From Lachnospiraceae bacterium (GTDB taxonomy: Bacteria; Bacillota; Clostridia; Lachnospirales; Lachnospiraceae): a DNA stretch of 54,660 nucleotides. Below are positions 1-54,660 of this stretch, piece by piece (the stretch's first letter is position 1; the number at the start of each line of letters is the position of its first letter). Location: the NCBI GenBank assembly GCA_017624835.1, contig JAGAMG010000046.1:109152-163811 (forward strand), read 5' to 3'. Under the pieces are notes generated by a model, which was given only the letters and a program-made list of their open reading frames with translations, did not search any database and was not told the origin of the DNA. The position numbers and the translations under genes were made by a program.

Positions 1-228
1 ATTTATTTGCAGAATTATCAGAAGAAAGCATTTGAAAATGTTTATTTGGGTTATCTTACATGGCAGGATATTTTACTTGCATTGGATGAGGTAGTGACGG
101 AAACTATTTATGAAGAGAGAATACTTGAGGATTTAAAATTACTTTTGACAGGAAAAGGATTTATTTCATTTCAGGGCTTTGTAATAAAGATTCCGGTAGA
201 GAAAGGTTTGTTTTATGAATTTGGGTGA
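1..228 (+). CDS. Hypothetical protein, 3' end of a gene cut by the window start
   Basis: The frame is open from the first base, so this is most likely the C-terminal ~75 residues of a longer protein; the in-frame TTG at 7 has no ribosome binding site that could be seen. The tail has a pattern of short helices (YLTWQDILLALDEV, then ILEDLKLLLTGKGF) ending in aromatic residues. I do not recognise the family. It overlaps the next gene by 14 nt, so the two are very probably co-transcribed and translationally coupled. No function can be assigned. Confidence 0.5.
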   Translation: MYLQNYQKKAFENVYLGYLTWQDILLALDEVVTETIYEERILEDLKLLLTGKGFISFQGFVIKIPVEKGLFYEFG

Positions 229-805
229 AAATATACATAATGCTTTTGAAGTGGTTTATAAGACCTTTCAGAGTATTGAAAAGCTGATGTTAAAATGTAA
301 AAGTGAATTGGATGAAGACAGATATTATATGCCTGTTGAAAAATTTCTAAGATATAGCAGTGACCAATCTTGGCAAGGATGGATTTATTGGAGCTTTATA
401 TTATTGTTTCAGCGCAAGGAGGATGGTTCGGTTATGGAGAATGGTTGGATAAACGCTCCGATTTACGCGGTTGAAATCAATGTGGATGCTGATACCTGTG
501 AAGAACCGTTGGTAATAATTGCGAAAATGGATTTCGGCGATTTAAGGGAATGGTCGGCAGGGTGTTCTCCGTCAAATCATGGAATATTTTATAGTCCTAT
601 TCATGGAGAAAAGTGGTTTGAGGAATTTCAAGTGGAACCCGATTTGTGTGAGGTGGTTCCTGAGAAGGGGTATGAGGAGAAGGTGGGAAATAGCTATTGG
701 GGATTTCGGCGATTGGTAAAGTGCAGTCATAATTTGGTGGATGTAAGGCAGGAGAATTATAAGGAAATTATTTTTGGAAGTATGGAAAGATTAAGTACAA
801 AATAA
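215..805 (+). CDS. Hypothetical protein, 196 aa, paired with the preceding gene
   Basis: The ATG lies inside the end of the upstream gene, in another frame, with GAGAAAGG about 10 nt before it. The product is soluble, acidic and rich in Trp and Tyr, with no signal peptide or membrane segment. I do not recognise a domain. The overlap with the preceding gene suggests a two-gene unit whose products may act together, which is inference. The gene ends 23 nt before recJ but has no evident link to it. Confidence 0.55.
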   Translation: MNLGENIHNAFEVVYKTFQSIEKLMLKCKSELDEDRYYMPVEKFLRYSSDQSWQGWIYWSFILLFQRKEDGSVMENGWINAPIYAVEINVDADTCEEPLVIIAKMDFGDLREWSAGCSPSNHGIFYSPIHGEKWFEEFQVEPDLCEVVPEKGYEEKVGNSYWGFRRLVKCSHNLVDVRQENYKEIIFGSMERLSTK

Positions 806-828
806 TTAGAAAAAAGGCGAAGAAAACA

Positions 829-2592
829 ATGGAAAAATGGTTTGTGGCAACTAAGAAGGCAGATTTTGATAAATGGGCAAGTAAGTTTCAGATTAGTCCG
901 GTGCTTGCCAGAATATTGCGGAATCGGGATTTAACAGAGGAGACTGAAGTGCAAAGGTTTTTGCATGGGACTTTGGAAGATTGTTATGCACCGGAGCTTA
1001 TGAAGGATATGGATAAGGCAGTGGAGATTCTGGTGCAGGCAATAGAGGAGAAGAAAGCTATTCGTATCATTGGGGATTATGATGTGGATGGCATCTGCTC
1101 CGCCTATATTTTGACAAAGGGTTTGCAGGTACTGGGAGCTGTGGTTGACACGGCGATTCCCCATAGAATCCATGATGGTTATGGGTTAAATGAGCATTTG
1201 ATTGAATTGGCAAAGGAAGATGGGATTGAACTGATTGTAACCTGTGATAACGGCATTGCGGCGGCACCGCAGATTGAATTAGCTACGACCCTTGGAATTG
1301 GGGTTATTGTAACGGATCATCATGAGGTGCCTTTTACAGAGGAAGGTGGAGTGCGGAAGGAAATGTTACCGCCCGCTCTTGCAGTGGTAGACCCCAAGCA
1401 GGAGGCCTGTAAATATCCTTTTAAAAGCATTTGTGGTGGAGTGGTGGCATATAAATTAATGCAGGCACTTGCCCAGCGAACCGATAGCGATGCATTGAAA
1501 AATGTTATGGAAGAGCTGTTGGAATTGGCAGCATTGGCTACTGTATGTGATGTGATGGAGCTTAGGGATGAGAATCGCATTATCGTAAAGGAAGGTCTTA
1601 GGAGACTGAAAAATACTCGAAATATAGGCTTAAGGGCATTGATGGAGGTTAATAGCGTGGAGCCTTCTAAGCTTAGTGCTTATCATTTGGGCTTTGTAAT
1701 CGGTCCCTGCCTGAATGCTACCGGACGATTGGATACGGCAAAAAGAGCCTTGGAGCTGTTGCAGAGTACCACCAAGGTGGATGCCATGAGTGCCGCCAGA
1801 GAACTTAAGGATTTGAATGACAGTCGTAAGAATCTGACCTTACAGGGAGTGCAGGAAGCGGAGCAGTACATCAAGGAGCATAGGGTGGAGCAGGATGATG
1901 TGATGCTTGTGTATTTGCCGGAGGTTCATGAGAGTCTTGCGGGAATTATAGCAGGAAGAGTACGGGAGAAATATAACCATCCGGTTTTTGTGCTGACCAA
2001 GGGAGAAGAGGGCGTGAAAGGCTCCGGGCGTTCCATAGAAAGCTATCACATGTATGAATCCATGACCCGGGTAAAGCAGTACTTCACTAAATATGGTGGG
2101 CATAAGCTGGCAGCAGGTTTGTCAATGAGAGAGGAAGATATTGAAGCGTTGCGCAAGGATTTAAATGCGGACAGTGGTCTTTCAGAGGATGATTTTATTC
2201 CCAGAGTACATATTGATGTGCCCATGCCGTTAAGCTATGCGGATGAGCAGCTTGCAGGAGAATTGGAATTGTTGGAGCCCTTTGGGGTGGGAAATCCCAA
2301 ACCTCTCTTTGCGCAAAAGGATTTATGCTTCCTGTCAGGCTTTAAAATGGGAGCAAATAAGAATTTTGCAAGGTTTAAGGTTCGCACCCCGGAAGGGGAT
2401 ATAAAGCAATTGGTCTTTTTTGGAGATTTGGAAAAGTTCGGTTTGTTCTTATGTGAAAAATACGGAGAGGACAGTGAAGATGCTTTATATGCCGGAAAAG
2501 GTGAATTTATGGTATCCGTGGTCTATCAGCTTTCTCTGAATACCTTCAGGGGGAAGACGGAATTGCAGTTTGTGATGCAGAATTACTGTTAA
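829..2592 (+). CDS. recJ: Single-stranded-DNA-specific 5'-3' exonuclease RecJ
   Basis: RecJ degrades single-stranded DNA 5' to 3' in recombination and mismatch or base-excision repair, using two metal ions in a DHH-family active site. The N-terminal DHH domain shows the DYDVDG motif (about residue 83), a CDNG motif and VTDHH (about residue 163). The DHHA1-type C-terminal part contains GGHKLAAG (about residue 423). At 587 aa it has the normal length for Firmicutes RecJ. The start has AAAAAGGCGAAG upstream. It is followed by a 554-nt stretch without a gene that contains a hairpin and a long palindrome. Confidence 0.95.
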   Translation: MEKWFVATKKADFDKWASKFQISPVLARILRNRDLTEETEVQRFLHGTLEDCYAPELMKDMDKAVEILVQAIEEKKAIRIIGDYDVDGICSAYILTKGLQVLGAVVDTAIPHRIHDGYGLNEHLIELAKEDGIELIVTCDNGIAAAPQIELATTLGIGVIVTDHHEVPFTEEGGVRKEMLPPALAVVDPKQEACKYPFKSICGGVVAYKLMQALAQRTDSDALKNVMEELLELAALATVCDVMELRDENRIIVKEGLRRLKNTRNIGLRALMEVNSVEPSKLSAYHLGFVIGPCLNATGRLDTAKRALELLQSTTKVDAMSAARELKDLNDSRKNLTLQGVQEAEQYIKEHRVEQDDVMLVYLPEVHESLAGIIAGRVREKYNHPVFVLTKGEEGVKGSGRSIESYHMYESMTRVKQYFTKYGGHKLAAGLSMREEDIEALRKDLNADSGLSEDDFIPRVHIDVPMPLSYADEQLAGELELLEPFGVGNPKPLFAQKDLCFLSGFKMGANKNFARFKVRTPEGDIKQLVFFGDLEKFGLFLCEKYGEDSEDALYAGKGEFMVSVVYQLSLNTFRGKTELQFVMQNYC

Positions 2593-2720
2593 TTTATGAA
2601 TTTAAAATTTTTTTTTAATTTTTAAATTAGAAATCGGACACATTCTGGACACATTTTACATGTAATATGTATTTCAGATAGTTGATGAACTCACTATCTC
2701 CCCCCCCCTCATAAGAAAAT

Positions 2721-2758
2721 CGCGAAAGTACCTCGGTGTATGCCGGGGTACTTTTGCG
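2721..2758. terminator. Strong hairpin downstream of recJ, probable terminator
   Basis: A 16-bp stem with two mismatches (CGCGAAAGTACC with its complement GGTACTTTTGCG) encloses a short GTATG-type loop. There is no long T run after it, only the T-rich right arm, so it is a less typical intrinsic terminator. A run of nine C lies at 2700-2708 just before it. Two copies of GGACACATT, 11 bp apart, occur at 2636-2655; no role is known for them. Confidence 0.5.
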
Positions 2759-2760
2759 TT

Positions 2761-3059
2761 GTGGGAAATGAAGGAAGGCAGAGGGCGTTGTTGGGGCTGG
2801 ACTGGCAAAGGAATTTGGGTCACGGAACTACGGACTAAGAAACTCTATATGTTCTGTGTAAGGTTGAGTTTGGCAACGCACACGGGGCAAATTCGCATCC
2901 ATGCTCAGTTGCCCCTTATTGCCCCATCCGTGGGGCAATAGTGCTGGGTGTTGCAGGCAGAACATAAGAGTTTCTAAAGTCCTTCGTAACGCGACCAAAC
3001 TCTCTTTTGCCAGCCCAGCCCCAACAACGCCCTCTGCCTTCTGCTAAATTTAGTCCCAC
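2761..3059. repeat. Long imperfect palindrome (about 95-bp arms), possible MITE-like element or structured RNA
   Basis: The left arm (about 2761-2856) and right arm (about 2961-3059) are reverse complements over nearly their whole length. The match is almost perfect at 2774-2802 with 3012-3041 and again near the inner ends (AGAAACTCT with its complement, GTTCTG with CAGAAC). The central part forms two nested small hairpins built on GGGGCAA/TTGCCCC, one of them an 8-bp perfect stem at 2928-2939 side. It is more GC-rich than its surroundings. The short open frame inside is not a gene. It fills the recJ-murE gap. Confidence 0.65.
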
Positions 3060-3146
3060 CATGCAATACAGAATTAAAATAAAAGGGTGGTAGAAAGTTT
3101 TAAAATGGAGTAAAATATAACAGAATATGTTTGAAAGGAAATATCT

Positions 3147-4622
3147 ATGAAATTAACGGATTTACTTGCAAAGTTAGATTATGAATGTATACAGGGCAGC
3201 TTAAATAGGGAAGTTCCCCAGGTGGTATATGATTCCCGAAAGGAAGCTAAGGATTTGGAAAAGGGCTGCCTGTTTATTTGTATTGAAGGGGCGGTTTTTG
3301 ACGGACATCAGTATGCGGCTGAGATGGTTAAAAAGGGTGCCGGAGTATTGGTGGTGTCCAAACCTGTGGATGGTGTTACCGATAAGGATGTTACTATTAT
3401 TCAGGTGAAAAATACCAGATATGCCATGGCATTTATTTCAGCAGCCTATTTTGGTAATCCTGCGGAAAAACTGCGTGTCATAGGAATTACAGGTACCAAA
3501 GGAAAAACTACAACTACTTATCTTGTGAAATCCATTTTGGAAAATGCAGGCTACAAGGTGGGTTTGGTGGGAACCATAGAAACCATTATCGGGGATACCC
3601 ATATTCATGCTTCCAATACCACACCGGAGTCCTATGTATTGCAGCAGTATTTTGCACAGATGGTAGAGGACGGATTGGATGCAGTGGTAATGGAGGTGTC
3701 CTCTCAGGCATTGATGCAGCATCGCACTCAGGGCTTTGTGTTTGATTATGGTATTTTTACCAATTTGGAGCCGGATCATATCGGACCTAATGAGCATGAA
3801 AGCTTTGAAGATTATATGGCCTGCAAGGGATTGCTTTTTAAGCAGTGTAAGGTTGGCATTGTGAATGGGGATGATGCCCATTGGGAGCAGGTGACAGCGG
3901 GGCATACCTGTGAGCTGGAAAGCTTTGGTTTGGGTCAGGAATGTGCCCTACGCGCAGAGAATATGGAATTGGTGCATAAGCCCGGGGAACTGGGAGTTTC
4001 TTTCCGGGTAAAAGGAGTAATGGATTTTACAGTGGAGGTTCCCACTCCCGGACGTTTTAGTGTATATAATGCTTTAACGGCTATTGCTATCTGCCGTCAT
4101 TTCAATGTGGAAGTGGAGGATATCAAAAAGGCATTATTGTCTGCTAAGGTAAAAGGGCGTATTGAGATGGTAAAGGTGTCCGATGATTTTACCCTTTTGA
4201 TTGACTATGCTCACAATGCCATGGCATTGGAGAGTTTATTGGCTACCTTAAAGGAGTATAAGCCCAATCGTCTGGTATGTCTTTTTGGTTGTGGAGGAAA
4301 TCGCTCCAGGGACAGACGTTTCGAGATGGGAGAGGTCAGCGGAAGGCTGGCTGATTTGACCATTATTACCTCCGATAATCCAAGATTTGAGGAACCTCAG
4401 GCAATTATTGAGGATATTAAGGTGGGAATCAGTAAAACGGATGGAAAATATGTGGAAATCTGTGACCGTAAGGAGGCAATTGCCTATGCCATTGCAAACG
4501 GAGAGACGGGAGATATTATTGTGCTGGCAGGAAAAGGGCATGAGGATTATCAGGAGATTAAAGGGGTAAAATATCCCATGGACGAAAGAGTCCTGATTCA
4601 GGAAATTTTGGAAGGATGTTAG
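3147..4622 (+). CDS. murE: UDP-N-acetylmuramoyl-L-alanyl-D-glutamate--2,6-diaminopimelate ligase MurE
   Basis: This cytoplasmic Mur ligase adds the third residue of the peptidoglycan stem peptide using ATP. Visible are the ATP loop GTKGKTTTTY (about residue 115), the central-domain motif with HNAMALE (about 355) and the C-terminal DNPR (about 413). DNPR is the known signature for meso-diaminopimelate rather than lysine, so the wall is predicted to be DAP-type. The length of 491 aa is normal. The gene lies outside the dcw cluster 13 kb away, just before priA (9-nt gap), with AAAGGA before its ATG. Confidence 0.96.
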   Translation: MKLTDLLAKLDYECIQGSLNREVPQVVYDSRKEAKDLEKGCLFICIEGAVFDGHQYAAEMVKKGAGVLVVSKPVDGVTDKDVTIIQVKNTRYAMAFISAAYFGNPAEKLRVIGITGTKGKTTTTYLVKSILENAGYKVGLVGTIETIIGDTHIHASNTTPESYVLQQYFAQMVEDGLDAVVMEVSSQALMQHRTQGFVFDYGIFTNLEPDHIGPNEHESFEDYMACKGLLFKQCKVGIVNGDDAHWEQVTAGHTCELESFGLGQECALRAENMELVHKPGELGVSFRVKGVMDFTVEVPTPGRFSVYNALTAIAICRHFNVEVEDIKKALLSAKVKGRIEMVKVSDDFTLLIDYAHNAMALESLLATLKEYKPNRLVCLFGCGGNRSRDRRFEMGEVSGRLADLTIITSDNPRFEEPQAIIEDIKVGISKTDGKYVEICDRKEAIAYAIANGETGDIIVLAGKGHEDYQEIKGVKYPMDERVLIQEILEGC

Positions 4623-4631
4623 GAGGCAGCT

Positions 4632-6881
4632 GTGGAGAAGCAGTATGCAGATATTATTGTTGATATTTCACATGAAAAATTAGATAAGCCCTTTCAATAC
4701 CGGGTGCCGGAAAGGCTCCGGGAGATTTTAGAGCCGGGCATGTGTGTGAATGTGCCTTTTGGAAATGCCAATAAATTGATAAAGGGTTATGTGGTGGGAA
4801 TTTCTGACAGATGTAAATTCGACCCTGCCCGAACCAAGGATATTGCAGGAATCGTGCAAAAGGATGTGGGCGTAGAGGATAAAATGATTGAACTGGCAGC
4901 CTGGATAAAGAGAAATTATGGTTCTACCATGATTCAGGCGTTAAAGACAGTTTTACCGGTTCGGAAATCTGTAAAAAAGCTGGAACATAAAAGGATAGAG
5001 GTTTTGATGAACAGGGAAGAATTGATTTCTCTGTTGGGAGAGTGTGAACGAAAGAAGCAGACTGCCAAGGCAAGACTTTTGAAAGCTTTGTTGGAACAGG
5101 AAGAAATTCCTTATGAGTGGATTACCGGAAAATTGGGAATATCCGCCGCTACAGTAAATAGTCTGGAAAAAGCAGGTGCTTTAAGGGTAGTGATTACAGA
5201 AGGATATCGTAATCCGGTAAAGCTACAAATAAACCCAGAGGAAAGAAAGGCGTTAAGTAAGGAACAAAGTCATATTGTGGAAGAGGTTTTAAAAGATTTC
5301 GACAATGGAAACAGAGGAACCTATTTGATTCATGGTATTACCGGAAGCGGAAAGACGGAAGTCTATATGCAGCTGATTGAAGAGGTGGTAAGCAGGGACA
5401 AACAGGCAATTGTATTGATACCGGAAATTGCCCTGACTTATCAGACGCTGCTTCGTTTTTATAAGCGGTTTGGGGAGCGGGTCAGTGTGATGAATTCTAC
5501 CCTTTCAGCAGGAGAGAAATATGATCAGTGTGAGAGAGCCAAAAAGGGAGAAATTGATGTAATTATCGGTCCTCGTTCGGCGTTATTTACCCCCTTTCCC
5601 AATATTGGACTGATAGTAATAGATGAGGAGCATGAGGGAAGCTATAAAAGTGAGGGCACACCCAAGTACCATGCCAGAGAAACAGCCGTAGAGGTGGCAA
5701 GGCTTCATAATGCCAGTGTAATTCTTGGCTCGGCAACACCCTCCATGGAAAGCTATTATCGAGCCTCTGAAGGGGAATATCGTTTATTTTCCCTGACAGA
5801 GCGACTTACAGGAGGAACTTTGCCAAGGGTACATACCGTGGATTTGCGAGAGGAATTAAAGGCTGGCAATCGCTCTATTTTCAGTAGAAAACTGCAGGAG
5901 CTTTTGGTGGAGCGTTTGCAACGGGGAGAACAGAGTATGCTGTTCCTAAATCGGAGAGGGTATGCAGGTTTTATTTCCTGCCGTGCCTGTGGACAGGTAA
6001 TGAAATGTCCTCATTGTGATGTATCCCTCTCGGAGCACACGGACGGGCGGTTGGTATGTCACTACTGTGGATATGCAGAGCCAAGACCAAGAGTGTGTCC
6101 TGAATGTGGCTCCAAATATATTTCAGGTTTTAAGGCAGGAACCCAGCAGATAGAAGAGAAGCTAAAGGAAATGTTTCCCGGTGTAAGAACCCTTCGCATG
6201 GATGCGGATACCACGAAGACTAAGGACAGCTATGAGGCTATTTTGTCAGCCTTTTCCAATGGGGAGGCAGACGTGCTGATAGGAACTCAAATGATAGTAA
6301 AGGGGCATGATTTCCCGAAGGTTACGCTGGTGGGAGTTTTGGCAGCGGATTTGTCCCTGGGTGTGGGGGATTATCGTTCAGGAGAGCGAACCTTTCAATT
6401 GTTAACCCAGGCGGTGGGCAGAGCAGGACGGGGAGAGCTTCCCGGGGAGGCAGTAATACAGACCTACCAGCCGGAGCACTATGCAGTGGTTCATGCTGCC
6501 AATCAGGATTATATCAGCTTTTATGAAGAGGAAATTCTTTATCGGGAAATGCTGGATTATCCCCCTGCGGCGCATATGCTGGCTGTACAAATTTATGCAT
6601 CCGTGGAAGAAAATGGAAAACAGCTTGCACAGAGGCTGGCAGACGTGGTAAAGTCTATGATAGACGTTTCACAGCCGGTAGCTGACAGAATCACAGTAAT
6701 TGGACCGGCACCGGCTTCCATAGGAAAAGTTAATGATATTTTCAGATTTGTTTTCTATGTTAAGCATCAAAAATATGATATGCTGGTACAAATAAAGGAT
6801 AAATTGGAAGAAAAATTACAATTCTGGCAGCCCAGGTACGAGACGGTTCAGTTTGATTTTGACCCTATGAATACCCTGTGA
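4632..6881 (+). CDS. priA: Primosomal protein N' (replication restart helicase PriA)
   Basis: PriA recognises stalled forks and reloads the replicative helicase. The start is GTG with GGAGG 7 nt upstream. Domains in order are the N-terminal DNA-binding region, a helicase core with Walker A GSGKTE (about residue 237) and DEEH (about 333), eight paired cysteines for zinc (CRACG, CPHC, CHYCG, CPEC; about 455-500), and the C-terminal helicase half with QAVGRAGRG. The length of 749 aa is typical. It sits in the usual Firmicutes order before def and fmt. Confidence 0.96.
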   Translation: MEKQYADIIVDISHEKLDKPFQYRVPERLREILEPGMCVNVPFGNANKLIKGYVVGISDRCKFDPARTKDIAGIVQKDVGVEDKMIELAAWIKRNYGSTMIQALKTVLPVRKSVKKLEHKRIEVLMNREELISLLGECERKKQTAKARLLKALLEQEEIPYEWITGKLGISAATVNSLEKAGALRVVITEGYRNPVKLQINPEERKALSKEQSHIVEEVLKDFDNGNRGTYLIHGITGSGKTEVYMQLIEEVVSRDKQAIVLIPEIALTYQTLLRFYKRFGERVSVMNSTLSAGEKYDQCERAKKGEIDVIIGPRSALFTPFPNIGLIVIDEEHEGSYKSEGTPKYHARETAVEVARLHNASVILGSATPSMESYYRASEGEYRLFSLTERLTGGTLPRVHTVDLREELKAGNRSIFSRKLQELLVERLQRGEQSMLFLNRRGYAGFISCRACGQVMKCPHCDVSLSEHTDGRLVCHYCGYAEPRPRVCPECGSKYISGFKAGTQQIEEKLKEMFPGVRTLRMDADTTKTKDSYEAILSAFSNGEADVLIGTQMIVKGHDFPKVTLVGVLAADLSLGVGDYRSGERTFQLLTQAVGRAGRGELPGEAVIQTYQPEHYAVVHAANQDYISFYEEEILYREMLDYPPAAHMLAVQIYASVEENGKQLAQRLADVVKSMIDVSQPVADRITVIGPAPASIGKVNDIFRFVFYVKHQKYDMLVQIKDKLEEKLQFWQPRYETVQFDFDPMNTL

Positions 6882-6950
6882 TGAATGTGTAAAATATCAG
6901 AAAGTTTTATTGTAAGAATTTTATATTAAGAAAGGAACGGTAAAGGTAAG

Positions 6951-7442
6951 ATGGCAATTCGTAACATTCGTGAAATTGGCGATGAGGTACTTAACAAAAA
7001 ATGTAAAGAAATTACAGAGATGACTCCCCGAATCAGGGAGTTGATTGAGGATATGCTGGAAACCATGTATGAGGCAAACGGTGTGGGATTGGCGGCTCCT
7101 CAGGTGGGTATACTGAAGAGAGTGGTTGTAATTGATGTAACAGGGGAAGACCCTTATATCCTGATTAATCCCCGCATTGTGGAAAGTAGCGGAGAACAGA
7201 CGGGACAGGAGGGCTGTTTAAGTGTTCCCGGCAAATCAGGTCAGGTAACCAGACCGAATTATGTAAAGGCAGAGGCTCTGGATGTGAATATGAAACCCAT
7301 TGTAATAGAAGGAACGGAGCTTTTGGCAAGAGCAATTTGTCATGAGTTAGATCATCTGGATGGGCATCTCTATGTGGAAAAGGTAGAAGGTGACTTGTTA
7401 GATGTTACCTATAATGATGATGATTACGAGGATGAGGAATAA
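6951..7442 (+). CDS. def: Peptide deformylase
   Basis: The enzyme removes the formyl group from the N-terminal methionine of new proteins with a metal ion (usually iron). All three family motifs are present: GVGLAAPQVG (about residue 45), EGCLSVPG (about 90; Cys ligand) and HELDHLDG (about 130; two His ligands and catalytic Glu). It ends with an acidic tail. The stop overlaps the fmt start as TAATG, so the enzyme that removes the formyl group is coupled to the one that adds it. Confidence 0.97.
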   Translation: MAIRNIREIGDEVLNKKCKEITEMTPRIRELIEDMLETMYEANGVGLAAPQVGILKRVVVIDVTGEDPYILINPRIVESSGEQTGQEGCLSVPGKSGQVTRPNYVKAEALDVNMKPIVIEGTELLARAICHELDHLDGHLYVEKVEGDLLDVTYNDDDYEDEE

Positions 7443-8404
7443 TGAAAATAGTTTTTATGGGTACCCCGGATTATGCGGCAGGTGCATTAGAAGCGTTAAT
7501 TGAAGAAGGCTATGAGATTACCGCAGTGGTAACCCAGCCGGATAAGCCCAAGGGCAGGAGTAAGGAATTACAGTTTTCACCGGTAAAGGAATGTGCATTG
7601 CGTCATGGGATTCCGGTAATGCAGCCTAGGAGAATCAAGACACCGGAAGCCATTGCAGAGCTTAGACAATATGAAGCAGATGTGTTTGTAGTGGCAGCCT
7701 TCGGACAGATTTTGTCCCAGGAAATATTAGATATGCCAAGACTTGGCAGTTTGAATATTCACGCATCCCTTTTGCCCAGATACAGAGGTTGTTCTCCTAT
7801 TCAGCATGTAATTATTGACGGAGAAGCACAGACCGGTATTACCATTATGCAGATGGATGCAGGAATAGATACCGGAGACATGCTGTATAAGAAGACAATT
7901 GATATTGCTGAGGATGAAACTTTTGAAACCTTGCATGATAAGCTGATGGTACTGGGGGGCGAAGCCATAACCGAGGCACTTCCCCTTGTGGCAGCAGGAC
8001 AGCTTCCGGCTGAAAAACAGGTGGATGCGGATAGCTGTTATGCTCCCATGATTGAAAAAAGTATGGGGCAGATTGATTTTTCTAAAGAGGCAATTGTAAT
8101 TGACCGTCTCATTCGAGGTATGAATCCTTGGCCAAGTGCTTATACTTCTTATAAAGGAAAGCAGTTGAAAATCTGGAAGGCGGTTCCTGTGATGGCTAAG
8201 AAACCGGGTGAGGATGTGGCATCTGCTAATGAAAAGGTGCAGCCGGGTGAAGTGATTGCTGTGGCAAAGGATTATATAGAAGTGGCGACAGGTAGCGGAA
8301 GCCTTAGAATTTATGAATTGCAATTAGAAGGCAAGAAGCGTATGTCCACCCATGATTTTCTGTTGGGTGTAAAAATGCAGCCGGGTGAAGTGTTAGGCTG
8401 TTAA
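7442..8404 (+). CDS. fmt: Methionyl-tRNA formyltransferase
   Basis: Fmt transfers a formyl group from 10-formyltetrahydrofolate to initiator Met-tRNA. The N-terminal Rossmann-like domain begins MKIVFMGTPDYA; the catalytic Asn-His pair lies in NIHASLLPRYRG and the Asp in MDAGIDTGDM. The C-terminal OB-like tRNA-binding domain follows. The length of 320 aa matches the family. The start codon shares one base with the def stop codon. Confidence 0.97.
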   Translation: MKIVFMGTPDYAAGALEALIEEGYEITAVVTQPDKPKGRSKELQFSPVKECALRHGIPVMQPRRIKTPEAIAELRQYEADVFVVAAFGQILSQEILDMPRLGSLNIHASLLPRYRGCSPIQHVIIDGEAQTGITIMQMDAGIDTGDMLYKKTIDIAEDETFETLHDKLMVLGGEAITEALPLVAAGQLPAEKQVDADSCYAPMIEKSMGQIDFSKEAIVIDRLIRGMNPWPSAYTSYKGKQLKIWKAVPVMAKKPGEDVASANEKVQPGEVIAVAKDYIEVATGSGSLRIYELQLEGKKRMSTHDFLLGVKMQPGEVLGC

Positions 8405-8450
8405 AGATGCAGTTTTTTGGGCTTAAAGTAGTAGAAATGGAGGAATGGTA

Positions 8451-9176
8451 ATGCCCTATTATGGTTACGGATATGGTTATGGATTGATGTGGGATCCCAC
8501 TTATTATCTGGTATTAATTGGTATGTTATTATGCCTTGGTGCAAGTGCCTTGGTAAACAGCACCATGAAGAAATACAGTAAGGTGCGCAATGTAAACGGA
8601 ATTACAGGAGCAGAGGCTGCCAGAAGGATATTGAATCAGGAGGGATTGTACAATGTGCAGATAGAGTGCCTGAAAAACAGTAGTGGCGATCATTATGATC
8701 CTCGTACCAATACCGTGCGTTTGTCCTATAACAATTTTAACAGTGCATCCGTTACTGCGGTAGGAGTGGCAGCCCATGAATGCGGTCATGCCATTCAGCA
8801 TGCTAAGGGCTATGCGCCATTATCTATTCGTTCCGCCCTTGTGCCGGTAGTAAATATAGGAAGTAATTTGGGCTTACCCTTGATTTTGTTGGGGGTATTT
8901 TTAAGCTGGAATCAGACGTTGATACAGATTGGAATCTGGGCATTTGCGTTATCCGTATTGTTTCAGTTGATTACCCTGCCGGTAGAATTTAATGCGTCCA
9001 GAAGAGCGGTGGAGAGAATTGAGCATTATGGTCTTTTGACTGCTACGGAAAATAACGGCTGTAAAAAGGTTTTGACCGCCGCAGCCATGACCTATGTGGC
9101 AGCTGCAGCTTCTTCTATATTACAGCTTCTTAGATTGGTACTTTTGTTTGGCGGAAATCGAAGAAGGGACGATTAA
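8451..9176 (+). CDS. Membrane zinc metallopeptidase (YugP-like, Zn_peptidase_2 family)
   Basis: The protein has an N-terminal membrane segment after a Tyr/Gly-rich start, a zinc-binding HECGHAIQH motif at about residue 105, and two to three further hydrophobic helices to the end. This is the layout of the YugP/Zn_peptidase_2 family, whose substrate is not known to me. The ATG at 8451 is preferred over an in-frame ATG at 8445, because GGAGG (8439-8443) is 7 nt from the former and only 1 nt from the latter. It is embedded between fmt and rsmB (2-nt gap), as in many Firmicutes. Confidence 0.85.
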   Translation: MPYYGYGYGYGLMWDPTYYLVLIGMLLCLGASALVNSTMKKYSKVRNVNGITGAEAARRILNQEGLYNVQIECLKNSSGDHYDPRTNTVRLSYNNFNSASVTAVGVAAHECGHAIQHAKGYAPLSIRSALVPVVNIGSNLGLPLILLGVFLSWNQTLIQIGIWAFALSVLFQLITLPVEFNASRRAVERIEHYGLLTATENNGCKKVLTAAAMTYVAAAASSILQLLRLVLLFGGNRRRDD

Positions 9177-9178
9177 AC

Positions 9179-10480
9179 ATGGCGGAGAACACCAGAGAAA
9201 TTATTTTAGATACCCTTCTTGCCATAGAGCGTGGGGAAGCTTTTTCCCATAAGCTGATAAAGGCTGTTCTGGATAAGTATGATTATCTGGAGGGCAGAGA
9301 AAAGGCATTTATTAAAAGAGTTACGGAAGGAAGTCTGGAACGGCAGATAGAGTTGGATTATTATCTGAATCATTTTTCTTCGGTTCCGGTACGAAAAATG
9401 AAGCCTCTTATCAGGTGCCTTCTTCGTATGAGTACTTATCAGCTTTTGTTTATGGATGCTATCCCGGACAGTGCTGTGTGCAATGAGGCATGTAAGCTGG
9501 CAGCAAAGCGCAAATTTCATAATTTGAAGGGCTTTGTAAACGGGGTGTTGCGAAACATAGCAAAAAATAAAGACAATTTACCCATGCCGGATGCTGAAAG
9601 GGATAAAGCAGAATTTTATAGTGTAAAATATTCCATGCCCAAATGGCTGGTGGAATATTGGATGGATGCATATGGAGAAGAAACCACAGTTAGTTTGTTG
9701 GAGGGGCTTCTTAAGATTCATCCGGTTTCCTTGCGTTTTCGTATCGATTTATCATCGGAAGAGAAAGAAAGCTTGATTGCAGCTATGGAGGCAGAAGGAG
9801 TAAGATTGACGCAAAGTCCTTATCTTCCTTATGTATATCAATTAGAGGATGTGGAAAGTTTAAGTTCTCTACCGGGCTTTGATGAAGGTGTGTTTACGGT
9901 GCAGGATGTAAGTTCTGCATTAGCAGTAGAGGCGGCAGATATACAACCCGGTGATTTTGTCATGGATATCTGTGCAGCTCCCGGCGGAAAAAGTATTCTG
10001 GCAGCGGAAAAGGCAGACAAGGTACTTTCCAGAGATATTTCTCAGGCAAAGACCTCTGTTATAGAAGAAAATATCCAGCGGATGCAGCAGGATAATATTG
10101 CTGTGGAAGTCCATGACGCAACTATATTTGATGAAGCTTATAGGGAAAAAGCAGATGTGGTGATTATGGATGTGCCCTGTTCGGGACTTGGAGTTATCGG
10201 TAAAAAGCGTGATATTAAGTATCATGTTACGCCCGAAAGTCTCATAGACATTGTGGCACTTCAAAGACAGATTGTGGAGAATAGCTGGCAATATGTAAAG
10301 CCCGGCGGAATATTGTTGTACAGCACATGTACCATTAATCCTAAGGAAAATGAGGAAATGGTGGAGTGGATTATAGGGAAATTTCCATTTGAACCGGAAG
10401 CCCAAAAGCAAATTTTCCCCGGAATTATGGAAGCGGATGGATTTTTCTATGCAAGACTGCGCCGGAAAAATGTAGAGTAG
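9179..10480 (+). CDS. rsmB: 16S rRNA (cytosine-967-C5)-methyltransferase RsmB
   Basis: The N-terminal NusB-like RNA-binding domain (about residues 1-140) is followed by a SAM-dependent methyltransferase domain with the SAM motif CAAPGGKS, the DVPCSGLGV motif and the catalytic cysteine in YSTCTINPKENE. The length of 433 aa is normal. The start is 2 nt after the zinc peptidase stop and the AGAAGGGACG-type ribosome binding site lies inside that gene, so translation is probably coupled. Confidence 0.94.
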   Translation: MAENTREIILDTLLAIERGEAFSHKLIKAVLDKYDYLEGREKAFIKRVTEGSLERQIELDYYLNHFSSVPVRKMKPLIRCLLRMSTYQLLFMDAIPDSAVCNEACKLAAKRKFHNLKGFVNGVLRNIAKNKDNLPMPDAERDKAEFYSVKYSMPKWLVEYWMDAYGEETTVSLLEGLLKIHPVSLRFRIDLSSEEKESLIAAMEAEGVRLTQSPYLPYVYQLEDVESLSSLPGFDEGVFTVQDVSSALAVEAADIQPGDFVMDICAAPGGKSILAAEKADKVLSRDISQAKTSVIEENIQRMQQDNIAVEVHDATIFDEAYREKADVVIMDVPCSGLGVIGKKRDIKYHVTPESLIDIVALQRQIVENSWQYVKPGGILLYSTCTINPKENEEMVEWIIGKFPFEPEAQKQIFPGIMEADGFFYARLRRKNVE

Positions 10481-10526
10481 GGATGTAAGCATAACGGGCA
10501 GAAAAGCTAATTTTAAGGAAATAATT

Positions 10527-11573
10527 ATGAATCAAAAGATAGATATTAAATCACTGACCTTGCAGGAATTAATTGAAGAATTGAAGAACCGTGGAGAAAA
10601 GCCCTTTCGTGCAAAGCAGATGTATGAATGGATGCATGTAAAGTGTGCAAGAAGCTTTGAGGAAATGACCAATCTTTCCAAAAACTTTAGGGAGCAGTGT
10701 GAGGAGTGGTATGAATATACTTCCTTGCAAGCAGTGCAGGTACAGGAATCAAAGCTGGACGGAACCAAGAAGTTTCTGTTTCAGCTTGCTGATGGTAATG
10801 TGGTAGAAAGTGTATGGATGAAATATAAACATGGAAACAGTGTCTGTATTTCTTCACAGGTGGGCTGTAGAATGGGATGCCGATTTTGTGCATCTACCTT
10901 GGATGGTCTGGAGAGGAATCTTCTTCCATCGGAAATGCTGGATCAGATTTATGCCATTACGGTACTTACGGGAGAGCGGGTTTCCAATGTGGTGGTAATG
11001 GGAACCGGTGAGCCCATGGACAATTATGACAATGTGATAAGGTTTTTGAAGCTTCTTACCGACGAGAATGGCTTGCATATCAGCCAAAGAAATGTTACAG
11101 TATCTACTTGTGGACTGGTGCCAAGGATGCGACAATTGGCAGAGGAAAAGTTACAGATTACCTTAGCATTGTCCTTACATGCCACTACTGATGAAAAGAG
11201 AAAAAATCTGATGCCTATTGCAAATCGTTATTCCATAGCGGAATTGATGGATGCATGCAGGTACTATTTTGAGCAGACAGGCAGACGTATTACCTTTGAG
11301 TACAGCCTTGTGGGTGGAGTAAACGATACGGATGAGGATGCAAGGGAGCTGATAGAGCTGGCAAAGCCTCTTTGCTGTCATATAAATTTAATTCCGGTAA
11401 ATCCTATTAAGGAGAGGGATTATGTGCAGTCTGACATGCAGAGAATCCTTAGCTTTAAAAATAAACTTGAAAAAAACAAAATTAATGTTACTATTAGAAG
11501 GGAAATGGGACGGGACATTGATGGTGCATGTGGTCAGCTGCGCCGAAGACATATTGAAAAGAGTGACTTGTGA
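10527..11573 (+). CDS. rlmN: Dual-specificity rRNA/tRNA adenine C2-methyltransferase RlmN (radical SAM)
   Basis: RlmN methylates C2 of A2503 in 23S rRNA and A37 of some tRNAs by radical SAM chemistry. The CxxxCxxC cluster motif is visible as CRMGCRFC (about residue 115), with GTGEPMDNYDN and SLHATTDEKR further on. The C-terminal GACGQL contains the second catalytic cysteine. The length of 348 aa matches the family. AAGGAAA precedes the ATG. The gene lies in the usual rsmB-rlmN-prpC-prkC order. Confidence 0.96.
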   Translation: MNQKIDIKSLTLQELIEELKNRGEKPFRAKQMYEWMHVKCARSFEEMTNLSKNFREQCEEWYEYTSLQAVQVQESKLDGTKKFLFQLADGNVVESVWMKYKHGNSVCISSQVGCRMGCRFCASTLDGLERNLLPSEMLDQIYAITVLTGERVSNVVVMGTGEPMDNYDNVIRFLKLLTDENGLHISQRNVTVSTCGLVPRMRQLAEEKLQITLALSLHATTDEKRKNLMPIANRYSIAELMDACRYYFEQTGRRITFEYSLVGGVNDTDEDARELIELAKPLCCHINLIPVNPIKERDYVQSDMQRILSFKNKLEKNKINVTIRREMGRDIDGACGQLRRRHIEKSDL

Positions 11574-11588
11574 GGAGGAAATTGAAAC

Positions 11589-12311
11589 GTGCTAAAGACG
11601 TTTTCTTTAACGGATATTGGAAAAAGGAGAAAAGTAAATCAGGACTACGTGTATACTACGGAGCAGCCTGTAGGGAAGCTTCCTAACCTATTTATTGTGG
11701 CAGATGGTATGGGTGGTCATAATGCAGGTGATTATGCATCCAAGGCTACCGTAGAAATTATGTTGCGGGAAATTGGTAAAGCTACAGAAGAGAATCCTAA
11801 AGTGATTTTGAAAAATGCCATTGTTGCTGCAAATGAGGCAATCAGAAAGAAAGCTTCTGAAAATCCTGACTTTGAAGGTATGGGCACTACAGTGGTAGCT
11901 GCTACTTTTATGGATGACAACTTATTGGTCGCTAATGTGGGCGACAGCAGACTTTATATTGTAAATAAAGAAATCAGACAGGTAACAAGGGACCATTCTC
12001 TGGTAGAGGAAATGGTGAGAATGGGCGGACTTGACAGAGAGAATGCAAGAAACCATCCGGATAAAAATATTATCACCCGGGCGGTAGGTGCTAATGATAC
12101 CGTGGAGCCGGACTTTTTTATGGAAACAATAAAAGAGGGTGATATCGTTCTCATGTGTTCTGACGGACTGACCAATATGCTTGAGGATGAAGAAATCCGC
12201 ATGAGACTTAGCGGAGCAAGAGATATTGTGGAGAAGGCATTGGAGTTGGTGGAAGCTGCCAATGAAAATGGTGGCAGGGATAACATCAGTGTAATATTAA
12301 TGGAGCCTTAA
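11589..12311 (+). CDS. prpC: PP2C-type serine/threonine phosphatase (Stp/PrpC)
   Basis: This is the partner phosphatase of the PASTA kinase encoded next. The PP2C motifs with metal-binding Asp residues are ADGMGGHNAGD (about residue 38), GDSRLYI (about 118), SDGLTNML (about 192) and GGRDNISV near the end. The start is GTG with GAGGAGG about 9 nt upstream. The length of 240 aa is normal for bacterial PPM phosphatases. It precedes the kinase by 30 nt in one operon. Confidence 0.95.
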   Translation: MLKTFSLTDIGKRRKVNQDYVYTTEQPVGKLPNLFIVADGMGGHNAGDYASKATVEIMLREIGKATEENPKVILKNAIVAANEAIRKKASENPDFEGMGTTVVAATFMDDNLLVANVGDSRLYIVNKEIRQVTRDHSLVEEMVRMGGLDRENARNHPDKNIITRAVGANDTVEPDFFMETIKEGDIVLMCSDGLTNMLEDEEIRMRLSGARDIVEKALELVEAANENGGRDNISVILMEP

Positions 12312-12341
12312 TGCGCACTCTGGTTAGAATGGAGAGAAAGA

Positions 12342-14471
12342 ATGATAAAAATAGGTATGATTATAGGCGACCGGTATGAGATTTTGGAAAAAATCGGAAC
12401 CGGCGGTATGTCAGATGTATATAAAGCGAAGTGCCATAAGCTGAATCGTTTTGTGGCAGTTAAAGTATTAAAGCAGGAATTTGGTGAAAATGCTAATTTT
12501 GTATCCAAGTTTCGTATTGAAGCCCAGGCGGCAGCCGGACTAATGCATCCCAACATTGTAAATGTTTATGATGTAGGAGAAGAAAATGGTATTCATTACA
12601 TTGTAATGGAATTGGTAGAGGGTATTACCCTAAAGAAATATATTGAGAAGAAAGCGAGATTGTCTTATAAGGAGGCTGTCAGTATTGCCATACAGGTAAG
12701 TATGGGTATCGAAGCCGCTCATAACAATCATATTATTCATAGAGATATTAAGCCCCAAAATATTATTATCTCCAAAGATGGTAAGGTTAAGGTAACGGAT
12801 TTTGGTATTGCAAAGGCTGCTACCAGCAACACCATTACTTCCAATGTGATGGGGTCCGTTCACTATACTTCACCGGAGCAGGCAAGAGGTGGTTACAGTG
12901 ATGAAAAGAGTGATATCTATTCCCTTGGTATCAGCATGTTTGAAATGCTTACCGGTAGAGTCCCTTTTAACGGCGAAACGACAGTTGCCATTGCTATAAA
13001 ACATATTCAGGAGGAGATGCCTTCTCCAAAGGAGTTTATTCCGGAGATTCCTGCCAGTGTGGACAGTATTGTATTAAAATGTTGCCAAAAGTCCCCTGAC
13101 AGACGTTATCAGAATATACAGGAAGTAATCGCAGATTTAAAGCAGTCTCTGATTAATCCTGAGGAGGTTTTTGCAGTTCCTGTTGACACAGAAATTGAGG
13201 GGGGAACCCGGATGATTTCTGATGAGGACAGGATGCAGATTAAGCAAAGAACTGCATATGCGGATAATGGAAATACAGAATATTATGAGCATGAGGGGGG
13301 AATGCGCCTAAGAACGGACGCAGAAGAGCTTTATCATGAAGAAGAAATAGAAGATGAGGATGAATACGATTACAATCCCAGGATGGAAAAATTTACCACC
13401 ATATTGACCATATTGGGAGCAGTTGGTATTTGTATTATTTTGATTGTATTGGCAATCAAGATCTTTGGCAATGCAGAAAAACCGGTTGAGGAATCAAAGA
13501 GTCCCATTGTGGCTACCGAGGAGTCCGATCCCATTATAGAATATGAATTTATGCCGGATGTAAAGGGCATTAATGTGGAAGATGCCCGTAAATCCTTAAC
13601 TGCATTAGGAATGAAGGTAGAAATTACCTATGAAGAATCCGATACCGTGGATGAAGGTGTAGTAATGAATACCAATATATCTGCGGGTACGGAGCTTCAG
13701 GTAGGAAGTTCCGTAAATTTGACAGTCAGCTCAGGCTCTCAGGGAGTGGAGGTACCGGAAATTGCAGGCTATGGTTTTGAGGAAGCCAGCAGTCAGCTTG
13801 AAAATTTGGGATTTTCCGTAAATAAGGTTGAGGCTTATTCTGATACTGTGGATGTAGGAACGGTAGTATCCCAGATGCCATTGGCAGGTAATAAGGCTCC
13901 TAAGGGAAGTGTGATAACGGTAACGGTAAGCCTTGGTAAGGAAGAAACCAAAATTCGTGTGCCCAATCTCATTGGACTTTCAGAAGAGGATGCAACCATA
14001 GAGGCTATTGAAGCAGGAATGACCATCGGCAGTATTGTAGGCGTATATAGTGATACGGTGGAGGAAGGACTTGTTTGTTATCAGAGCTTTTCCCATGGCT
14101 CCTATGTGGATCCGGAAACCCTGATTGATATTAAGATAAGTCTGGGAACTCAGGCAGTAACCTACAAGTGTAATGCCAGCATTTCAGCTCCCACTGTGGA
14201 GGAGGCACCGGATTATGTAACCGGTACGGAAGTGAGTATCCAATTGGTTACGGATGATGGAAAGGTACTTTTGGATACCAAAACCACAACCTTCCCTCAG
14301 GCGGCAAATTATTTCGGTTTAACAGCTTCCGGCGGTACCATTACCATGTCCTATGAGGTGACAACGGAAGGAACCACAACCACCAATCCGGAAACCGGCG
14401 AAACTGTGAATGTGCCCGGCAGCAAGGAAACTAAGAGCATTACCAGAAGAGTTGAATTCGTACAGGAATAG
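12342..14471 (+). CDS. prkC: Serine/threonine protein kinase with PASTA domains (PrkC/Stk1)
   Basis: The product is a membrane kinase that senses muropeptides or lipid II and controls growth and spore germination in relatives. The N-terminal Hanks kinase domain (about 1-275) shows GTGGMSDVY, the catalytic HRDIKPQN and DFG. A juxtamembrane acidic stretch is followed by one membrane helix at about 352-374 and three extracellular PASTA repeats starting near residues 403, 469 and 537. A Thr/Ser-rich tail of about 100 residues follows the last PASTA, longer than in many homologues. Confidence 0.96.
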   Translation: MIKIGMIIGDRYEILEKIGTGGMSDVYKAKCHKLNRFVAVKVLKQEFGENANFVSKFRIEAQAAAGLMHPNIVNVYDVGEENGIHYIVMELVEGITLKKYIEKKARLSYKEAVSIAIQVSMGIEAAHNNHIIHRDIKPQNIIISKDGKVKVTDFGIAKAATSNTITSNVMGSVHYTSPEQARGGYSDEKSDIYSLGISMFEMLTGRVPFNGETTVAIAIKHIQEEMPSPKEFIPEIPASVDSIVLKCCQKSPDRRYQNIQEVIADLKQSLINPEEVFAVPVDTEIEGGTRMISDEDRMQIKQRTAYADNGNTEYYEHEGGMRLRTDAEELYHEEEIEDEDEYDYNPRMEKFTTILTILGAVGICIILIVLAIKIFGNAEKPVEESKSPIVATEESDPIIEYEFMPDVKGINVEDARKSLTALGMKVEITYEESDTVDEGVVMNTNISAGTELQVGSSVNLTVSSGSQGVEVPEIAGYGFEEASSQLENLGFSVNKVEAYSDTVDVGTVVSQMPLAGNKAPKGSVITVTVSLGKEETKIRVPNLIGLSEEDATIEAIEAGMTIGSIVGVYSDTVEEGLVCYQSFSHGSYVDPETLIDIKISLGTQAVTYKCNASISAPTVEEAPDYVTGTEVSIQLVTDDGKVLLDTKTTTFPQAANYFGLTASGGTITMSYEVTTEGTTTTNPETGETVNVPGSKETKSITRRVEFVQE

Positions 14472-14483
14472 TGTGAAGATAAA

Positions 14484-15374
14484 ATGAAAGGCAAAATAGT
14501 GAAAGGAATTGCCGGTTTTTACTATGTGCATACCGGTGATTTTGGAGAAAATGCCTGTATTTATGAATGCAAGGCAAAGGGAGTATTCAGAAAAGACCAT
14601 AAAAAACCCCTGGTAGGGGATGATGTGGAATTGGATATATTGGATGAAGAGAAAAAGCTGGGAAATATTCGGGAAATTCTGCCCCGTGGCAGTGAATTAA
14701 TTCGCCCGGCTGTGGCAAATGTTGATCAGGCGTTGGTTATCTTTTCCATTGTAAAGCCCCAGCCCAATTTTAATCTGTTGGATCGATTTTTGATTATGAT
14801 GGGGCAGCAGAATATTCCCTGCATTATCTGTTTTAACAAGCAGGATATAGATCAGGACGGTCAGGGGGCGCAGTATGAGGAAATCTATCGTAGCTGTGGA
14901 TATAAAACCTTATCCGTCAGTGCCAAGAGAAAGCAGGGGATTGATGAAGTACTGGCATTGCTTGCTGGCAAAACAACCACGGTAGCAGGTCCCAGCGGAG
15001 TGGGAAAGTCTTCCCTTGTGAATTGTTTGCAATCAGGTACGGTAATGGAGACCGGCAGTATCAGCGAAAAGATTGAAAGGGGCAAGCATACCACCAGACA
15101 TTCTGAGTTGATTGCGATTCAGGAAAACACATATATTCTGGATACCCCGGGATTTAGCTCCCTTGGATTGTTTGATTTGGAGAAAGAGGATTTGGCAGCT
15201 TACTACCCGGAATTTGCAGAGCATGAGAAATATTGCAAATTTGGGGGATGCTCCCATATTACCGAGCCTGTTTGCGGTATCAAGGAGGCGGTGGAAGATG
15301 GGGAAATCAGCCGGATGCGGTATGAGAATTATTGTTTTTTGTATGAGGAATTGAAAGGGAAAAGGAAGTATTAA
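14484..15374 (+). CDS. rsgA: Ribosome small subunit-dependent GTPase RsgA
   Basis: RsgA is a late 30S assembly GTPase with circularly permuted G motifs: G4 (NKQD, about residue 118) precedes G1 (GPSGVGKSS, about 170) and G3 (DTPGFSS, about 215). An OB-fold lies at the N terminus and a zinc-binding CKFGGCSH...C segment near residue 250. The length of 296 aa is normal. The gene follows prkC by 12 nt. The rpe and thiN genes that often come next in Firmicutes are absent; ychF follows instead. Confidence 0.95.
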   Translation: MKGKIVKGIAGFYYVHTGDFGENACIYECKAKGVFRKDHKKPLVGDDVELDILDEEKKLGNIREILPRGSELIRPAVANVDQALVIFSIVKPQPNFNLLDRFLIMMGQQNIPCIICFNKQDIDQDGQGAQYEEIYRSCGYKTLSVSAKRKQGIDEVLALLAGKTTTVAGPSGVGKSSLVNCLQSGTVMETGSISEKIERGKHTTRHSELIAIQENTYILDTPGFSSLGLFDLEKEDLAAYYPEFAEHEKYCKFGGCSHITEPVCGIKEAVEDGEISRMRYENYCFLYEELKGKRKY

Positions 15375-15427
15375 AAATTGACAAGGATAATAACGGAAAA
15401 AGCAATTTTTAAAGGAGAACATATATT

Positions 15428-16525
15428 ATGAAACTAGGTATCGTGGGACTTCCCAACGTAGGAAAAAGTACATTATTTAATTCATTAACCAAGGCAGGTG
15501 CAGAGTCAGCCAATTATCCTTTCTGTACCATTGACCCCAATGTGGGTATTGTACCGGTACCCGATGAGAGATTAAAGCTGTTGGGAGATATGTATCAGTC
15601 CAAGAAGGTAACTCCTGCGGTGATTGAATTTGTGGATATTGCAGGTCTGGTAAAGGGTGCATCCAAGGGAGAAGGCTTAGGAAATCAGTTTTTAAGCAAT
15701 ATCCGTGAGGTGGATGCCATTGTACATGTGGTAAGATGCTTTGAGGATACCAATGTAATCCATGTGGATGGAAGTGTAAATCCTCTGCGTGATATTGAAA
15801 CCATTAATCTGGAGCTTATTTTCTCAGACCTTGAAATTTTGGAAAGAAGAATTTCCAAGGTAACTAAGGCTGCCAGAATGGACAAGTCCCTTGCCAAAGA
15901 AGAAGCACTTCTTCAGCGTATCAAGGAGCATTTAGAGGCCGGAAAGATGGCAAAGAGTATGGAAGTAGAGGATGAGGATGAGCTGGCATTGCTTAGTTCC
16001 TATAATTTGCTTACCTATAAGCCTGTTATCTATGCGGCAAATGTTGCAGAGGATGATTTGGCAGATGATGGCGCAAGCAATGAAATGGTTGGTAAGGTTC
16101 GTGAGTTTGCAGCCGGAGAGGACAGCAAGGTATTTGTAATCTGTGCCCAGATTGAGCAGGAGATTGCAGAGCTGGATGACGATGAAAAGGCAATGTTTTT
16201 GGAGGATTTGGGAATAGCTCAGTCCGGTTTGGATAAGCTGATTGCTGCAAGCTACTCCTTGCTTGGATTGATGAGCTTTTTGACAGCCGGAGAGGATGAA
16301 ACTAGAGCATGGACAATTAAGATAGGCACCAAGGCTCCTCAGGCAGCAGGAAAAATTCACTCCGACTTTGAACGTGGTTTTATTAAAGCAGAGGTAGTGA
16401 ACTACAAAGACTTATTAGAGCAGGGTTCCCTTGCGGCAGCGAGAGAAAAAGGTCTGGTAGGTATGGAAGGCAAGGAATATGTGGTAAAGGACGGAGATGT
16501 AATTTTGTTCCGTTTTAATGTCTAA
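15428..16525 (+). CDS. ychF: Redox-regulated ATPase YchF (Obg family)
   Basis: YchF is a ribosome-associated P-loop ATPase. Motifs are GLPNVGKST at the N terminus, the [10 protein letters not shown] switch region, a helical coiled-coil insertion in the middle, and a C-terminal TGS domain ending in [13 protein letters not shown]. The length of 365 aa matches the family. AAAGGAG lies about 11 nt before the ATG. A strong terminator follows at about 16,690, ending this transcription unit before the dcw cluster. Confidence 0.96.
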
Positions 16526-16687
16526 GCCTTTGATTTATATAAAAGTGGTATTCTTTGGTACTTATTCACAAAAAAGATAAAGAAAATTAAGAAATAATAA
16601 AATTTTTTTACAGATTTCTTAAGAATGTTTGAAGAGAATATTTGGTGTTTGTAAAATGAATAAACACTACATATGGTAGAAAAAACG

Positions 16688-16729
16688 CAAAAAGCGCCTT
16701 GCATTTTGGATGCAGGGCGCTTTTTTTGG
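16688..16729 (+). terminator. Intrinsic terminator after ychF
   Basis: The stem AAAGCGCC-TGCAT pairs with ATGCA-GGCGCTTT, with a TTTGG-like loop and a run of seven T immediately after. It closes the priA-ychF side and insulates mraZ. The 160 nt between the ychF stop and this hairpin are AT-rich and hold nothing else that I can recognise. Confidence 0.9.
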
Positions 16730-16762
16730 CTTTTTGTGTCAAGAAAACCTTAATAATTATGC

Positions 16763-16791
16763 TTGTAAAATACCGGATTTTATATTAAAAT
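16763..16791 (+). promoter_or_regulatory. Candidate sigmaA promoter of the dcw cluster
   Basis: TTGTAA at 16763-16768 and TAAAAT at 16786-16791 are separated by 17 nt. The predicted start point is near 16798, so the MraZ boxes begin at the start of the transcript. This was assigned by eye only. Confidence 0.5.
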
Positions 16792-16798
16792 CATATTA

Positions 16799-16835
16799 AA
16801 AGTGGGTGAAAGTGGTGGAAAGTGTCATGAAGTGG
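16799..16835 (+). promoter_or_regulatory. Four MraZ-box repeats, 10 bp apart
   Basis: AAAGTGG (16799), AAAGTGG (16809), AAAGTGT (16819) and GAAGTGG (16829) recur with an exact 10-bp period ahead of mraZ. MraZ is known to bind tandem GTG-containing boxes of this kind at its own promoter. The third box overlaps an 8-bp inverted repeat, GTGTCATG (16822-16829) with CATGACAC (16850-16857). Autoregulation of the cluster is therefore likely. Confidence 0.8.
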
Positions 16836-16899
16836 TAGATTTGTGGTGGCATGACACACATTTTCGTGGCAGACCTACTTTTGATGGGTGGTGATTGCG

Positions 16900-17331
16900 A
16901 TGTTTATGAGCGAGTACAACCATACGATTGACGCGAAAGGCAGGTTGATTATTCCGGCAAAGTTCCGTGATAGTTTAGGTCAGGAATTTGTAGTATCTAA
17001 GGGAATGGACGGCTGCTTATTTGTGTACGCCAACGAGGATTGGAATGCTTTTGAACAGAAGCTTACATCATTACCACTGATTAACAAGGAAGCAAGACAG
17101 TTTGCACGTTTTTTCCTGGCAGGAGCTGCACAGGTGGAATTGGACAAACAGGGTAGAATACTTTTACCTGCAAATTTAAGAGAATTTGCAGGATTAGATA
17201 AGGATGTAGTGTTAGTAGGTGTGGGAAGCCGTGTGGAAATCTGGAGTAAGGATAAGTGGGATAACATGAGTGCAGATGAAAACATGGATGATATAGCAGC
17301 TGCTATGGAAGGATTAGGATTAACGATATAG
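16900..17331 (+). CDS. mraZ: Transcriptional regulator MraZ
   Basis: MraZ is a ring-forming DNA-binding protein with two AbrB/SpoVT-like domains, seen here as DAKGRLIIPAKFRD (N-terminal half) and DKQGRILLPANLRE (C-terminal half). The start was moved to the ATG at 16900 (MFMSEYNHT, typical of the family). An earlier in-frame GTG at 16888 lies within the GGGTGGTGA ribosome binding site. Four candidate MraZ boxes lie upstream. It is the first gene of the dcw cluster. Confidence 0.95.
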   Translation: MFMSEYNHTIDAKGRLIIPAKFRDSLGQEFVVSKGMDGCLFVYANEDWNAFEQKLTSLPLINKEARQFARFFLAGAAQVELDKQGRILLPANLREFAGLDKDVVLVGVGSRVEIWSKDKWDNMSADENMDDIAAAMEGLGLTI

Positions 17332-17429
17332 TGTGAAACAACGAGTCAAGTAGTTGCGAGAACTTCGAAGAAGCAAAGCAGCCGGTTTCGCATGGGGGAG
17401 AGACAGGAAGCAAAAGAGTGAGGTGCCAA

Positions 17430-18365
17430 ATGGAATTTAATCATTATTCCGTAATGCTTACGGAAACAATAAATGAATTATGTGTAAAGCCGGATGGCAT
17501 CTATGTGGACGGTACTCTCGGCGGAGGCGGACATGCTTACGAGGTGTGTAAGCAACTGACCACAGGACATTTCTACGGAATTGATCAGGATGATGCGGCG
17601 ATTGCAGCGGCAGGAGCCAGATTACAGGAGTTTGGTGACAGGGTTACAATTTTGAGAAACAATTATTGTAATGCAAAGGCTGCACTTTTAGAATTGGGAG
17701 TTACCGGTGTGGATGGTATTGTACTTGATTTAGGTGTATCATCCCATCAGTTAGATACGGAGGACAGAGGTTTTTCTTATCGTTTTGATGCTCCTTTGGA
17801 TATGCGTATGGATCGCAGACAAAGTCTTAGTGCAAGGGATATTGTAAATGGCTACTCCGAGATGGAACTGTTTCGGATTATCCGGGATTATGGCGAAGAT
17901 CAATTTGCAAAGAATATTGCAAAACATATTGTAAAGGCAAGAGAGGACAAGCCTATTGAGACAACCTTTGAGTTAAATGACATTATCAAGGCTGCCATTC
18001 CTGCAAAAATGCGACAGAACGGACATCCCTCCAAACAGACCTTTCAGGCAATCAGAATTGAATGTAACAGAGAATTAGAGGTACTTAGAAATTCCTTGGA
18101 TGATTTTATTGACCTGTTAAATCCGGGGGGAAGATTATGTATTATTACCTTCCATTCCTTGGAAGACCGCATGGTAAAAACTGCTTTTAAGAAAAACGAA
18201 AATCCATGTACCTGTCCACCGGAATTTCCGGTTTGTGTATGTGGAAAAGTTTCCAAGGGTAAAGTGGTTAGCAGAAAGCCCATTTTACCGGGAAAGGAAG
18301 AACTTGAGGAAAATAGTCGTTCCAAGAGTGCTAAATTGAGAGTGTTTGAAAAGAATAAGGCTTGA
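17430..18365 (+). CDS. rsmH: 16S rRNA (cytosine-1402-N4)-methyltransferase RsmH
   Basis: The SAM-binding motif is [10 protein letters not shown]. The conserved [24 protein letters not shown] and [12 protein letters not shown] blocks are all present, and the length of about 311 aa is normal. The ATG at 17430 ([10 protein letters not shown]) is chosen over the GTG at 17418 because GAGTGAGGTG lies just upstream and homologues begin here. The 98 nt between mraZ and rsmH hold no recognisable gene. Confidence 0.95.
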
Positions 18366-18489
18366 AAAATACAAAAGAACAAAAGAAGCATGAATATTTA
18401 AGAATTAAAAAAATAGAACGAAAAGGCTACAGGGGAGATGTGGACTTTTCGGGGAGTATAAAAAGTTATTAGAAGGTTGGGCGAGAATT

Positions 18490-18987
18490 ATGGCGCAGAA
18501 TAGAAGAACGGCAACGCCGCAAAGAAATAGAACTACATATAGAAATACAAATAGAAATTCCGCTTATGTTTATGGAAATGTTGCTTATGATGTAAATGTA
18601 CAAAGACAGCTGGAAGAGGAACCAAGACGGAAACTCAGTCATGAAACCAGAAAAAACCGTGACAAAGCTCGTCACATGAGTTTGGGTTATGTAACCTTTC
18701 TTTTGGCAGCATTTTGTACCTGTGCGGTGATATTGATTAATTATGTACAGCTACAGTCCGAGTTGACTACCAGAACAGAGCATATTGCAGAGCTTCAAAG
18801 TGAGTTAAATACCAAGAAGCTTTCCAATGATGAAGCATATAACAGAATCACCAGAAATGTTGATTTGGAAGAAATTAAACGCATTGCAATCGGAGAATTA
18901 GGTATGACCTATGCAGAGCAGGGACAGATTATCGTGTATAGCAATGTGGGAAATGATTATATGCGAAAGGTAAATCAGGGAAACTAG
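18490..18987 (+). CDS. ftsL: FtsL-like cell division protein
   Basis: The assignment rests on position (between rsmH and a PBP) and architecture: a basic, Asn/Arg-rich cytoplasmic segment of about 60 residues, one membrane helix at about 60-82, and an extracellular heptad-rich coiled coil of about 70 residues. FtsL sequences are poorly conserved. In relatives FtsL forms a complex with DivIB/FtsQ and DivIC at the septum, and an FtsQ-type gene is present later in this cluster. The cytoplasmic part is longer than in Bacillus. Confidence 0.75.
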   Translation: MAQNRRTATPQRNRTTYRNTNRNSAYVYGNVAYDVNVQRQLEEEPRRKLSHETRKNRDKARHMSLGYVTFLLAAFCTCAVILINYVQLQSELTTRTEHIAELQSELNTKKLSNDEAYNRITRNVDLEEIKRIAIGELGMTYAEQGQIIVYSNVGNDYMRKVNQGN

Positions 18988-19002
18988 GAGTATGATTTTA
19001 TA

Positions 19003-21222
19003 GTGAAGGAACAGAAAAAACAAAAATTTTTAATCAGAATGCAGAAAAAGCTCCTTTGGCTTTATGCATTAATCATTATTGCTTTTGCGGGCTTAAGTAT
19101 CAGATTGTTTTGGATTGTGAAAGAGGACGGAACAAAATACCAAAAGCAGGTGCTTGCCCAGCAAAGATATGATTCTACTACACTTCCCTTTAGAAGAGGG
19201 GATATTGTGGATGCTAAGGGTACTAAGCTGGCAGTCAGTGAAAAGGTTTATAATTTGATAGTGGATGCCAATGTTATGCTGGCAAGAGAAGAATATCTTG
19301 AGCCTACCTTACAGGCTTTGGGTGAAAATTTTCCGGAGCTGAATATGTCAGAAATCCGGGAATATGTGGTATCCCATCCAAATTCTTCCTGGTATGTGCC
19401 GTTAAAGCAGCTTTCTTATGAGGAAATCAGCGGTTTCCAAAGGGCACAGCTTGAGGACAACAATATTAAAGGTATTTTCTTTGAAGCTGAGTATAAGAGA
19501 GTATATCCGAATAGTTCATTGGCGGCAGATGTAATAGGCTTTGTAAGAAGCGATAACCAGGGAATGTATGGGCTGGAGGAATATTATAACGATGTTTTAA
19601 ACGGTACTCCCGGAAGAGAGTATGGATATTTGAATGATGATGCGGCATTGGAGAGAACAGTAAAACCGGCAGTGGATGGAAATAGTATTCATAGTACCAT
19701 TGATGCTAATGTTCAAAGTATTATCGAAAAGCATTTATTAAAGTTTAATGAGCAATATAAGGATAATGCGCATCCCGGAAATGGTGCAGAAAATGTGGGC
19801 TGTATCATTATGGAAGTGGATACGGGAAATGTGCTGGGTATGGCAAGTTATCCCTATTATAATTTGAATGATACCAGAAATACCGATGCTCTATTAGGTT
19901 CCAGAATGGTGGAAATGATTACCAATGCAAATGGTTATCAGGTTATTCAAAAGACGGATACCTATATTACTCAGGAAACCATAGATGCCATGGATGAGGA
20001 TGCTCTTTACCTGAATCTGAATAATCTATGGAAAAATTATTGTATTGTGAATACCTATGAGCCGGGTTCTACAGCCAAGCCCTTTACTGTGGCGGCTGCA
20101 TTGGAGACAGGAGCTATTACGGGAAATGAGCATTATAGTTGTACAGGTTCCCTTGAGGTAGGTGGACATACCATTGGTTGCCATAGTATCAGCTATGGTG
20201 GAGATGGTGATGTGTCCGTACAGGCGGCAGTAGCCCAGTCCTGTAACGTGGCATTAATGAGAATTGCCCAGGCAATGGGAAAGGATGCTTTTGCTGAATC
20301 ACAGGAGGTTTTTAATTTTGGTTTAAAAACGAACATAGATTTAGCAGGAGAGGCAAGAACAGATACGCTTTTGTTCCCGGTGGATAGAATGGGAGCGGCG
20401 GATTTGGCAACCAATAGTTTTGGACAGAACTTTAATGCCACTATGATTCAAATGATAACGGGCTTCTGTTCCCTAATAAATGGTGGTTATTATTATGAAC
20501 CTCATATGGTGGATAAGATTACCAATGCAAATGGAGCTATTGTAGAAAATATTGAGCCGAGAGTCTTAAAGCAGACAGTATCGGAGTCCACGTCTGCGTT
20601 GATTCGTCAATATTGTAATGCGGTTGTAACAGAAGGAACCGGAAAAACAGCAAGACCGGCAGGTTATATGATTGGCGGAAAAACCGGTACGGCAGAGACC
20701 CTTCCCCGTGATAATGGAGAGTACATAGTATCCTTTATGGGATATGCGCCGGCAGATGACCCGGAAATTGCAATTTATGTGGTAGTGGACAGACCTAATG
20801 TGGCAAAGCAGGATGATGCAAAATTTGCAACCCGTATTGTAAGAAGTATTCTTACAGAAGTGCTTCCTTATATGAATATTTATATGACGGAAGAACTTTC
20901 GGAAAAAGAAATTCAGGAATTAAATGAATTGCAGCTTGAAATTACCACACAGTATACACAAAAGCCCGAAGAGGATGCGTTGGAGAATCTGGAGGGTGAA
21001 GGCACAGAAGGAGGCGAAACTCAGGAAGGTGAGGAAGGTTATCAGGCACCCTATAAGAGCTTCCCGATTGACCCTGCTACAGGCAACTTTGTAAATCCCA
21101 CCACAGGGGACTTAATTGACCCGGACACGGGAGCTGTAATTGGAAAATGTATCAGTAATTTAAGTGATGCCCCTACCAATAATAATATTTTAGATAGCCA
21201 GAAGCCTGTGGAGGAAGAATAA
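19003..21222 (+). CDS. Class B penicillin-binding protein (FtsI/PBP2B-like transpeptidase)
   Basis: One N-terminal membrane helix (about residues 13-35) and a PBP dimerisation domain are followed by a transpeptidase domain with all three catalytic motifs: SxxK as STAK (about residue 358), SxN as SCN (about 412) and KTG as GKTGTAE (about 560). The start is GTG. It is long (739 aa) because of an acidic tail after the domain with three degenerate 8-residue repeats of the form DPxTGxxx (nt 21067-21138). There are no PASTA domains. It probably acts in septal peptidoglycan synthesis with FtsW. Confidence 0.88.
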   Translation: MKEQKKQKFLIRMQKKLLWLYALIIIAFAGLSIRLFWIVKEDGTKYQKQVLAQQRYDSTTLPFRRGDIVDAKGTKLAVSEKVYNLIVDANVMLAREEYLEPTLQALGENFPELNMSEIREYVVSHPNSSWYVPLKQLSYEEISGFQRAQLEDNNIKGIFFEAEYKRVYPNSSLAADVIGFVRSDNQGMYGLEEYYNDVLNGTPGREYGYLNDDAALERTVKPAVDGNSIHSTIDANVQSIIEKHLLKFNEQYKDNAHPGNGAENVGCIIMEVDTGNVLGMASYPYYNLNDTRNTDALLGSRMVEMITNANGYQVIQKTDTYITQETIDAMDEDALYLNLNNLWKNYCIVNTYEPGSTAKPFTVAAALETGAITGNEHYSCTGSLEVGGHTIGCHSISYGGDGDVSVQAAVAQSCNVALMRIAQAMGKDAFAESQEVFNFGLKTNIDLAGEARTDTLLFPVDRMGAADLATNSFGQNFNATMIQMITGFCSLINGGYYYEPHMVDKITNANGAIVENIEPRVLKQTVSESTSALIRQYCNAVVTEGTGKTARPAGYMIGGKTGTAETLPRDNGEYIVSFMGYAPADDPEIAIYVVVDRPNVAKQDDAKFATRIVRSILTEVLPYMNIYMTEELSEKEIQELNELQLEITTQYTQKPEEDALENLEGEGTEGGETQEGEEGYQAPYKSFPIDPATGNFVNPTTGDLIDPDTGAVIGKCISNLSDAPTNNNILDSQKPVEEE

Positions 21223-21254
21223 AAATACATAAGAATAAAAATAACTTTCAGAAT

Positions 21255-21303
21255 AACCTCATAAAAATGGGAATACAGTGTAGTAAACCCTTTTTATGAG
21301 GTT
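21255..21303 (+). promoter_or_regulatory. Hairpin occluding the ribosome binding site of the second PBP gene
   Basis: AACCTCATAAAAA (21255-21267) is perfectly complementary to TTTTTATGAGGTT (21291-21303), and an inner GGG/CCC pair (21269-21271, 21288-21290) extends the stem. The right arm contains GAGG, the only good ribosome binding site for the ATG at 21308. No T run follows, so it is more likely a translational switch than a terminator. Confidence 0.7.
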
Positions 21304-21307
21304 TCCT

Positions 21308-23044
21308 ATGCTCACAAATAATAACAAAATCTTTCATAGAAAGAAAATTATGGTTGTGTTTCTTGCCTGTGCGGCAGTGCTTGTGTTTTTGTTTGGGCGT
21401 CTTGTTTATCTGATGGTATGGAAGGCTGACCATTATTCCGAGATGGCTACACAGCTTCATGAAAGAGAAAGAAGCATCAAGGCTGCCAGAGGAAAAATTG
21501 TGGATAGAAATGGAGTGGTGCTTGCGGATAACAAGACTGTTTGTACCATATCGGTAATTCACAATCAGATTGAAAACCCGGAAGAAATTATAAGTATTTT
21601 ATGCCGGGAGCTTGAGTTGTCAGAAGACTATGTCAGGGCAAGAGTGGAGAAGTATTCTTCTATGGAGCGAATTAAGAGCAATGTGGATAAAAGTATTGGA
21701 GATAAAATCCGGGAATACGATTTGCCCGGAGTGAAGGTGGATGAAGACTATAAACGATATTATCCCTATGGAGAATTGGCAAGTAAGGTCTTGGGCTTTA
21801 CCGGAGGGGATAATCAGGGAATTATCGGATTGGAGGTAGTCTATGAAGAAACTCTGGAAGGAGAGGCTGGAACCATTCTGACCATGACTGATGCAAAGGG
21901 TATCGAGGTGGATGAAGCGGGAGAACGCCGCATTGAGCCAATTCCGGGAAACACCCTGCGAATCAGCATGGATAGGAATATTCAGGAATATGCTACCCAG
22001 CTTGCTACTCAGGCTATGGCGACCAAGGAAGCGGATGGTGTTTCCATTATTGTAATGAATCCGCAAAACGGGGAGCTTCTTGCCATGGTAAATGTGCCGG
22101 AATTTGATTTGAATAATCCCTATGACTTACCGGAAGAATTAGGGACTGATTTATCCGCGGAGCAAAAGCAAAATGCCCTAAATGCCATCTGGAGAAACGG
22201 TTGTATCAATGATACCTATGAACCGGGTTCCACATTTAAGATTATTACGGCAGCGGCAGGATTGGAGGAAGGTGTGGTTTCGCCGGAAAGCTCCTTTAGC
22301 TGCCCCGGGTTTATTGTTGTGGATGATAGAAAGATACGCTGCCACAAGACTGCAGGGCATGGAGGGCAGGATTTTGTGCATGCCACTATGAATTCCTGTA
22401 ATCCCGCCTTCATTACCGTAGGCTTGCGCTTAGGTGTGGATAAATACTATGAATATTTTGAAAAATTCGGATTGAAGCAAAAGACAGGAATTGACCTGCC
22501 GGGAGAGGCGGGAACCATTATGCACAAAAAAGAGAATATGGGAAATGTGGAGCTGGCAACGGTGTCCTTTGGGCAATCCTTTCAGATAACGCCTTTACAG
22601 CTGTTGACGACAGCTTCTTCTATTATAAATGGCGGAAACAGAATCACGCCACATTTTGGCGTGGAAGCATTGGATGCACAGGGAAATGTTGTGGAGGAAT
22701 TTACCTATCCGGTACAAAGGAATATTGTTTCGGAAAAGACCAGCGAGACCATGCGTAGTATTTTAGAGTTGGTAGTTTCTGAGGGAACAGGACAGAATGG
22801 TAAGGTGGAAGGTTTTCGCATTGGCGGCAAAACAGCTACCAGCCAGACGTTGCCCAGAGGGAGCGGACGTTATATTGCCTCCTATGTGGGATTTGCACCG
22901 GCGGATAATCCTCAGGTGATTGCCATAGCAATTGTGAATAATCCCCAGGGAGTATACTATGGTGGGCAGGTTGCCGCACCGATTGTAAGGCAGCTTTTTG
23001 AAAATATTCTTCCGTATTTGGGAATAATGGAGTATAATCAATGA
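21308..23044 (+). CDS. Second class B penicillin-binding protein (SpoVD/FtsI-like) with KTA in place of KTG
   Basis: An N-terminal membrane helix, a dimerisation domain with RGKIVDRNG, and a transpeptidase domain with STFK (SxxK) and SCN are visible. The third motif reads GGKTATSQ, so Gly of KTG is Ala. In Bacillus the equivalent tandem pair is pbpB-spoVD, which suggests a sporulation role, but no PASTA domain is present to support SpoVD. The start at 21308 is chosen because GAGG (21298-21301) is 6 nt upstream; an in-frame ATG at 21296 lies inside the hairpin. It overlaps mraY by ATGA. Confidence 0.85.
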   Translation: MLTNNNKIFHRKKIMVVFLACAAVLVFLFGRLVYLMVWKADHYSEMATQLHERERSIKAARGKIVDRNGVVLADNKTVCTISVIHNQIENPEEIISILCRELELSEDYVRARVEKYSSMERIKSNVDKSIGDKIREYDLPGVKVDEDYKRYYPYGELASKVLGFTGGDNQGIIGLEVVYEETLEGEAGTILTMTDAKGIEVDEAGERRIEPIPGNTLRISMDRNIQEYATQLATQAMATKEADGVSIIVMNPQNGELLAMVNVPEFDLNNPYDLPEELGTDLSAEQKQNALNAIWRNGCINDTYEPGSTFKIITAAAGLEEGVVSPESSFSCPGFIVVDDRKIRCHKTAGHGGQDFVHATMNSCNPAFITVGLRLGVDKYYEYFEKFGLKQKTGIDLPGEAGTIMHKKENMGNVELATVSFGQSFQITPLQLLTTASSIINGGNRITPHFGVEALDAQGNVVEEFTYPVQRNIVSEKTSETMRSILELVVSEGTGQNGKVEGFRIGGKTATSQTLPRGSGRYIASYVGFAPADNPQVIAIAIVNNPQGVYYGGQVAAPIVRQLFENILPYLGIMEYNQ

Positions 23045-24000
23045 GAGAAGTAAGTATTTTATCTGTAATGATAGCTTTTTTAATCACAGCAGTGACAGCA
23101 CCTTTTGTAATCCCTTTTTTGCGGAGATTAAAATGTGGTCAGACGGTAAGGGAGGATGGACCCAGTACACATTTGAAAAAGAGTGGTACTCCTACCATGG
23201 GTGGAGTTTTGATTTTGCTCAGCGTAGTGGTAACGACCCTGCTATTTTTAGAGGCATATCCGAAAACTGCGCCCATCCTGTTTTTGACTCTGGGATTTGG
23301 GATTGTTGGTTTGTTGGATGATTATATTAAAGTGGTTTGTAAAAGCTCTGACGGCTTAAGTCCCCTTCAGAAGATGCTGGGACAGCTTGCAGTGACGGGG
23401 ATTTTTGCTTATTATTTGATGTATTATACCGATGTGAGTTTTGCCATGAAGGTTCCATTTATGGCTGGTAAGTACATAGATTTTGGTGTTTGGAATCTGC
23501 CACTGTTATTTTTTATTGTGTTGGGCACCGTAAACGGAACAAATTTTACGGATGGTCTGGATGGTTTGGCTGGAAGTGTTACAGAGATTGTGGCAGTGTT
23601 TTTTACGGTAGTTGCAGTGGGAACGGAAAGTGGAATAGAACCTATTACCTGTGCGGTTGCAGGGGCACTGATGGGATTTCTTTTATTTAATGTGCATCCG
23701 GCAACTGTTTTTATGGGGGATACCGGTTCCTTGGCTTTGGGCGGTTTTGTGGTGGCAAGCGCCTATATGCTGCAAATGCCTTTGTATATCGCCATTGTGG
23801 GTTTTGTATATTTGGTGGAAGTGGCTTCTGTAATAGTACAGGTGGCTTATTACAAGGTAAGTGGCGGAAGGCGTATTTTAAAGATGGCGCCGTTGCATCA
23901 TCATTTTGAATTATGCGGGTGGTCTGAAACAAGGATTGTGGCAGTATTTTCCATCTTGACCGCCATTATGTGTCTGATTGGTTTATTCGCAATGACATAA
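23041..24000 (+). CDS. mraY: Phospho-N-acetylmuramoyl-pentapeptide transferase MraY
   Basis: MraY makes lipid I at the membrane from UDP-MurNAc-pentapeptide and undecaprenyl phosphate. About ten membrane helices are visible, with the catalytic and substrate motifs GLLDDYIK, NFTDGLDGLAG, GDTGSLALGG and the family signature KMAPLHHHFE near the end. The length of 319 aa is normal. Its ATG overlaps the PBP stop by 4 nt (ATGA), implying coupled translation. Confidence 0.97.
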   Translation: MREVSILSVMIAFLITAVTAPFVIPFLRRLKCGQTVREDGPSTHLKKSGTPTMGGVLILLSVVVTTLLFLEAYPKTAPILFLTLGFGIVGLLDDYIKVVCKSSDGLSPLQKMLGQLAVTGIFAYYLMYYTDVSFAMKVPFMAGKYIDFGVWNLPLLFFIVLGTVNGTNFTDGLDGLAGSVTEIVAVFFTVVAVGTESGIEPITCAVAGALMGFLLFNVHPATVFMGDTGSLALGGFVVASAYMLQMPLYIAIVGFVYLVEVASVIVQVAYYKVSGGRRILKMAPLHHHFELCGWSETRIVAVFSILTAIMCLIGLFAMT

Positions 24001-24025
24001 AACAGATTGAGGAAGGAAATTAGTT

Positions 24026-25402
24026 ATGTTGGAAGGACAAAAGTGTTTGATAATCGGTTCCGGTATCAGTGGAATCGGAGCGTTACAATTATTGGAGCAG
24101 TTTGGTGTCGAGACCATACTTTATGACAGTAATGAGAAACTGACAAAGGAAGAGCTTATGGCAAAGCTTCCGGAAGGAAGCAAGGCATGCTGTATTGTTG
24201 GTGTGTTGCCGGAAGAGGTAGAGGCTGGGATTCAGGCAGTGGTTTTAAGTCCCGGTGTGCCTACGGATATTCCCCTTGTAAACAGATTGAGGGACAGAGG
24301 TGTGCAGATATTGGGGGAGATTGAATTAGGCTTTCTGGCAGAAAAAGGTAATGTGGTTGCAATTACCGGTACTAATGGCAAAACCACTACCACTACCTTG
24401 GTAGGTGAGATTATGAAGGCACATGTAGGGGCGGAGCATACCTTTGTAGTGGGTAATATCGGTAATCCTTACACCCTGGAGACCTTGAAAACCAAAGAAA
24501 ATACTGTAACTGTGGGAGAAATCAGTTCCTTCCAGTTGGAAACCATACATACTTTCCGACCTAAGGTGTCGGCAATTTTAAATATCACACCGGATCATCT
24601 TGACCGCCATCATACCATGGAGGCTTATGTGGAGGCAAAGGAGGCAATTGCTTCCAATCAGACCAAAGATGATGTTTGTGTATTAAATTATGACAATGAA
24701 TATACAAGAGCATTTGCTAAGAATTGTCCTGCAAAGGCGGTTCTGTTTTCCTCTAAGGAAGAACTTTCAGAAGGGTATTATTTGCGTGGAACCAAAATTG
24801 TAAAAAGGGAAGCCGGTAGGATAGAGGAACTTTTGGATATTCATCAGGATATGAATCTGGTGGGAATGTGTAATGTGGAAAATGTAATGGCTGCCATTGC
24901 CATTGCAGAGGGAATGGCAATTCCCATGGCAACCATTCTTCAAGTAATTAAAGAATTTAGAGCAGTGGAGCATCGAATTGAGTTTGTGGCAACCAAAAGA
25001 GGGGTGGATTATTACAATGATTCCAAGGGAACCAATCCCGATGCAGCCATTCAGGGAATCCGTGCTATGAGTAAGCCTACCATACTGATTGGTGGCGGTT
25101 ATGACAAGCACAGTGAATATGATGAGTGGATAGAAAGCTTTGAGGGCAAGGTAAAGTGGCTGGTGCTGATTGGGCAGACCAGAGAAAAAATTGCGGAATG
25201 TGCCAGAGCACATGGCTTTACTAACATTAAATTTGCAGATACCTATGAGGAATGTTTACAGTTATGTACCCAATTGGCAGAATGCGGTGATGCCGTGCTT
25301 TTGTCACCCGCCTGTGCAAGCTGGGGAATGTTCCCCAATTATGAGGTAAGAGGACATGTGTTTAAGGAATATGTACATGGTCTGACAGAGGAAGCATTAT
25401 AG
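24026..25402 (+). CDS. murD: UDP-N-acetylmuramoyl-L-alanine--D-glutamate ligase MurD
   Basis: This cytoplasmic Mur ligase adds D-Glu. The N-terminal domain begins with a Rossmann-like GSGISGIGA. The ATP loop is GTNGKTTTTTL (about residue 115), DHLDRH marks the central domain, and the C-terminal domain has NDSKGTNPDA. The length of 458 aa is normal. AGGAAGGAAA precedes the ATG. Between mraY and ftsW the order is as in Firmicutes. Confidence 0.97.
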   Translation: MLEGQKCLIIGSGISGIGALQLLEQFGVETILYDSNEKLTKEELMAKLPEGSKACCIVGVLPEEVEAGIQAVVLSPGVPTDIPLVNRLRDRGVQILGEIELGFLAEKGNVVAITGTNGKTTTTTLVGEIMKAHVGAEHTFVVGNIGNPYTLETLKTKENTVTVGEISSFQLETIHTFRPKVSAILNITPDHLDRHHTMEAYVEAKEAIASNQTKDDVCVLNYDNEYTRAFAKNCPAKAVLFSSKEELSEGYYLRGTKIVKREAGRIEELLDIHQDMNLVGMCNVENVMAAIAIAEGMAIPMATILQVIKEFRAVEHRIEFVATKRGVDYYNDSKGTNPDAAIQGIRAMSKPTILIGGGYDKHSEYDEWIESFEGKVKWLVLIGQTREKIAECARAHGFTNIKFADTYEECLQLCTQLAECGDAVLLSPACASWGMFPNYEVRGHVFKEYVHGLTEEAL

Positions 25403-25424
25403 AAAAATTAGTAAGGAGTTGCAT

Positions 25425-26600
25425 TTGTTTATGGCAGCACAGAAAACCGGAAAACGGAAAAGAAAAGAACAATCAGAATACTATTTTGATTACAGCCTTT
25501 TAGTGATAGTGCTGTTTTTATTGGGATTCGGACTGATTATGGTATATTCGGCAAGCTCTTATGAGGCATTTGATGACTATGGAGATGCTGCATATTATAT
25601 GAAGAAACAGTTGGTAGCTAATATACTGGGTCTTGTAGCTATGATAGTGGTGGCGAATATTCCCTATCATTTTTGGGAGCGATTTGCGTTTTTAGGTTAT
25701 TTGGTATCGGCAGTATTAATAGTGCTGGTTATGACACCATTGGGTATTGAATCCCATGGTGCAAGACGTTGGATTCGAATTCCGGGTATCGGATTTAACC
25801 TACAGCCGGCGGAAGTGGCAAAGCTGTGTATGATTTTGTTTTTGGCAACTCTGGTGTGTAAGATGGGAAAAAGTGTGCGGAGTTTAAAGGGCTTTTTCTT
25901 TATGCTTTTAGCACCACTGCCCATTGTAGGAATGGTTTATCTGATTACCGATAACTTAAGTTCTGCAATTATTATATTGGGAATTGCAGTATTAATGGTA
26001 TTTGTGGCAAGTCCCGATTATAAGAAATTTATTATTATTGGTCTGTTGGGAGTGGCGGTTATTACGATAGCGTTATTTACGATTATCAGCAGTGCTGACA
26101 GTGTGGAGGGGTTCCGTAGTGAGCGAATTCTTGCATGGCTGGATCCGGAAAGTCAGGCACAGGATAAGGGCTTCCAGACGGTACAGGCGCTTTACGCCAT
26201 CGGAAGAGGCGGTATCTGGGGACAGGGGCTTGGAAAAAGTATGCAGAAGCTCAGCTTCTTGCCCGAAGCACAGAATGATATGATTTTCTCCATTATATGT
26301 GAGGAGTTGGGGTTGTTTGGCGCGGTTGCCATTATCCTGATGTTTATTATGCTGCTTTGGAGAATGATGATTATTGCAAATAATGCTTCTGATTTGTTTG
26401 GAGCCATGCTGGTGGTAGGTGTAATGGGACATATTGCCATTCAGGCAATTTTAAATATTGCGGTTGTTACTAACACCATTCCTAATACAGGTATTTCCTT
26501 ACCCTTTATCAGTTACGGTGGTTCTTCCGTAATGTTTTTGATGATAGAGATAGGTCTGGTGCTCAGCGTGGCAAAACGCATTCAGTTAAAAGAATTATAG
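25425..26600 (+). CDS. ftsW: Lipid II glycan polymerase FtsW/SpoVE (SEDS family)
   Basis: SEDS proteins polymerise glycan strands with a class B PBP; two such PBPs are encoded just upstream. A basic N-terminal tail is followed by about ten membrane helices and the family signature FLPEAQNDMIFSIICEELG, plus GISLPFISYGGSS near the C terminus. AAGGAG (25413-25418) fits best a TTG start at 25425 (6-nt spacing); the ATG at 25431 (MAAQKTG) is the alternative at 12 nt. murG, which often follows, is missing. Confidence 0.93.
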   Translation: MFMAAQKTGKRKRKEQSEYYFDYSLLVIVLFLLGFGLIMVYSASSYEAFDDYGDAAYYMKKQLVANILGLVAMIVVANIPYHFWERFAFLGYLVSAVLIVLVMTPLGIESHGARRWIRIPGIGFNLQPAEVAKLCMILFLATLVCKMGKSVRSLKGFFFMLLAPLPIVGMVYLITDNLSSAIIILGIAVLMVFVASPDYKKFIIIGLLGVAVITIALFTIISSADSVEGFRSERILAWLDPESQAQDKGFQTVQALYAIGRGGIWGQGLGKSMQKLSFLPEAQNDMIFSIICEELGLFGAVAIILMFIMLLWRMMIIANNASDLFGAMLVVGVMGHIAIQAILNIAVVTNTIPNTGISLPFISYGGSSVMFLMIEIGLVLSVAKRIQLKEL

Positions 26601-26687
26601 GAAAACAAAAAGAGACGTACAAGATACCGAAGGGAAAACTCATCATAGAATAGAATAGGTCTTAAAATATAAAGCAGAGGGTGTGCT

Positions 26688-27941
26688 ATGGATTCTATTC
26701 ATATTCAGGGTGGTGTTGCCCTTCAGGGAAAGATTCGCATTCAGGGCTCCAAGAATGCAGCGCTGCCTGTTTTGGCAGCAACCTTACTTACCAAAGAAAC
26801 TTCCTATATCTGTAATTGTCCCAGGATAGCAGATGTGCATAGAATGGTCAGTCTGTTAAAGAGTCTGGGTTGTAGGGTCAGATGGATGGAGAGTGGAGTC
26901 TGTGTGAATGCCCAAAATGTATGCAGAGGCGACATGCCGGTGGAGGCAATTACCGGGATGCGCTCTTCTCTGTGTCTTCTGGGGGCATTGCTTGGCAGAT
27001 GTGGAGAAGTGGTTATGGAATACCCAGGTGGCTGTGTCATAGGAGAGCGCCCCATAGATTTGCATATCAGTGCTCTTAAGCAGATGGGCGTGGACTTCTG
27101 TGAAGAAGAGGGCAAGCTAAGAGCGGTAACAAAGGGGCTCCATGGTGCTGATATTTCTTTGGACTTTCCCAGCGTAGGAGCAACGGAAAATATTATTCTG
27201 GCGGCAGTAGCGGCGGAAGGAGATACCAGAATTTGCGGTGCGGCAATGGAGCCGGAGGTAACAACGCTCTGTGAATATCTGGAATGCTGTGGTGCACAGA
27301 TAGATGGAATTGGAACAAAAACCATAAGGATAAGAGGGGGAAGAAAGCTTTATGGTGCCAATTACAGAGTCCCTTCTGACAGAATTGTAGCGGGTACTTA
27401 TTTATTTGGTTGTATTGGAGCCGGTGGCAGTGTACTTTTGGAGTCCGCACCTTGGGAGCAGATGGAAGCGGTATTGGATATTGCAAAGAAGATGGGAGGA
27501 AAATGTACCAGATTACGGGAAGGTATTTATGTGCAGGCGCCGGTGCGTCCCAGCCCGGTGGCGCATTTGCAAACCACACCATATCCGGGATTTCCCACGG
27601 ATTTGCAATCCGTTGCATTGGCAGTACTTACAGGGGCTTGTGGGGAAAGCTGTGTGGAAGAAACTATATTTGAAAATCGTTTTCGGATAGTGGAGCCCTT
27701 AAGGAAAATGGGGGCAGATATTCGGCTGGCTGATTCTAAGAGAGCTTATGTGAAAGGACGGCAGCGATTGCAGGGAGCAAGTGTGGAAGCGAAGGAACTG
27801 CGAGGGGGAGCAGCACTGGTTATGGCTGGTCTTATGGCAGAGGGGAGGACTGTGGTTACAGGCTGTTCCTATATAAACCGGGGCTATGAAAATATCTGTA
27901 GGGATTTGAGAGAGTTAGGAGCGCGTATTACAAGTGTATAG
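26688..27941 (+). CDS. murA: UDP-N-acetylglucosamine 1-carboxyvinyltransferase (MurA)
   Basis: MurA catalyses the first committed step of peptidoglycan synthesis, transfer of enolpyruvate to UDP-GlcNAc. The N-terminal KIRIQGSKNAALP, the catalytic loop PGGCVIGERPIDLH with the fosfomycin-reactive Cys (about residue 117), and RIADVHRM are visible. The length of 417 aa is normal. GAGGGTG precedes the ATG. Relatives often carry a second MurA elsewhere; which copy this is cannot be told. The end overlaps the ftsQ start by 8 nt. Confidence 0.93.
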   Translation: MDSIHIQGGVALQGKIRIQGSKNAALPVLAATLLTKETSYICNCPRIADVHRMVSLLKSLGCRVRWMESGVCVNAQNVCRGDMPVEAITGMRSSLCLLGALLGRCGEVVMEYPGGCVIGERPIDLHISALKQMGVDFCEEEGKLRAVTKGLHGADISLDFPSVGATENIILAAVAAEGDTRICGAAMEPEVTTLCEYLECCGAQIDGIGTKTIRIRGGRKLYGANYRVPSDRIVAGTYLFGCIGAGGSVLLESAPWEQMEAVLDIAKKMGGKCTRLREGIYVQAPVRPSPVAHLQTTPYPGFPTDLQSVALAVLTGACGESCVEETIFENRFRIVEPLRKMGADIRLADSKRAYVKGRQRLQGASVEAKELRGGAALVMAGLMAEGRTVVTGCSYINRGYENICRDLRELGARITSV

Positions 27942-28665
27942 AAGCGGAAGGAAAACAGGTTTAAAAATACTGATAGGAATATTACTGATGGTTGGGCTTC
28001 TGACCGCAGGATATTTTGTTCTGGACACATATACCATTCAGACGGTATATGTGGAAGGAAATGTACATTATACGGAAGAAGAAATCAAGAATTTTGTAAT
28101 GGATGGAGCATTGGGGAATAATTCTCTGTATCTTTCCTTGAAGTATAGGAATACAGGTGTGGAGAATATTCCCTTTGTGGATGTGATGGATGTTTCCATA
28201 TTATCGCCGGATACGATTAAGATAACGGTTTATGAAAAAGCATTGGTAGGATATGTAACCTATTTGGATACCTATATGTATTTTGATAAGGATGGTTATG
28301 TGGTGGAAAGCTCCGGTGTAAAAACAATGGGAATTCCACAGATTACCGGTCTTACGTTTAATCATGTGGTGTTGGGAGAACCGCTTCCGGTGGAGGATAC
28401 CACAGTTTTTAACAGTATTTTGGATATTACAAAGCTGTTGAATAAGTATGAACTTACCGCGGACAAGATTTATTTTCATACCGCTGACAATATAACTATT
28501 TATTTTGGAGAGGTTAAGGTGGCATTGGGAAATGAGGCTGCAAGAATGGAGGACAAGCTTATGCTGTTACCCGGATTTCTGGCAGAGCTTGCCGGAAAAA
28601 GCGGAACCTTGCAGATGGAATATTATGATGAGGGCGGTGGAAAATATACATTTAAGCCGGATTAG
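27934..28665 (+). CDS. ftsQ: FtsQ/DivIB cell division protein
   Basis: The product has a short basic cytoplasmic tail, one membrane helix (about residues 10-32) and a POTRA domain beginning YTIQTVYVEGNVHYTEEEI, which is the FtsQ/DivIB layout, followed by the beta domain. The length is 243 aa. The start is GTG, placed within the end of murA. In the divisome it joins FtsL and DivIC. It is followed by ftsZ with its own promoter. Confidence 0.9.
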   Translation: MYRSGRKTGLKILIGILLMVGLLTAGYFVLDTYTIQTVYVEGNVHYTEEEIKNFVMDGALGNNSLYLSLKYRNTGVENIPFVDVMDVSILSPDTIKITVYEKALVGYVTYLDTYMYFDKDGYVVESSGVKTMGIPQITGLTFNHVVLGEPLPVEDTTVFNSILDITKLLNKYELTADKIYFHTADNITIYFGEVKVALGNEAARMEDKLMLLPGFLAELAGKSGTLQMEYYDEGGGKYTFKPD

Positions 28666-28696
28666 GAATTTAAGGGAAAATTTCTAAAAAAAGATG

Positions 28697-28725
28697 TTGA
28701 TTAATTTGAAAAATAATTATATGAT
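28697..28725 (+). promoter_or_regulatory. sigmaA-type promoter of ftsZ
   Basis: TTGATT (28697-28702), a 17-nt spacer and TATGAT (28720-28725) lie in the 122-nt gap before ftsZ. This lets ftsZ be expressed apart from the upstream dcw genes. Confidence 0.7.
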
Positions 28726-28787
28726 AGACTATATGGAGTTTAAAACGGAAATCTATGTGGTTTTCATAGAAGAAGGAGGATTAACCC

Positions 28788-29978
28788 TTGCTGGAAATTA
28801 AGACGAATGACGCAGAAGCTGCTGCAAAAATCATCGTAGTGGGTGTTGGCGGAGCAGGTAATAATGCTGTAAATAGAATGATTGATGAAAAAATTGATGG
28901 TGTTGATTTTATTGGAGTGAATACGGACAAGCAGGCATTACAGCTTTGCAAGGCTCCTAAGCTTTTACAGATTGGTGAAAAATTGACCAAGGGACTTGGT
29001 GCAGGAGCTAAGCCTGAGATTGGTGAGAAGGCTGCTGAAGAGAGTATGGAAGAAATTTCTGCATCCTTAAAGGGAGCAGACATGGTATTTGTTACCTGTG
29101 GTATGGGTGGCGGTACCGGTACAGGAGCAGCCCCCGTAGTTGCTAAGTTGGCAAAGGATATGGGTATTCTTACTGTTGGTGTTGTAACCAAGCCCTTCCG
29201 TTTTGAAGCAAAAGCAAGAATGATTAATGCTCTTAGTGGTATAGACCGCATTAAGGAACATGTGGATACCCTGATTGTAATTCCTAATGATAAATTGCTT
29301 GAAATTGTAGACAGACGTACTACTATGCCGGAAGCACTTAAAAAGGCAGACGAGGTTCTGCAGCAGGCTGTTCAGGGAATTACCGATTTGATTAATGTAC
29401 CTGCTGTAATTAATCTGGATTTTGCAGATGTACAGACTGTTATGAAGGATAAGGGTATTGCACATATCGGTATCGGTGAAGGTAAGGGTGATGACAAGGC
29501 ACTTGAGGCAGTTAAGATGGCTGTGGAGAGTCCCTTGCTGGAGACCACTATTTCCGGTGCTACTCATGTTATTGTTAATGTATCCGGTGATATTACTTTG
29601 GCAGATGCATCCGATGCAGCAAGCTATGTACAGGAATTGGCAGGAGATGAGGTAAATATTATCTTTGGTGCTATGTATGATGAATCCAAATCTGATACCT
29701 GTACCATTACCGTTATTGCAACCGGATTAGAGGATACTGCGAATACTACCGTTCAGAACAGATTGGGTGCCGGTAGTGCATACAGACAGCCTACCGCGCA
29801 TATTACGCCCAATTCTTTAAAGGGTATGAATATGCAGCCCACAATGAATACTGTTCAGCAGGGACAGGTGGTTAGACCAATGTTGCAGCCTTTGCAGGGA
29901 ATTCAGAAGCCTGCGGATATCAGAAGCTCCGTAGAGGAGAAATCCTTAAAGATTCCTGATTTCCTTACCAGAAAGTAA
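28788..29978 (+). CDS. ftsZ: Cell division GTPase FtsZ
   Basis: FtsZ is the tubulin-like protein of the Z ring. The GTP-binding [10 protein letters not shown] (about residue 105), the early [13 protein letters not shown] loop and the synergy-loop NLDFADV are clear. The C-terminal linker is short and ends in the conserved peptide KIPDFLTRK. The start is TTG, fixed by AAGGAGG 8 nt upstream and by homologue length (396 aa). No ftsA is present upstream. Confidence 0.97.
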
Positions 29979-30018
29979 TCATTTGGAACATATAAGTAAT
30001 AGTATAAGAACATATTCA

Positions 30019-30045
30019 AAACGCAGCGATTTTCGCTGCGTTTTT
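30019..30045 (+). terminator. Intrinsic terminator of ftsZ
   Basis: AACGCAGCGA pairs with TCGCTGCGTT across a three-base TTT loop, followed by a T run. It ends the dcw cluster. Confidence 0.92.
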
Positions 30046-30089
30046 GCACATTTAGGGAGGGAAATATTTCCTATAAAAGCCATTTTTTC

Positions 30090-30118
30090 TTGTGTGCCGG
30101 GAGAAGAAAAAGTATAAT
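30090..30118 (+). promoter_or_regulatory. sigmaA-type promoter of the J-protein/Hsp70 pair
   Basis: TTGTGT (30090-30095), a 17-nt spacer and a perfect TATAAT (30113-30118) precede the J-domain gene. No CIRCE inverted repeat was seen, so HrcA control is not indicated. Confidence 0.75.
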
Positions 30119-30144
30119 GAAAAAATAGCATGAGGGAGAGAAAA

Positions 30145-31818
30145 ATGACACAGATAATGAATTTTTCACAAGCATTTGAAATATTAGAGATAGAGCCCAC
30201 TTCTGACAAGAGAGTCATTAAACGGGCATATGCCCAGATGGTAAAGAAATACCATCCAGAGGAGTACCCTCAGGAGTGGCAGCGTGTTCATGATGCCTAT
30301 GAATATGCCATGGAATATGCAGGGCGAAATAGGGAGCAAATTATATTTATAACTGAGGAACAGCTTAAGCTTCATGAGGAGCAAATGAAGCTTCGCGAAG
30401 AGCAGCCAAAGCCTCGCGAAGAACAGCCAAAGCCTGAGAGAGAGTTGCTAAAGATAAAGATACCGCCCAAGATTAAGTATCCTCTGGGTAGTGTTCCGGA
30501 GCCGGAAGCTATTATTATTCCTCAATTTTCAGAAGAGGAAGAGGCGGAAATTGATTTTGGTAATGTGGAAAATATTGCCAGACAAAATCAAGAGCAGCAG
30601 AAAAAGGAAAAAGAAAAAATTCTTTCCTATGTGATGGATTTGTTGACATTACAGGCAAATCGAAGGATTCAAAGAACCAAGGATTGGGAAGAAGTGCTTT
30701 ACATGCCGGAGGTTCATGTAGTACGGTTGAATGCTACCTTTTTGTATGGTTTGGGAGACTGCCTTGACAAAATTCGCATTAACAAAAAGACTTATCAGGT
30801 GATTCGGGCATTTTTGGAGGATGTACATAGAGAACTGGTCAGCTCCGTATTTGATGAAGCCGTGGGCAGCTCAAGTATGGAGGCCTGGGAGATGGCTGTG
30901 CAGGGAGCTATTAAGGCATTTAAGGGAAAGGCTTATCAGGAAAGGCAAACTCAGGAAATAAGACAGAGGACTCAGGAAAAACGTCCCAGAGGAAGGGTAT
31001 TCTTAAGCAGAAGCGGAATTATCTGTTTGGTATTGCTGGTACTTCGAGTGGCTGCCAGATATGAACGAATACAGAATTTTAATGAGCGCATAGATAATTA
31101 TAAACAGCAGCAGATTGTAGCCTTGCAGGAAGAGGTGGAGATACGGGATTTTGATGTGGAAAGGATGAATGAAATCCTGGAGGAAAATGAAACAATGTTA
31201 AAGCAATTTGAGGCATTGCAAGCTACAGAGTCCTTGAAAACGGAAGAGCAGGCAGAAGAAGAGAATCAGGAGGAAACGGAGCAAACTCAGGAATTACCGG
31301 ATGAAAATCTGGTAGAATTGTTGAAAGAACCGGAAGTGGCTGAGGAAACCATGCTTCAGTTGGTAAAGGATAAATACGGCGATGCGGTTCTGGGAGAAGA
31401 CTCCGTATTTGACGCCAACACCAAGGAATATAATTGGCGTATCCTGGACAACCCCATTCCTTATAAATTTTCCAACGATACAGGATATAAAGAGCAGGAT
31501 GTGGCTGTTTGCTATATGGTAGAGATATTATTTATGGAGCATCCGGATGTGATTACCTATTTAAACATGGAAGAGTTTGGAATAGAATCCGGTGGGTACG
31601 AGATATGGATGAATGATGGAGACGGATATCGGACCAGAGAGGTTACAATAGTGGAAGAATCCGATGAAGAAGGCAATGCAGAGGGCAATGTAGAGGAGAT
31701 GCCGTATCCTTACGAAAAGGACGGAACACTTTACCTGCGAGTAAAGGCCTGTGATTCCATAGGGTATGCGTCAAACGCACATTCTGTGGTGGTAATAAAA
31801 AAACAGGCAGAACAATAA
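30145..31818 (+). CDS. J-domain-like protein with HPE motif, coiled coils and a possible membrane segment
   Basis: The first ~70 residues look like a J domain (AFEILEI, KRAYAQMVKKYHPEE, ARVHDAYEYA-like end), but the HPD motif needed to stimulate Hsp70 reads HPE. A charged region with four 7-residue tandem repeats (nt 30367-30450) follows, then a short hydrophobic stretch near residue 290, a coiled coil (about 305-370), a Glu-rich linker and a unique C-terminal domain (about 400-556). The start at 30145 is preferred because GGGAG lies 5 nt upstream of it and after the ATG at 30130. The Hsp70 gene starts 12 nt later. Confidence 0.75.
   Translation: MTQIMNFSQAFEILEIEPTSDKRVIKRAYAQMVKKYHPEEYPQEWQRVHDAYEYAMEYAGRNREQIIFITEEQLKLHEEQMKLREEQPKPREEQPKPERELLKIKIPPKIKYPLGSVPEPEAIIIPQFSEEEEAEIDFGNVENIARQNQEQQKKEKEKILSYVMDLLTLQANRRIQRTKDWEEVLYMPEVHVVRLNATFLYGLGDCLDKIRINKKTYQVIRAFLEDVHRELVSSVFDEAVGSSSMEAWEMAVQGAIKAFKGKAYQERQTQEIRQRTQEKRPRGRVFLSRSGIICLVLLVLRVAARYERIQNFNERIDNYKQQQIVALQEEVEIRDFDVERMNEILEENETMLKQFEALQATESLKTEEQAEEENQEETEQTQELPDENLVELLKEPEVAEETMLQLVKDKYGDAVLGEDSVFDANTKEYNWRILDNPIPYKFSNDTGYKEQDVAVCYMVEILFMEHPDVITYLNMEEFGIESGGYEIWMNDGDGYRTREVTIVEESDEEGNAEGNVEEMPYPYEKDGTLYLRVKACDSIGYASNAHSVVVIKKQAEQ
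30367..30450 (+). repeat. Four tandem 21-bp repeats inside the J-like gene
   Basis: Units begin at 30367, 30388, 30409 and 30430 with AAGCTTC or AAGCCT and encode KLHEEQM, KLREEQP, KPREEQP and KPERELL. The reading frame is kept whatever the copy number, so length variation between strains is possible. Confidence 0.85.
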
Positions 31819-31830
31819 GAGGGAGAAAAC

Positions 31831-33630
31831 ATGGGAAAAGTAATTGGAATTGATTTGGGAACTACCAATAGTCTGGTAACAGTATGGGAGAATGGGGAAT
31901 GCAAGCTGATTCCCAATGCCTTTGGAGAATATCTGACTCCCAGTGTTGTCAGTGTGGATGATGATGGAACAGTATATGTGGGAAAGGTGGCAAATGAAAG
32001 ACTGCAGTCCCACCCGGAAAGAACAGTAGCTTTTTTTAAACGATATATGGGAACCGGCAAGAAATACCAGCTAGGGGACAAAACTTTTTTACCGGAGGAA
32101 TTGTCTGCATTGGTATTAAAAAAACTGCGGGAGGATGCGGAAAAATATCTGGGAGAGCCGGTGGAGGAGGCAGTCATCAGCGTGCCCGCCTATTTTAATG
32201 ATATGAGCCGTAATGCCACTAAGCGTGCAGGAATGCTGGCAGGGCTAAAGGTGGATAGAATTATTAACGAGCCTTCGGCAGCGTCTTTGGCATGTCAGCA
32301 TATGCAGAATGAGACCGATGCAACCATGTTGGTATTTGATTTTGGCGGAGGTACCTTAGATGTTTCTTTGGTGGAATGTTTTGATAATGTGATTGAGATT
32401 CTGGCAGTAAGTGGTGATAACCGCTTAGGTGGACAGGATTTTGACGAGAAGCTTGCAAATCACTTTATTAAGAAGATGGGGAAGGAGAAGGAATACCTTT
32501 CAGAGGCTGCCTATATGGCAGTACGGGCATCGGCAGAAAAATGTAAGCGTGAACTGACGGAATTAAAAAGTGCCGTAATGGAGGTGACCTGTCCTGAGAT
32601 TACCGGAAAGCTAACCGTGACTCGAAAGGAAATGGTTGATATCTGTGCAGAGATTTTTACACGTATGGAGAAGCCGGTACGCCGTGTGCTGGCAGATGGA
32701 CAGATAAGAGCGGAGGATTTGGACTATGTAATCTTAGTGGGCGGTTCCTGCAAAATGAAAATTGTACAGCAGTATTTAAGCTATTTGTTCCAACGAAAAG
32801 ACCTGGTGGTATTGAATCCGGATTATATGATTGCCATGGGTACCGGAACCTACGCAGGCATTAAGGAACGTCAGGAAGATATTAAGGATATGATTTTAAC
32901 GGATATCTGTCCTTTTTCTTTGGGCGTGGATATTGCAAATCATAACAATCCCGGCAAAAATCTCATGAGCTTCATAATTCAGAGAAACAGCCCCTTGCCC
33001 ATAAGCCGTGTGGAGCGGTATACCACATCCTATGATAATCAGAAGAGAGTGGAATTTAATGTATATCAGGGAGAAGGCATGTATGCCGTGGATAATTTAA
33101 AGCTGGGCAGCATGGAAATGGACGTTCCTGCCAGAAAAAAAGGAGAAGTAGTTATTCAGATGCGTTTTACCTATGATTTAAACGGTGTGTTGGAGGTAAA
33201 TGCAGAGGTTCCCATGACGGGAGAAAAGAAACGACTTGTAATTGTAAATAAGGATTTGCATCTGTCGGAGGAGGAAATAGAGAAAAAGCTGAAAGGTCTG
33301 GAGGCATTAAAAATTAATCCACAGGAAACGGAAGAAAATCAGTTTGTGTTGGCATTGGCAGAAAGACTGTATTGCCAAAGCAGTGGTTCCCTGCGGGAGG
33401 ATATCGGTAATCGAATGAATTATTTTGAGTATGTTTTAAGTAAGCAGGAGCCCTATCGAATTCAGAAGGCAAGAAAGCATATGCTGGTATTCCTTACCTA
33501 CATAGAGGGAATGTTGGGGGACAATGTTTCCTGGAATCCTGAAAATCTGCAAAATACGGATTGGTATCAGGATGAAGATGATGAGGATATGGAGAATGAT
33601 TTCAGACAGTGGTACGACGAGGAAGACTAG
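31831..33630 (+). CDS. Hsp70 family protein (DnaK-like, second paralogue)
   Basis: The actin-like ATPase domain is complete: GIDLGTTNSLV at the start, FDFGGGTLDVSLVE (about residue 170), NRLGGQDFDE and VGGSCKM (about 305). The linker and beta substrate-binding part begin at DICPFSLGVDI. The helical lid region is short and ends in a very acidic tail with DEDDEDME. It is not in a hrcA-grpE-dnaK-dnaJ locus, so it is probably an accessory Hsp70 that works with the J-like protein encoded 12 nt upstream. Substrates are unknown. Confidence 0.88.
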   Translation: MGKVIGIDLGTTNSLVTVWENGECKLIPNAFGEYLTPSVVSVDDDGTVYVGKVANERLQSHPERTVAFFKRYMGTGKKYQLGDKTFLPEELSALVLKKLREDAEKYLGEPVEEAVISVPAYFNDMSRNATKRAGMLAGLKVDRIINEPSAASLACQHMQNETDATMLVFDFGGGTLDVSLVECFDNVIEILAVSGDNRLGGQDFDEKLANHFIKKMGKEKEYLSEAAYMAVRASAEKCKRELTELKSAVMEVTCPEITGKLTVTRKEMVDICAEIFTRMEKPVRRVLADGQIRAEDLDYVILVGGSCKMKIVQQYLSYLFQRKDLVVLNPDYMIAMGTGTYAGIKERQEDIKDMILTDICPFSLGVDIANHNNPGKNLMSFIIQRNSPLPISRVERYTTSYDNQKRVEFNVYQGEGMYAVDNLKLGSMEMDVPARKKGEVVIQMRFTYDLNGVLEVNAEVPMTGEKKRLVIVNKDLHLSEEEIEKKLKGLEALKINPQETEENQFVLALAERLYCQSSGSLREDIGNRMNYFEYVLSKQEPYRIQKARKHMLVFLTYIEGMLGDNVSWNPENLQNTDWYQDEDDEDMENDFRQWYDEED

Positions 33631-33651
33631 CGATTACTGTAATTAAGAAAT

Positions 33652-33702
33652 GAGTGCATCGTAAAAATAGCTAATTTTAGTTATTTCGCGATGCTCTTTT
33701 TT
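33652..33702 (+). terminator. Terminator after the Hsp70 gene
   Basis: The stem GAGTGCATCG pairs with CGATGCTC, with an AT-rich apical part reading AATAGCTAATTTTAGTTATTT, and TTTTTT follows. Its apical core recurs in the hairpin at 36423-36479. Confidence 0.85.
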
Positions 33703-33719
33703 GTGCCCAAAAGTCTTGG

Positions 33720-33795
33720 TGTCGAAACAGGCAAAAGAAAATCAGCAATAAGCACTGTGTTTTTGACAAAATTCATGGCGTGAAATCTATATAAT
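33720..33795 (+). promoter_or_regulatory. spoIIG promoter: Spo0A box plus -35/-10 with a 21-nt spacer
   Basis: A perfect 0A box, TGTCGAA, lies at 33720-33726. TTGACA (33763-33768) and TATAAT (33790-33795) are both consensus but 21 nt apart. A second, reverse 0A-like site (TTTGACA, complement TGTCAAA) overlaps the -35 element. In Bacillus subtilis spoIIG is driven by sigmaA with a similarly over-long (22-bp) spacer and Spo0A bound at and upstream of -35. Confidence 0.8.
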
Positions 33796-33816
33796 GGTGG
33801 AGAAAAGGGTGATGCA

Positions 33817-34614
33817 ATGTATATAGAAATCTATATTGACAGTTTGTTTCTTGTGAATTTTGTAATGAACCTTTACCTGTTGCTGCTGGTAAACAGAAGT
33901 GTATTTTGCACTGCCACGCGAATGCGCTTAGTGTGTGGAGCAGCAGTGGGGGCAATTATTTATTTGATTCCTTTTCTATGGGGAGGACCTGTAGGAATCA
34001 AGCTTGTAGTTGGATTGCTTCTGGGTAGTTGCCTTATGATTGTTACAGCATTCCCCATCCATAATTATAAAGCCTTTTTGCAAATAGCAGAACGATTGCT
34101 GCTGTTTTCCTTTTTGATGGGAGGCGGTATTTTGTTTCTGTTGCAAAGAATTCCTTTTTTAAGACTGCATATGCAGGGAATTTTTGCAGTGATGGGAGCC
34201 GGAGCTGTAATTTATCTGTCGGTTGCACATCTACAGGAGCGTCAAAAGGGAAAAAGCCATGTCTGTAAGGTAACCCTGATTGGCAGGGATGGCATTATGA
34301 AGATTGCGGCATTATTGGATTCCGGAAATAGTCTGGTGGAGCCTATCAGTGGGAAACCGGTATCCGTCATTGACGAAAATGTTTTTCGTGGATTGTGGAA
34401 GGAGCCACCGGAATTGTATCGTGTGATTCCCTACCATAGCATTGGGAAGAAACGAGGCTTGTTAAAGGGCTATTTATTGTCGGAAATACAGATTGAAGTG
34501 GATGGTGTAATTAAAAATTGTAAGGATGTGTATGTAGCTGTCAGTGAGGAAGATATTTCAGGAGAAGAATCAAAGGTCAAAATGATTGTAAACCCAGTTC
34601 TCTTAAAATGTTAA
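33817..34614 (+). CDS. spoIIGA: Sigma-E processing peptidase SpoIIGA
   Basis: SpoIIGA is a septal membrane aspartic protease that cuts the pro-sequence from pro-sigmaE in the mother cell. The N-terminal half has about five membrane helices starting [18 protein letters not shown]. The C-terminal half is a pepsin-like domain with the catalytic Asp in [11 protein letters not shown] (about residue 168). The length of 265 aa is slightly shorter than in Bacillus. AAAGGGTGA precedes the ATG. sigE, its substrate, begins 10 nt after the stop. Confidence 0.95.
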
Positions 34615-34624
34615 GAAGAAAGGC

Positions 34625-35374
34625 ATGGTTATCAAAATGATTTTAAAAGTGGCAATACCGGGAAAAATGAAGTTAAAAGTGATTCAGAGAGAGAATCTTC
34701 TTTTCCAAAAGAAAGGAGAGATTCATTATATAGGAGGAGCAGAGGTGCTTCCCCCACCCCTTGAACTGGAGCAGGAAAATAAGGTAATTAATGATTTGGG
34801 TACGGAATATGAGGATGAAGCAAAATCTATTTTGATAGAACATAATTTGCGTCTGGTAGTGTACATAGCCAAAAAATTTGACAATACCGGTGTGGGAGTG
34901 GAGGATTTGATTTCCATTGGAACGATTGGTCTGATTAAATCGATAAACACCTTTAAGCCGGACAAAAATATTAAGCTTGCTACCTATGCATCACGCTGTA
35001 TCGAAAATGAAATTTTAATGTATCTGCGCAGAAATAATAAAACAAGGCTTGAAGTATCCATAGATGAGCCATTAAATGTGGATTGGGATGGGAATGAATT
35101 ATTGCTGTCGGACATTTTAGGGACGGATGAGGATGTTATTTATAAGGGAATTGAGGATGAAGTGGAGAGAAAGCTTTTGATGGGAGCTGTCAGCAAGCTT
35201 TCAGAACGTGAGAAAACCATTGTAAAGCTGCGCTTTGGTCTGGGCAGCAGGGATGGACAGGAAATGACTCAAAAAGAGGTTGCGGAGCTTTTGGGGATTT
35301 CTCAATCCTATATTTCCAGATTGGAAAAAAAGATTATGCGCCAGTTAAAGAAGGAAATGAGTAATCATATTTAG
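34625..35374 (+). CDS. sigE: RNA polymerase sporulation sigma factor SigE (pro-sigmaE)
   Basis: This is the early mother-cell sigma factor. The N-terminal pro-sequence of about 30 residues leads into the processing region with [12 protein letters not shown], as in known pro-sigmaE. Region 2 ([14 protein letters not shown], with [17 protein letters not shown]) and region 4 (helix-turn-helix near [20 protein letters not shown]) are intact. The length is 249 aa. In most Clostridia sigG follows directly; here an accessory block intervenes and sigG is inverted at 43,370-44,152. Confidence 0.96.
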
Positions 35375-35376
35375 AC

Positions 35377-35406
35377 TTGGCAAAAGGTGGAACTATAGTA
35401 TATACT
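35377..35406 (+). promoter_or_regulatory. Possible sigmaA promoter of the 102-aa gene
   Basis: TTGGCA (35377-35382), an 18-nt spacer and TATACT (35401-35406) lie just after sigE. This was assigned by eye. Confidence 0.45.
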
Positions 35407-35461
35407 AATTAAGAGTAAGGAATAGTGACAAAAGACAGATTCGGAATTTAAAGGGAATTTT

Positions 35462-35770
35462 ATGATACAGCGTGAAGATATCCTATCCATGGAATATTTA
35501 AAAAAGACAGAATATACAGGTTGTCATCAAGGCATGCGTTATCGTCTGGAAGGGATAACGGAGGATGAAGTCAAGAAATTAAAGGTAACCGTTTGGCCGG
35601 AGCCCTTTAATTTTTGGAAAACGCCGGAGGAGCAGAAGACAAGTCAGGTGTTTACCTTTGACGAGGATGGTATAGTGGATGCCATTGCATGGATGAATGA
35701 CAGACTGTTTGAAGATAAGGACAAGTGGGAGAATGCCGGCAGTAACTGGAGCTCTTACCGGATGAACTGA
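35462..35770 (+). CDS. Conserved hypothetical protein, 102 aa
   Basis: A small soluble protein with a stretch of the type WPEPFNFWKTPEEQK followed by FDEDGIVDAIAWMNDRLFE. Similar proteins seem common in Lachnospiraceae without a known role; this is from memory and not checked. The ATG has AAAGGGAA upstream. It precedes the VanZ-like gene by 21 nt and is probably co-transcribed with it. Confidence 0.65.
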   Translation: MIQREDILSMEYLKKTEYTGCHQGMRYRLEGITEDEVKKLKVTVWPEPFNFWKTPEEQKTSQVFTFDEDGIVDAIAWMNDRLFEDKDKWENAGSNWSSYRMN

Positions 35771-35791
35771 TAGAAAGAAACAGGTAATATT

Positions 35792-36337
35792 ATGATTAAA
35801 TATATAGTAAAGGATTTGACTGCGGCAATCGCTTACCTGCCTTACGGAATCGTGGCAGGTATTGTAGTGGTGCTGTTGTTGAGCCTGATAAACGACAGAA
35901 GGGTTCGAAAAGGAAAGCCGCCCTTCTGCGTTTGTGCAATCACTGCCTTATTAATGTACATGTTTATTATATTGTGCATTACCTTTCTCTCCAGAGAAAG
36001 TGGCAGCGGAAACGGAACCGGAATTGACATGGAGTTTTTCTCCACTTGGGGAATAAACGACAGAAATAATGCATATGTAGTAGAAAATATACTTTTGTTT
36101 GTGCCCTATGGAGTTTTGTTTCCATGGGCTTTTAAGGATGCCAGAAATTTCTTGAGCAGCCTTATGTCAGGAGTGGCAATCAGTCTGGGAATAGAATGCA
36201 TGCAGCTTTTTACCGCCCGGGGCTTTTTTCAGATAGACGATATATTGACCAATACCTTTGGTACGGTTTTGGGGTATTTGGTGTTTAAGGTGTGGGATTG
36301 GATATGTAGGAAGGTGAAGGCTGGGAGAGAGACGTGA
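35792..36337 (+). CDS. VanZ-like membrane protein
   Basis: About four to five membrane helices carry the VanZ-family pattern NILLFVPYGVLFPWAF, then ISLGIECMQLF, GFFQIDDILTNTFGTVLGY. The conserved E..Q and DD...N..G residues are present. VanZ itself gives low-level teicoplanin resistance by an unknown mechanism; most chromosomal VanZ-like proteins have no assigned role. A bidirectional hairpin follows at 36,423. Confidence 0.85.
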   Translation: MIKYIVKDLTAAIAYLPYGIVAGIVVVLLLSLINDRRVRKGKPPFCVCAITALLMYMFIILCITFLSRESGSGNGTGIDMEFFSTWGINDRNNAYVVENILLFVPYGVLFPWAFKDARNFLSSLMSGVAISLGIECMQLFTARGFFQIDDILTNTFGTVLGYLVFKVWDWICRKVKAGRET

Positions 36338-36422
36338 TGGTTGTGTGTGAAGTTATAATGATTCTGGGATAAAATCTTGTGTGATTTTGTTTGTTGTTAA
36401 AGATATAGCATAATAGAGAGAG

Positions 36423-36479
36423 TTAAAGGGAGTGTCGAAAAATAGCTAAATTTTAGTTGTTTTTCGACACTCCCTTTAA
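36423..36479. terminator. Bidirectional terminator between vanZ-like and XRE genes
   Basis: The stem TTAAAGGGAGTGTCGAAAAA pairs with its exact complement at 36460-36479, with the apical core AATAGCTAAATTTTAGTTG, giving T-rich tails on both strands. The right arm overlaps the stop codon of the convergent XRE gene. It shares its apical core with the terminator at 33652. Confidence 0.88.
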
Positions 36480-36748
36480 TTGTTTTTAGGGGCTTCAAAT
36501 TTTGCGTTTTGTAGAAGGTCATCCGGTGTTGTCCCTAATATTTCCGCGAAAATTGATACTTCATAGTCAGGAATAAACCGCGTTCCTAATTCCAATTTGA
36601 TGATGGCAGTTTCTGTGATGAAGTCATAGCCAGCAAGCTGAGCTTTAATAGCGAGTTGCTTTTGAGTTAGACGCTGCTGTTTGCGTAATTCACGAATGCG
36701 TATACCACATATATTTTTTCTGTTTTCATTGTACCAAAATGCTTTCAT
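36476..36748 (-). CDS. XRE-family helix-turn-helix regulator, probably of the NRPS operon
   Basis: A 90-aa protein with a Cro/CI-type helix-turn-helix: IRIRELRKQQRLTQKQLAIKA, recognition helix near FITETAIIKLELG, then a dimerisation-like segment ILGTTPDDLL. There is no sensor domain. The ribosome binding site AAGGGAGA precedes the start. It is divergent from the NRPS gene, and two identical 15-bp dyads in the shared 134-nt gap are its likely operators, one only 29 nt from its own start codon. Confidence 0.88.
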   Translation of the reverse strand: MKAFWYNENRKNICGIRIRELRKQQRLTQKQLAIKAQLAGYDFITETAIIKLELGTRFIPDYEVSIFAEILGTTPDDLLQNAKFEAPKNN

Positions 36749-36776
36749 GCATGCATCTCCCTTCTACTATATGCAA

Positions 36777-36791
36777 CTGCTTAACAAGCAG
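36777..36791. promoter_or_regulatory. Operator-like dyad, copy 1
   Basis: CTGCTTAACAAGCAG has 6-bp inverted arms around AAC. It lies just upstream of the predicted NRPS -35 element and 29 nt from the XRE start codon. An identical copy is 52 bp away. Confidence 0.8.
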
Positions 36792-36798
36792 ATTTGTA

Positions 36799-36827
36799 TT
36801 GATTATAAGTGCTGTAAATGATAAAAT
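36799..36827 (+). promoter_or_regulatory. sigmaA-type promoter of the NRPS operon
   Basis: TTGATT (36799-36804), a 17-nt spacer and TAAAAT (36822-36827) lie exactly between the two dyads. The leader to the ATG at 36883 would be about 50 nt. Confidence 0.72.
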
Positions 36828-36828
36828 A

Positions 36829-36843
36829 CTGCTTAACAAGCAG
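36829..36843. promoter_or_regulatory. Operator-like dyad, copy 2
   Basis: This is the same 15 bases as copy 1 (CTGCTTAACAAGCAG), placed directly after the -10 element so that it covers the expected transcription start. A protein bound here would block RNA polymerase. Confidence 0.8.
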
Positions 36844-36882
36844 GTTTTAGAAATAATGGAAAGATTGGAACGGGAGGAACAA

Positions 36883-39800
36883 ATGAAGAAACAGCATTTA
36901 ACCACACCACAACAGAATATTTGGAATTTGCAAAAATATTATGAAGATACAGCAATTTCGAATCTTTGCGGGGCGATTTTCTATAAAGAGAAACGGGATA
37001 GTGCGCTGCTACAGCAGGCGATTCGCCAATTTATAAAAAGTCAAAGCGGTCTGAGACTACGTTTTTGTGAGGAGGATGAGCCAAAGCAATATGTGTCAGA
37101 GGAAATGGAAGATGCAATTCCGATTATGAAATTTTCTTCGAAGGAAGAGTTTGATTGCTATGCAAATGAATTTGCAAAGAAACCATTAGGTCTTATAGAG
37201 CAACCAATGTATCGATTTGTGGTATTTCAAATTGAGAACCAAAGCGGTATTTTAGTAGTGCTCAGCCATTTGATTGCGGATGCATGGACCTTTGGGCTGA
37301 TGGCAAAGAAAGTGGATATGGCATATCATATTTTGGCGGAAGGTACAAGCTGCTCTCTTGTTCAAGGGAATTATCTGGATTTTATCAATTCGGAGGAGGA
37401 GTACATTGTTTCTGAACGTTATGCAAAGGACAAAAAATATTGGGAAGAGAAATATGTCATTCGTCCAGAGGAAAGCCCAATTAAATTATGCCCTACTTCT
37501 TCAAAATCTATTAAGGCAAAAAGATATACTAAAAAATTACCTTTAGCATTAGAAGGTAAAATACATACATTCTGTAAAGAGAATCCGATAACAGCGGCTG
37601 TTTTATTTGAAACAGCCCTTATGATATATTTAGCCCAGATTAATAGGGAAAATAGAACCATAACAATTGGTGTTCCAGTATTAAATCGTAGCAATGCAAA
37701 GGAAAAGAATATTGCCGGGATGTTTGTTTCCACAATGCCTCTAACGGTAACTATAGAAGATTCTTTGACTGTGTCTGAATTAGCCAAAAGAATTACCAAG
37801 GGACATATGGAATTATTTCGACATCAAAAATATTCTTACGCCAATATTTTGAAATCTCTTCGAGAAAAACAGAATTTTTCCGGCAATCTGTATGATGTTA
37901 TGATTAGCTATCAAAATGCAAAGACAAATACCGGAGCAGATACCAAATGGTATTCCAATGGTTATAGCGAGGTACCTTTTGTGATGCATATAGATAATCG
38001 TGATGAGCAGGAATGTCACACCATTAACATAGATTATCAAACAGTAGTATTCAAGGAAGAAGAGATAGAATATCTTATTAAGCGGTTGGAATATATTTTG
38101 GAACAGATTGTGGAAGAGAAAGACAAAGCGGTTCGGAAGATTAGTATTGTTCCAAAGCAGGAAACTGAAAAAATGCTGTATGATTTTAATGACACCTATG
38201 TGGATTATCCAAGGGATAAGTGCGTCCATGAGCTGTTTACAGAACAGGCAAAGAGGACGCCGGACAGCATAGCACTTATATTTGAGGATAAGAAGTTTAC
38301 TTATAGGCAGTTGGATGAGATGTCCAATTCCTTGGCGCATTTTCTGCGCAATAAAGGTATAAATCCCAATGATGTAGTACCGATTATTGCGAAGAGAAGT
38401 TGGCATGTGATAGTAGCAATGCTTGGAGTATTGAAGGCTGGTGGGGCATATATGCCGGTAGACCCGAGTTATCCTGTGGATAGAATTACATACATGATGG
38501 AGATTGCAGAGAGTAAATTTGCATTGATATATGGATATGAAAAAAAGCTGAATATAGAATCTATGGACTTGGGAGAATTTGATTATACGTTAGATAAATC
38601 GGAAGTGAAAAATGTAAATAATCCAAAGGATTCTGTATATGTAATTTTTACATCTGGTTCTACGGGAGAGCCGAAAGGGATAACAATTTCACATCAAAAT
38701 TTAGGGAATTTTGTTTGTAACAATGAAAAGAATAGATATCAGAATTTTGCGATTGAAAATGGAAAAGTTATATTAGCAGATACGATATTTACATTTGATA
38801 TATCAGTTTTTGAGATTTATATGTCTTTGTTAAATGGAATAAGAATTGTTTTAACAAATGAGAATGAAAATAATGTTTCTAAATATATTGCTAATTTAAT
38901 AATTCAAAATTCTATTGATATTTTACAATGCACACCAACAAAACTGCAAATGCTTATCAATAATGATGATTTTAGAAGGGCATTGAATCGTATTAAGGTA
39001 ATTATGCTTGGTGCGGAGGAGTTAAAGAATGAGATATATCATAAGGTATCTCATTATACCAATGCTATCATTTTTAATGGATATGGACCTACTGAAATTA
39101 CAATTGGAGCTTCCTTCAAAAAAGTTACAGATACAGACATCACCATCGGCAAACCCATCGCCAACACTCAAATCTACATCCTCGGCCAAGACAACATTCC
39201 CCTTCCAATTGGTGTGGCAGGAGAACTTTGCATTGCCGGAGATGGTGTGGGCAAAGGCTACCTAAAACGCCCGGAGTTGACCGCGGAAAGATTTGTACCC
39301 AATCCCTTTGCCACGGACACTAATCACCATGGAAAGATAATGTATCGCACCGGAGATTTGGCACGTTGGCGGGCAGATGGAGAAATAGAATATCTTGGAC
39401 GCATTGACACTCAGGTTAAAATACGTGGACTTCGTATTGAGCTTGGAGAGATTGAAAGCGTTATGAGCAGTATGGAGGGAATCGGACTGACGGCAGTTGC
39501 AGATAAGCGTGATGAGAATAATCGTCAATATTTGGTAGGCTATTATACAGCGGATGCTCTCATTGACGAAAAGAAGCTGCGGAAGCATTTGTCAGCAAAA
39601 CTGCCTAAATATATGGTGCCCAATTATTTTATGCATTTGGATGTTATGCCCATGACACCTAGCGGAAAGACTGATAGAAAAAATCTTCCCGTGCCGGACT
39701 TTACAGTGCAGACAACAGAATATGTAGCTCCGGTTACGGAACGGGAAAGGAAGCTGTGCCATTTGCTGGAGGAATTATTGCATGTGGAGCAAATTGGAAC

Positions 39801-41169
39801 AGCGGACGACTTCTTTGAGCTTGGTGGGGACAGCTTGACAGCTATTGAGTATGTGGCAAAAGCACATGGTCAAGGGATTGATTTCACCCTGCAGAATGTA
39901 TTTGATTATCCTACTGTACAGTCATTATGTAATTTTATAGAGAAAGGGGATGGGGAAGGTATTCATTTCCAGGCAGAGGATTTTGCAAAATATAAAAAAC
40001 TGTTTGCAAAAAATGAAATAGATAAATCCTTTGAACCACACAAGCAAAAACTGGGAAATGTTTTACTGACCGGAGCTACCGGATTTTTGGGTGCCCATAT
40101 ATTGGATGCGTTAATGAAGGAGGAAGAAGGGAAAATATACTGTCTGGTACGAAGTGGAAAGCAGGAAGACCGTCGTGGAAGATTACAGGAAACATTACAG
40201 TATTATTTTGGAAATCGGTACGATAATGAAATAAATAAGAGAATTATCCCCATAGTAGGAGATATTGAGCAGGAAGATTTGGGGGAGTGCATGCCTGAAG
40301 ATGTACAGACAGTGATTCATGCGGCTGCAAGTGTGAAGCACTATGGAGCATATGATTATTTTCAACGCGTAAATGTGGAAGGAACCCGACATGTTATCAA
40401 GCATGCGAAATCAGTTGGAGCAAAGCTGATTCATATTTCTACCTTAAGTGTCAGTGGTAATAGTTTGGCAGAGGATTTTAGTGTTTATCGTTCTGAGGAA
40501 GAAAAACATTTTTATGAAACCTCATTTTATATAGGTCAGCCATTGGATAACGTATATGTCCGCAGCAAATTTGAAGCGGAAAGAGCAGTTTATGATGCAA
40601 TGCTTGAGGGATTAGAGGTAAAAGTTATTCGTGTGGGCAACTTGACCAATCGAGCTTTTGATTATAAGTTCCAGCCTAATTTTACAGAAAATGCATTTCT
40701 TACAAGGGTAAAAGCGGTATTGGAATTTGGTTTGTTCCCGGATTACCTGATGCCTCTGTATGCTGAATTTTCGCCAATAGATTTGACTGCAGATGGGATT
40801 ATAAAAATTGCCCAATATGCAGACAGGCAATGTATATTCCACTTGAACAGTAACCGCCCTATTTATTTTGAACGCTTTCTAAAGATAGTACACGAATTGG
40901 GAATTGCTATGAAGGTGGTAGAGGGGAAGGAGTTTAATGAAGCATTACAGCAGACCATCAAGCATAGTGGTACAGAATACATTTTTGAAGCATTCCAAAA
41001 TGATATGGATGAGAATGGCAGACTTGTATATGACAGTAATATTCGTATCGAAAATGATTTCACAGTATGGTTCTTGGCGAAGGTAGGTTTTGCGTGGAAT
41101 GAAACGGATGAAAAATATATAAAGGGGTATATAGAGTATTTCCGAAGTTTGGGCTATCTGGAGGTGTAA
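36883..41169 (+). CDS. Single-module nonribosomal peptide synthetase, C-A-T-R
   Basis: Predicted 1428 aa. Condensation domain (1-430): the HHxxxDG motif reads SHLIADA, keeping the catalytic second His (129) and Asp (133). Adenylation domain (about 440-940): TSGSTGEPKG near 588, YGPTE near 734, YRTGDL, and A10 Lys 929. Carrier domain: LGGDSL with Ser 984. Reductase domain (about 1055-1428): NAD(P)H loop GATGFLG (1064) and Tyr1225/Lys1229, which release the product as aldehyde or alcohol. The hand-read specificity code is D-I-F-Q-I-L-G-I-G-K; no amino acid is assigned. The start is set by GGGAGG 5 nt upstream of 36883. The 38,680-39,090 segment is unusually AT-rich. Confidence 0.93.
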   Translation: MKKQHLTTPQQNIWNLQKYYEDTAISNLCGAIFYKEKRDSALLQQAIRQFIKSQSGLRLRFCEEDEPKQYVSEEMEDAIPIMKFSSKEEFDCYANEFAKKPLGLIEQPMYRFVVFQIENQSGILVVLSHLIADAWTFGLMAKKVDMAYHILAEGTSCSLVQGNYLDFINSEEEYIVSERYAKDKKYWEEKYVIRPEESPIKLCPTSSKSIKAKRYTKKLPLALEGKIHTFCKENPITAAVLFETALMIYLAQINRENRTITIGVPVLNRSNAKEKNIAGMFVSTMPLTVTIEDSLTVSELAKRITKGHMELFRHQKYSYANILKSLREKQNFSGNLYDVMISYQNAKTNTGADTKWYSNGYSEVPFVMHIDNRDEQECHTINIDYQTVVFKEEEIEYLIKRLEYILEQIVEEKDKAVRKISIVPKQETEKMLYDFNDTYVDYPRDKCVHELFTEQAKRTPDSIALIFEDKKFTYRQLDEMSNSLAHFLRNKGINPNDVVPIIAKRSWHVIVAMLGVLKAGGAYMPVDPSYPVDRITYMMEIAESKFALIYGYEKKLNIESMDLGEFDYTLDKSEVKNVNNPKDSVYVIFTSGSTGEPKGITISHQNLGNFVCNNEKNRYQNFAIENGKVILADTIFTFDISVFEIYMSLLNGIRIVLTNENENNVSKYIANLIIQNSIDILQCTPTKLQMLINNDDFRRALNRIKVIMLGAEELKNEIYHKVSHYTNAIIFNGYGPTEITIGASFKKVTDTDITIGKPIANTQIYILGQDNIPLPIGVAGELCIAGDGVGKGYLKRPELTAERFVPNPFATDTNHHGKIMYRTGDLARWRADGEIEYLGRIDTQVKIRGLRIELGEIESVMSSMEGIGLTAVADKRDENNRQYLVGYYTADALIDEKKLRKHLSAKLPKYMVPNYFMHLDVMPMTPSGKTDRKNLPVPDFTVQTTEYVAPVTERERKLCHLLEELLHVEQIGTADDFFELGGDSLTAIEYVAKAHGQGIDFTLQNVFDYPTVQSLCNFIEKGDGEGIHFQAEDFAKYKKLFAKNEIDKSFEPHKQKLGNVLLTGATGFLGAHILDALMKEEEGKIYCLVRSGKQEDRRGRLQETLQYYFGNRYDNEINKRIIPIVGDIEQEDLGECMPEDVQTVIHAAASVKHYGAYDYFQRVNVEGTRHVIKHAKSVGAKLIHISTLSVSGNSLAEDFSVYRSEEEKHFYETSFYIGQPLDNVYVRSKFEAERAVYDAMLEGLEVKVIRVGNLTNRAFDYKFQPNFTENAFLTRVKAVLEFGLFPDYLMPLYAEFSPIDLTADGIIKIAQYADRQCIFHLNSNRPIYFERFLKIVHELGIAMKVVEGKEFNEALQQTIKHSGTEYIFEAFQNDMDENGRLVYDSNIRIENDFTVWFLAKVGFAWNETDEKYIKGYIEYFRSLGYLEV

Positions 41170-41182
41170 TAAGGAAAAACAC

Positions 41183-41791
41183 ATGTATAAAGTGTATTTG
41201 TTTCGACAGCTGGAGCGAGTGCCTGAGCAATATATTTCTTTGGCGTTACCTATACTACCAAAAGAGCGTTATCAAAAGGCAATACATTACCGACAGTCAA
41301 GAGACAGAAAAAATTGTATTATTGCCTATCTATTATTAAAACAAGGGCTAAAGGAATGTTTTCAGATAACAGACTTTACGCTGCAATATGAAACCTATGG
41401 AAAACCTTATTTACCGGAATACCTCAATGTTTACTTCAATATCAGCCACTGCAATCTGGGCTGCGCTGTGGCAGTGGCTGATATCCCCATAGGGATAGAT
41501 TATCAGGACATCCGTCCTTTTTCCTGGGAGATAGCTAGTCGAGTCTGTTGCCCGCAAGAACTAAAAATATTGGAACAAAGCTCAAACAAAGCAACTGCCT
41601 TTACCCGCATATGGACAAGGAAAGAAAGCTACCTTAAAATGTATGGTCAAGGCATATGCTGCGACCTGACTCAAATAAATACTATCCACAACAAATTTAT
41701 ACAAACTGTAGATTATGGAGGAGGGATATTATCAATATGTATGGATGATCCTTTTTACCTTTTGAACTATAGCTTCAATGACAGAACATAG
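41183..41791 (+). CDS. 4'-phosphopantetheinyl transferase (Sfp type)
   Basis: The enzyme moves the phosphopantetheine arm from CoA to the carrier-domain serine, here surely Ser984 of the NRPS encoded 13 nt upstream. Family motifs are visible: GIDYQDIRP (metal-binding Asp, about residue 105) and WTRKESYLKMYGQG (Lys-Glu pair, about 145). At 202 aa it is near the size of Sfp-type enzymes. The dedicated transferase means the pathway is self-contained for activation. Confidence 0.9.
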   Translation: MYKVYLFRQLERVPEQYISLALPILPKERYQKAIHYRQSRDRKNCIIAYLLLKQGLKECFQITDFTLQYETYGKPYLPEYLNVYFNISHCNLGCAVAVADIPIGIDYQDIRPFSWEIASRVCCPQELKILEQSSNKATAFTRIWTRKESYLKMYGQGICCDLTQINTIHNKFIQTVDYGGGILSICMDDPFYLLNYSFNDRT

Positions 41792-41859
41792 TGTTTCCGA
41801 TATAATGGAAATTGACTTAAAAATTCATAAAATGTTCAGAAACGGTGGAACTGCTGTTG

Positions 41860-41888
41860 TTGTGCAATTGAAAGAAAAAGGTTATAAT
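41860..41888 (+). promoter_or_regulatory. sigmaA-type promoter of the Rpn-type nuclease gene
   Basis: TTGTGC (41860-41865), a 17-nt spacer and TATAAT (41883-41888) lie ahead of the nuclease gene, which separates it from the NRPS unit. Confidence 0.7.
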
Positions 41889-41911
41889 ATAGGAAAGTGA
41901 GGACGATGTTC

Positions 41912-42733
41912 ATGGGTAATCAAACATTAGATTTGAGGATGCAGGAGAACTTACAGGCAGTCGCAAAACTGCGTCTTTTGGATGATGACCTAATGACTTT
42001 AGTATTTGATAAGAATATTGAAGCAACAGAGTTATTACTGAATATTCTCTTACAGCGTAAGGATTTAAAGGTGTTAGAGGTTGTTGCTCAGAGAGAATAT
42101 AAAAATCCTATGGCTGGTGGGCGTTCTATTACAATTGATATTTATGCCAAGGATGCGGATGATAAAATTTATGATGTTGAAGTTCAAAGATCCGATCGGG
42201 GAGCAGATTTCCACCGGGCAAGATTTCACAGCAGCATGGTTGATGCCAAGATGCTGAAGGAGAAGCAGGATTTCAAGGACATTCATGATTCCTATGTAAT
42301 CTTCATTACGGAGAATGATGTGGTAGGCGCCGGATTATCTTTGTATCATGTGGAAAGAGTGATTAAAGAAACAGGTGCTGATTTTGGAGATGGTTCGCAT
42401 ATTATATATGTGAATGGTAGTTATAAGAATAACGAAGACCCGATTGGTAAGCTGATGCATGATTTTAGATGCACAAGTTCTGTGGATATGTTTTATCCAT
42501 TGTTGGCAAAGCAGGTCAAGTATTTTAAAGAGACAGAAGGAGGTAGGGAAATCGTGTGCAAGACTTTTGAAGATTTAGCTGAGAAGAGAGCAAATGAAAG
42601 GCTTTTTGAAGAGAAAAAGATGTTGGCGAAGAGTATGCTTATGAGAGGTAGAGGAACTGTAGAGCAGATTGCAGAGGATTTGGAACTGCCTGTTGAAGTG
42701 GTAGAAGAGCTGGTAAATTTGCAACCGGTATAA
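41912..42733 (+). CDS. Rpn/PD-(D/E)XK nuclease family protein ("putative transposase" family)
   Basis: The N-terminal half has the PD-(D/E)XK core of this family: a first strand and helix with RLLDDDLMTLVFD, then ITIDIYAKDADDKIYDVEVQ with Asp and Glu-x-Gln catalytic positions (about residues 74-92). The C-terminal tail is helical and reads like the repeat helix (RGRGTVEQIAEDLELPVEVVEELV). Members often occur in many copies and have been linked to RecA-independent recombination. The start at 41912 fits GTGAGGA 8 nt upstream. Confidence 0.85.
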   Translation: MGNQTLDLRMQENLQAVAKLRLLDDDLMTLVFDKNIEATELLLNILLQRKDLKVLEVVAQREYKNPMAGGRSITIDIYAKDADDKIYDVEVQRSDRGADFHRARFHSSMVDAKMLKEKQDFKDIHDSYVIFITENDVVGAGLSLYHVERVIKETGADFGDGSHIIYVNGSYKNNEDPIGKLMHDFRCTSSVDMFYPLLAKQVKYFKETEGGREIVCKTFEDLAEKRANERLFEEKKMLAKSMLMRGRGTVEQIAEDLELPVEVVEELVNLQPV

Positions 42734-42763
42734 GTATTTTTATTTATAATGTAAAGATAAGGA

Positions 42764-42792
42764 AGCAGATGTCTCACAAGGGCATCTGTTTT
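42764..42792 (+). terminator. Terminator after the nuclease gene
   Basis: GCAGATG pairs with CATCTGT, followed by TTTTC. It is a short stem. Confidence 0.65.
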
Positions 42793-42859
42793 CAAATAGA
42801 ATATAGGTAAGGAATTATGTAACGATTTATTAGCCATACTATTGAAGGAGGTGTTAGAT

Positions 42860-43090
42860 ATGGCAACTTCAAGTATCAAAAAAAATTTTGTTGTTTCAGA
42901 TCCCAGACAGGTTGAAATGTTTGCTAATGCTATTGAAGAATCATATCAGGAGTCTCTTACAAGACCACAGAGCACTACTTCAGTCAGATATAGAGAACTG
43001 CGTGATCCTGATGAAATCAAAAGATTAATGGAGAAGTGGAAGAGACAAAATATTTCTTCCGAGCAGCCAATTAATTTTAATAAGTATTAA
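42860..43090 (+). CDS. Small antitoxin-like hypothetical protein, 76 aa
   Basis: The start at 42860 is fixed by AAGGAGGT 7 nt upstream. The protein begins MATSSIKKNFVVSD and has a short helix-rich body with RELRDPDEIKRLMEKW. The N-terminal layout (a strand then AFANAIEES-like helix) recalls the DNA-binding antitoxins of type II pairs, but I cannot name a family, and no intact toxin gene follows. Only a 47-codon open stretch without a start codon is found downstream. Confidence 0.6.
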   Translation: MATSSIKKNFVVSDPRQVEMFANAIEESYQESLTRPQSTTSVRYRELRDPDEIKRLMEKWKRQNISSEQPINFNKY

Positions 43091-43227
43091 TTCTGCTGCA
43101 AAAACACCCCAAAGTTGAGATTACCAATTTATATATCTATCCAAACTATGCGGAAGCATTTAAGTGCGTAGCGGCTGTGAAAGAAGCAGGGGCTGGCTAT
43201 CCCATGTTCTACAAAGCGTGCCCTTAA
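43084..43227 (+). pseudogene. Possible gene remnant (47 open codons, no start)
   Basis: The frame is open from 43084 to a TAA at 43225 and encodes protein-like text such as KVEITNLYIYPNYAEAFKC and AGYPMFYKACP. There is no start codon or ribosome binding site. It may be the 3' end of a lost gene, for instance a toxin partner of the preceding gene. This is inference and the family is not recognised. Confidence 0.3.
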
Positions 43228-43305
43228 TAAACGTCAGTACTTAGCGAGGTCAAGGCGAAGCCTTCAAGCTTAGTACTGCTACGTTTACAGGTCAATTTAT
43301 TGACC
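43228..43305. repeat. Structured intergenic element between the antitoxin-like gene and sigG
   Basis: TAAACGT...CAGTACT..AGC (from 43228) is mirrored by GCTTAGTACTG..ACGTTTA (to 43287), an imperfect stem of about 28 bp. A second, perfect 7-bp hairpin, GGTCAAT-TT-ATTGACC, follows at 43290-43305. It may include the terminator of the inverted sigG. The remainder, up to the sigG stop at 43370, is GC-rich with no gene seen. Confidence 0.55.
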
Positions 43306-43369
43306 TTGGGAGCTGAGAGCGTGCCGCGTGTGGGATAGGGCAGGCCGCCACCCGGAACATTCACCAGCC

Positions 43370-44152
43370 CTACGCACTCAAATAATTCCGCATAGTCCTA
43401 AGCGCATTCTTCTCCAACCTGGACACCTGTGCCTGAGAAATCCCGATAGCCTCAGCCACCTCCATCTGGGTTTTCCCTTCAAAGAATCGCAGGGACACAA
43501 TTTCATGCTCTCTGGGGTTCAATTTTTTCATGGCTTCGCTTAAGGACAGATGCTCCAGCCAGGTTTCCTCTTTATTTTTTTTGTCACTAATCTGATCCAT
43601 AACATAAAGTGTATCTCCGCCATCGGTGTAAACCGGTTCGTAGAGACTGCAGGGAGACTGTATGGCATCCATGGCGTAGACAATTTCCTCCTTGGAGATG
43701 CCCACTTCCTTGGCAATTTCTTCAATGGTAGGATCCTTTAGATTTTTTCTGGTTAAGGTATCCCTTGCATAAATCGCTTTGTAGGCGGTATCCTTCAAGG
43801 AACGGGAAACACGGATACTGCTGCTGTTGTCCCGAAGGAAACGGCGAATTTCTCCGATAATCATGGGTACCGCATAGGTGGAAAATTTTACATTCAGGGA
43901 AGAATCAAAATTGTCAATTGCCTTAATCAGACCGATACATCCGATTTGAAACAAATCATCCACATTCTCGTTGCTGGAAGCAAAACGTTTGATGACACTG
44001 AGAACCAGTCGGAGATTTCCTTCGATATAGGTTTCCCTTGCCTGCTTATCACCTGCTTCTATCTGTGCAAAGAGTGCTTCCTTTTCTTCTGCCTTTAAAA
44101 GCGGCAGCTTTGCTGTATTTACACCACAGATTTCAACTTTACCCTGTGCCAT
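43370..44152 (-). CDS. sigG: RNA polymerase sporulation sigma factor SigG
   Basis: The late forespore sigma factor begins MAQGKVEICGVNTAKLPLL, the hallmark N terminus of sigmaG. Region 2 (DLFQIGCIGLIKAIDNFD, STYAVPMIIGEIRRFLRD) and region 4 (MEVAEAIGISQAQVSRLEK) are intact; the length is 260 aa as usual. AGGAGG lies 7 nt before the start. It is transcribed opposite to sigE and ymxH, unlike the usual co-directional sigE-sigG pair, and has a sigmaG-type promoter of its own. Confidence 0.96.
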   Translation of the reverse strand: MAQGKVEICGVNTAKLPLLKAEEKEALFAQIEAGDKQARETYIEGNLRLVLSVIKRFASSNENVDDLFQIGCIGLIKAIDNFDSSLNVKFSTYAVPMIIGEIRRFLRDNSSSIRVSRSLKDTAYKAIYARDTLTRKNLKDPTIEEIAKEVGISKEEIVYAMDAIQSPCSLYEPVYTDGGDTLYVMDQISDKKNKEETWLEHLSLSEAMKKLNPREHEIVSLRFFEGKTQMEVAEAIGISQAQVSRLEKNALRTMRNYLSA

Positions 44153-44190
44153 TTTGCGTCCTCCTAAGATAAAAATGTTTTCGTAATGGG

Positions 44191-44220
44191 TAGTATGCAC
44201 TTTTGGGTGGCAGGATATAC
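44191..44220 (-). promoter_or_regulatory. sigmaG/sigmaF-type promoter of sigG
   Basis: On the minus strand GTATA (44220-44216) and CATACTA (44197-44191) are 18 nt apart, an exact match to the sigmaG consensus GHATR-N18-CATWHTA. The predicted leader to the start codon at 44152 is about 32 nt. Confidence 0.75.
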
Positions 44221-44264
44221 CTGTTTTTGCATACACTAAAGTAAAAGAAATTTTGGAGTGCAAG

Positions 44265-44498
44265 ATGCTGCTTTCAGAGTTGAAATGTAAGGATGTTATC
44301 AATATAAGGGACTGTAAAAAGCTGGGGAAAATTTGTGATATTGAGTTTGATAAGTGCAGTGGCTGTATTTGTAAAATCATGATTCCGGGAGATAGTAAGG
44401 TGTTGGGTTTCCTGCGGTGTGAGCCGGATATTATCATTCCCTACAAGGATATAAAACAAATCGGACCGGATATCATTTTGGTGGACATTTGCCGATAA
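44265..44498 (+). CDS. YlmC/YmxH family sporulation protein (PRC-barrel)
   Basis: A 77-aa protein built as one PRC-barrel-like domain: MLLSELKCKDVINIRDCKKLGKICDIEF-type opening with CRCEPDIIIPYKDIKQIGPDIILVD at the end. The family sits next to sigG or nrdR in many spore formers; its molecular role is not known. The ATG at 44265 has GGAG 6 nt upstream. It is divergent from sigG over 112 nt. Confidence 0.85.
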   Translation: MLLSELKCKDVINIRDCKKLGKICDIEFDKCSGCICKIMIPGDSKVLGFLRCEPDIIIPYKDIKQIGPDIILVDICR

Positions 44499-44510
44499 AT
44501 CATATATAAT
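44482..44510 (+). promoter_or_regulatory. sigmaA-type promoter of nrdR
   Basis: TGGACA (44482-44487), a 17-nt spacer and TATAAT (44505-44510) overlap the end of the ymxH-type gene. I saw no NrdR box in the gap. Confidence 0.7.
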
Positions 44511-44566
44511 TAAGTGGTAACCGATTAACCAATGAGCCCGCTGTTTGGGGAAAGACAGGAGAAAGT

Positions 44567-45016
44567 ATGAAGTGTCCATTTTGCAGTCATGAAAATACGA
44601 GAGTAATAGATTCCAGACCCGCTGAGGATAATAATTCCATCCGTCGTCGCCGCGTTTGTGATGAATGTGGGAAGCGTTTTACCACCTATGAAAAGATTGA
44701 GACCATTCCTTTGATTATTATCAAGAAGGATGATAACCGTGAAACCTATGACCGTGCCAAGATTGAAGCAGGTGTACTTCGTGCCTGTCACAAGCGTCCC
44801 GTAAGTGCCCAGCAGATTACCAACTTGGTGGACGAAGTAGAATATGAGATTTTTAACATGGAAGAGAAAGAGATTCCCAGCCAGACCATTGGTGAGCTTG
44901 TAATGAACAAGCTCAAGGATATGGATGCAGTTGCCTATGTTCGTTTTGCATCTGTCTATAGGGAATTTAAGGATGTAAATACCTTTATGGATGAATTAAA
45001 GAAGGTATTGGTGTAA
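44567..45016 (+). CDS. nrdR: Transcriptional repressor NrdR
   Basis: NrdR senses ATP/dATP and represses ribonucleotide reductase genes. The N-terminal zinc ribbon is CPFC...CDECG (residues 3-34) with RRRRVCDECGKRFTTYE; the ATP-cone domain follows. The length of 149 aa is normal. The ribosome binding site CAGGAGAAAG precedes the ATG. Confidence 0.97.
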   Translation: MKCPFCSHENTRVIDSRPAEDNNSIRRRRVCDECGKRFTTYEKIETIPLIIIKKDDNRETYDRAKIEAGVLRACHKRPVSAQQITNLVDEVEYEIFNMEEKEIPSQTIGELVMNKLKDMDAVAYVRFASVYREFKDVNTFMDELKKVLV

Positions 45017-45032
45017 GAATATGAGAACGTAT

Positions 45033-45062
45033 GCAGGGAAGTCCGATGGGCTTCCCTGTTTG
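45033..45062. terminator. Terminator between nrdR and the convergent spoVB-type gene
   Basis: CAGGGAAG pairs with CTTCCCTG over a 10-nt loop, followed by TTTGTTATTT on the + strand. It serves nrdR. Confidence 0.8.
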
Positions 45063-46424
45063 TTATTTAGGTTGCTTTTTTATAAAACGATATAGACATA
45101 ATAAATACAGACTGCTTAAGATTAACTGACTGGCTAGCATGCCCCATAGATATCCGGTGATGCCCACCTTGGGAACGGCAAGAAAGACAAAGCCAAGACG
45201 AATCAGTAAACAGACCACATTCATGGCAAAAATCCGTCCTGCCATGCCTAAGCCCTGAAGAATGCTGGAGAGAGTGGTGTCCAGATAGATAAAGGGACAA
45301 ATAAATCCTAATGTGGTAATAAAGTGACCTGCAAGTGCACTGTCAAACATGGCAGTTCCCATCCGATTTCCCAATAGTACAAAGCCTGCCATACAGATAA
45401 ACCCCAATGTAAAGCAGTATTTAACAGTTCGTAAGGTTGCCTGTTTTACGGCATGGGTATTTCCTAAGGCGTGATTTTCGGAAATAATGGGAAGCAGCAG
45501 TACCGCCACGGAGCTGGTGAGCGCATTGGGAAAAAAAATCAAAGGTATAGCCATACCCGTAAGAACACCGTAGACACTTAAGGCGGTGGCGGTATCATAG
45601 CCGTAGAGCTTCAGACTTGAGGGGATGGAAACGGATTCAATGCTTTGCAGGATATTCAGTACAATACGATTGGCCGTAAGGGGAAGTGCCATGGAAAAAA
45701 TTCCTTGGTATAAGGGCAGCAGTTTGTCCGGGGAGCTATGTAGGGTTTGGGAAAGCTTGGTGGAAACGGAAGGCTTATGGTCTTTTGCATAATGAAAATA
45801 AATTGCAATAATAGCCAGTAGCATGGAAGCAAATTCCCCTACCGTCAGACCTGTCACTGCCACATTGATGGTAGGCGTTTTGCCGGCGGCATGGGTACTG
45901 TTGGTAAGGAAAAATACGCATCCTACTCTGACAAGCTGTTCAAAGAGCTGGGTGGCAGCAGGAACTCCGGCTTTTTTGCTACCATAAAAATACCCGTTTA
46001 TGCAGGAATGGATTGCTGCAAAGGGAATGGAAAAGGCTAAAATCCGTAGCATGGATATGGTACGAGGTTCCTTAAGAAGCTGGTCGCCGATAAAATCAGC
46101 CAGCGTATAAACAATTCCTGTGCATAACAGGGAAAGGGGCAGCGTAATGGTTAGACCTACCAGCATGGGTCTGTAGGAGGCGTGTTTCCTTCGGGCAGTC
46201 TGTTCAGCCACCAGCTTGGAAATGGCAGTCTGATAAGCCGCAGCGGTAAGAGAAAAGGAAAGGGCGAGGACGGGATTTAACAGCTGATAGATGCCCATAC
46301 CCTCTTCGCCAAAGAGTCTGGAGAGGTAAATACGATAAAAAAATCCTATGATGCGGCTGATAAGTCCCGTAAGGGTCAATATCAAGGTACCGGTAATCAA
46401 AGGATGCTGTTTGGTATAGTTCAT
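45063..46424 (-). CDS. SpoVB-type polysaccharide/lipid II flippase (MOP superfamily)
   Basis: About twelve to fourteen membrane helices. The N terminus, LITGTLILTLTGLISRIIGFFYRIYLSRLFG, is the hallmark of stage V sporulation protein B/MurJ-like flippases. SpoVB is needed for spore cortex in Bacillus and some paralogues (YtgP) act as MurJ. The start at 46424 (MNYTKQHP) is chosen: the open frame runs 42 codons further upstream, but that part overlaps a good + strand promoter at 46475. No strong ribosome binding site was seen. Its length is 453 aa, slightly short. Confidence 0.85.
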   Translation of the reverse strand: MNYTKQHPLITGTLILTLTGLISRIIGFFYRIYLSRLFGEEGMGIYQLLNPVLALSFSLTAAAYQTAISKLVAEQTARRKHASYRPMLVGLTITLPLSLLCTGIVYTLADFIGDQLLKEPRTISMLRILAFSIPFAAIHSCINGYFYGSKKAGVPAATQLFEQLVRVGCVFFLTNSTHAAGKTPTINVAVTGLTVGEFASMLLAIIAIYFHYAKDHKPSVSTKLSQTLHSSPDKLLPLYQGIFSMALPLTANRIVLNILQSIESVSIPSSLKLYGYDTATALSVYGVLTGMAIPLIFFPNALTSSVAVLLLPIISENHALGNTHAVKQATLRTVKYCFTLGFICMAGFVLLGNRMGTAMFDSALAGHFITTLGFICPFIYLDTTLSSILQGLGMAGRIFAMNVVCLLIRLGFVFLAVPKVGITGYLWGMLASQLILSSLYLLCLYRFIKKQPK

Positions 46425-46474
46425 GGCTGTCTCACTTTTGAAAGTTCTTTCTCCAATATATTCCACGGGGATTG

Positions 46475-46503
46475 TTGACAGAACAATACCATAGTGATAT
46501 AGT
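46475..46503 (+). promoter_or_regulatory. sigmaA-type promoter of the desulfurase operon
   Basis: TTGACA (46475-46480), a 17-nt spacer and TATAGT (46498-46503) give the best sigmaA match in the gap. The leader to the ATG at 46651 would be about 140 nt and contains three 14-bp repeats. Confidence 0.72.
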
Positions 46504-46573
46504 AAAAATGCAATTCCTAGTAAAATGGTATAAATTAAAAAGAAAGACAAATTATAAATGTGTTAATCAAAAA

Positions 46574-46615
46574 TACTAAATGAAAGCTAGTAAATGAATG
46601 CTACTAAATGAAAGG
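46574..46615 (+). repeat. Three tandem 14-bp direct repeats in the desulfurase leader
   Basis: TACTAAATGAAAGC, TAGTAAATGAATGC and TACTAAATGAAAGG follow one another without a gap. They lie about 65 nt after the predicted start point and 36 nt before the start codon. No Rrf2/IscR-type regulator gene is adjacent. Confidence 0.8.
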
Positions 46616-46650
46616 TGGCAAGGGTTGACAATGAGAGGAGAGTAAGGACA

Positions 46651-47823
46651 ATGATTTATTTGGATAATGCAGCAACTACAAGGACTGCGCCGGAAGTGGT
46701 GGAGGCAATGCTTCCATATTTTTCAGATTGCTTTGGGAATCCCAGCAGTATTTATGGTCCGGGCTCCAAAGCCAAAAAGGCAGTGAATGAAGCCCGTCAT
46801 ACCATTGCAGAAAGTCTGGGCGTAAAGCCAGAGGAGATTTATTTTACAGCAGGGGGAAGTGAGGCTGATAATTGGGCGCTGAAGGCAACAGCAGAAGGCT
46901 ATGAGCATAAGGGAAAGCATATTATTACCAGCAAAATAGAGCATCATGCTGTATTGCATACCTGCAAATATCTGGAAAAGCGTGGCTTTGAAATAACTTA
47001 TCTGGATGTGGATACCGAAGGAAAGGTATCACCTAAGGCTGTGGAAGATGCAATCCGGCCTGATACCATTCTGATTAGTATTATGTTTGCTAATAATGAG
47101 ATTGGTACCATAGAGCCCATTGGGGAAATCGGAGCTATTGCCAAAAAGCACGGTGTTCTTTTTCATACAGATGCGGTACAAGCCTATGGACAATTGCCAA
47201 TTAGTGCAGAAGCATTAGGAATTGATATGCTCAGTGCCAGTGCCCATAAGCTGAACGGTCCCAAGGGAATTGGCTTTTTGTATATCAGAAATGGGTTAAA
47301 GCTTCGTTCTCTGATTCATGGAGGTGCTCAGGAAAGGAGCCGGAGAGCAGGGACGGAAAATGTGCCTGCAATTGTGGGTTTTGGAGCAGCGGTAGAGCGT
47401 GCCCAAAGACTTATGGAAGAAAAGCAGACCAAGGAAAGCATGCTACGGGATTATTTGATAGAGCGGATAGAGACAGAAGTACCCTATTGCAGATTAAATG
47501 GGCATCGTAAGGACAGATTGCCCAACAATGTAAATTTCTCCTTTTCCTTTATTGAAGGGGAATCCCTTTTGATTATGTTGGATATGAAGGGAATTTGTGC
47601 ATCCAGCGGTTCGGCATGTACCTCCGGCTCTCTGGATCCCTCCCATGTGCTTTTGGCAATCGGGTTAAAGCATGAGGAGGCGCATGGCTCTCTGCGTCTG
47701 ACGCTTTCGGAGGAAAATACCAAAGAAGAATTGGATGTTGTGGTGGAGGCAGTAAAAAGCATAGTAGAAAGACTGAGGGAAATGTCGCCGTTGTATGAAG
47801 ATTTTTTACAGCAGGGACAGTAA
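46651..47823 (+). CDS. Cysteine desulfurase (NifS/IscS family)
   Basis: This PLP enzyme takes sulfur from cysteine as a persulfide. MIYLDNAATTR is the usual N terminus, so the start is placed at 46651 rather than at the longer frame at 46615; AAGGAC lies just upstream. The PLP lysine is in SAHKLNGPKG (about residue 205) and the catalytic Cys in SSGSACTSG (about 327). Its 390 aa are typical. The scaffold gene and mnmA downstream show the likely sulfur acceptors. Confidence 0.94.
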   Translation: MIYLDNAATTRTAPEVVEAMLPYFSDCFGNPSSIYGPGSKAKKAVNEARHTIAESLGVKPEEIYFTAGGSEADNWALKATAEGYEHKGKHIITSKIEHHAVLHTCKYLEKRGFEITYLDVDTEGKVSPKAVEDAIRPDTILISIMFANNEIGTIEPIGEIGAIAKKHGVLFHTDAVQAYGQLPISAEALGIDMLSASAHKLNGPKGIGFLYIRNGLKLRSLIHGGAQERSRRAGTENVPAIVGFGAAVERAQRLMEEKQTKESMLRDYLIERIETEVPYCRLNGHRKDRLPNNVNFSFSFIEGESLLIMLDMKGICASSGSACTSGSLDPSHVLLAIGLKHEEAHGSLRLTLSEENTKEELDVVVEAVKSIVERLREMSPLYEDFLQQGQ

Positions 47824-47862
47824 ATGGAAAAGACGATAGATGGAAAGACGAGGAAATAAGAT

Positions 47863-48300
47863 ATGTATAGTGAAAAAGTAATGGATCATTTTGAGCATCC
47901 CAGAAATATGGGAGTGATAGAAAACCCCAGTGGAGTGGGTACCGTGGGAAATGCCAAATGCGGGGATATTATGAGGATTTTTCTGGATATTGATGAGGAA
48001 GGGATTATTCAGGATGTGAAGTTTAAAACCTTTGGCTGCGGTGCAGCGGTTGCTACCAGCTCCATGGCAACGGAACTGGTAAAGGGAAAAACAGTGCAGG
48101 AGGCTATGCAGGTAACCAATAAGGTGGTAATGGAGGCTTTGGATGGGCTGCCACCTGTGAAGGTGCATTGTTCCCTTCTTGCGGAGGAAGCCATCCATGC
48201 AGCACTTTGGGATTATGCCGAGAAAAAACGGATTACAATTGAAGGTTTGCAAAAACCAAAGGCAGATATTCATGAGGAGGAAGAAAAAGAAGAATTTTAA
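47863..48300 (+). CDS. Fe-S cluster scaffold, IscU/NifU N-terminal type
   Basis: A 145-aa scaffold with the three cluster-binding cysteines in NAKCGD (about 36), FGCGAA (about 61) and KVHCSLLAEEAI (about 104). A short acidic tail of EEEEKEE follows. It is 40 nt after the desulfurase gene and accepts its sulfur to build [2Fe-2S] clusters. The layout is the two-gene nifS-nifU form common in Clostridia, without hscA/hscB. Confidence 0.93.
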   Translation: MYSEKVMDHFEHPRNMGVIENPSGVGTVGNAKCGDIMRIFLDIDEEGIIQDVKFKTFGCGAAVATSSMATELVKGKTVQEAMQVTNKVVMEALDGLPPVKVHCSLLAEEAIHAALWDYAEKKRITIEGLQKPKADIHEEEEKEEF

Positions 48301-48302
48301 GT

Positions 48303-48331
48303 TTGTGCAATGTGGTAAACTATGGTATATT
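48303..48331 (+). promoter_or_regulatory. sigmaA-type promoter of the HD-GYP gene
   Basis: TTGTGC (48303-48308), a 17-nt spacer and TATATT (48326-48331) directly follow the scaffold gene. Confidence 0.6.
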
Positions 48332-48364
48332 GTTTTATATATTTTAGGGCATGGGGGTACTACA

Positions 48365-49459
48365 TTGATAAAGAGAAAATTTATAAGTACAAGATTGCTG
48401 GAGCCCGGCATGGTAATTGACCAGTCTTTGGTAGATCAGTCAAGGCGTGTATTGATTGCACGAAAGACCACATTGGATGAGTTTATGATTAGTGAACTTC
48501 GAAAGATGCGGGTAAACGGTGTATATATTCGTGAGGGAGAGGAAGAACCGGAGGTTGATATTGAGATATCACCGGAGGTAGTTGCCGTCATTCAAAAGCT
48601 GGAGAAGGATGACAAGAAGAAGGTTCAGCTGTCGGAAAGCGTAAAGAAGCGGGTAGCTACGGGAGTGCAATTCCTCTTTACGGATACTGGGAATGCTGAT
48701 TTTGCCAATGTGGCAAACGATATTACCAATGATTTGATGAAGGCAATTGAAGAAAATGATGCCATTGCCATGAATGTGGATGCCTTAAAAATTTCTGATG
48801 AATATACCTTTAAGCATAGTGTGGATGTGGCTACCATGGCCATGATTGTGGCGAAACAGATGCAATGGGATTCCAAAGAGGTGTATGATATCGGAGTGGC
48901 AGGACTTTTACATGATGTGGGTAAGTCAAAGATTCCCGAGGAATTAATCAATAAGCCCGGAAGATTGACGGATGAAGAATTTGAAATTATGAAGCAGCAT
49001 TCCGTATTTGGCTATCGCCTTTTAAAGGAGAAGGGAGACTTATCCGAGGATATTTTACTGGGGGTTTTGCAGCATCATGAAAAAATCAACGGACGAGGCT
49101 ACCCCATGCAGGTGGAAAATAAATATATCGGACGTTATGCAAGGATTTTGGCAGTGGTGGATGTTTATGATGCGCTGGTAACAGAGCGAGCTTATAAAAA
49201 GGCCTTTTCTCAAAGAGATGCCATAGAAATTATTATGTCCATGACGGAAGAATTGGATATTAATGCGGTGAAGAGCTTCTTAAACAGTGTTATTCTTTAT
49301 CCCGTGGGCAGTGTGGTACAGTTAAGTAACGGAGAGCGGGCAAGAGTGGTAGAGAACAGCCCGGGATACCCCATGCGTCCCAAGGTGGTAGAGTTAAAAA
49401 CCGGAAAGGTCTATGACCTTTCGGAGGATATTCGTTGTGCCAGCATTATTATTGAATAA
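48365..49459 (+). CDS. HD-GYP domain protein, probable cyclic-di-nucleotide phosphodiesterase
   Basis: An N-terminal part of about 110 residues with no sensor recognised precedes an HD-GYP domain: H..D-type KHSVDVATMA, LLHDVGKSKIPEELINKPG, KQHSVFGYRLL and HHEKINGRGYP. The usual HHExxDGxGYP has Asn for Asp. HD-GYP proteins cleave c-di-GMP or related dinucleotides. The start is TTG at 48365 with GGGGGTA 7 nt upstream; the frame open back to 48179 overlaps the scaffold gene and is not used. Length 364 aa. Confidence 0.85.
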   Translation: MIKRKFISTRLLEPGMVIDQSLVDQSRRVLIARKTTLDEFMISELRKMRVNGVYIREGEEEPEVDIEISPEVVAVIQKLEKDDKKKVQLSESVKKRVATGVQFLFTDTGNADFANVANDITNDLMKAIEENDAIAMNVDALKISDEYTFKHSVDVATMAMIVAKQMQWDSKEVYDIGVAGLLHDVGKSKIPEELINKPGRLTDEEFEIMKQHSVFGYRLLKEKGDLSEDILLGVLQHHEKINGRGYPMQVENKYIGRYARILAVVDVYDALVTERAYKKAFSQRDAIEIIMSMTEELDINAVKSFLNSVILYPVGSVVQLSNGERARVVENSPGYPMRPKVVELKTGKVYDLSEDIRCASIIIE

Positions 49460-49490
49460 TGGGAAATAGACAAAGACTGGAATGAAATAT

Positions 49491-50570
49491 ATGAATAAAA
49501 AGGTAGTTGTGGGCATGTCGGGAGGTGTGGATTCCTCGGTGGCGGCATGGCTTTTAAAGGAACAGGGCTATGATGTGATTGGGGTAACCATGCAGATATG
49601 GCAGGATGAGGAACAGCAGCAATTAGAGGAAAATGGTGGCTGTTGTGGCTTGTCCGCGGTGGATGATGCCAGAAGAGTGGCAGAGAAGCTGGATATTCCC
49701 TATTATGTGATGAATTTCAAGCAGGAATTCAAATGCCATGTAATGGATTATTTTGTGGAGGAATACCTGCAAGGACATACCCCCAATCCTTGTATAGCCT
49801 GTAACAGATATGTAAAATGGGAGGCTTTATTAAAGAGAAGTCTGGAAATCGGAGCAGATTATATTGCTACAGGACATTATGCCAGAATAGACAAATTGCC
49901 TAATGGCAGATTTGCTATCCGCAATTCAGTAACTGCAGCAAAGGATCAGACCTATGCTTTATACAATTTAACTCAGGAGCAGTTAGCACATACCTTGATG
50001 CCGGTAGGGGAATTCCCTAAGGATGAAATCAGAAGAATGGCAGAAGCAGCAGGGCTTCCTGTGGCGCATAAGCCTGACAGTCAGGAAATCTGCTTTGTAC
50101 CGGATAATGATTATGCTTCCTTTATTGAAAGGCAGGCAGGGGAGCGGGTTCCACGCCCCGGAAACTTTGTGACAAAAGAGGGAAAGGTGCTGGGACAGCA
50201 TAAGGGAATTACTCATTATACCATAGGACAAAGAAGGGGGTTGAATCTGCCCATGGGTAACCGGGTATTTGTTACTCAGATAAGACCGGATACCAATGAG
50301 GTGGTAATTGGTGAAAATGAAGATATTTTTACTTCTGAAGTCTTATGTGACAGAGTGAATTACATGGCTGTAGAAGATTTGACAGAGCCCAGGAGGGTAC
50401 TTGCCAAGATTCGTTACAATCACAGGGGGGATTATTGTACCCTTCATAAGCAGCCCGATGGTAGGGTGCTGTGTGTGTTTGAAGAAAAGGTGCGTGCCGC
50501 AACGCCGGGACAGGCTGTGGTTTTTTATGAGGGAGAATATGTGTTAGGTGGCGGAACTATTGTAAAGTAG
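49491..50570 (+). CDS. mnmA: tRNA-specific 2-thiouridylase MnmA
   Basis: MnmA puts sulfur on U34 of Lys, Glu and Gln tRNAs. The PP-loop SGGVDSS follows the start; the catalytic cysteines are in NPCIACN (about 100) and SQEICFV (about 200). ATG at 49491 and 49482 are both possible; the former has GGA 10 nt upstream, the latter only 1 nt. It lies two genes after the desulfurase, its likely sulfur source in Firmicutes. Confidence 0.94.
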
Positions 50571-50599
50571 CTTCACCTATATAATTAACAAAGAGGGAA

Positions 50600-50660
50600 A
50601 GTGAGTGTCCGGGTAGGAAGTGCTGTATGGCATTTCCTGCTTTGGGCACTTTAGTTTTAA
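50600..50660 (+). terminator. Probable terminator after mnmA
   Basis: A two-part hairpin: outer GTGTCC with GGGCAC and inner GGAAGTGC with GCATTTCC, followed by TTTAGTTTT. Confidence 0.6.
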
Positions 50661-50746
50661 ATAGTAGAGGGAAAGAACGAATTGGGAGGATATGCATATA
50701 GTATATTTAAGACTTCGCAGAATTTGCGGAAATGTAAGGAGATACT

Positions 50747-51289
50747 ATGGACTTTAATTTTAATGGAAGAAGACCCTTCCAAAGAAACAGCTTTGTTTCC
50801 GTACAGGGAACCATTGTGGAACTGGTGCCCATGAGAATGGGGAACCGGAGAGCGGATGGTTGTATGATTTTTGCAACAGTAGAAGATGGGGATGGCAATA
50901 CGGTTAATTTTATTATTTCCCCATCAACCTTTGTGGTGGATTATACCACCTTATCAGTGGGAATGCTTTGCACCTTTTGGTATCGCACCGATGCGGCAGT
51001 CCCTCTCATCTATCCACCCCAATATAATGCAGTAGTAGTTGCCCAGGAAATGAGTGGTCGTATGGTGGATGTGAGCTATTACAACACCTCTTTGGTAAAT
51101 GAGGAACAGACATTGCAGTTGAATCTGGATGGCAGAGTGGATTTGCGAACTACCAATAATCAGTATTTTCAGGGCAATCCTGTAAATCACAATTTGGTAG
51201 TAATCTATGAAACCTCTACCCGAAGTATGCCGGCTCAGACCACTCCAAGAAAAGTAGTGGTTCTCTGCGATATGGGGCAGAATATGTGA
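50747..51289 (+). CDS. Hypothetical protein, 180 aa, beta-rich
   Basis: The product has no signal peptide or membrane helix. The pattern of strands (FVSVQGTIVELVPM, MIFATVEDGDGNTVNFIIS) suggests an OB-like or similar beta fold, but I do not recognise the family. GTAAGGAG lies upstream of the ATG. A small hairpin (TTCGC with GCGGAA) sits 20-30 nt before the start. It precedes cls by 73 nt and might share its transcript. Confidence 0.6.
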   Translation: MDFNFNGRRPFQRNSFVSVQGTIVELVPMRMGNRRADGCMIFATVEDGDGNTVNFIISPSTFVVDYTTLSVGMLCTFWYRTDAAVPLIYPPQYNAVVVAQEMSGRMVDVSYYNTSLVNEEQTLQLNLDGRVDLRTTNNQYFQGNPVNHNLVVIYETSTRSMPAQTTPRKVVVLCDMGQNM

Positions 51290-51362
51290 GGATGGCAGTT
51301 TGCCACAGGATTAGGGGGAGCCGGAAACTATCGGAATATACAAAAGAAGGAATGAGAAATTT

Positions 51363-52919
51363 ATGTTTGAGCAAATGGGTTCTGAAAAAAAAGAGCATGT
51401 AAAAAACAGCATAGGTCGCATTGCATTTACGGCATTGTGTGTATTGATTCAAATAGGCTGGCTTGTTTTGTGGGTAATACGATTAAATGAGTATTCGGCA
51501 ACTATATCCATTATTACAAGTATTTTGGCTTTTTCATTAGCGCTTAGAATTTACGGAAAGCATGAAAATGCAGCCTTTAAAATGCCTTGGATAATTTTGC
51601 TTTTGATTTTTCCTATTATGGGCTTGTGTCTTTATGGATTGTTTGGACATACGGATTTAATTGGGAAAAACATGCAAAGACGTTTTGAGAGACTGGATGA
51701 TGAGCTTTTTCCTTTGATTACCCAGAAGGAAGCCGTGCTGAAGGAGATAGAAGAACTTGATTTTGGAGTGGCAAATCAATGCAGGTATCTATCCAATTAT
51801 GGAAGGTATCCGGTTTATGGAAATACGGATGTGGTGTTTTTTAAGGATGCATCGGAGGGCTTTGAGGCTCAACTTGAGGAACTTGAAAAGGCGGAGCACT
51901 TTATTTTTATGGAATACCATGCCATTGAGGAGGCAGCTGCGTTTGCCGGATTGAAACGGGTACTTGCAAGAAAAGCAGCAGAAGGTGTAGAGGTTCGCCT
52001 GTTTTATGATGATATGGGAAGTGTGGGCTTTATTGACCAAAGCTTTATTAAGCGGATGAAAAAGGTAGGAGTGCAGTGTCGGGTATTTAATCCGGTATTT
52101 CCTCTTTTTAATCTATTTATGAATAATCGAGACCATCGGAAAATTACCGTGATTGATGGGAAGGTTGGGTTTACCGGAGGGTATAATCTTGCGGATGAAT
52201 ATTTTAATCTTACACATCCCTACGGGCATTGGAAGGATACCGGTATCAAAATAACAGGTGATGCAGTAAGAAGTCTTACCATCAGTTTTTTGGAAATGTG
52301 GAATGCTGCCCAATATACGGATAAAGATTTTTTGAAGTATTTGCGGTCAGTTTCTTATACAGCTTCTGAGAAAGCGTTTGTGCAGCCCTATGCAGATAGT
52401 CCGCTGGATGAGGAGCATGTGGGAGAGAATGTATACTTGAATCTGATAAAGCATGCGAAGCACAGGCTTTATGTGGCAACTCCTTATTTGATTATCAGTG
52501 ATGAAATGAATCGGGAATTGGGATTGGCGGCCAAAAGAGGAGTGGATGTGCGGGTAATTACTCCGGGAATTCCGGATAAAAAGACAGTGTATAAGGTGAC
52601 GCGCTCTTATTATGCAGGTTTGGTACGTCAAGGCGTTCGAATTTATGAGTATACCCCCGGATTTATCCATGAAAAGCAGATGCTTTGCGATGAAGATTGC
52701 GCAACAGTGGGCACCATTAATCTGGATTATCGGAGTCTGTATCATCATTTTGAAAACGGGGTTTTCTTATATCGTTGTCAGGCGGTGCAGGCGATTGCAG
52801 AGGACTTTGCAGAAACCTTAGAAAAGTGTACTGAGGTCACGGAGCACTACCGGAAGGGGCGCTCGGCAGTGCTTCGCGGGACTCAATGTTTGCTTAGAAT
52901 GATCGCGCCTTTACTATAA
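51363..52919 (+). CDS. cls: Cardiolipin synthase (phospholipase D family)
   Basis: Two N-terminal membrane helices (about 17-65) are followed by two phospholipase D domains with HKD motifs: HRKITVIDGKVGFTGG (about residue 258) and HEKQMLCDEDCATVGTINLD (about 436). The enzyme joins two phosphatidylglycerols. The length of 518 aa is normal. Its end overlaps that of the convergent PHP gene by 6 nt, with no terminator between. Confidence 0.94.
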   Translation: MFEQMGSEKKEHVKNSIGRIAFTALCVLIQIGWLVLWVIRLNEYSATISIITSILAFSLALRIYGKHENAAFKMPWIILLLIFPIMGLCLYGLFGHTDLIGKNMQRRFERLDDELFPLITQKEAVLKEIEELDFGVANQCRYLSNYGRYPVYGNTDVVFFKDASEGFEAQLEELEKAEHFIFMEYHAIEEAAAFAGLKRVLARKAAEGVEVRLFYDDMGSVGFIDQSFIKRMKKVGVQCRVFNPVFPLFNLFMNNRDHRKITVIDGKVGFTGGYNLADEYFNLTHPYGHWKDTGIKITGDAVRSLTISFLEMWNAAQYTDKDFLKYLRSVSYTASEKAFVQPYADSPLDEEHVGENVYLNLIKHAKHRLYVATPYLIISDEMNRELGLAAKRGVDVRVITPGIPDKKTVYKVTRSYYAGLVRQGVRIYEYTPGFIHEKQMLCDEDCATVGTINLDYRSLYHHFENGVFLYRCQAVQAIAEDFAETLEKCTEVTEHYRKGRSAVLRGTQCLLRMIAPLL

Positions 52920-53732
52920 GCGCTTGAATTCAGGGGTTCGCTTTTCGAAAATGGTGTAGTATTTGAAGCCGCATTCCCGTAGCACCTCTTCAGCACGGTC
53001 AAAGTGGGCGGCAATGTGGTCGGGGGTGTGAGCATCGGAGCCTATGGTGATGATTTCACCGCCCAGGTCGTGGTAGCGTTTCACAATGGCGGTGCAGGGG
53101 TGGAGCTCCTTTAAGCCGCTTTTTACGCCTCCGGTATTGATTTCGATGCCTTTTCCTTTTTCGATGAGAAGCTTTAAGATATCATCAAGCACATCCTGAT
53201 AGGCTTCATAGGTGTATTCCGCATCCTTGCTTGGACCGTAGCGTACTACATAGTCAAGATGTCCGTAAACATCAAAGTTAGAGAATTTCTTGATGTTTTC
53301 CAAAATGGAAGTGAAGTATTCATAGTAGGCTTCTTTTTCACTGCGACCTTCGTAAAAGGCAGGATAATAGGGATCCTTTCCATGACAGATATGGGAGGAG
53401 CCGATAATAAAATCAAAATCATAGGACTTGGCTAACACTGCATTCTGGCGCATAACCTCAGGCTGTAATCCCAGCTCGATGCCGAAAAGTATGCGGATTT
53501 TATCTGCATATTTTTCACGGTAACGAATGATATCATACAGGTAAGGGTCGGGCTGTAGAATAAAACGGTCGGCAGGCTCTCCCGGTTCCTCCGGAAATCC
53601 AAAATCATTATGTTCTGTAAAGCACATGGTAGTAAGACCTTTTTCGATTCCGCAAAGAATCATTTCTTCCATGGGAGTATCGGAGTCTCCTGAATAGGAG
53701 GAGTGTAAATGGCAATCTGCAATAATAGACAT
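52914..53732 (-). CDS. PHP-domain phosphoesterase, HisJ-type histidinol-phosphatase family
   Basis: A 272-aa PHP protein with the metal-binding motifs DCHLHSSYSGD (N terminus), FTEHNDF (about 38), SSHICHGKDP (about 113) and GSDAHTPDH (about 226). It fits the HisJ/HisK histidinol-phosphate phosphatase family, but no his genes are near, so the substrate is uncertain. The ribosome binding site is AAAGGA. It is convergent with and overlaps cls. Confidence 0.82.
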   Translation of the reverse strand: MSIIADCHLHSSYSGDSDTPMEEMILCGIEKGLTTMCFTEHNDFGFPEEPGEPADRFILQPDPYLYDIIRYREKYADKIRILFGIELGLQPEVMRQNAVLAKSYDFDFIIGSSHICHGKDPYYPAFYEGRSEKEAYYEYFTSILENIKKFSNFDVYGHLDYVVRYGPSKDAEYTYEAYQDVLDDILKLLIEKGKGIEINTGGVKSGLKELHPCTAIVKRYHDLGGEIITIGSDAHTPDHIAAHFDRAEEVLRECGFKYYTIFEKRTPEFKRL

Positions 53733-53885
53733 AAATATTCCTTTCCGGGAAAGAGATGGTAAATATTACTCTTATCCCTTATATAAGTTCATGGTTATAG
53801 TATACCAAAAAACTTTAAAAAACCATAGAAAATCTAAACAATCTGTAAAAAATGCCCGAAATGGGAAATATTTTTCATTTACATC

Positions 53886-53914
53886 TTGAATTATCAAAGG
53901 GAATTAGGTAAAAT
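53886..53914 (+). promoter_or_regulatory. sigmaA-type promoter of gap
   Basis: TTGAAT (53886-53891), a 17-nt spacer and TAAAAT (53909-53914) lie 100 nt before the gap start. A TTGACA at 53933 has no well-spaced -10. The rest of the 281-nt gap is AT-rich with nothing else recognised. Confidence 0.65.
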
Positions 53915-54013
53915 ATGATTGCTGACAAAATTTTGACAATCTAACAAGTCTTACAATGGCTGTTGGACGAGTTCAAAAGATATAAAATTAATTAATTTTA
54001 GGAGGAAACTAAA

Positions 54014-54660
54014 ATGGCAGTAAGAGTAGCAATTAATGGTTTCGGCCGTATTGGTCGTCTGGCATTCAGACAGATGTTTGATGCAGAAGGATATGAGGTA
54101 GTAGCAATCAACGATTTAACAAGTCCTGAGATGCTTGCTCATTTATTAAAATATGATACAGCACAGGGTAAGTACAAATATGCTGATACCGTAGAAGCTG
54201 GTGAGGATTCCATCACTGTTAACGGTAAGAAGATTACTATCTACGCTAAGGCTAATGCAGCTGAGCTTCCTTGGGGAGAATTAGATGTAGATGTAGTATT
54301 AGAGTGTACCGGTTTCTATACCTCTAAGGATAAGGCTTCTGCACACATCACCGCAGGTGCTAAGAAAGTTGTTATCTCTGCTCCCGCAGGTAACGATCTT
54401 CCTACCATCGTATACAATGTTAACCACACAACCTTGAAGCCTGAAGATACCGTTATCTCCGCAGCTTCTTGTACCACAAACTGCTTAGCTCCTATGGCTA
54501 AGGCATTAAATGATTGCAGACCTATCATGAGCGGTATCATGACCACTGTACATGCTTATACCGGTGACCAGATGATTCTTGACGGTCCTCAGAGAAAGGG
54601 TGACAAGAGACGTGCTCGTGCAGGTGCACAGAACATCGTTCCCAACTCCACAGGTGCTGC
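54014..54660 (+). CDS. gap: Glyceraldehyde-3-phosphate dehydrogenase, 5' part, cut by the window end
   Basis: The first 215 codons show the NAD-binding [13 protein letters not shown] at the N terminus and the catalytic Cys in [12 protein letters not shown] (about residue 155). The ribosome binding site AGGAGG is 7-8 nt upstream. Codon use becomes markedly optimised here (many ACC, ATC, GGT, CTT), as expected for a highly expressed glycolytic gene. The C-terminal third lies outside the window. Confidence 0.96.

What the first reader, a model, noticed from the sequence alone, without database searches (positions are those of the whole stretch)
36476..41791. Self-contained one-module NRPS pathway (C-A-T-R) with its own transferase and regulator
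The sequence shows one synthetase with a condensation, adenylation, carrier and reductase domain, a phosphopantetheinyl transferase 13 nt later and a divergent XRE regulator. No second module, thioesterase, transporter or tailoring gene is present. By known chemistry a terminal reductase releases an aldehyde or alcohol. A lone C domain at the N terminus suggests acylation of a single amino acid from an acyl-CoA or acyl-carrier donor. The likely product is a small N-acyl amino aldehyde, possibly a protease inhibitor or signal, as known for gut clostridial peptide aldehydes made by larger NRPSs. The first His and the Gly of HHxxxDG are changed (SHLIADA), so the C domain may be specialised.
Basis: partly seen in the sequence, partly recalled or inferred. 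Interest (0 to 1): 0.78.

Follow-up and report, generated by a model that had tools for sequence, protein, structure and literature searches.

The report
One-module peptide-aldehyde enzyme, shrunken
A bacterium, probably of the Lachnospiraceae, carries a one-module assembly-line enzyme that looks like a shortened version of two-module enzymes built like those that make fatty-acylated dipeptide aldehydes (protease inhibitors) in the gut, so it probably makes an even smaller acylated amino-acid aldehyde.

Summary
In detail: one intact C-A-T-R synthetase (best start 36883, not 36739), a phosphopantetheinyl transferase 13 nt downstream, a divergent XRE regulator, and no other condensation domain found in this 85%-complete genome. 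The C domain is 72% identical to the first C of a two-module (C-A-T-C-A-T-R) synthetase in the same genus and 23-25% to its second C. On trees it lies with RzmA-Cs, a proven acyl-loading starter C, apart from every internal C domain tested. SHLIADA is a family trait: xHxxxDA occurs in 17 of 31 first-position C domains and in 0 of 27 internal ones. C comes from module 1 (210:20 informative sites) and T from module 2 (38:2), so the enzyme looks like an in-frame contraction of a two-module synthetase. The two-module locus also carries an acyl ligase and ACP; both are absent here, and another one-module locus keeps a broken ligase fragment. Twin palindromes flank the promoter, with similar geometry but other sequence in relatives. 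Most likely product: an N-acyl amino aldehyde, its acyl drawn from primary metabolism. The chemistry is untested. One-module C-A-T-R enzymes recur across this bacterial order, so this is a new variant of a known kind.

The parts
36476..36748 (-). XRE-type regulator, divergent from the synthetase
   Evidence: Pfam HTH_19 34.5 bits. Divergent HTH genes also lie upstream of the homologous synthetases in L035, L036, L045 and L037; L038 has none there. 33% identical over 67 residues to the L035 one, no match to the L037 one.
36777..36791 (.). operator-like palindrome 1, CTGCTTAACAAGCAG
   Evidence: CTGCTT-N3-AAGCAG with 1 mismatch allowed: 3 in the window (two exact here, one with a mismatch at 3831) against 0.20 expected from shuffles. 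CTGCTTAACAAGCAG with 1 mismatch allowed: only these 2 in the genome.
36799..36827 (+). sigma-70-like promoter TTGATT-N17-TAAAAT between the two palindromes
   Evidence: Pattern match; TTGATT-N17-TATAAT sits in the same place in L035, L036 and L045.
36829..36843 (.). operator-like palindrome 2, identical copy 52 bp from the first
   Evidence: L035, L036 and L045 carry TGCAAT-N6-ATTGCA twice, 53-54 bp apart, around the same kind of promoter; L036 and L045 are near copies of one locus.
36883..41169 (+). C-A-T-R nonribosomal peptide synthetase, 1428 aa
   Evidence: start chosen from homologues, ribosome-site-like stretch and promoter position.
36883..38178 (+). starter-type condensation domain (SHLIADA at 37264-37284)
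   Evidence: 72% identical to C1 of the two-module relative, 25% to C2. In the first-position clade and on the same side as RzmA-Cs. His129, Asp133, Ala134, Trp135 invariant in 10 of 10 aligned.
38236..39687 (+). adenylation domain; its core differs from both A domains of the two-module relative (44-45% identity) while its flanks match both (79-87%)
   Evidence: Pfam; segment identities.
39751..39939 (+). carrier (T) domain, of module-2 origin
   Evidence: Pfam; informative sites 38:2 for module 2.
40057..41160 (+). terminal thioester reductase domain
   Evidence: TIGR01746 over residues 1107-1474 of the ORF, 188 bits, below its cut-off of 213; Pfam NAD_binding_4 145 bits; aligns with the AusA reductase 4f6l and with 6vtj, with GATGFLG and YxxSK aligned.
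41183..41791 (+). Sfp-like phosphopantetheinyl transferase
   Evidence: 64% identical to the PPTase of the two-module locus.
36415..36485 (.). strong hairpin between the VanZ-like gene and the XRE gene, likely a two-way terminator
   Evidence: Folding energy -42.9 kcal/mol, z -12.2.

Best explanation
The gene is a contracted two-module synthetase of the N-acyl-dipeptide-aldehyde kind. An ancestor with C1-A1-T1-C2-A2-T2-R lost T1, C2 and one A domain in frame, by recombination in or beside its similar A domains, leaving C1-A-T2-R. The proposed mechanism is as follows. The PPTase charges T. A loads one amino acid. The starter-type C transfers a fatty acyl group to its amino group. R reduces the thioester with NAD(P)H and releases an N-acyl amino aldehyde (or alcohol). 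Since the dedicated acyl ligase and ACP are gone from the locus, the acyl comes from primary metabolism (acyl-CoA or fatty-acid-synthesis ACP). The XRE protein represses the promoter by binding the two palindromes that flank it. Shown: architecture, mixed-module ancestry, absence of ligase and ACP relative to the two-module locus, repeated twin-palindrome geometry. Inferred: every catalytic step, the acyl source, the product and repression.
For: C and T come from different modules of one relative: informative sites C 210:20 for module 1 and T 2:38 for module 2 against G032; the same direction against L038, C 146:28 and T 8:27. T1 and C2 of G032 have counterparts in L038, L040 and L047 (T1 clade 100; C2 clade 100), so the two-module state is old. 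A1 and A2 of G032 are 81-93% identical by segment. The window C is among 26 first-position C domains (SH-aLRT 100) and stays with RzmA-Cs and OaaC-type C domains apart from 27 other rows (SH-aLRT 99). RzmA-Cs used acyl-CoA in vitro and its cluster has no ACP or ligase gene (PMC7804268, passages). The two-module locus reads XRE, NRPS, acyl ligase, ACP, PPTase. Two one-module C-A-T-R genes have an AMP-ligase and a PP-binding ACP next door, L069 and L106. L035 keeps a frameshifted ligase fragment right after its one-module gene. C and R are equally constrained against G032, dN/dS 0.083 and 0.082. Twin palindromes.
Against: No product or activity was measured. Among starter-clade enzymes, 14 of 16 one-module loci have no ligase within the fetched flanks against 1 of 6 multi-module loci, so many of these enzymes may not be acylating. 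First position does not always mean starter type: 5 of 31 first-position C domains fell on the internal side. RzmA-Cs leads the PDB hits by about 1 bit (76.0-77.2 against 75.8), and a profile of ten starter C domains scores the BacC and TycC structures higher (155, 152) than RzmA-Cs (121). RzmA-Cs is a long branch in the tree. [quoted passage not shown] The dS values are near 2, so dN/dS is rough and covers the whole path since the split, not the time since contraction. The A-core looks swapped, so the exact junction cannot be placed. Sequence kinship to a characterised peptide-aldehyde cluster was not tested.
Confidence: 0.55

Rival explanations
1. The C domain is idle. The enzyme works like the C-less A-T-R 'ATRed': it releases a free amino aldehyde, and two of these condense and oxidise to a pyrazine.
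For: No ligase or ACP at the locus, and no close ligase homologue found in the genome. An A-T-R minimal NRPS gives a pyrazine this way (PMC7586950, passages). Most one-module loci of the clade lack a ligase.
Against: C keeps His129 and Asp133 and is as constrained as R. In the first C tree the window's end branch (0.17) is close to the two-module relative's (0.13), so there is no sign of runaway decay. RzmA and HolA clusters also lack ligase and ACP genes yet acylate (PMC7804268, passages).
Confidence: 0.17
2. The single module is used twice (two protein copies or one acting iteratively), giving a dipeptide aldehyde and then a pyrazinone, like two-module enzymes.
For: C-A-T-C-A-T-R enzymes make dipeptide aldehydes or pyrazinones (PMC8518294, PMC12327764, PMC10979478, passages). 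In G032 the two A domains are similar also in the core (82%), so a homodipeptide was perhaps the ancestral product.
Against: The internal-type C2 is exactly what is missing; the retained C is of the acyl-loading side of the tree.
Confidence: 0.1
3. The locus is a decaying remnant with no product.
For: Module, ligase and ACP are missing. Sister loci show decay: L035 has a broken ligase fragment and L045 a synthetase in pieces, which could also be an assembly fault.
Against: The window's synthetase, PPTase and regulator frames are intact, dN/dS is low outside the A-core, and the promoter-palindrome layout is intact.
Confidence: 0.1
4. The C domain takes a small acyl or aminoacyl group from an unlinked enzyme that is missing from this incomplete assembly.
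For: The genome is 84.8% complete.
Against: 9 of 17 genomes bearing a one-module gene have no other C domain, 6 of them at least 91% complete.
Confidence: 0.08

Closest known systems
Gut clostridial C-A-T-C-A-T-R peptide-aldehyde synthetases (N-octanoyl-Met-Phe-H, BGC0001686; ruminopeptin)
   Same: Domain types and order of the two-module relative, terminal reductase; the two-module relative has an acyl ligase and ACP.
   Different: One module only; no ligase or ACP; predicted to make an N-acyl amino aldehyde with a single residue. Their sequences were not compared. Guo 2017 is not held; its content is taken from passages in PMC8518294, PMC12327764 and PMC10979478.
Aureusimine synthetase AusA of Staphylococcus aureus
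   Same: Best NCBIfam whole-protein resemblance; reductase domain aligns.
   Different: 794 of the 2500 bits required; the model is 2373 positions long and the window matches only positions 983-2368.
RzmA-Cs / HolA-Cs starter C domains
   Same: First C, acyl donor without a dedicated ligase or ACP gene (PMC7804268, passages); same side of the C tree.
   Different: Highest identity of RzmA-Cs to any row of the tree is 23%; HHxxxDG rather than SHLIADA.
Fatty acid amide enzymes OaaA/OaaACP/OaaC of Coprococcus eutactus
   Same: Ligase plus ACP plus non-canonical xHxxxD(S/A) C domain (PMC13142362, two sections and passages); OaaC-type C domains fall on the starter side of the tree.
   Different: OaaC is free-standing and uses free amines; here C is fused to A-T-R.
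ATRed and other A-T-R minimal NRPSs
   Same: Single module with terminal reductase releasing an aldehyde (PMC7586950, passages).
   Different: No C domain; ATRed gives a pyrazine.

Membership tests
NRPS with terminal reductase (peptide-aldehyde synthetase) | A, T and thioester-reductase domains in order with intact motifs | tested here: met
   the thioester-reductase model TIGR01746 matches end to end but at 188 of 213 bits. GGDS carrier motif, GATGFLG and YxxSK in R read from the sequence (motif roles recalled).
NRPS with terminal reductase (peptide-aldehyde synthetase) | Releases an aldehyde | not testable with these tools
   Needs enzyme assay or LC-MS.
C-A-T-C-A-T-R dipeptide-aldehyde family | Two modules | tested here: not met
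   One C, A and T; one C domain in the genome.
C-A-T-C-A-T-R dipeptide-aldehyde family | Common descent with a C-A-T-C-A-T-R enzyme | tested here: met
   C from module 1, T from module 2 of G032, R 80% identical.
C-A-T-C-A-T-R dipeptide-aldehyde family | Sequence kinship to a characterised cluster (BGC0001686, rup) | not tested
   No such sequence was fetched.
Starter (lipoinitiating) C domain | First position and phylogenetic grouping with acyl-loading C domains, not elongation C domains | tested here: met
   only one proven starter (RzmA-Cs) and an OaaC-type pair served as references.
Starter (lipoinitiating) C domain | Sequence closer to known starter C than to elongation C in searches | tested here: inconclusive
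   Single-sequence search favours RzmA-Cs by about 1 bit; the clade profile favours BacC and TycC.
Starter (lipoinitiating) C domain | Catalytic second His and Asp | tested here: met
   Invariant in 10 of 10.
AusA equivalog | NCBIfam cut-off 2500 bits | tested here: not met
   794 bits.
FAA-type (OaaC) C domain | Free-standing C without downstream carrier | tested here: not met
   C is fused to A-T-R.

The most novel reading that the evidence does not exclude
Lachnospiraceae, some from animal guts, repeatedly shorten acyl-dipeptide-aldehyde synthetases to single-module acyl-amino-aldehyde synthetases by deleting one T, the internal C and one A, at different junctions. They drop the dedicated acyl ligase and ACP, swap the amino-acid-selecting A-core, and keep a promoter clamped by two operators. 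The result would be a natural series of minimal acyl-aldehyde signals or protease inhibitors fed directly from the cell's acyl pool, and a natural template for module deletion in NRPS engineering.
Probability: 0.4. Interest if true: 0.65.

Novelty: new variant of a known kind. Interest (0 to 1): 0.5.

Why it matters
Acylated dipeptide aldehydes from a Clostridium cluster inhibit cathepsins and proteasomes in vitro and induce ER stress in a human gut cell line (PMC8518294, passages). A one-module version would be a very small route to such reactive lipids. The sequences also record what looks like a successful natural module deletion with both ancestral modules still readable in a congener; engineered NRPSs often lose yield (PMC13142362), and an engineered one-module fusion to a reductase gave no product where the two-module one did (PMC7586950, passages). 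The loss of ligase and ACP makes a testable point: does a starter C that evolved beside an ACP switch to acyl-CoA?

Tried and rejected
Rejected: the C domain as an internal-type (elongation) domain; SHLIADA as a sign of inactivity; a second module elsewhere (none found in this incomplete genome); ATG 36739 as the start; AusA membership; window, L035 and L036 as one clade on the T-R tree (AU p 0.0003; I chose the group after seeing a first tree, and recombination of the T-R part would give the same result).

Led nowhere: the exact recombination point in A (informative sites in A are few or mixed); the amino acid selected (pocket letters read by eye at recalled positions match no code I could verify, so no prediction is made); synteny around the sigma-factor genes (one search found the SigE-like gene and another sigma factor, not the neighbour I wanted); Guo et al. 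2017 (not held); papers naming C-A-T-R enzymes in gut Clostridia (listing of 39 papers, passages of three of them, none on point; 8 of 10 paper searches used); structure prediction of the C domain (unavailable).

Rows dropped before counts: L034, L037, L044, L071 as duplicates and L045 as broken were left out of the C, T-R and A sets, and C stretches under 330 residues too. The T set left out L034, L044, L071 and L033 but kept L037; its tree shows 22 of 58 T rows. The tree left out 6 rows: the first C domains of L113, L114 and L116 and three internal ones of L116. In one search the first C of L113 and L114 fell on the internal side and that of L116 on the starter side. The 27 rows on the far side are 24 internal and 3 first-position C domains (L074, L075, L080). 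The ligase count uses 22 of the 26 starter-clade synthetases; four without a reductase domain (L039, L076, L115, L116) were left out. Its ligase labels were entered by hand; flanks are short for some (L111 0.2 and 2.2 kb, L119 3.0 and 1.0 kb, L069 0.7 kb and L038 1.0 kb on one side), and the loci are related, so the Fisher p of 0.004 overstates.

Full report
OBSERVATION. The window holds one intact synthetase with Condensation, AMP-binding, PP-binding and thioester-reductase domains, once each and in that order. A PPTase begins 13 nt after its stop and an XRE-type gene runs the other way. The listed start, 36739, is too early: a TTGATT-N17-TAAAAT promoter-like site lies at 36799-36827, a GGGAGGA stretch precedes ATG 36883, and homologues begin with the same MxxxHLTTPQ. 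The enzyme is then 1428 aa. G+C is 37-38% over 36-42 kb against 40-46% in the rest, apart from 18-20 kb, also 38%.

NO PARTNER MODULE. In this genome (84.8% complete) the only other hits to the synthetase are two adenylate-forming reading frames, and PF00668 occurs once. I searched 19 genomes with PF00668; 17 bear a one-module gene. In 9 of these 17 it is the only C domain found. Six of the 9 are at least 91% complete (G203, G139, G743, G048, G572, G735); one (G844) holds the broken gene of L045. The other 8 have 2 to 21 C domains.

WHERE IT COMES FROM. G032 (locus L033/L037) has a two-module C-A-T-C-A-T-R enzyme. Against it the window C is 72% identical to C1 and 23-25% to C2; T is 88% identical to T2 and about 41% to T1; R is 80% identical; A is equally close to both. 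At sites where the two modules differ, C goes 210:20 to module 1 and T 38:2 to module 2; against the more distant two-module L038 the counts are 146:28 and 27:8. T1 of G032, L038, L040 and L047 form one group (100), as do their C2 domains (100), so the T1-C2 block is old and the short form is most simply a loss. A1 and A2 of G032 are 81-93% identical by segment, a ready place for recombination. The core of the window's A domain is only 44-45% identical to either, while its flanks are 79-87%: the substrate-selecting part looks exchanged. L035 and L036 are one-module relatives of the same make-up. Their junctions look different: measured against L038, the N-part of A goes to module 1 in the window (50:11) and L036 (39:15) but is undecided in L035 (25:24), whose A-core goes to module 2 (39:13); the window's core is undecided (22:19). 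On a T-R tree a single clade of the window, L035 and L036 is rejected (AU p 0.0003), and at least 4 changes between one and two modules are needed over 11 scored rows of 15. So shortening probably happened more than once, unless pieces moved by recombination or a two-module form was regained.

WHAT IS MISSING BESIDES A MODULE. The G032 locus reads XRE (divergent), NRPS, an AMP-ligase most like fatty-acyl ligases, an acyl carrier protein, PPTase. The window has XRE, NRPS, PPTase. No close ligase homologue was found in the genome; the best is a piecewise match (47% over 87 residues) in a frame of 565 aa. L035 keeps the first 78 residues of the ligase, frameshifted, directly after its synthetase. 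L036 has neither ligase nor PPTase in the 3.7 kb downstream. Among 22 starter-clade synthetases with a reductase domain, a ligase lies nearby in 5 of 6 multi-module and 2 of 16 one-module loci (related loci, uneven flanks). The two one-module loci with ligase and ACP (L069, L106) show that C-A-T-R with its own acyl supply exists.

THE C DOMAIN. On a tree of 58 C domains from these loci, the window C lies in a group of 26 first-position domains (SH-aLRT 100); the other side holds all 27 internal domains and 5 first-position ones. With RzmA-Cs and two free-standing C domains added, and 6 rows left out, the window stays with both additions on one side (28 rows, SH-aLRT 99) against 27 rows (24 internal, 3 first-position). 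RzmA-Cs is a long branch there. The free-standing pair comes from G493 and G527; the G527 one lies beside an ACP and an AMP-ligase and matches PDB 12kh at 341 bits, which the preprint gives as OaaC (PMC13142362). xHxxxDA occurs in 17 of 31 first-position C domains; 13 of the 31 have HHxxxDG, and so do all 27 internal ones. The preprint reports (D/H)HxxxD followed by Ser 42%, Ala 36% or Gly 17% in fatty acid amide C domains (section read). So SHLIADA marks an acyl-type C rather than a dead one. Against this: the PDB lead of RzmA-Cs is about 1 bit, and a ten-member profile scores BacC and TycC above RzmA-Cs.

CONSTRAINT. dN/dS between window and G032 is 0.083 for C and 0.082 for R, with dS near 2 and 1.5. 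C is therefore not visibly freer than R, but the figure is rough and covers the whole path since the split.

REGULATION. CTGCTTAACAAGCAG stands twice, 52 bp apart, on either side of the promoter, and nowhere else in the genome even with one mismatch; a looser form with any spacer has one further near-match in the window. In L035, L036 and L045 the same place has TGCAAT-N6-ATTGCA twice, 53-54 bp apart, around TTGATT-N17-TATAAT; L036 and L045 are near copies, so these are two independent cases at most. The regulators of L036 and L045 are 80% identical to that of L035 and share its palindrome; the window's is 33% identical to it over 67 residues and has another palindrome. All are HTH proteins. 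G032's regulator matches neither, and no such palindrome pair was seen before its synthetase. Regulator and operator thus appear to change together while the geometry stays, which fits a promoter clamped by two operator-bound repressors. Binding was not tested.

MECHANISM AND RIVALS. Best: PPTase primes T, A loads one amino acid, C adds an acyl group from the cell's own pool, R releases an N-acyl amino aldehyde or alcohol (0.55). Rivals: idle C giving pyrazines (0.17), iterative use (0.10), decay (0.10), unseen donor enzyme (0.08). RzmA and HolA acylate without cluster-borne ligase or ACP (PMC7804268, passages), so the missing genes do not exclude acylation.

KNOWN OR NEW. C-A-T-C-A-T-R enzymes make dipeptide aldehydes or pyrazinones; N-octanoyl-Met-Phe-H comes from BGC0001686 and ruminopeptin is an N-acyl dipeptide aldehyde (PMC8518294, PMC12327764, PMC10979478, passages). 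I did not compare sequences with those clusters. One-module C-A-T-R genes were not rare in these searches: 16 in the starter clade, from 61 relatives, samples of 397 family and 392 order genomes, 138 genus genomes (overlapping sets, strict E-value limits in the last three) and one collection scan. I found no paper describing a gut one-module C-A-T-R product in eight searches, but the key 2017 paper was not held, so 'not in print' is not claimed. I rate it a new variant of a known kind: ordinary parts, with an unusually clear record of natural module loss.

Noticed in passing
L134 (G527) 324-3778; L133 (G493) 3295-4749: Free-standing OaaC-type C domains in the same genus; in G527 it is followed by an ACP and an AMP-ligase, i.e. 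a fatty acid amide type trio.
   Followed up: partly
L045 3733-7597: A near copy of the L036 one-module synthetase in another assembly is in pieces, with parts missing; decay or an assembly fault.
   Followed up: no
L035 14292-14524: Frameshifted remnant of an acyl ligase right after a one-module synthetase.
   Followed up: yes
L118, L119, L120, L123, L117: A separate, divergent group of one-module C-A-T-R enzymes in the same genus and family, with HHxxxDG and no ligase in the fetched flanks; function unknown.
   Followed up: no
window 39850-41166: Closest solved structure for the reductase part is 6vtj (237 bits), ahead of AusA (159); I recall 6vtj as an archaeal PCP-R didomain, which would hint at exchange with methanogens.
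   Followed up: no
window 36415-36485: Very stable near-perfect hairpin (-42.9 kcal/mol, z -12.2) between the converging VanZ-like and XRE genes.
   Followed up: partly
window 41897-42733: PD-(D/E)XK nuclease/transposase-family gene (Pfam PDDEXK_2) next to the PPTase; may relate to how the low-G+C block arrived.
   Followed up: no
window 43370-44437 and 34625-35374: A sigma-70-family gene on the minus strand lies 8 kb from a SigE-like gene (name recalled) on the plus strand, and G+C skew drops there; possible inversion.
   Followed up: no
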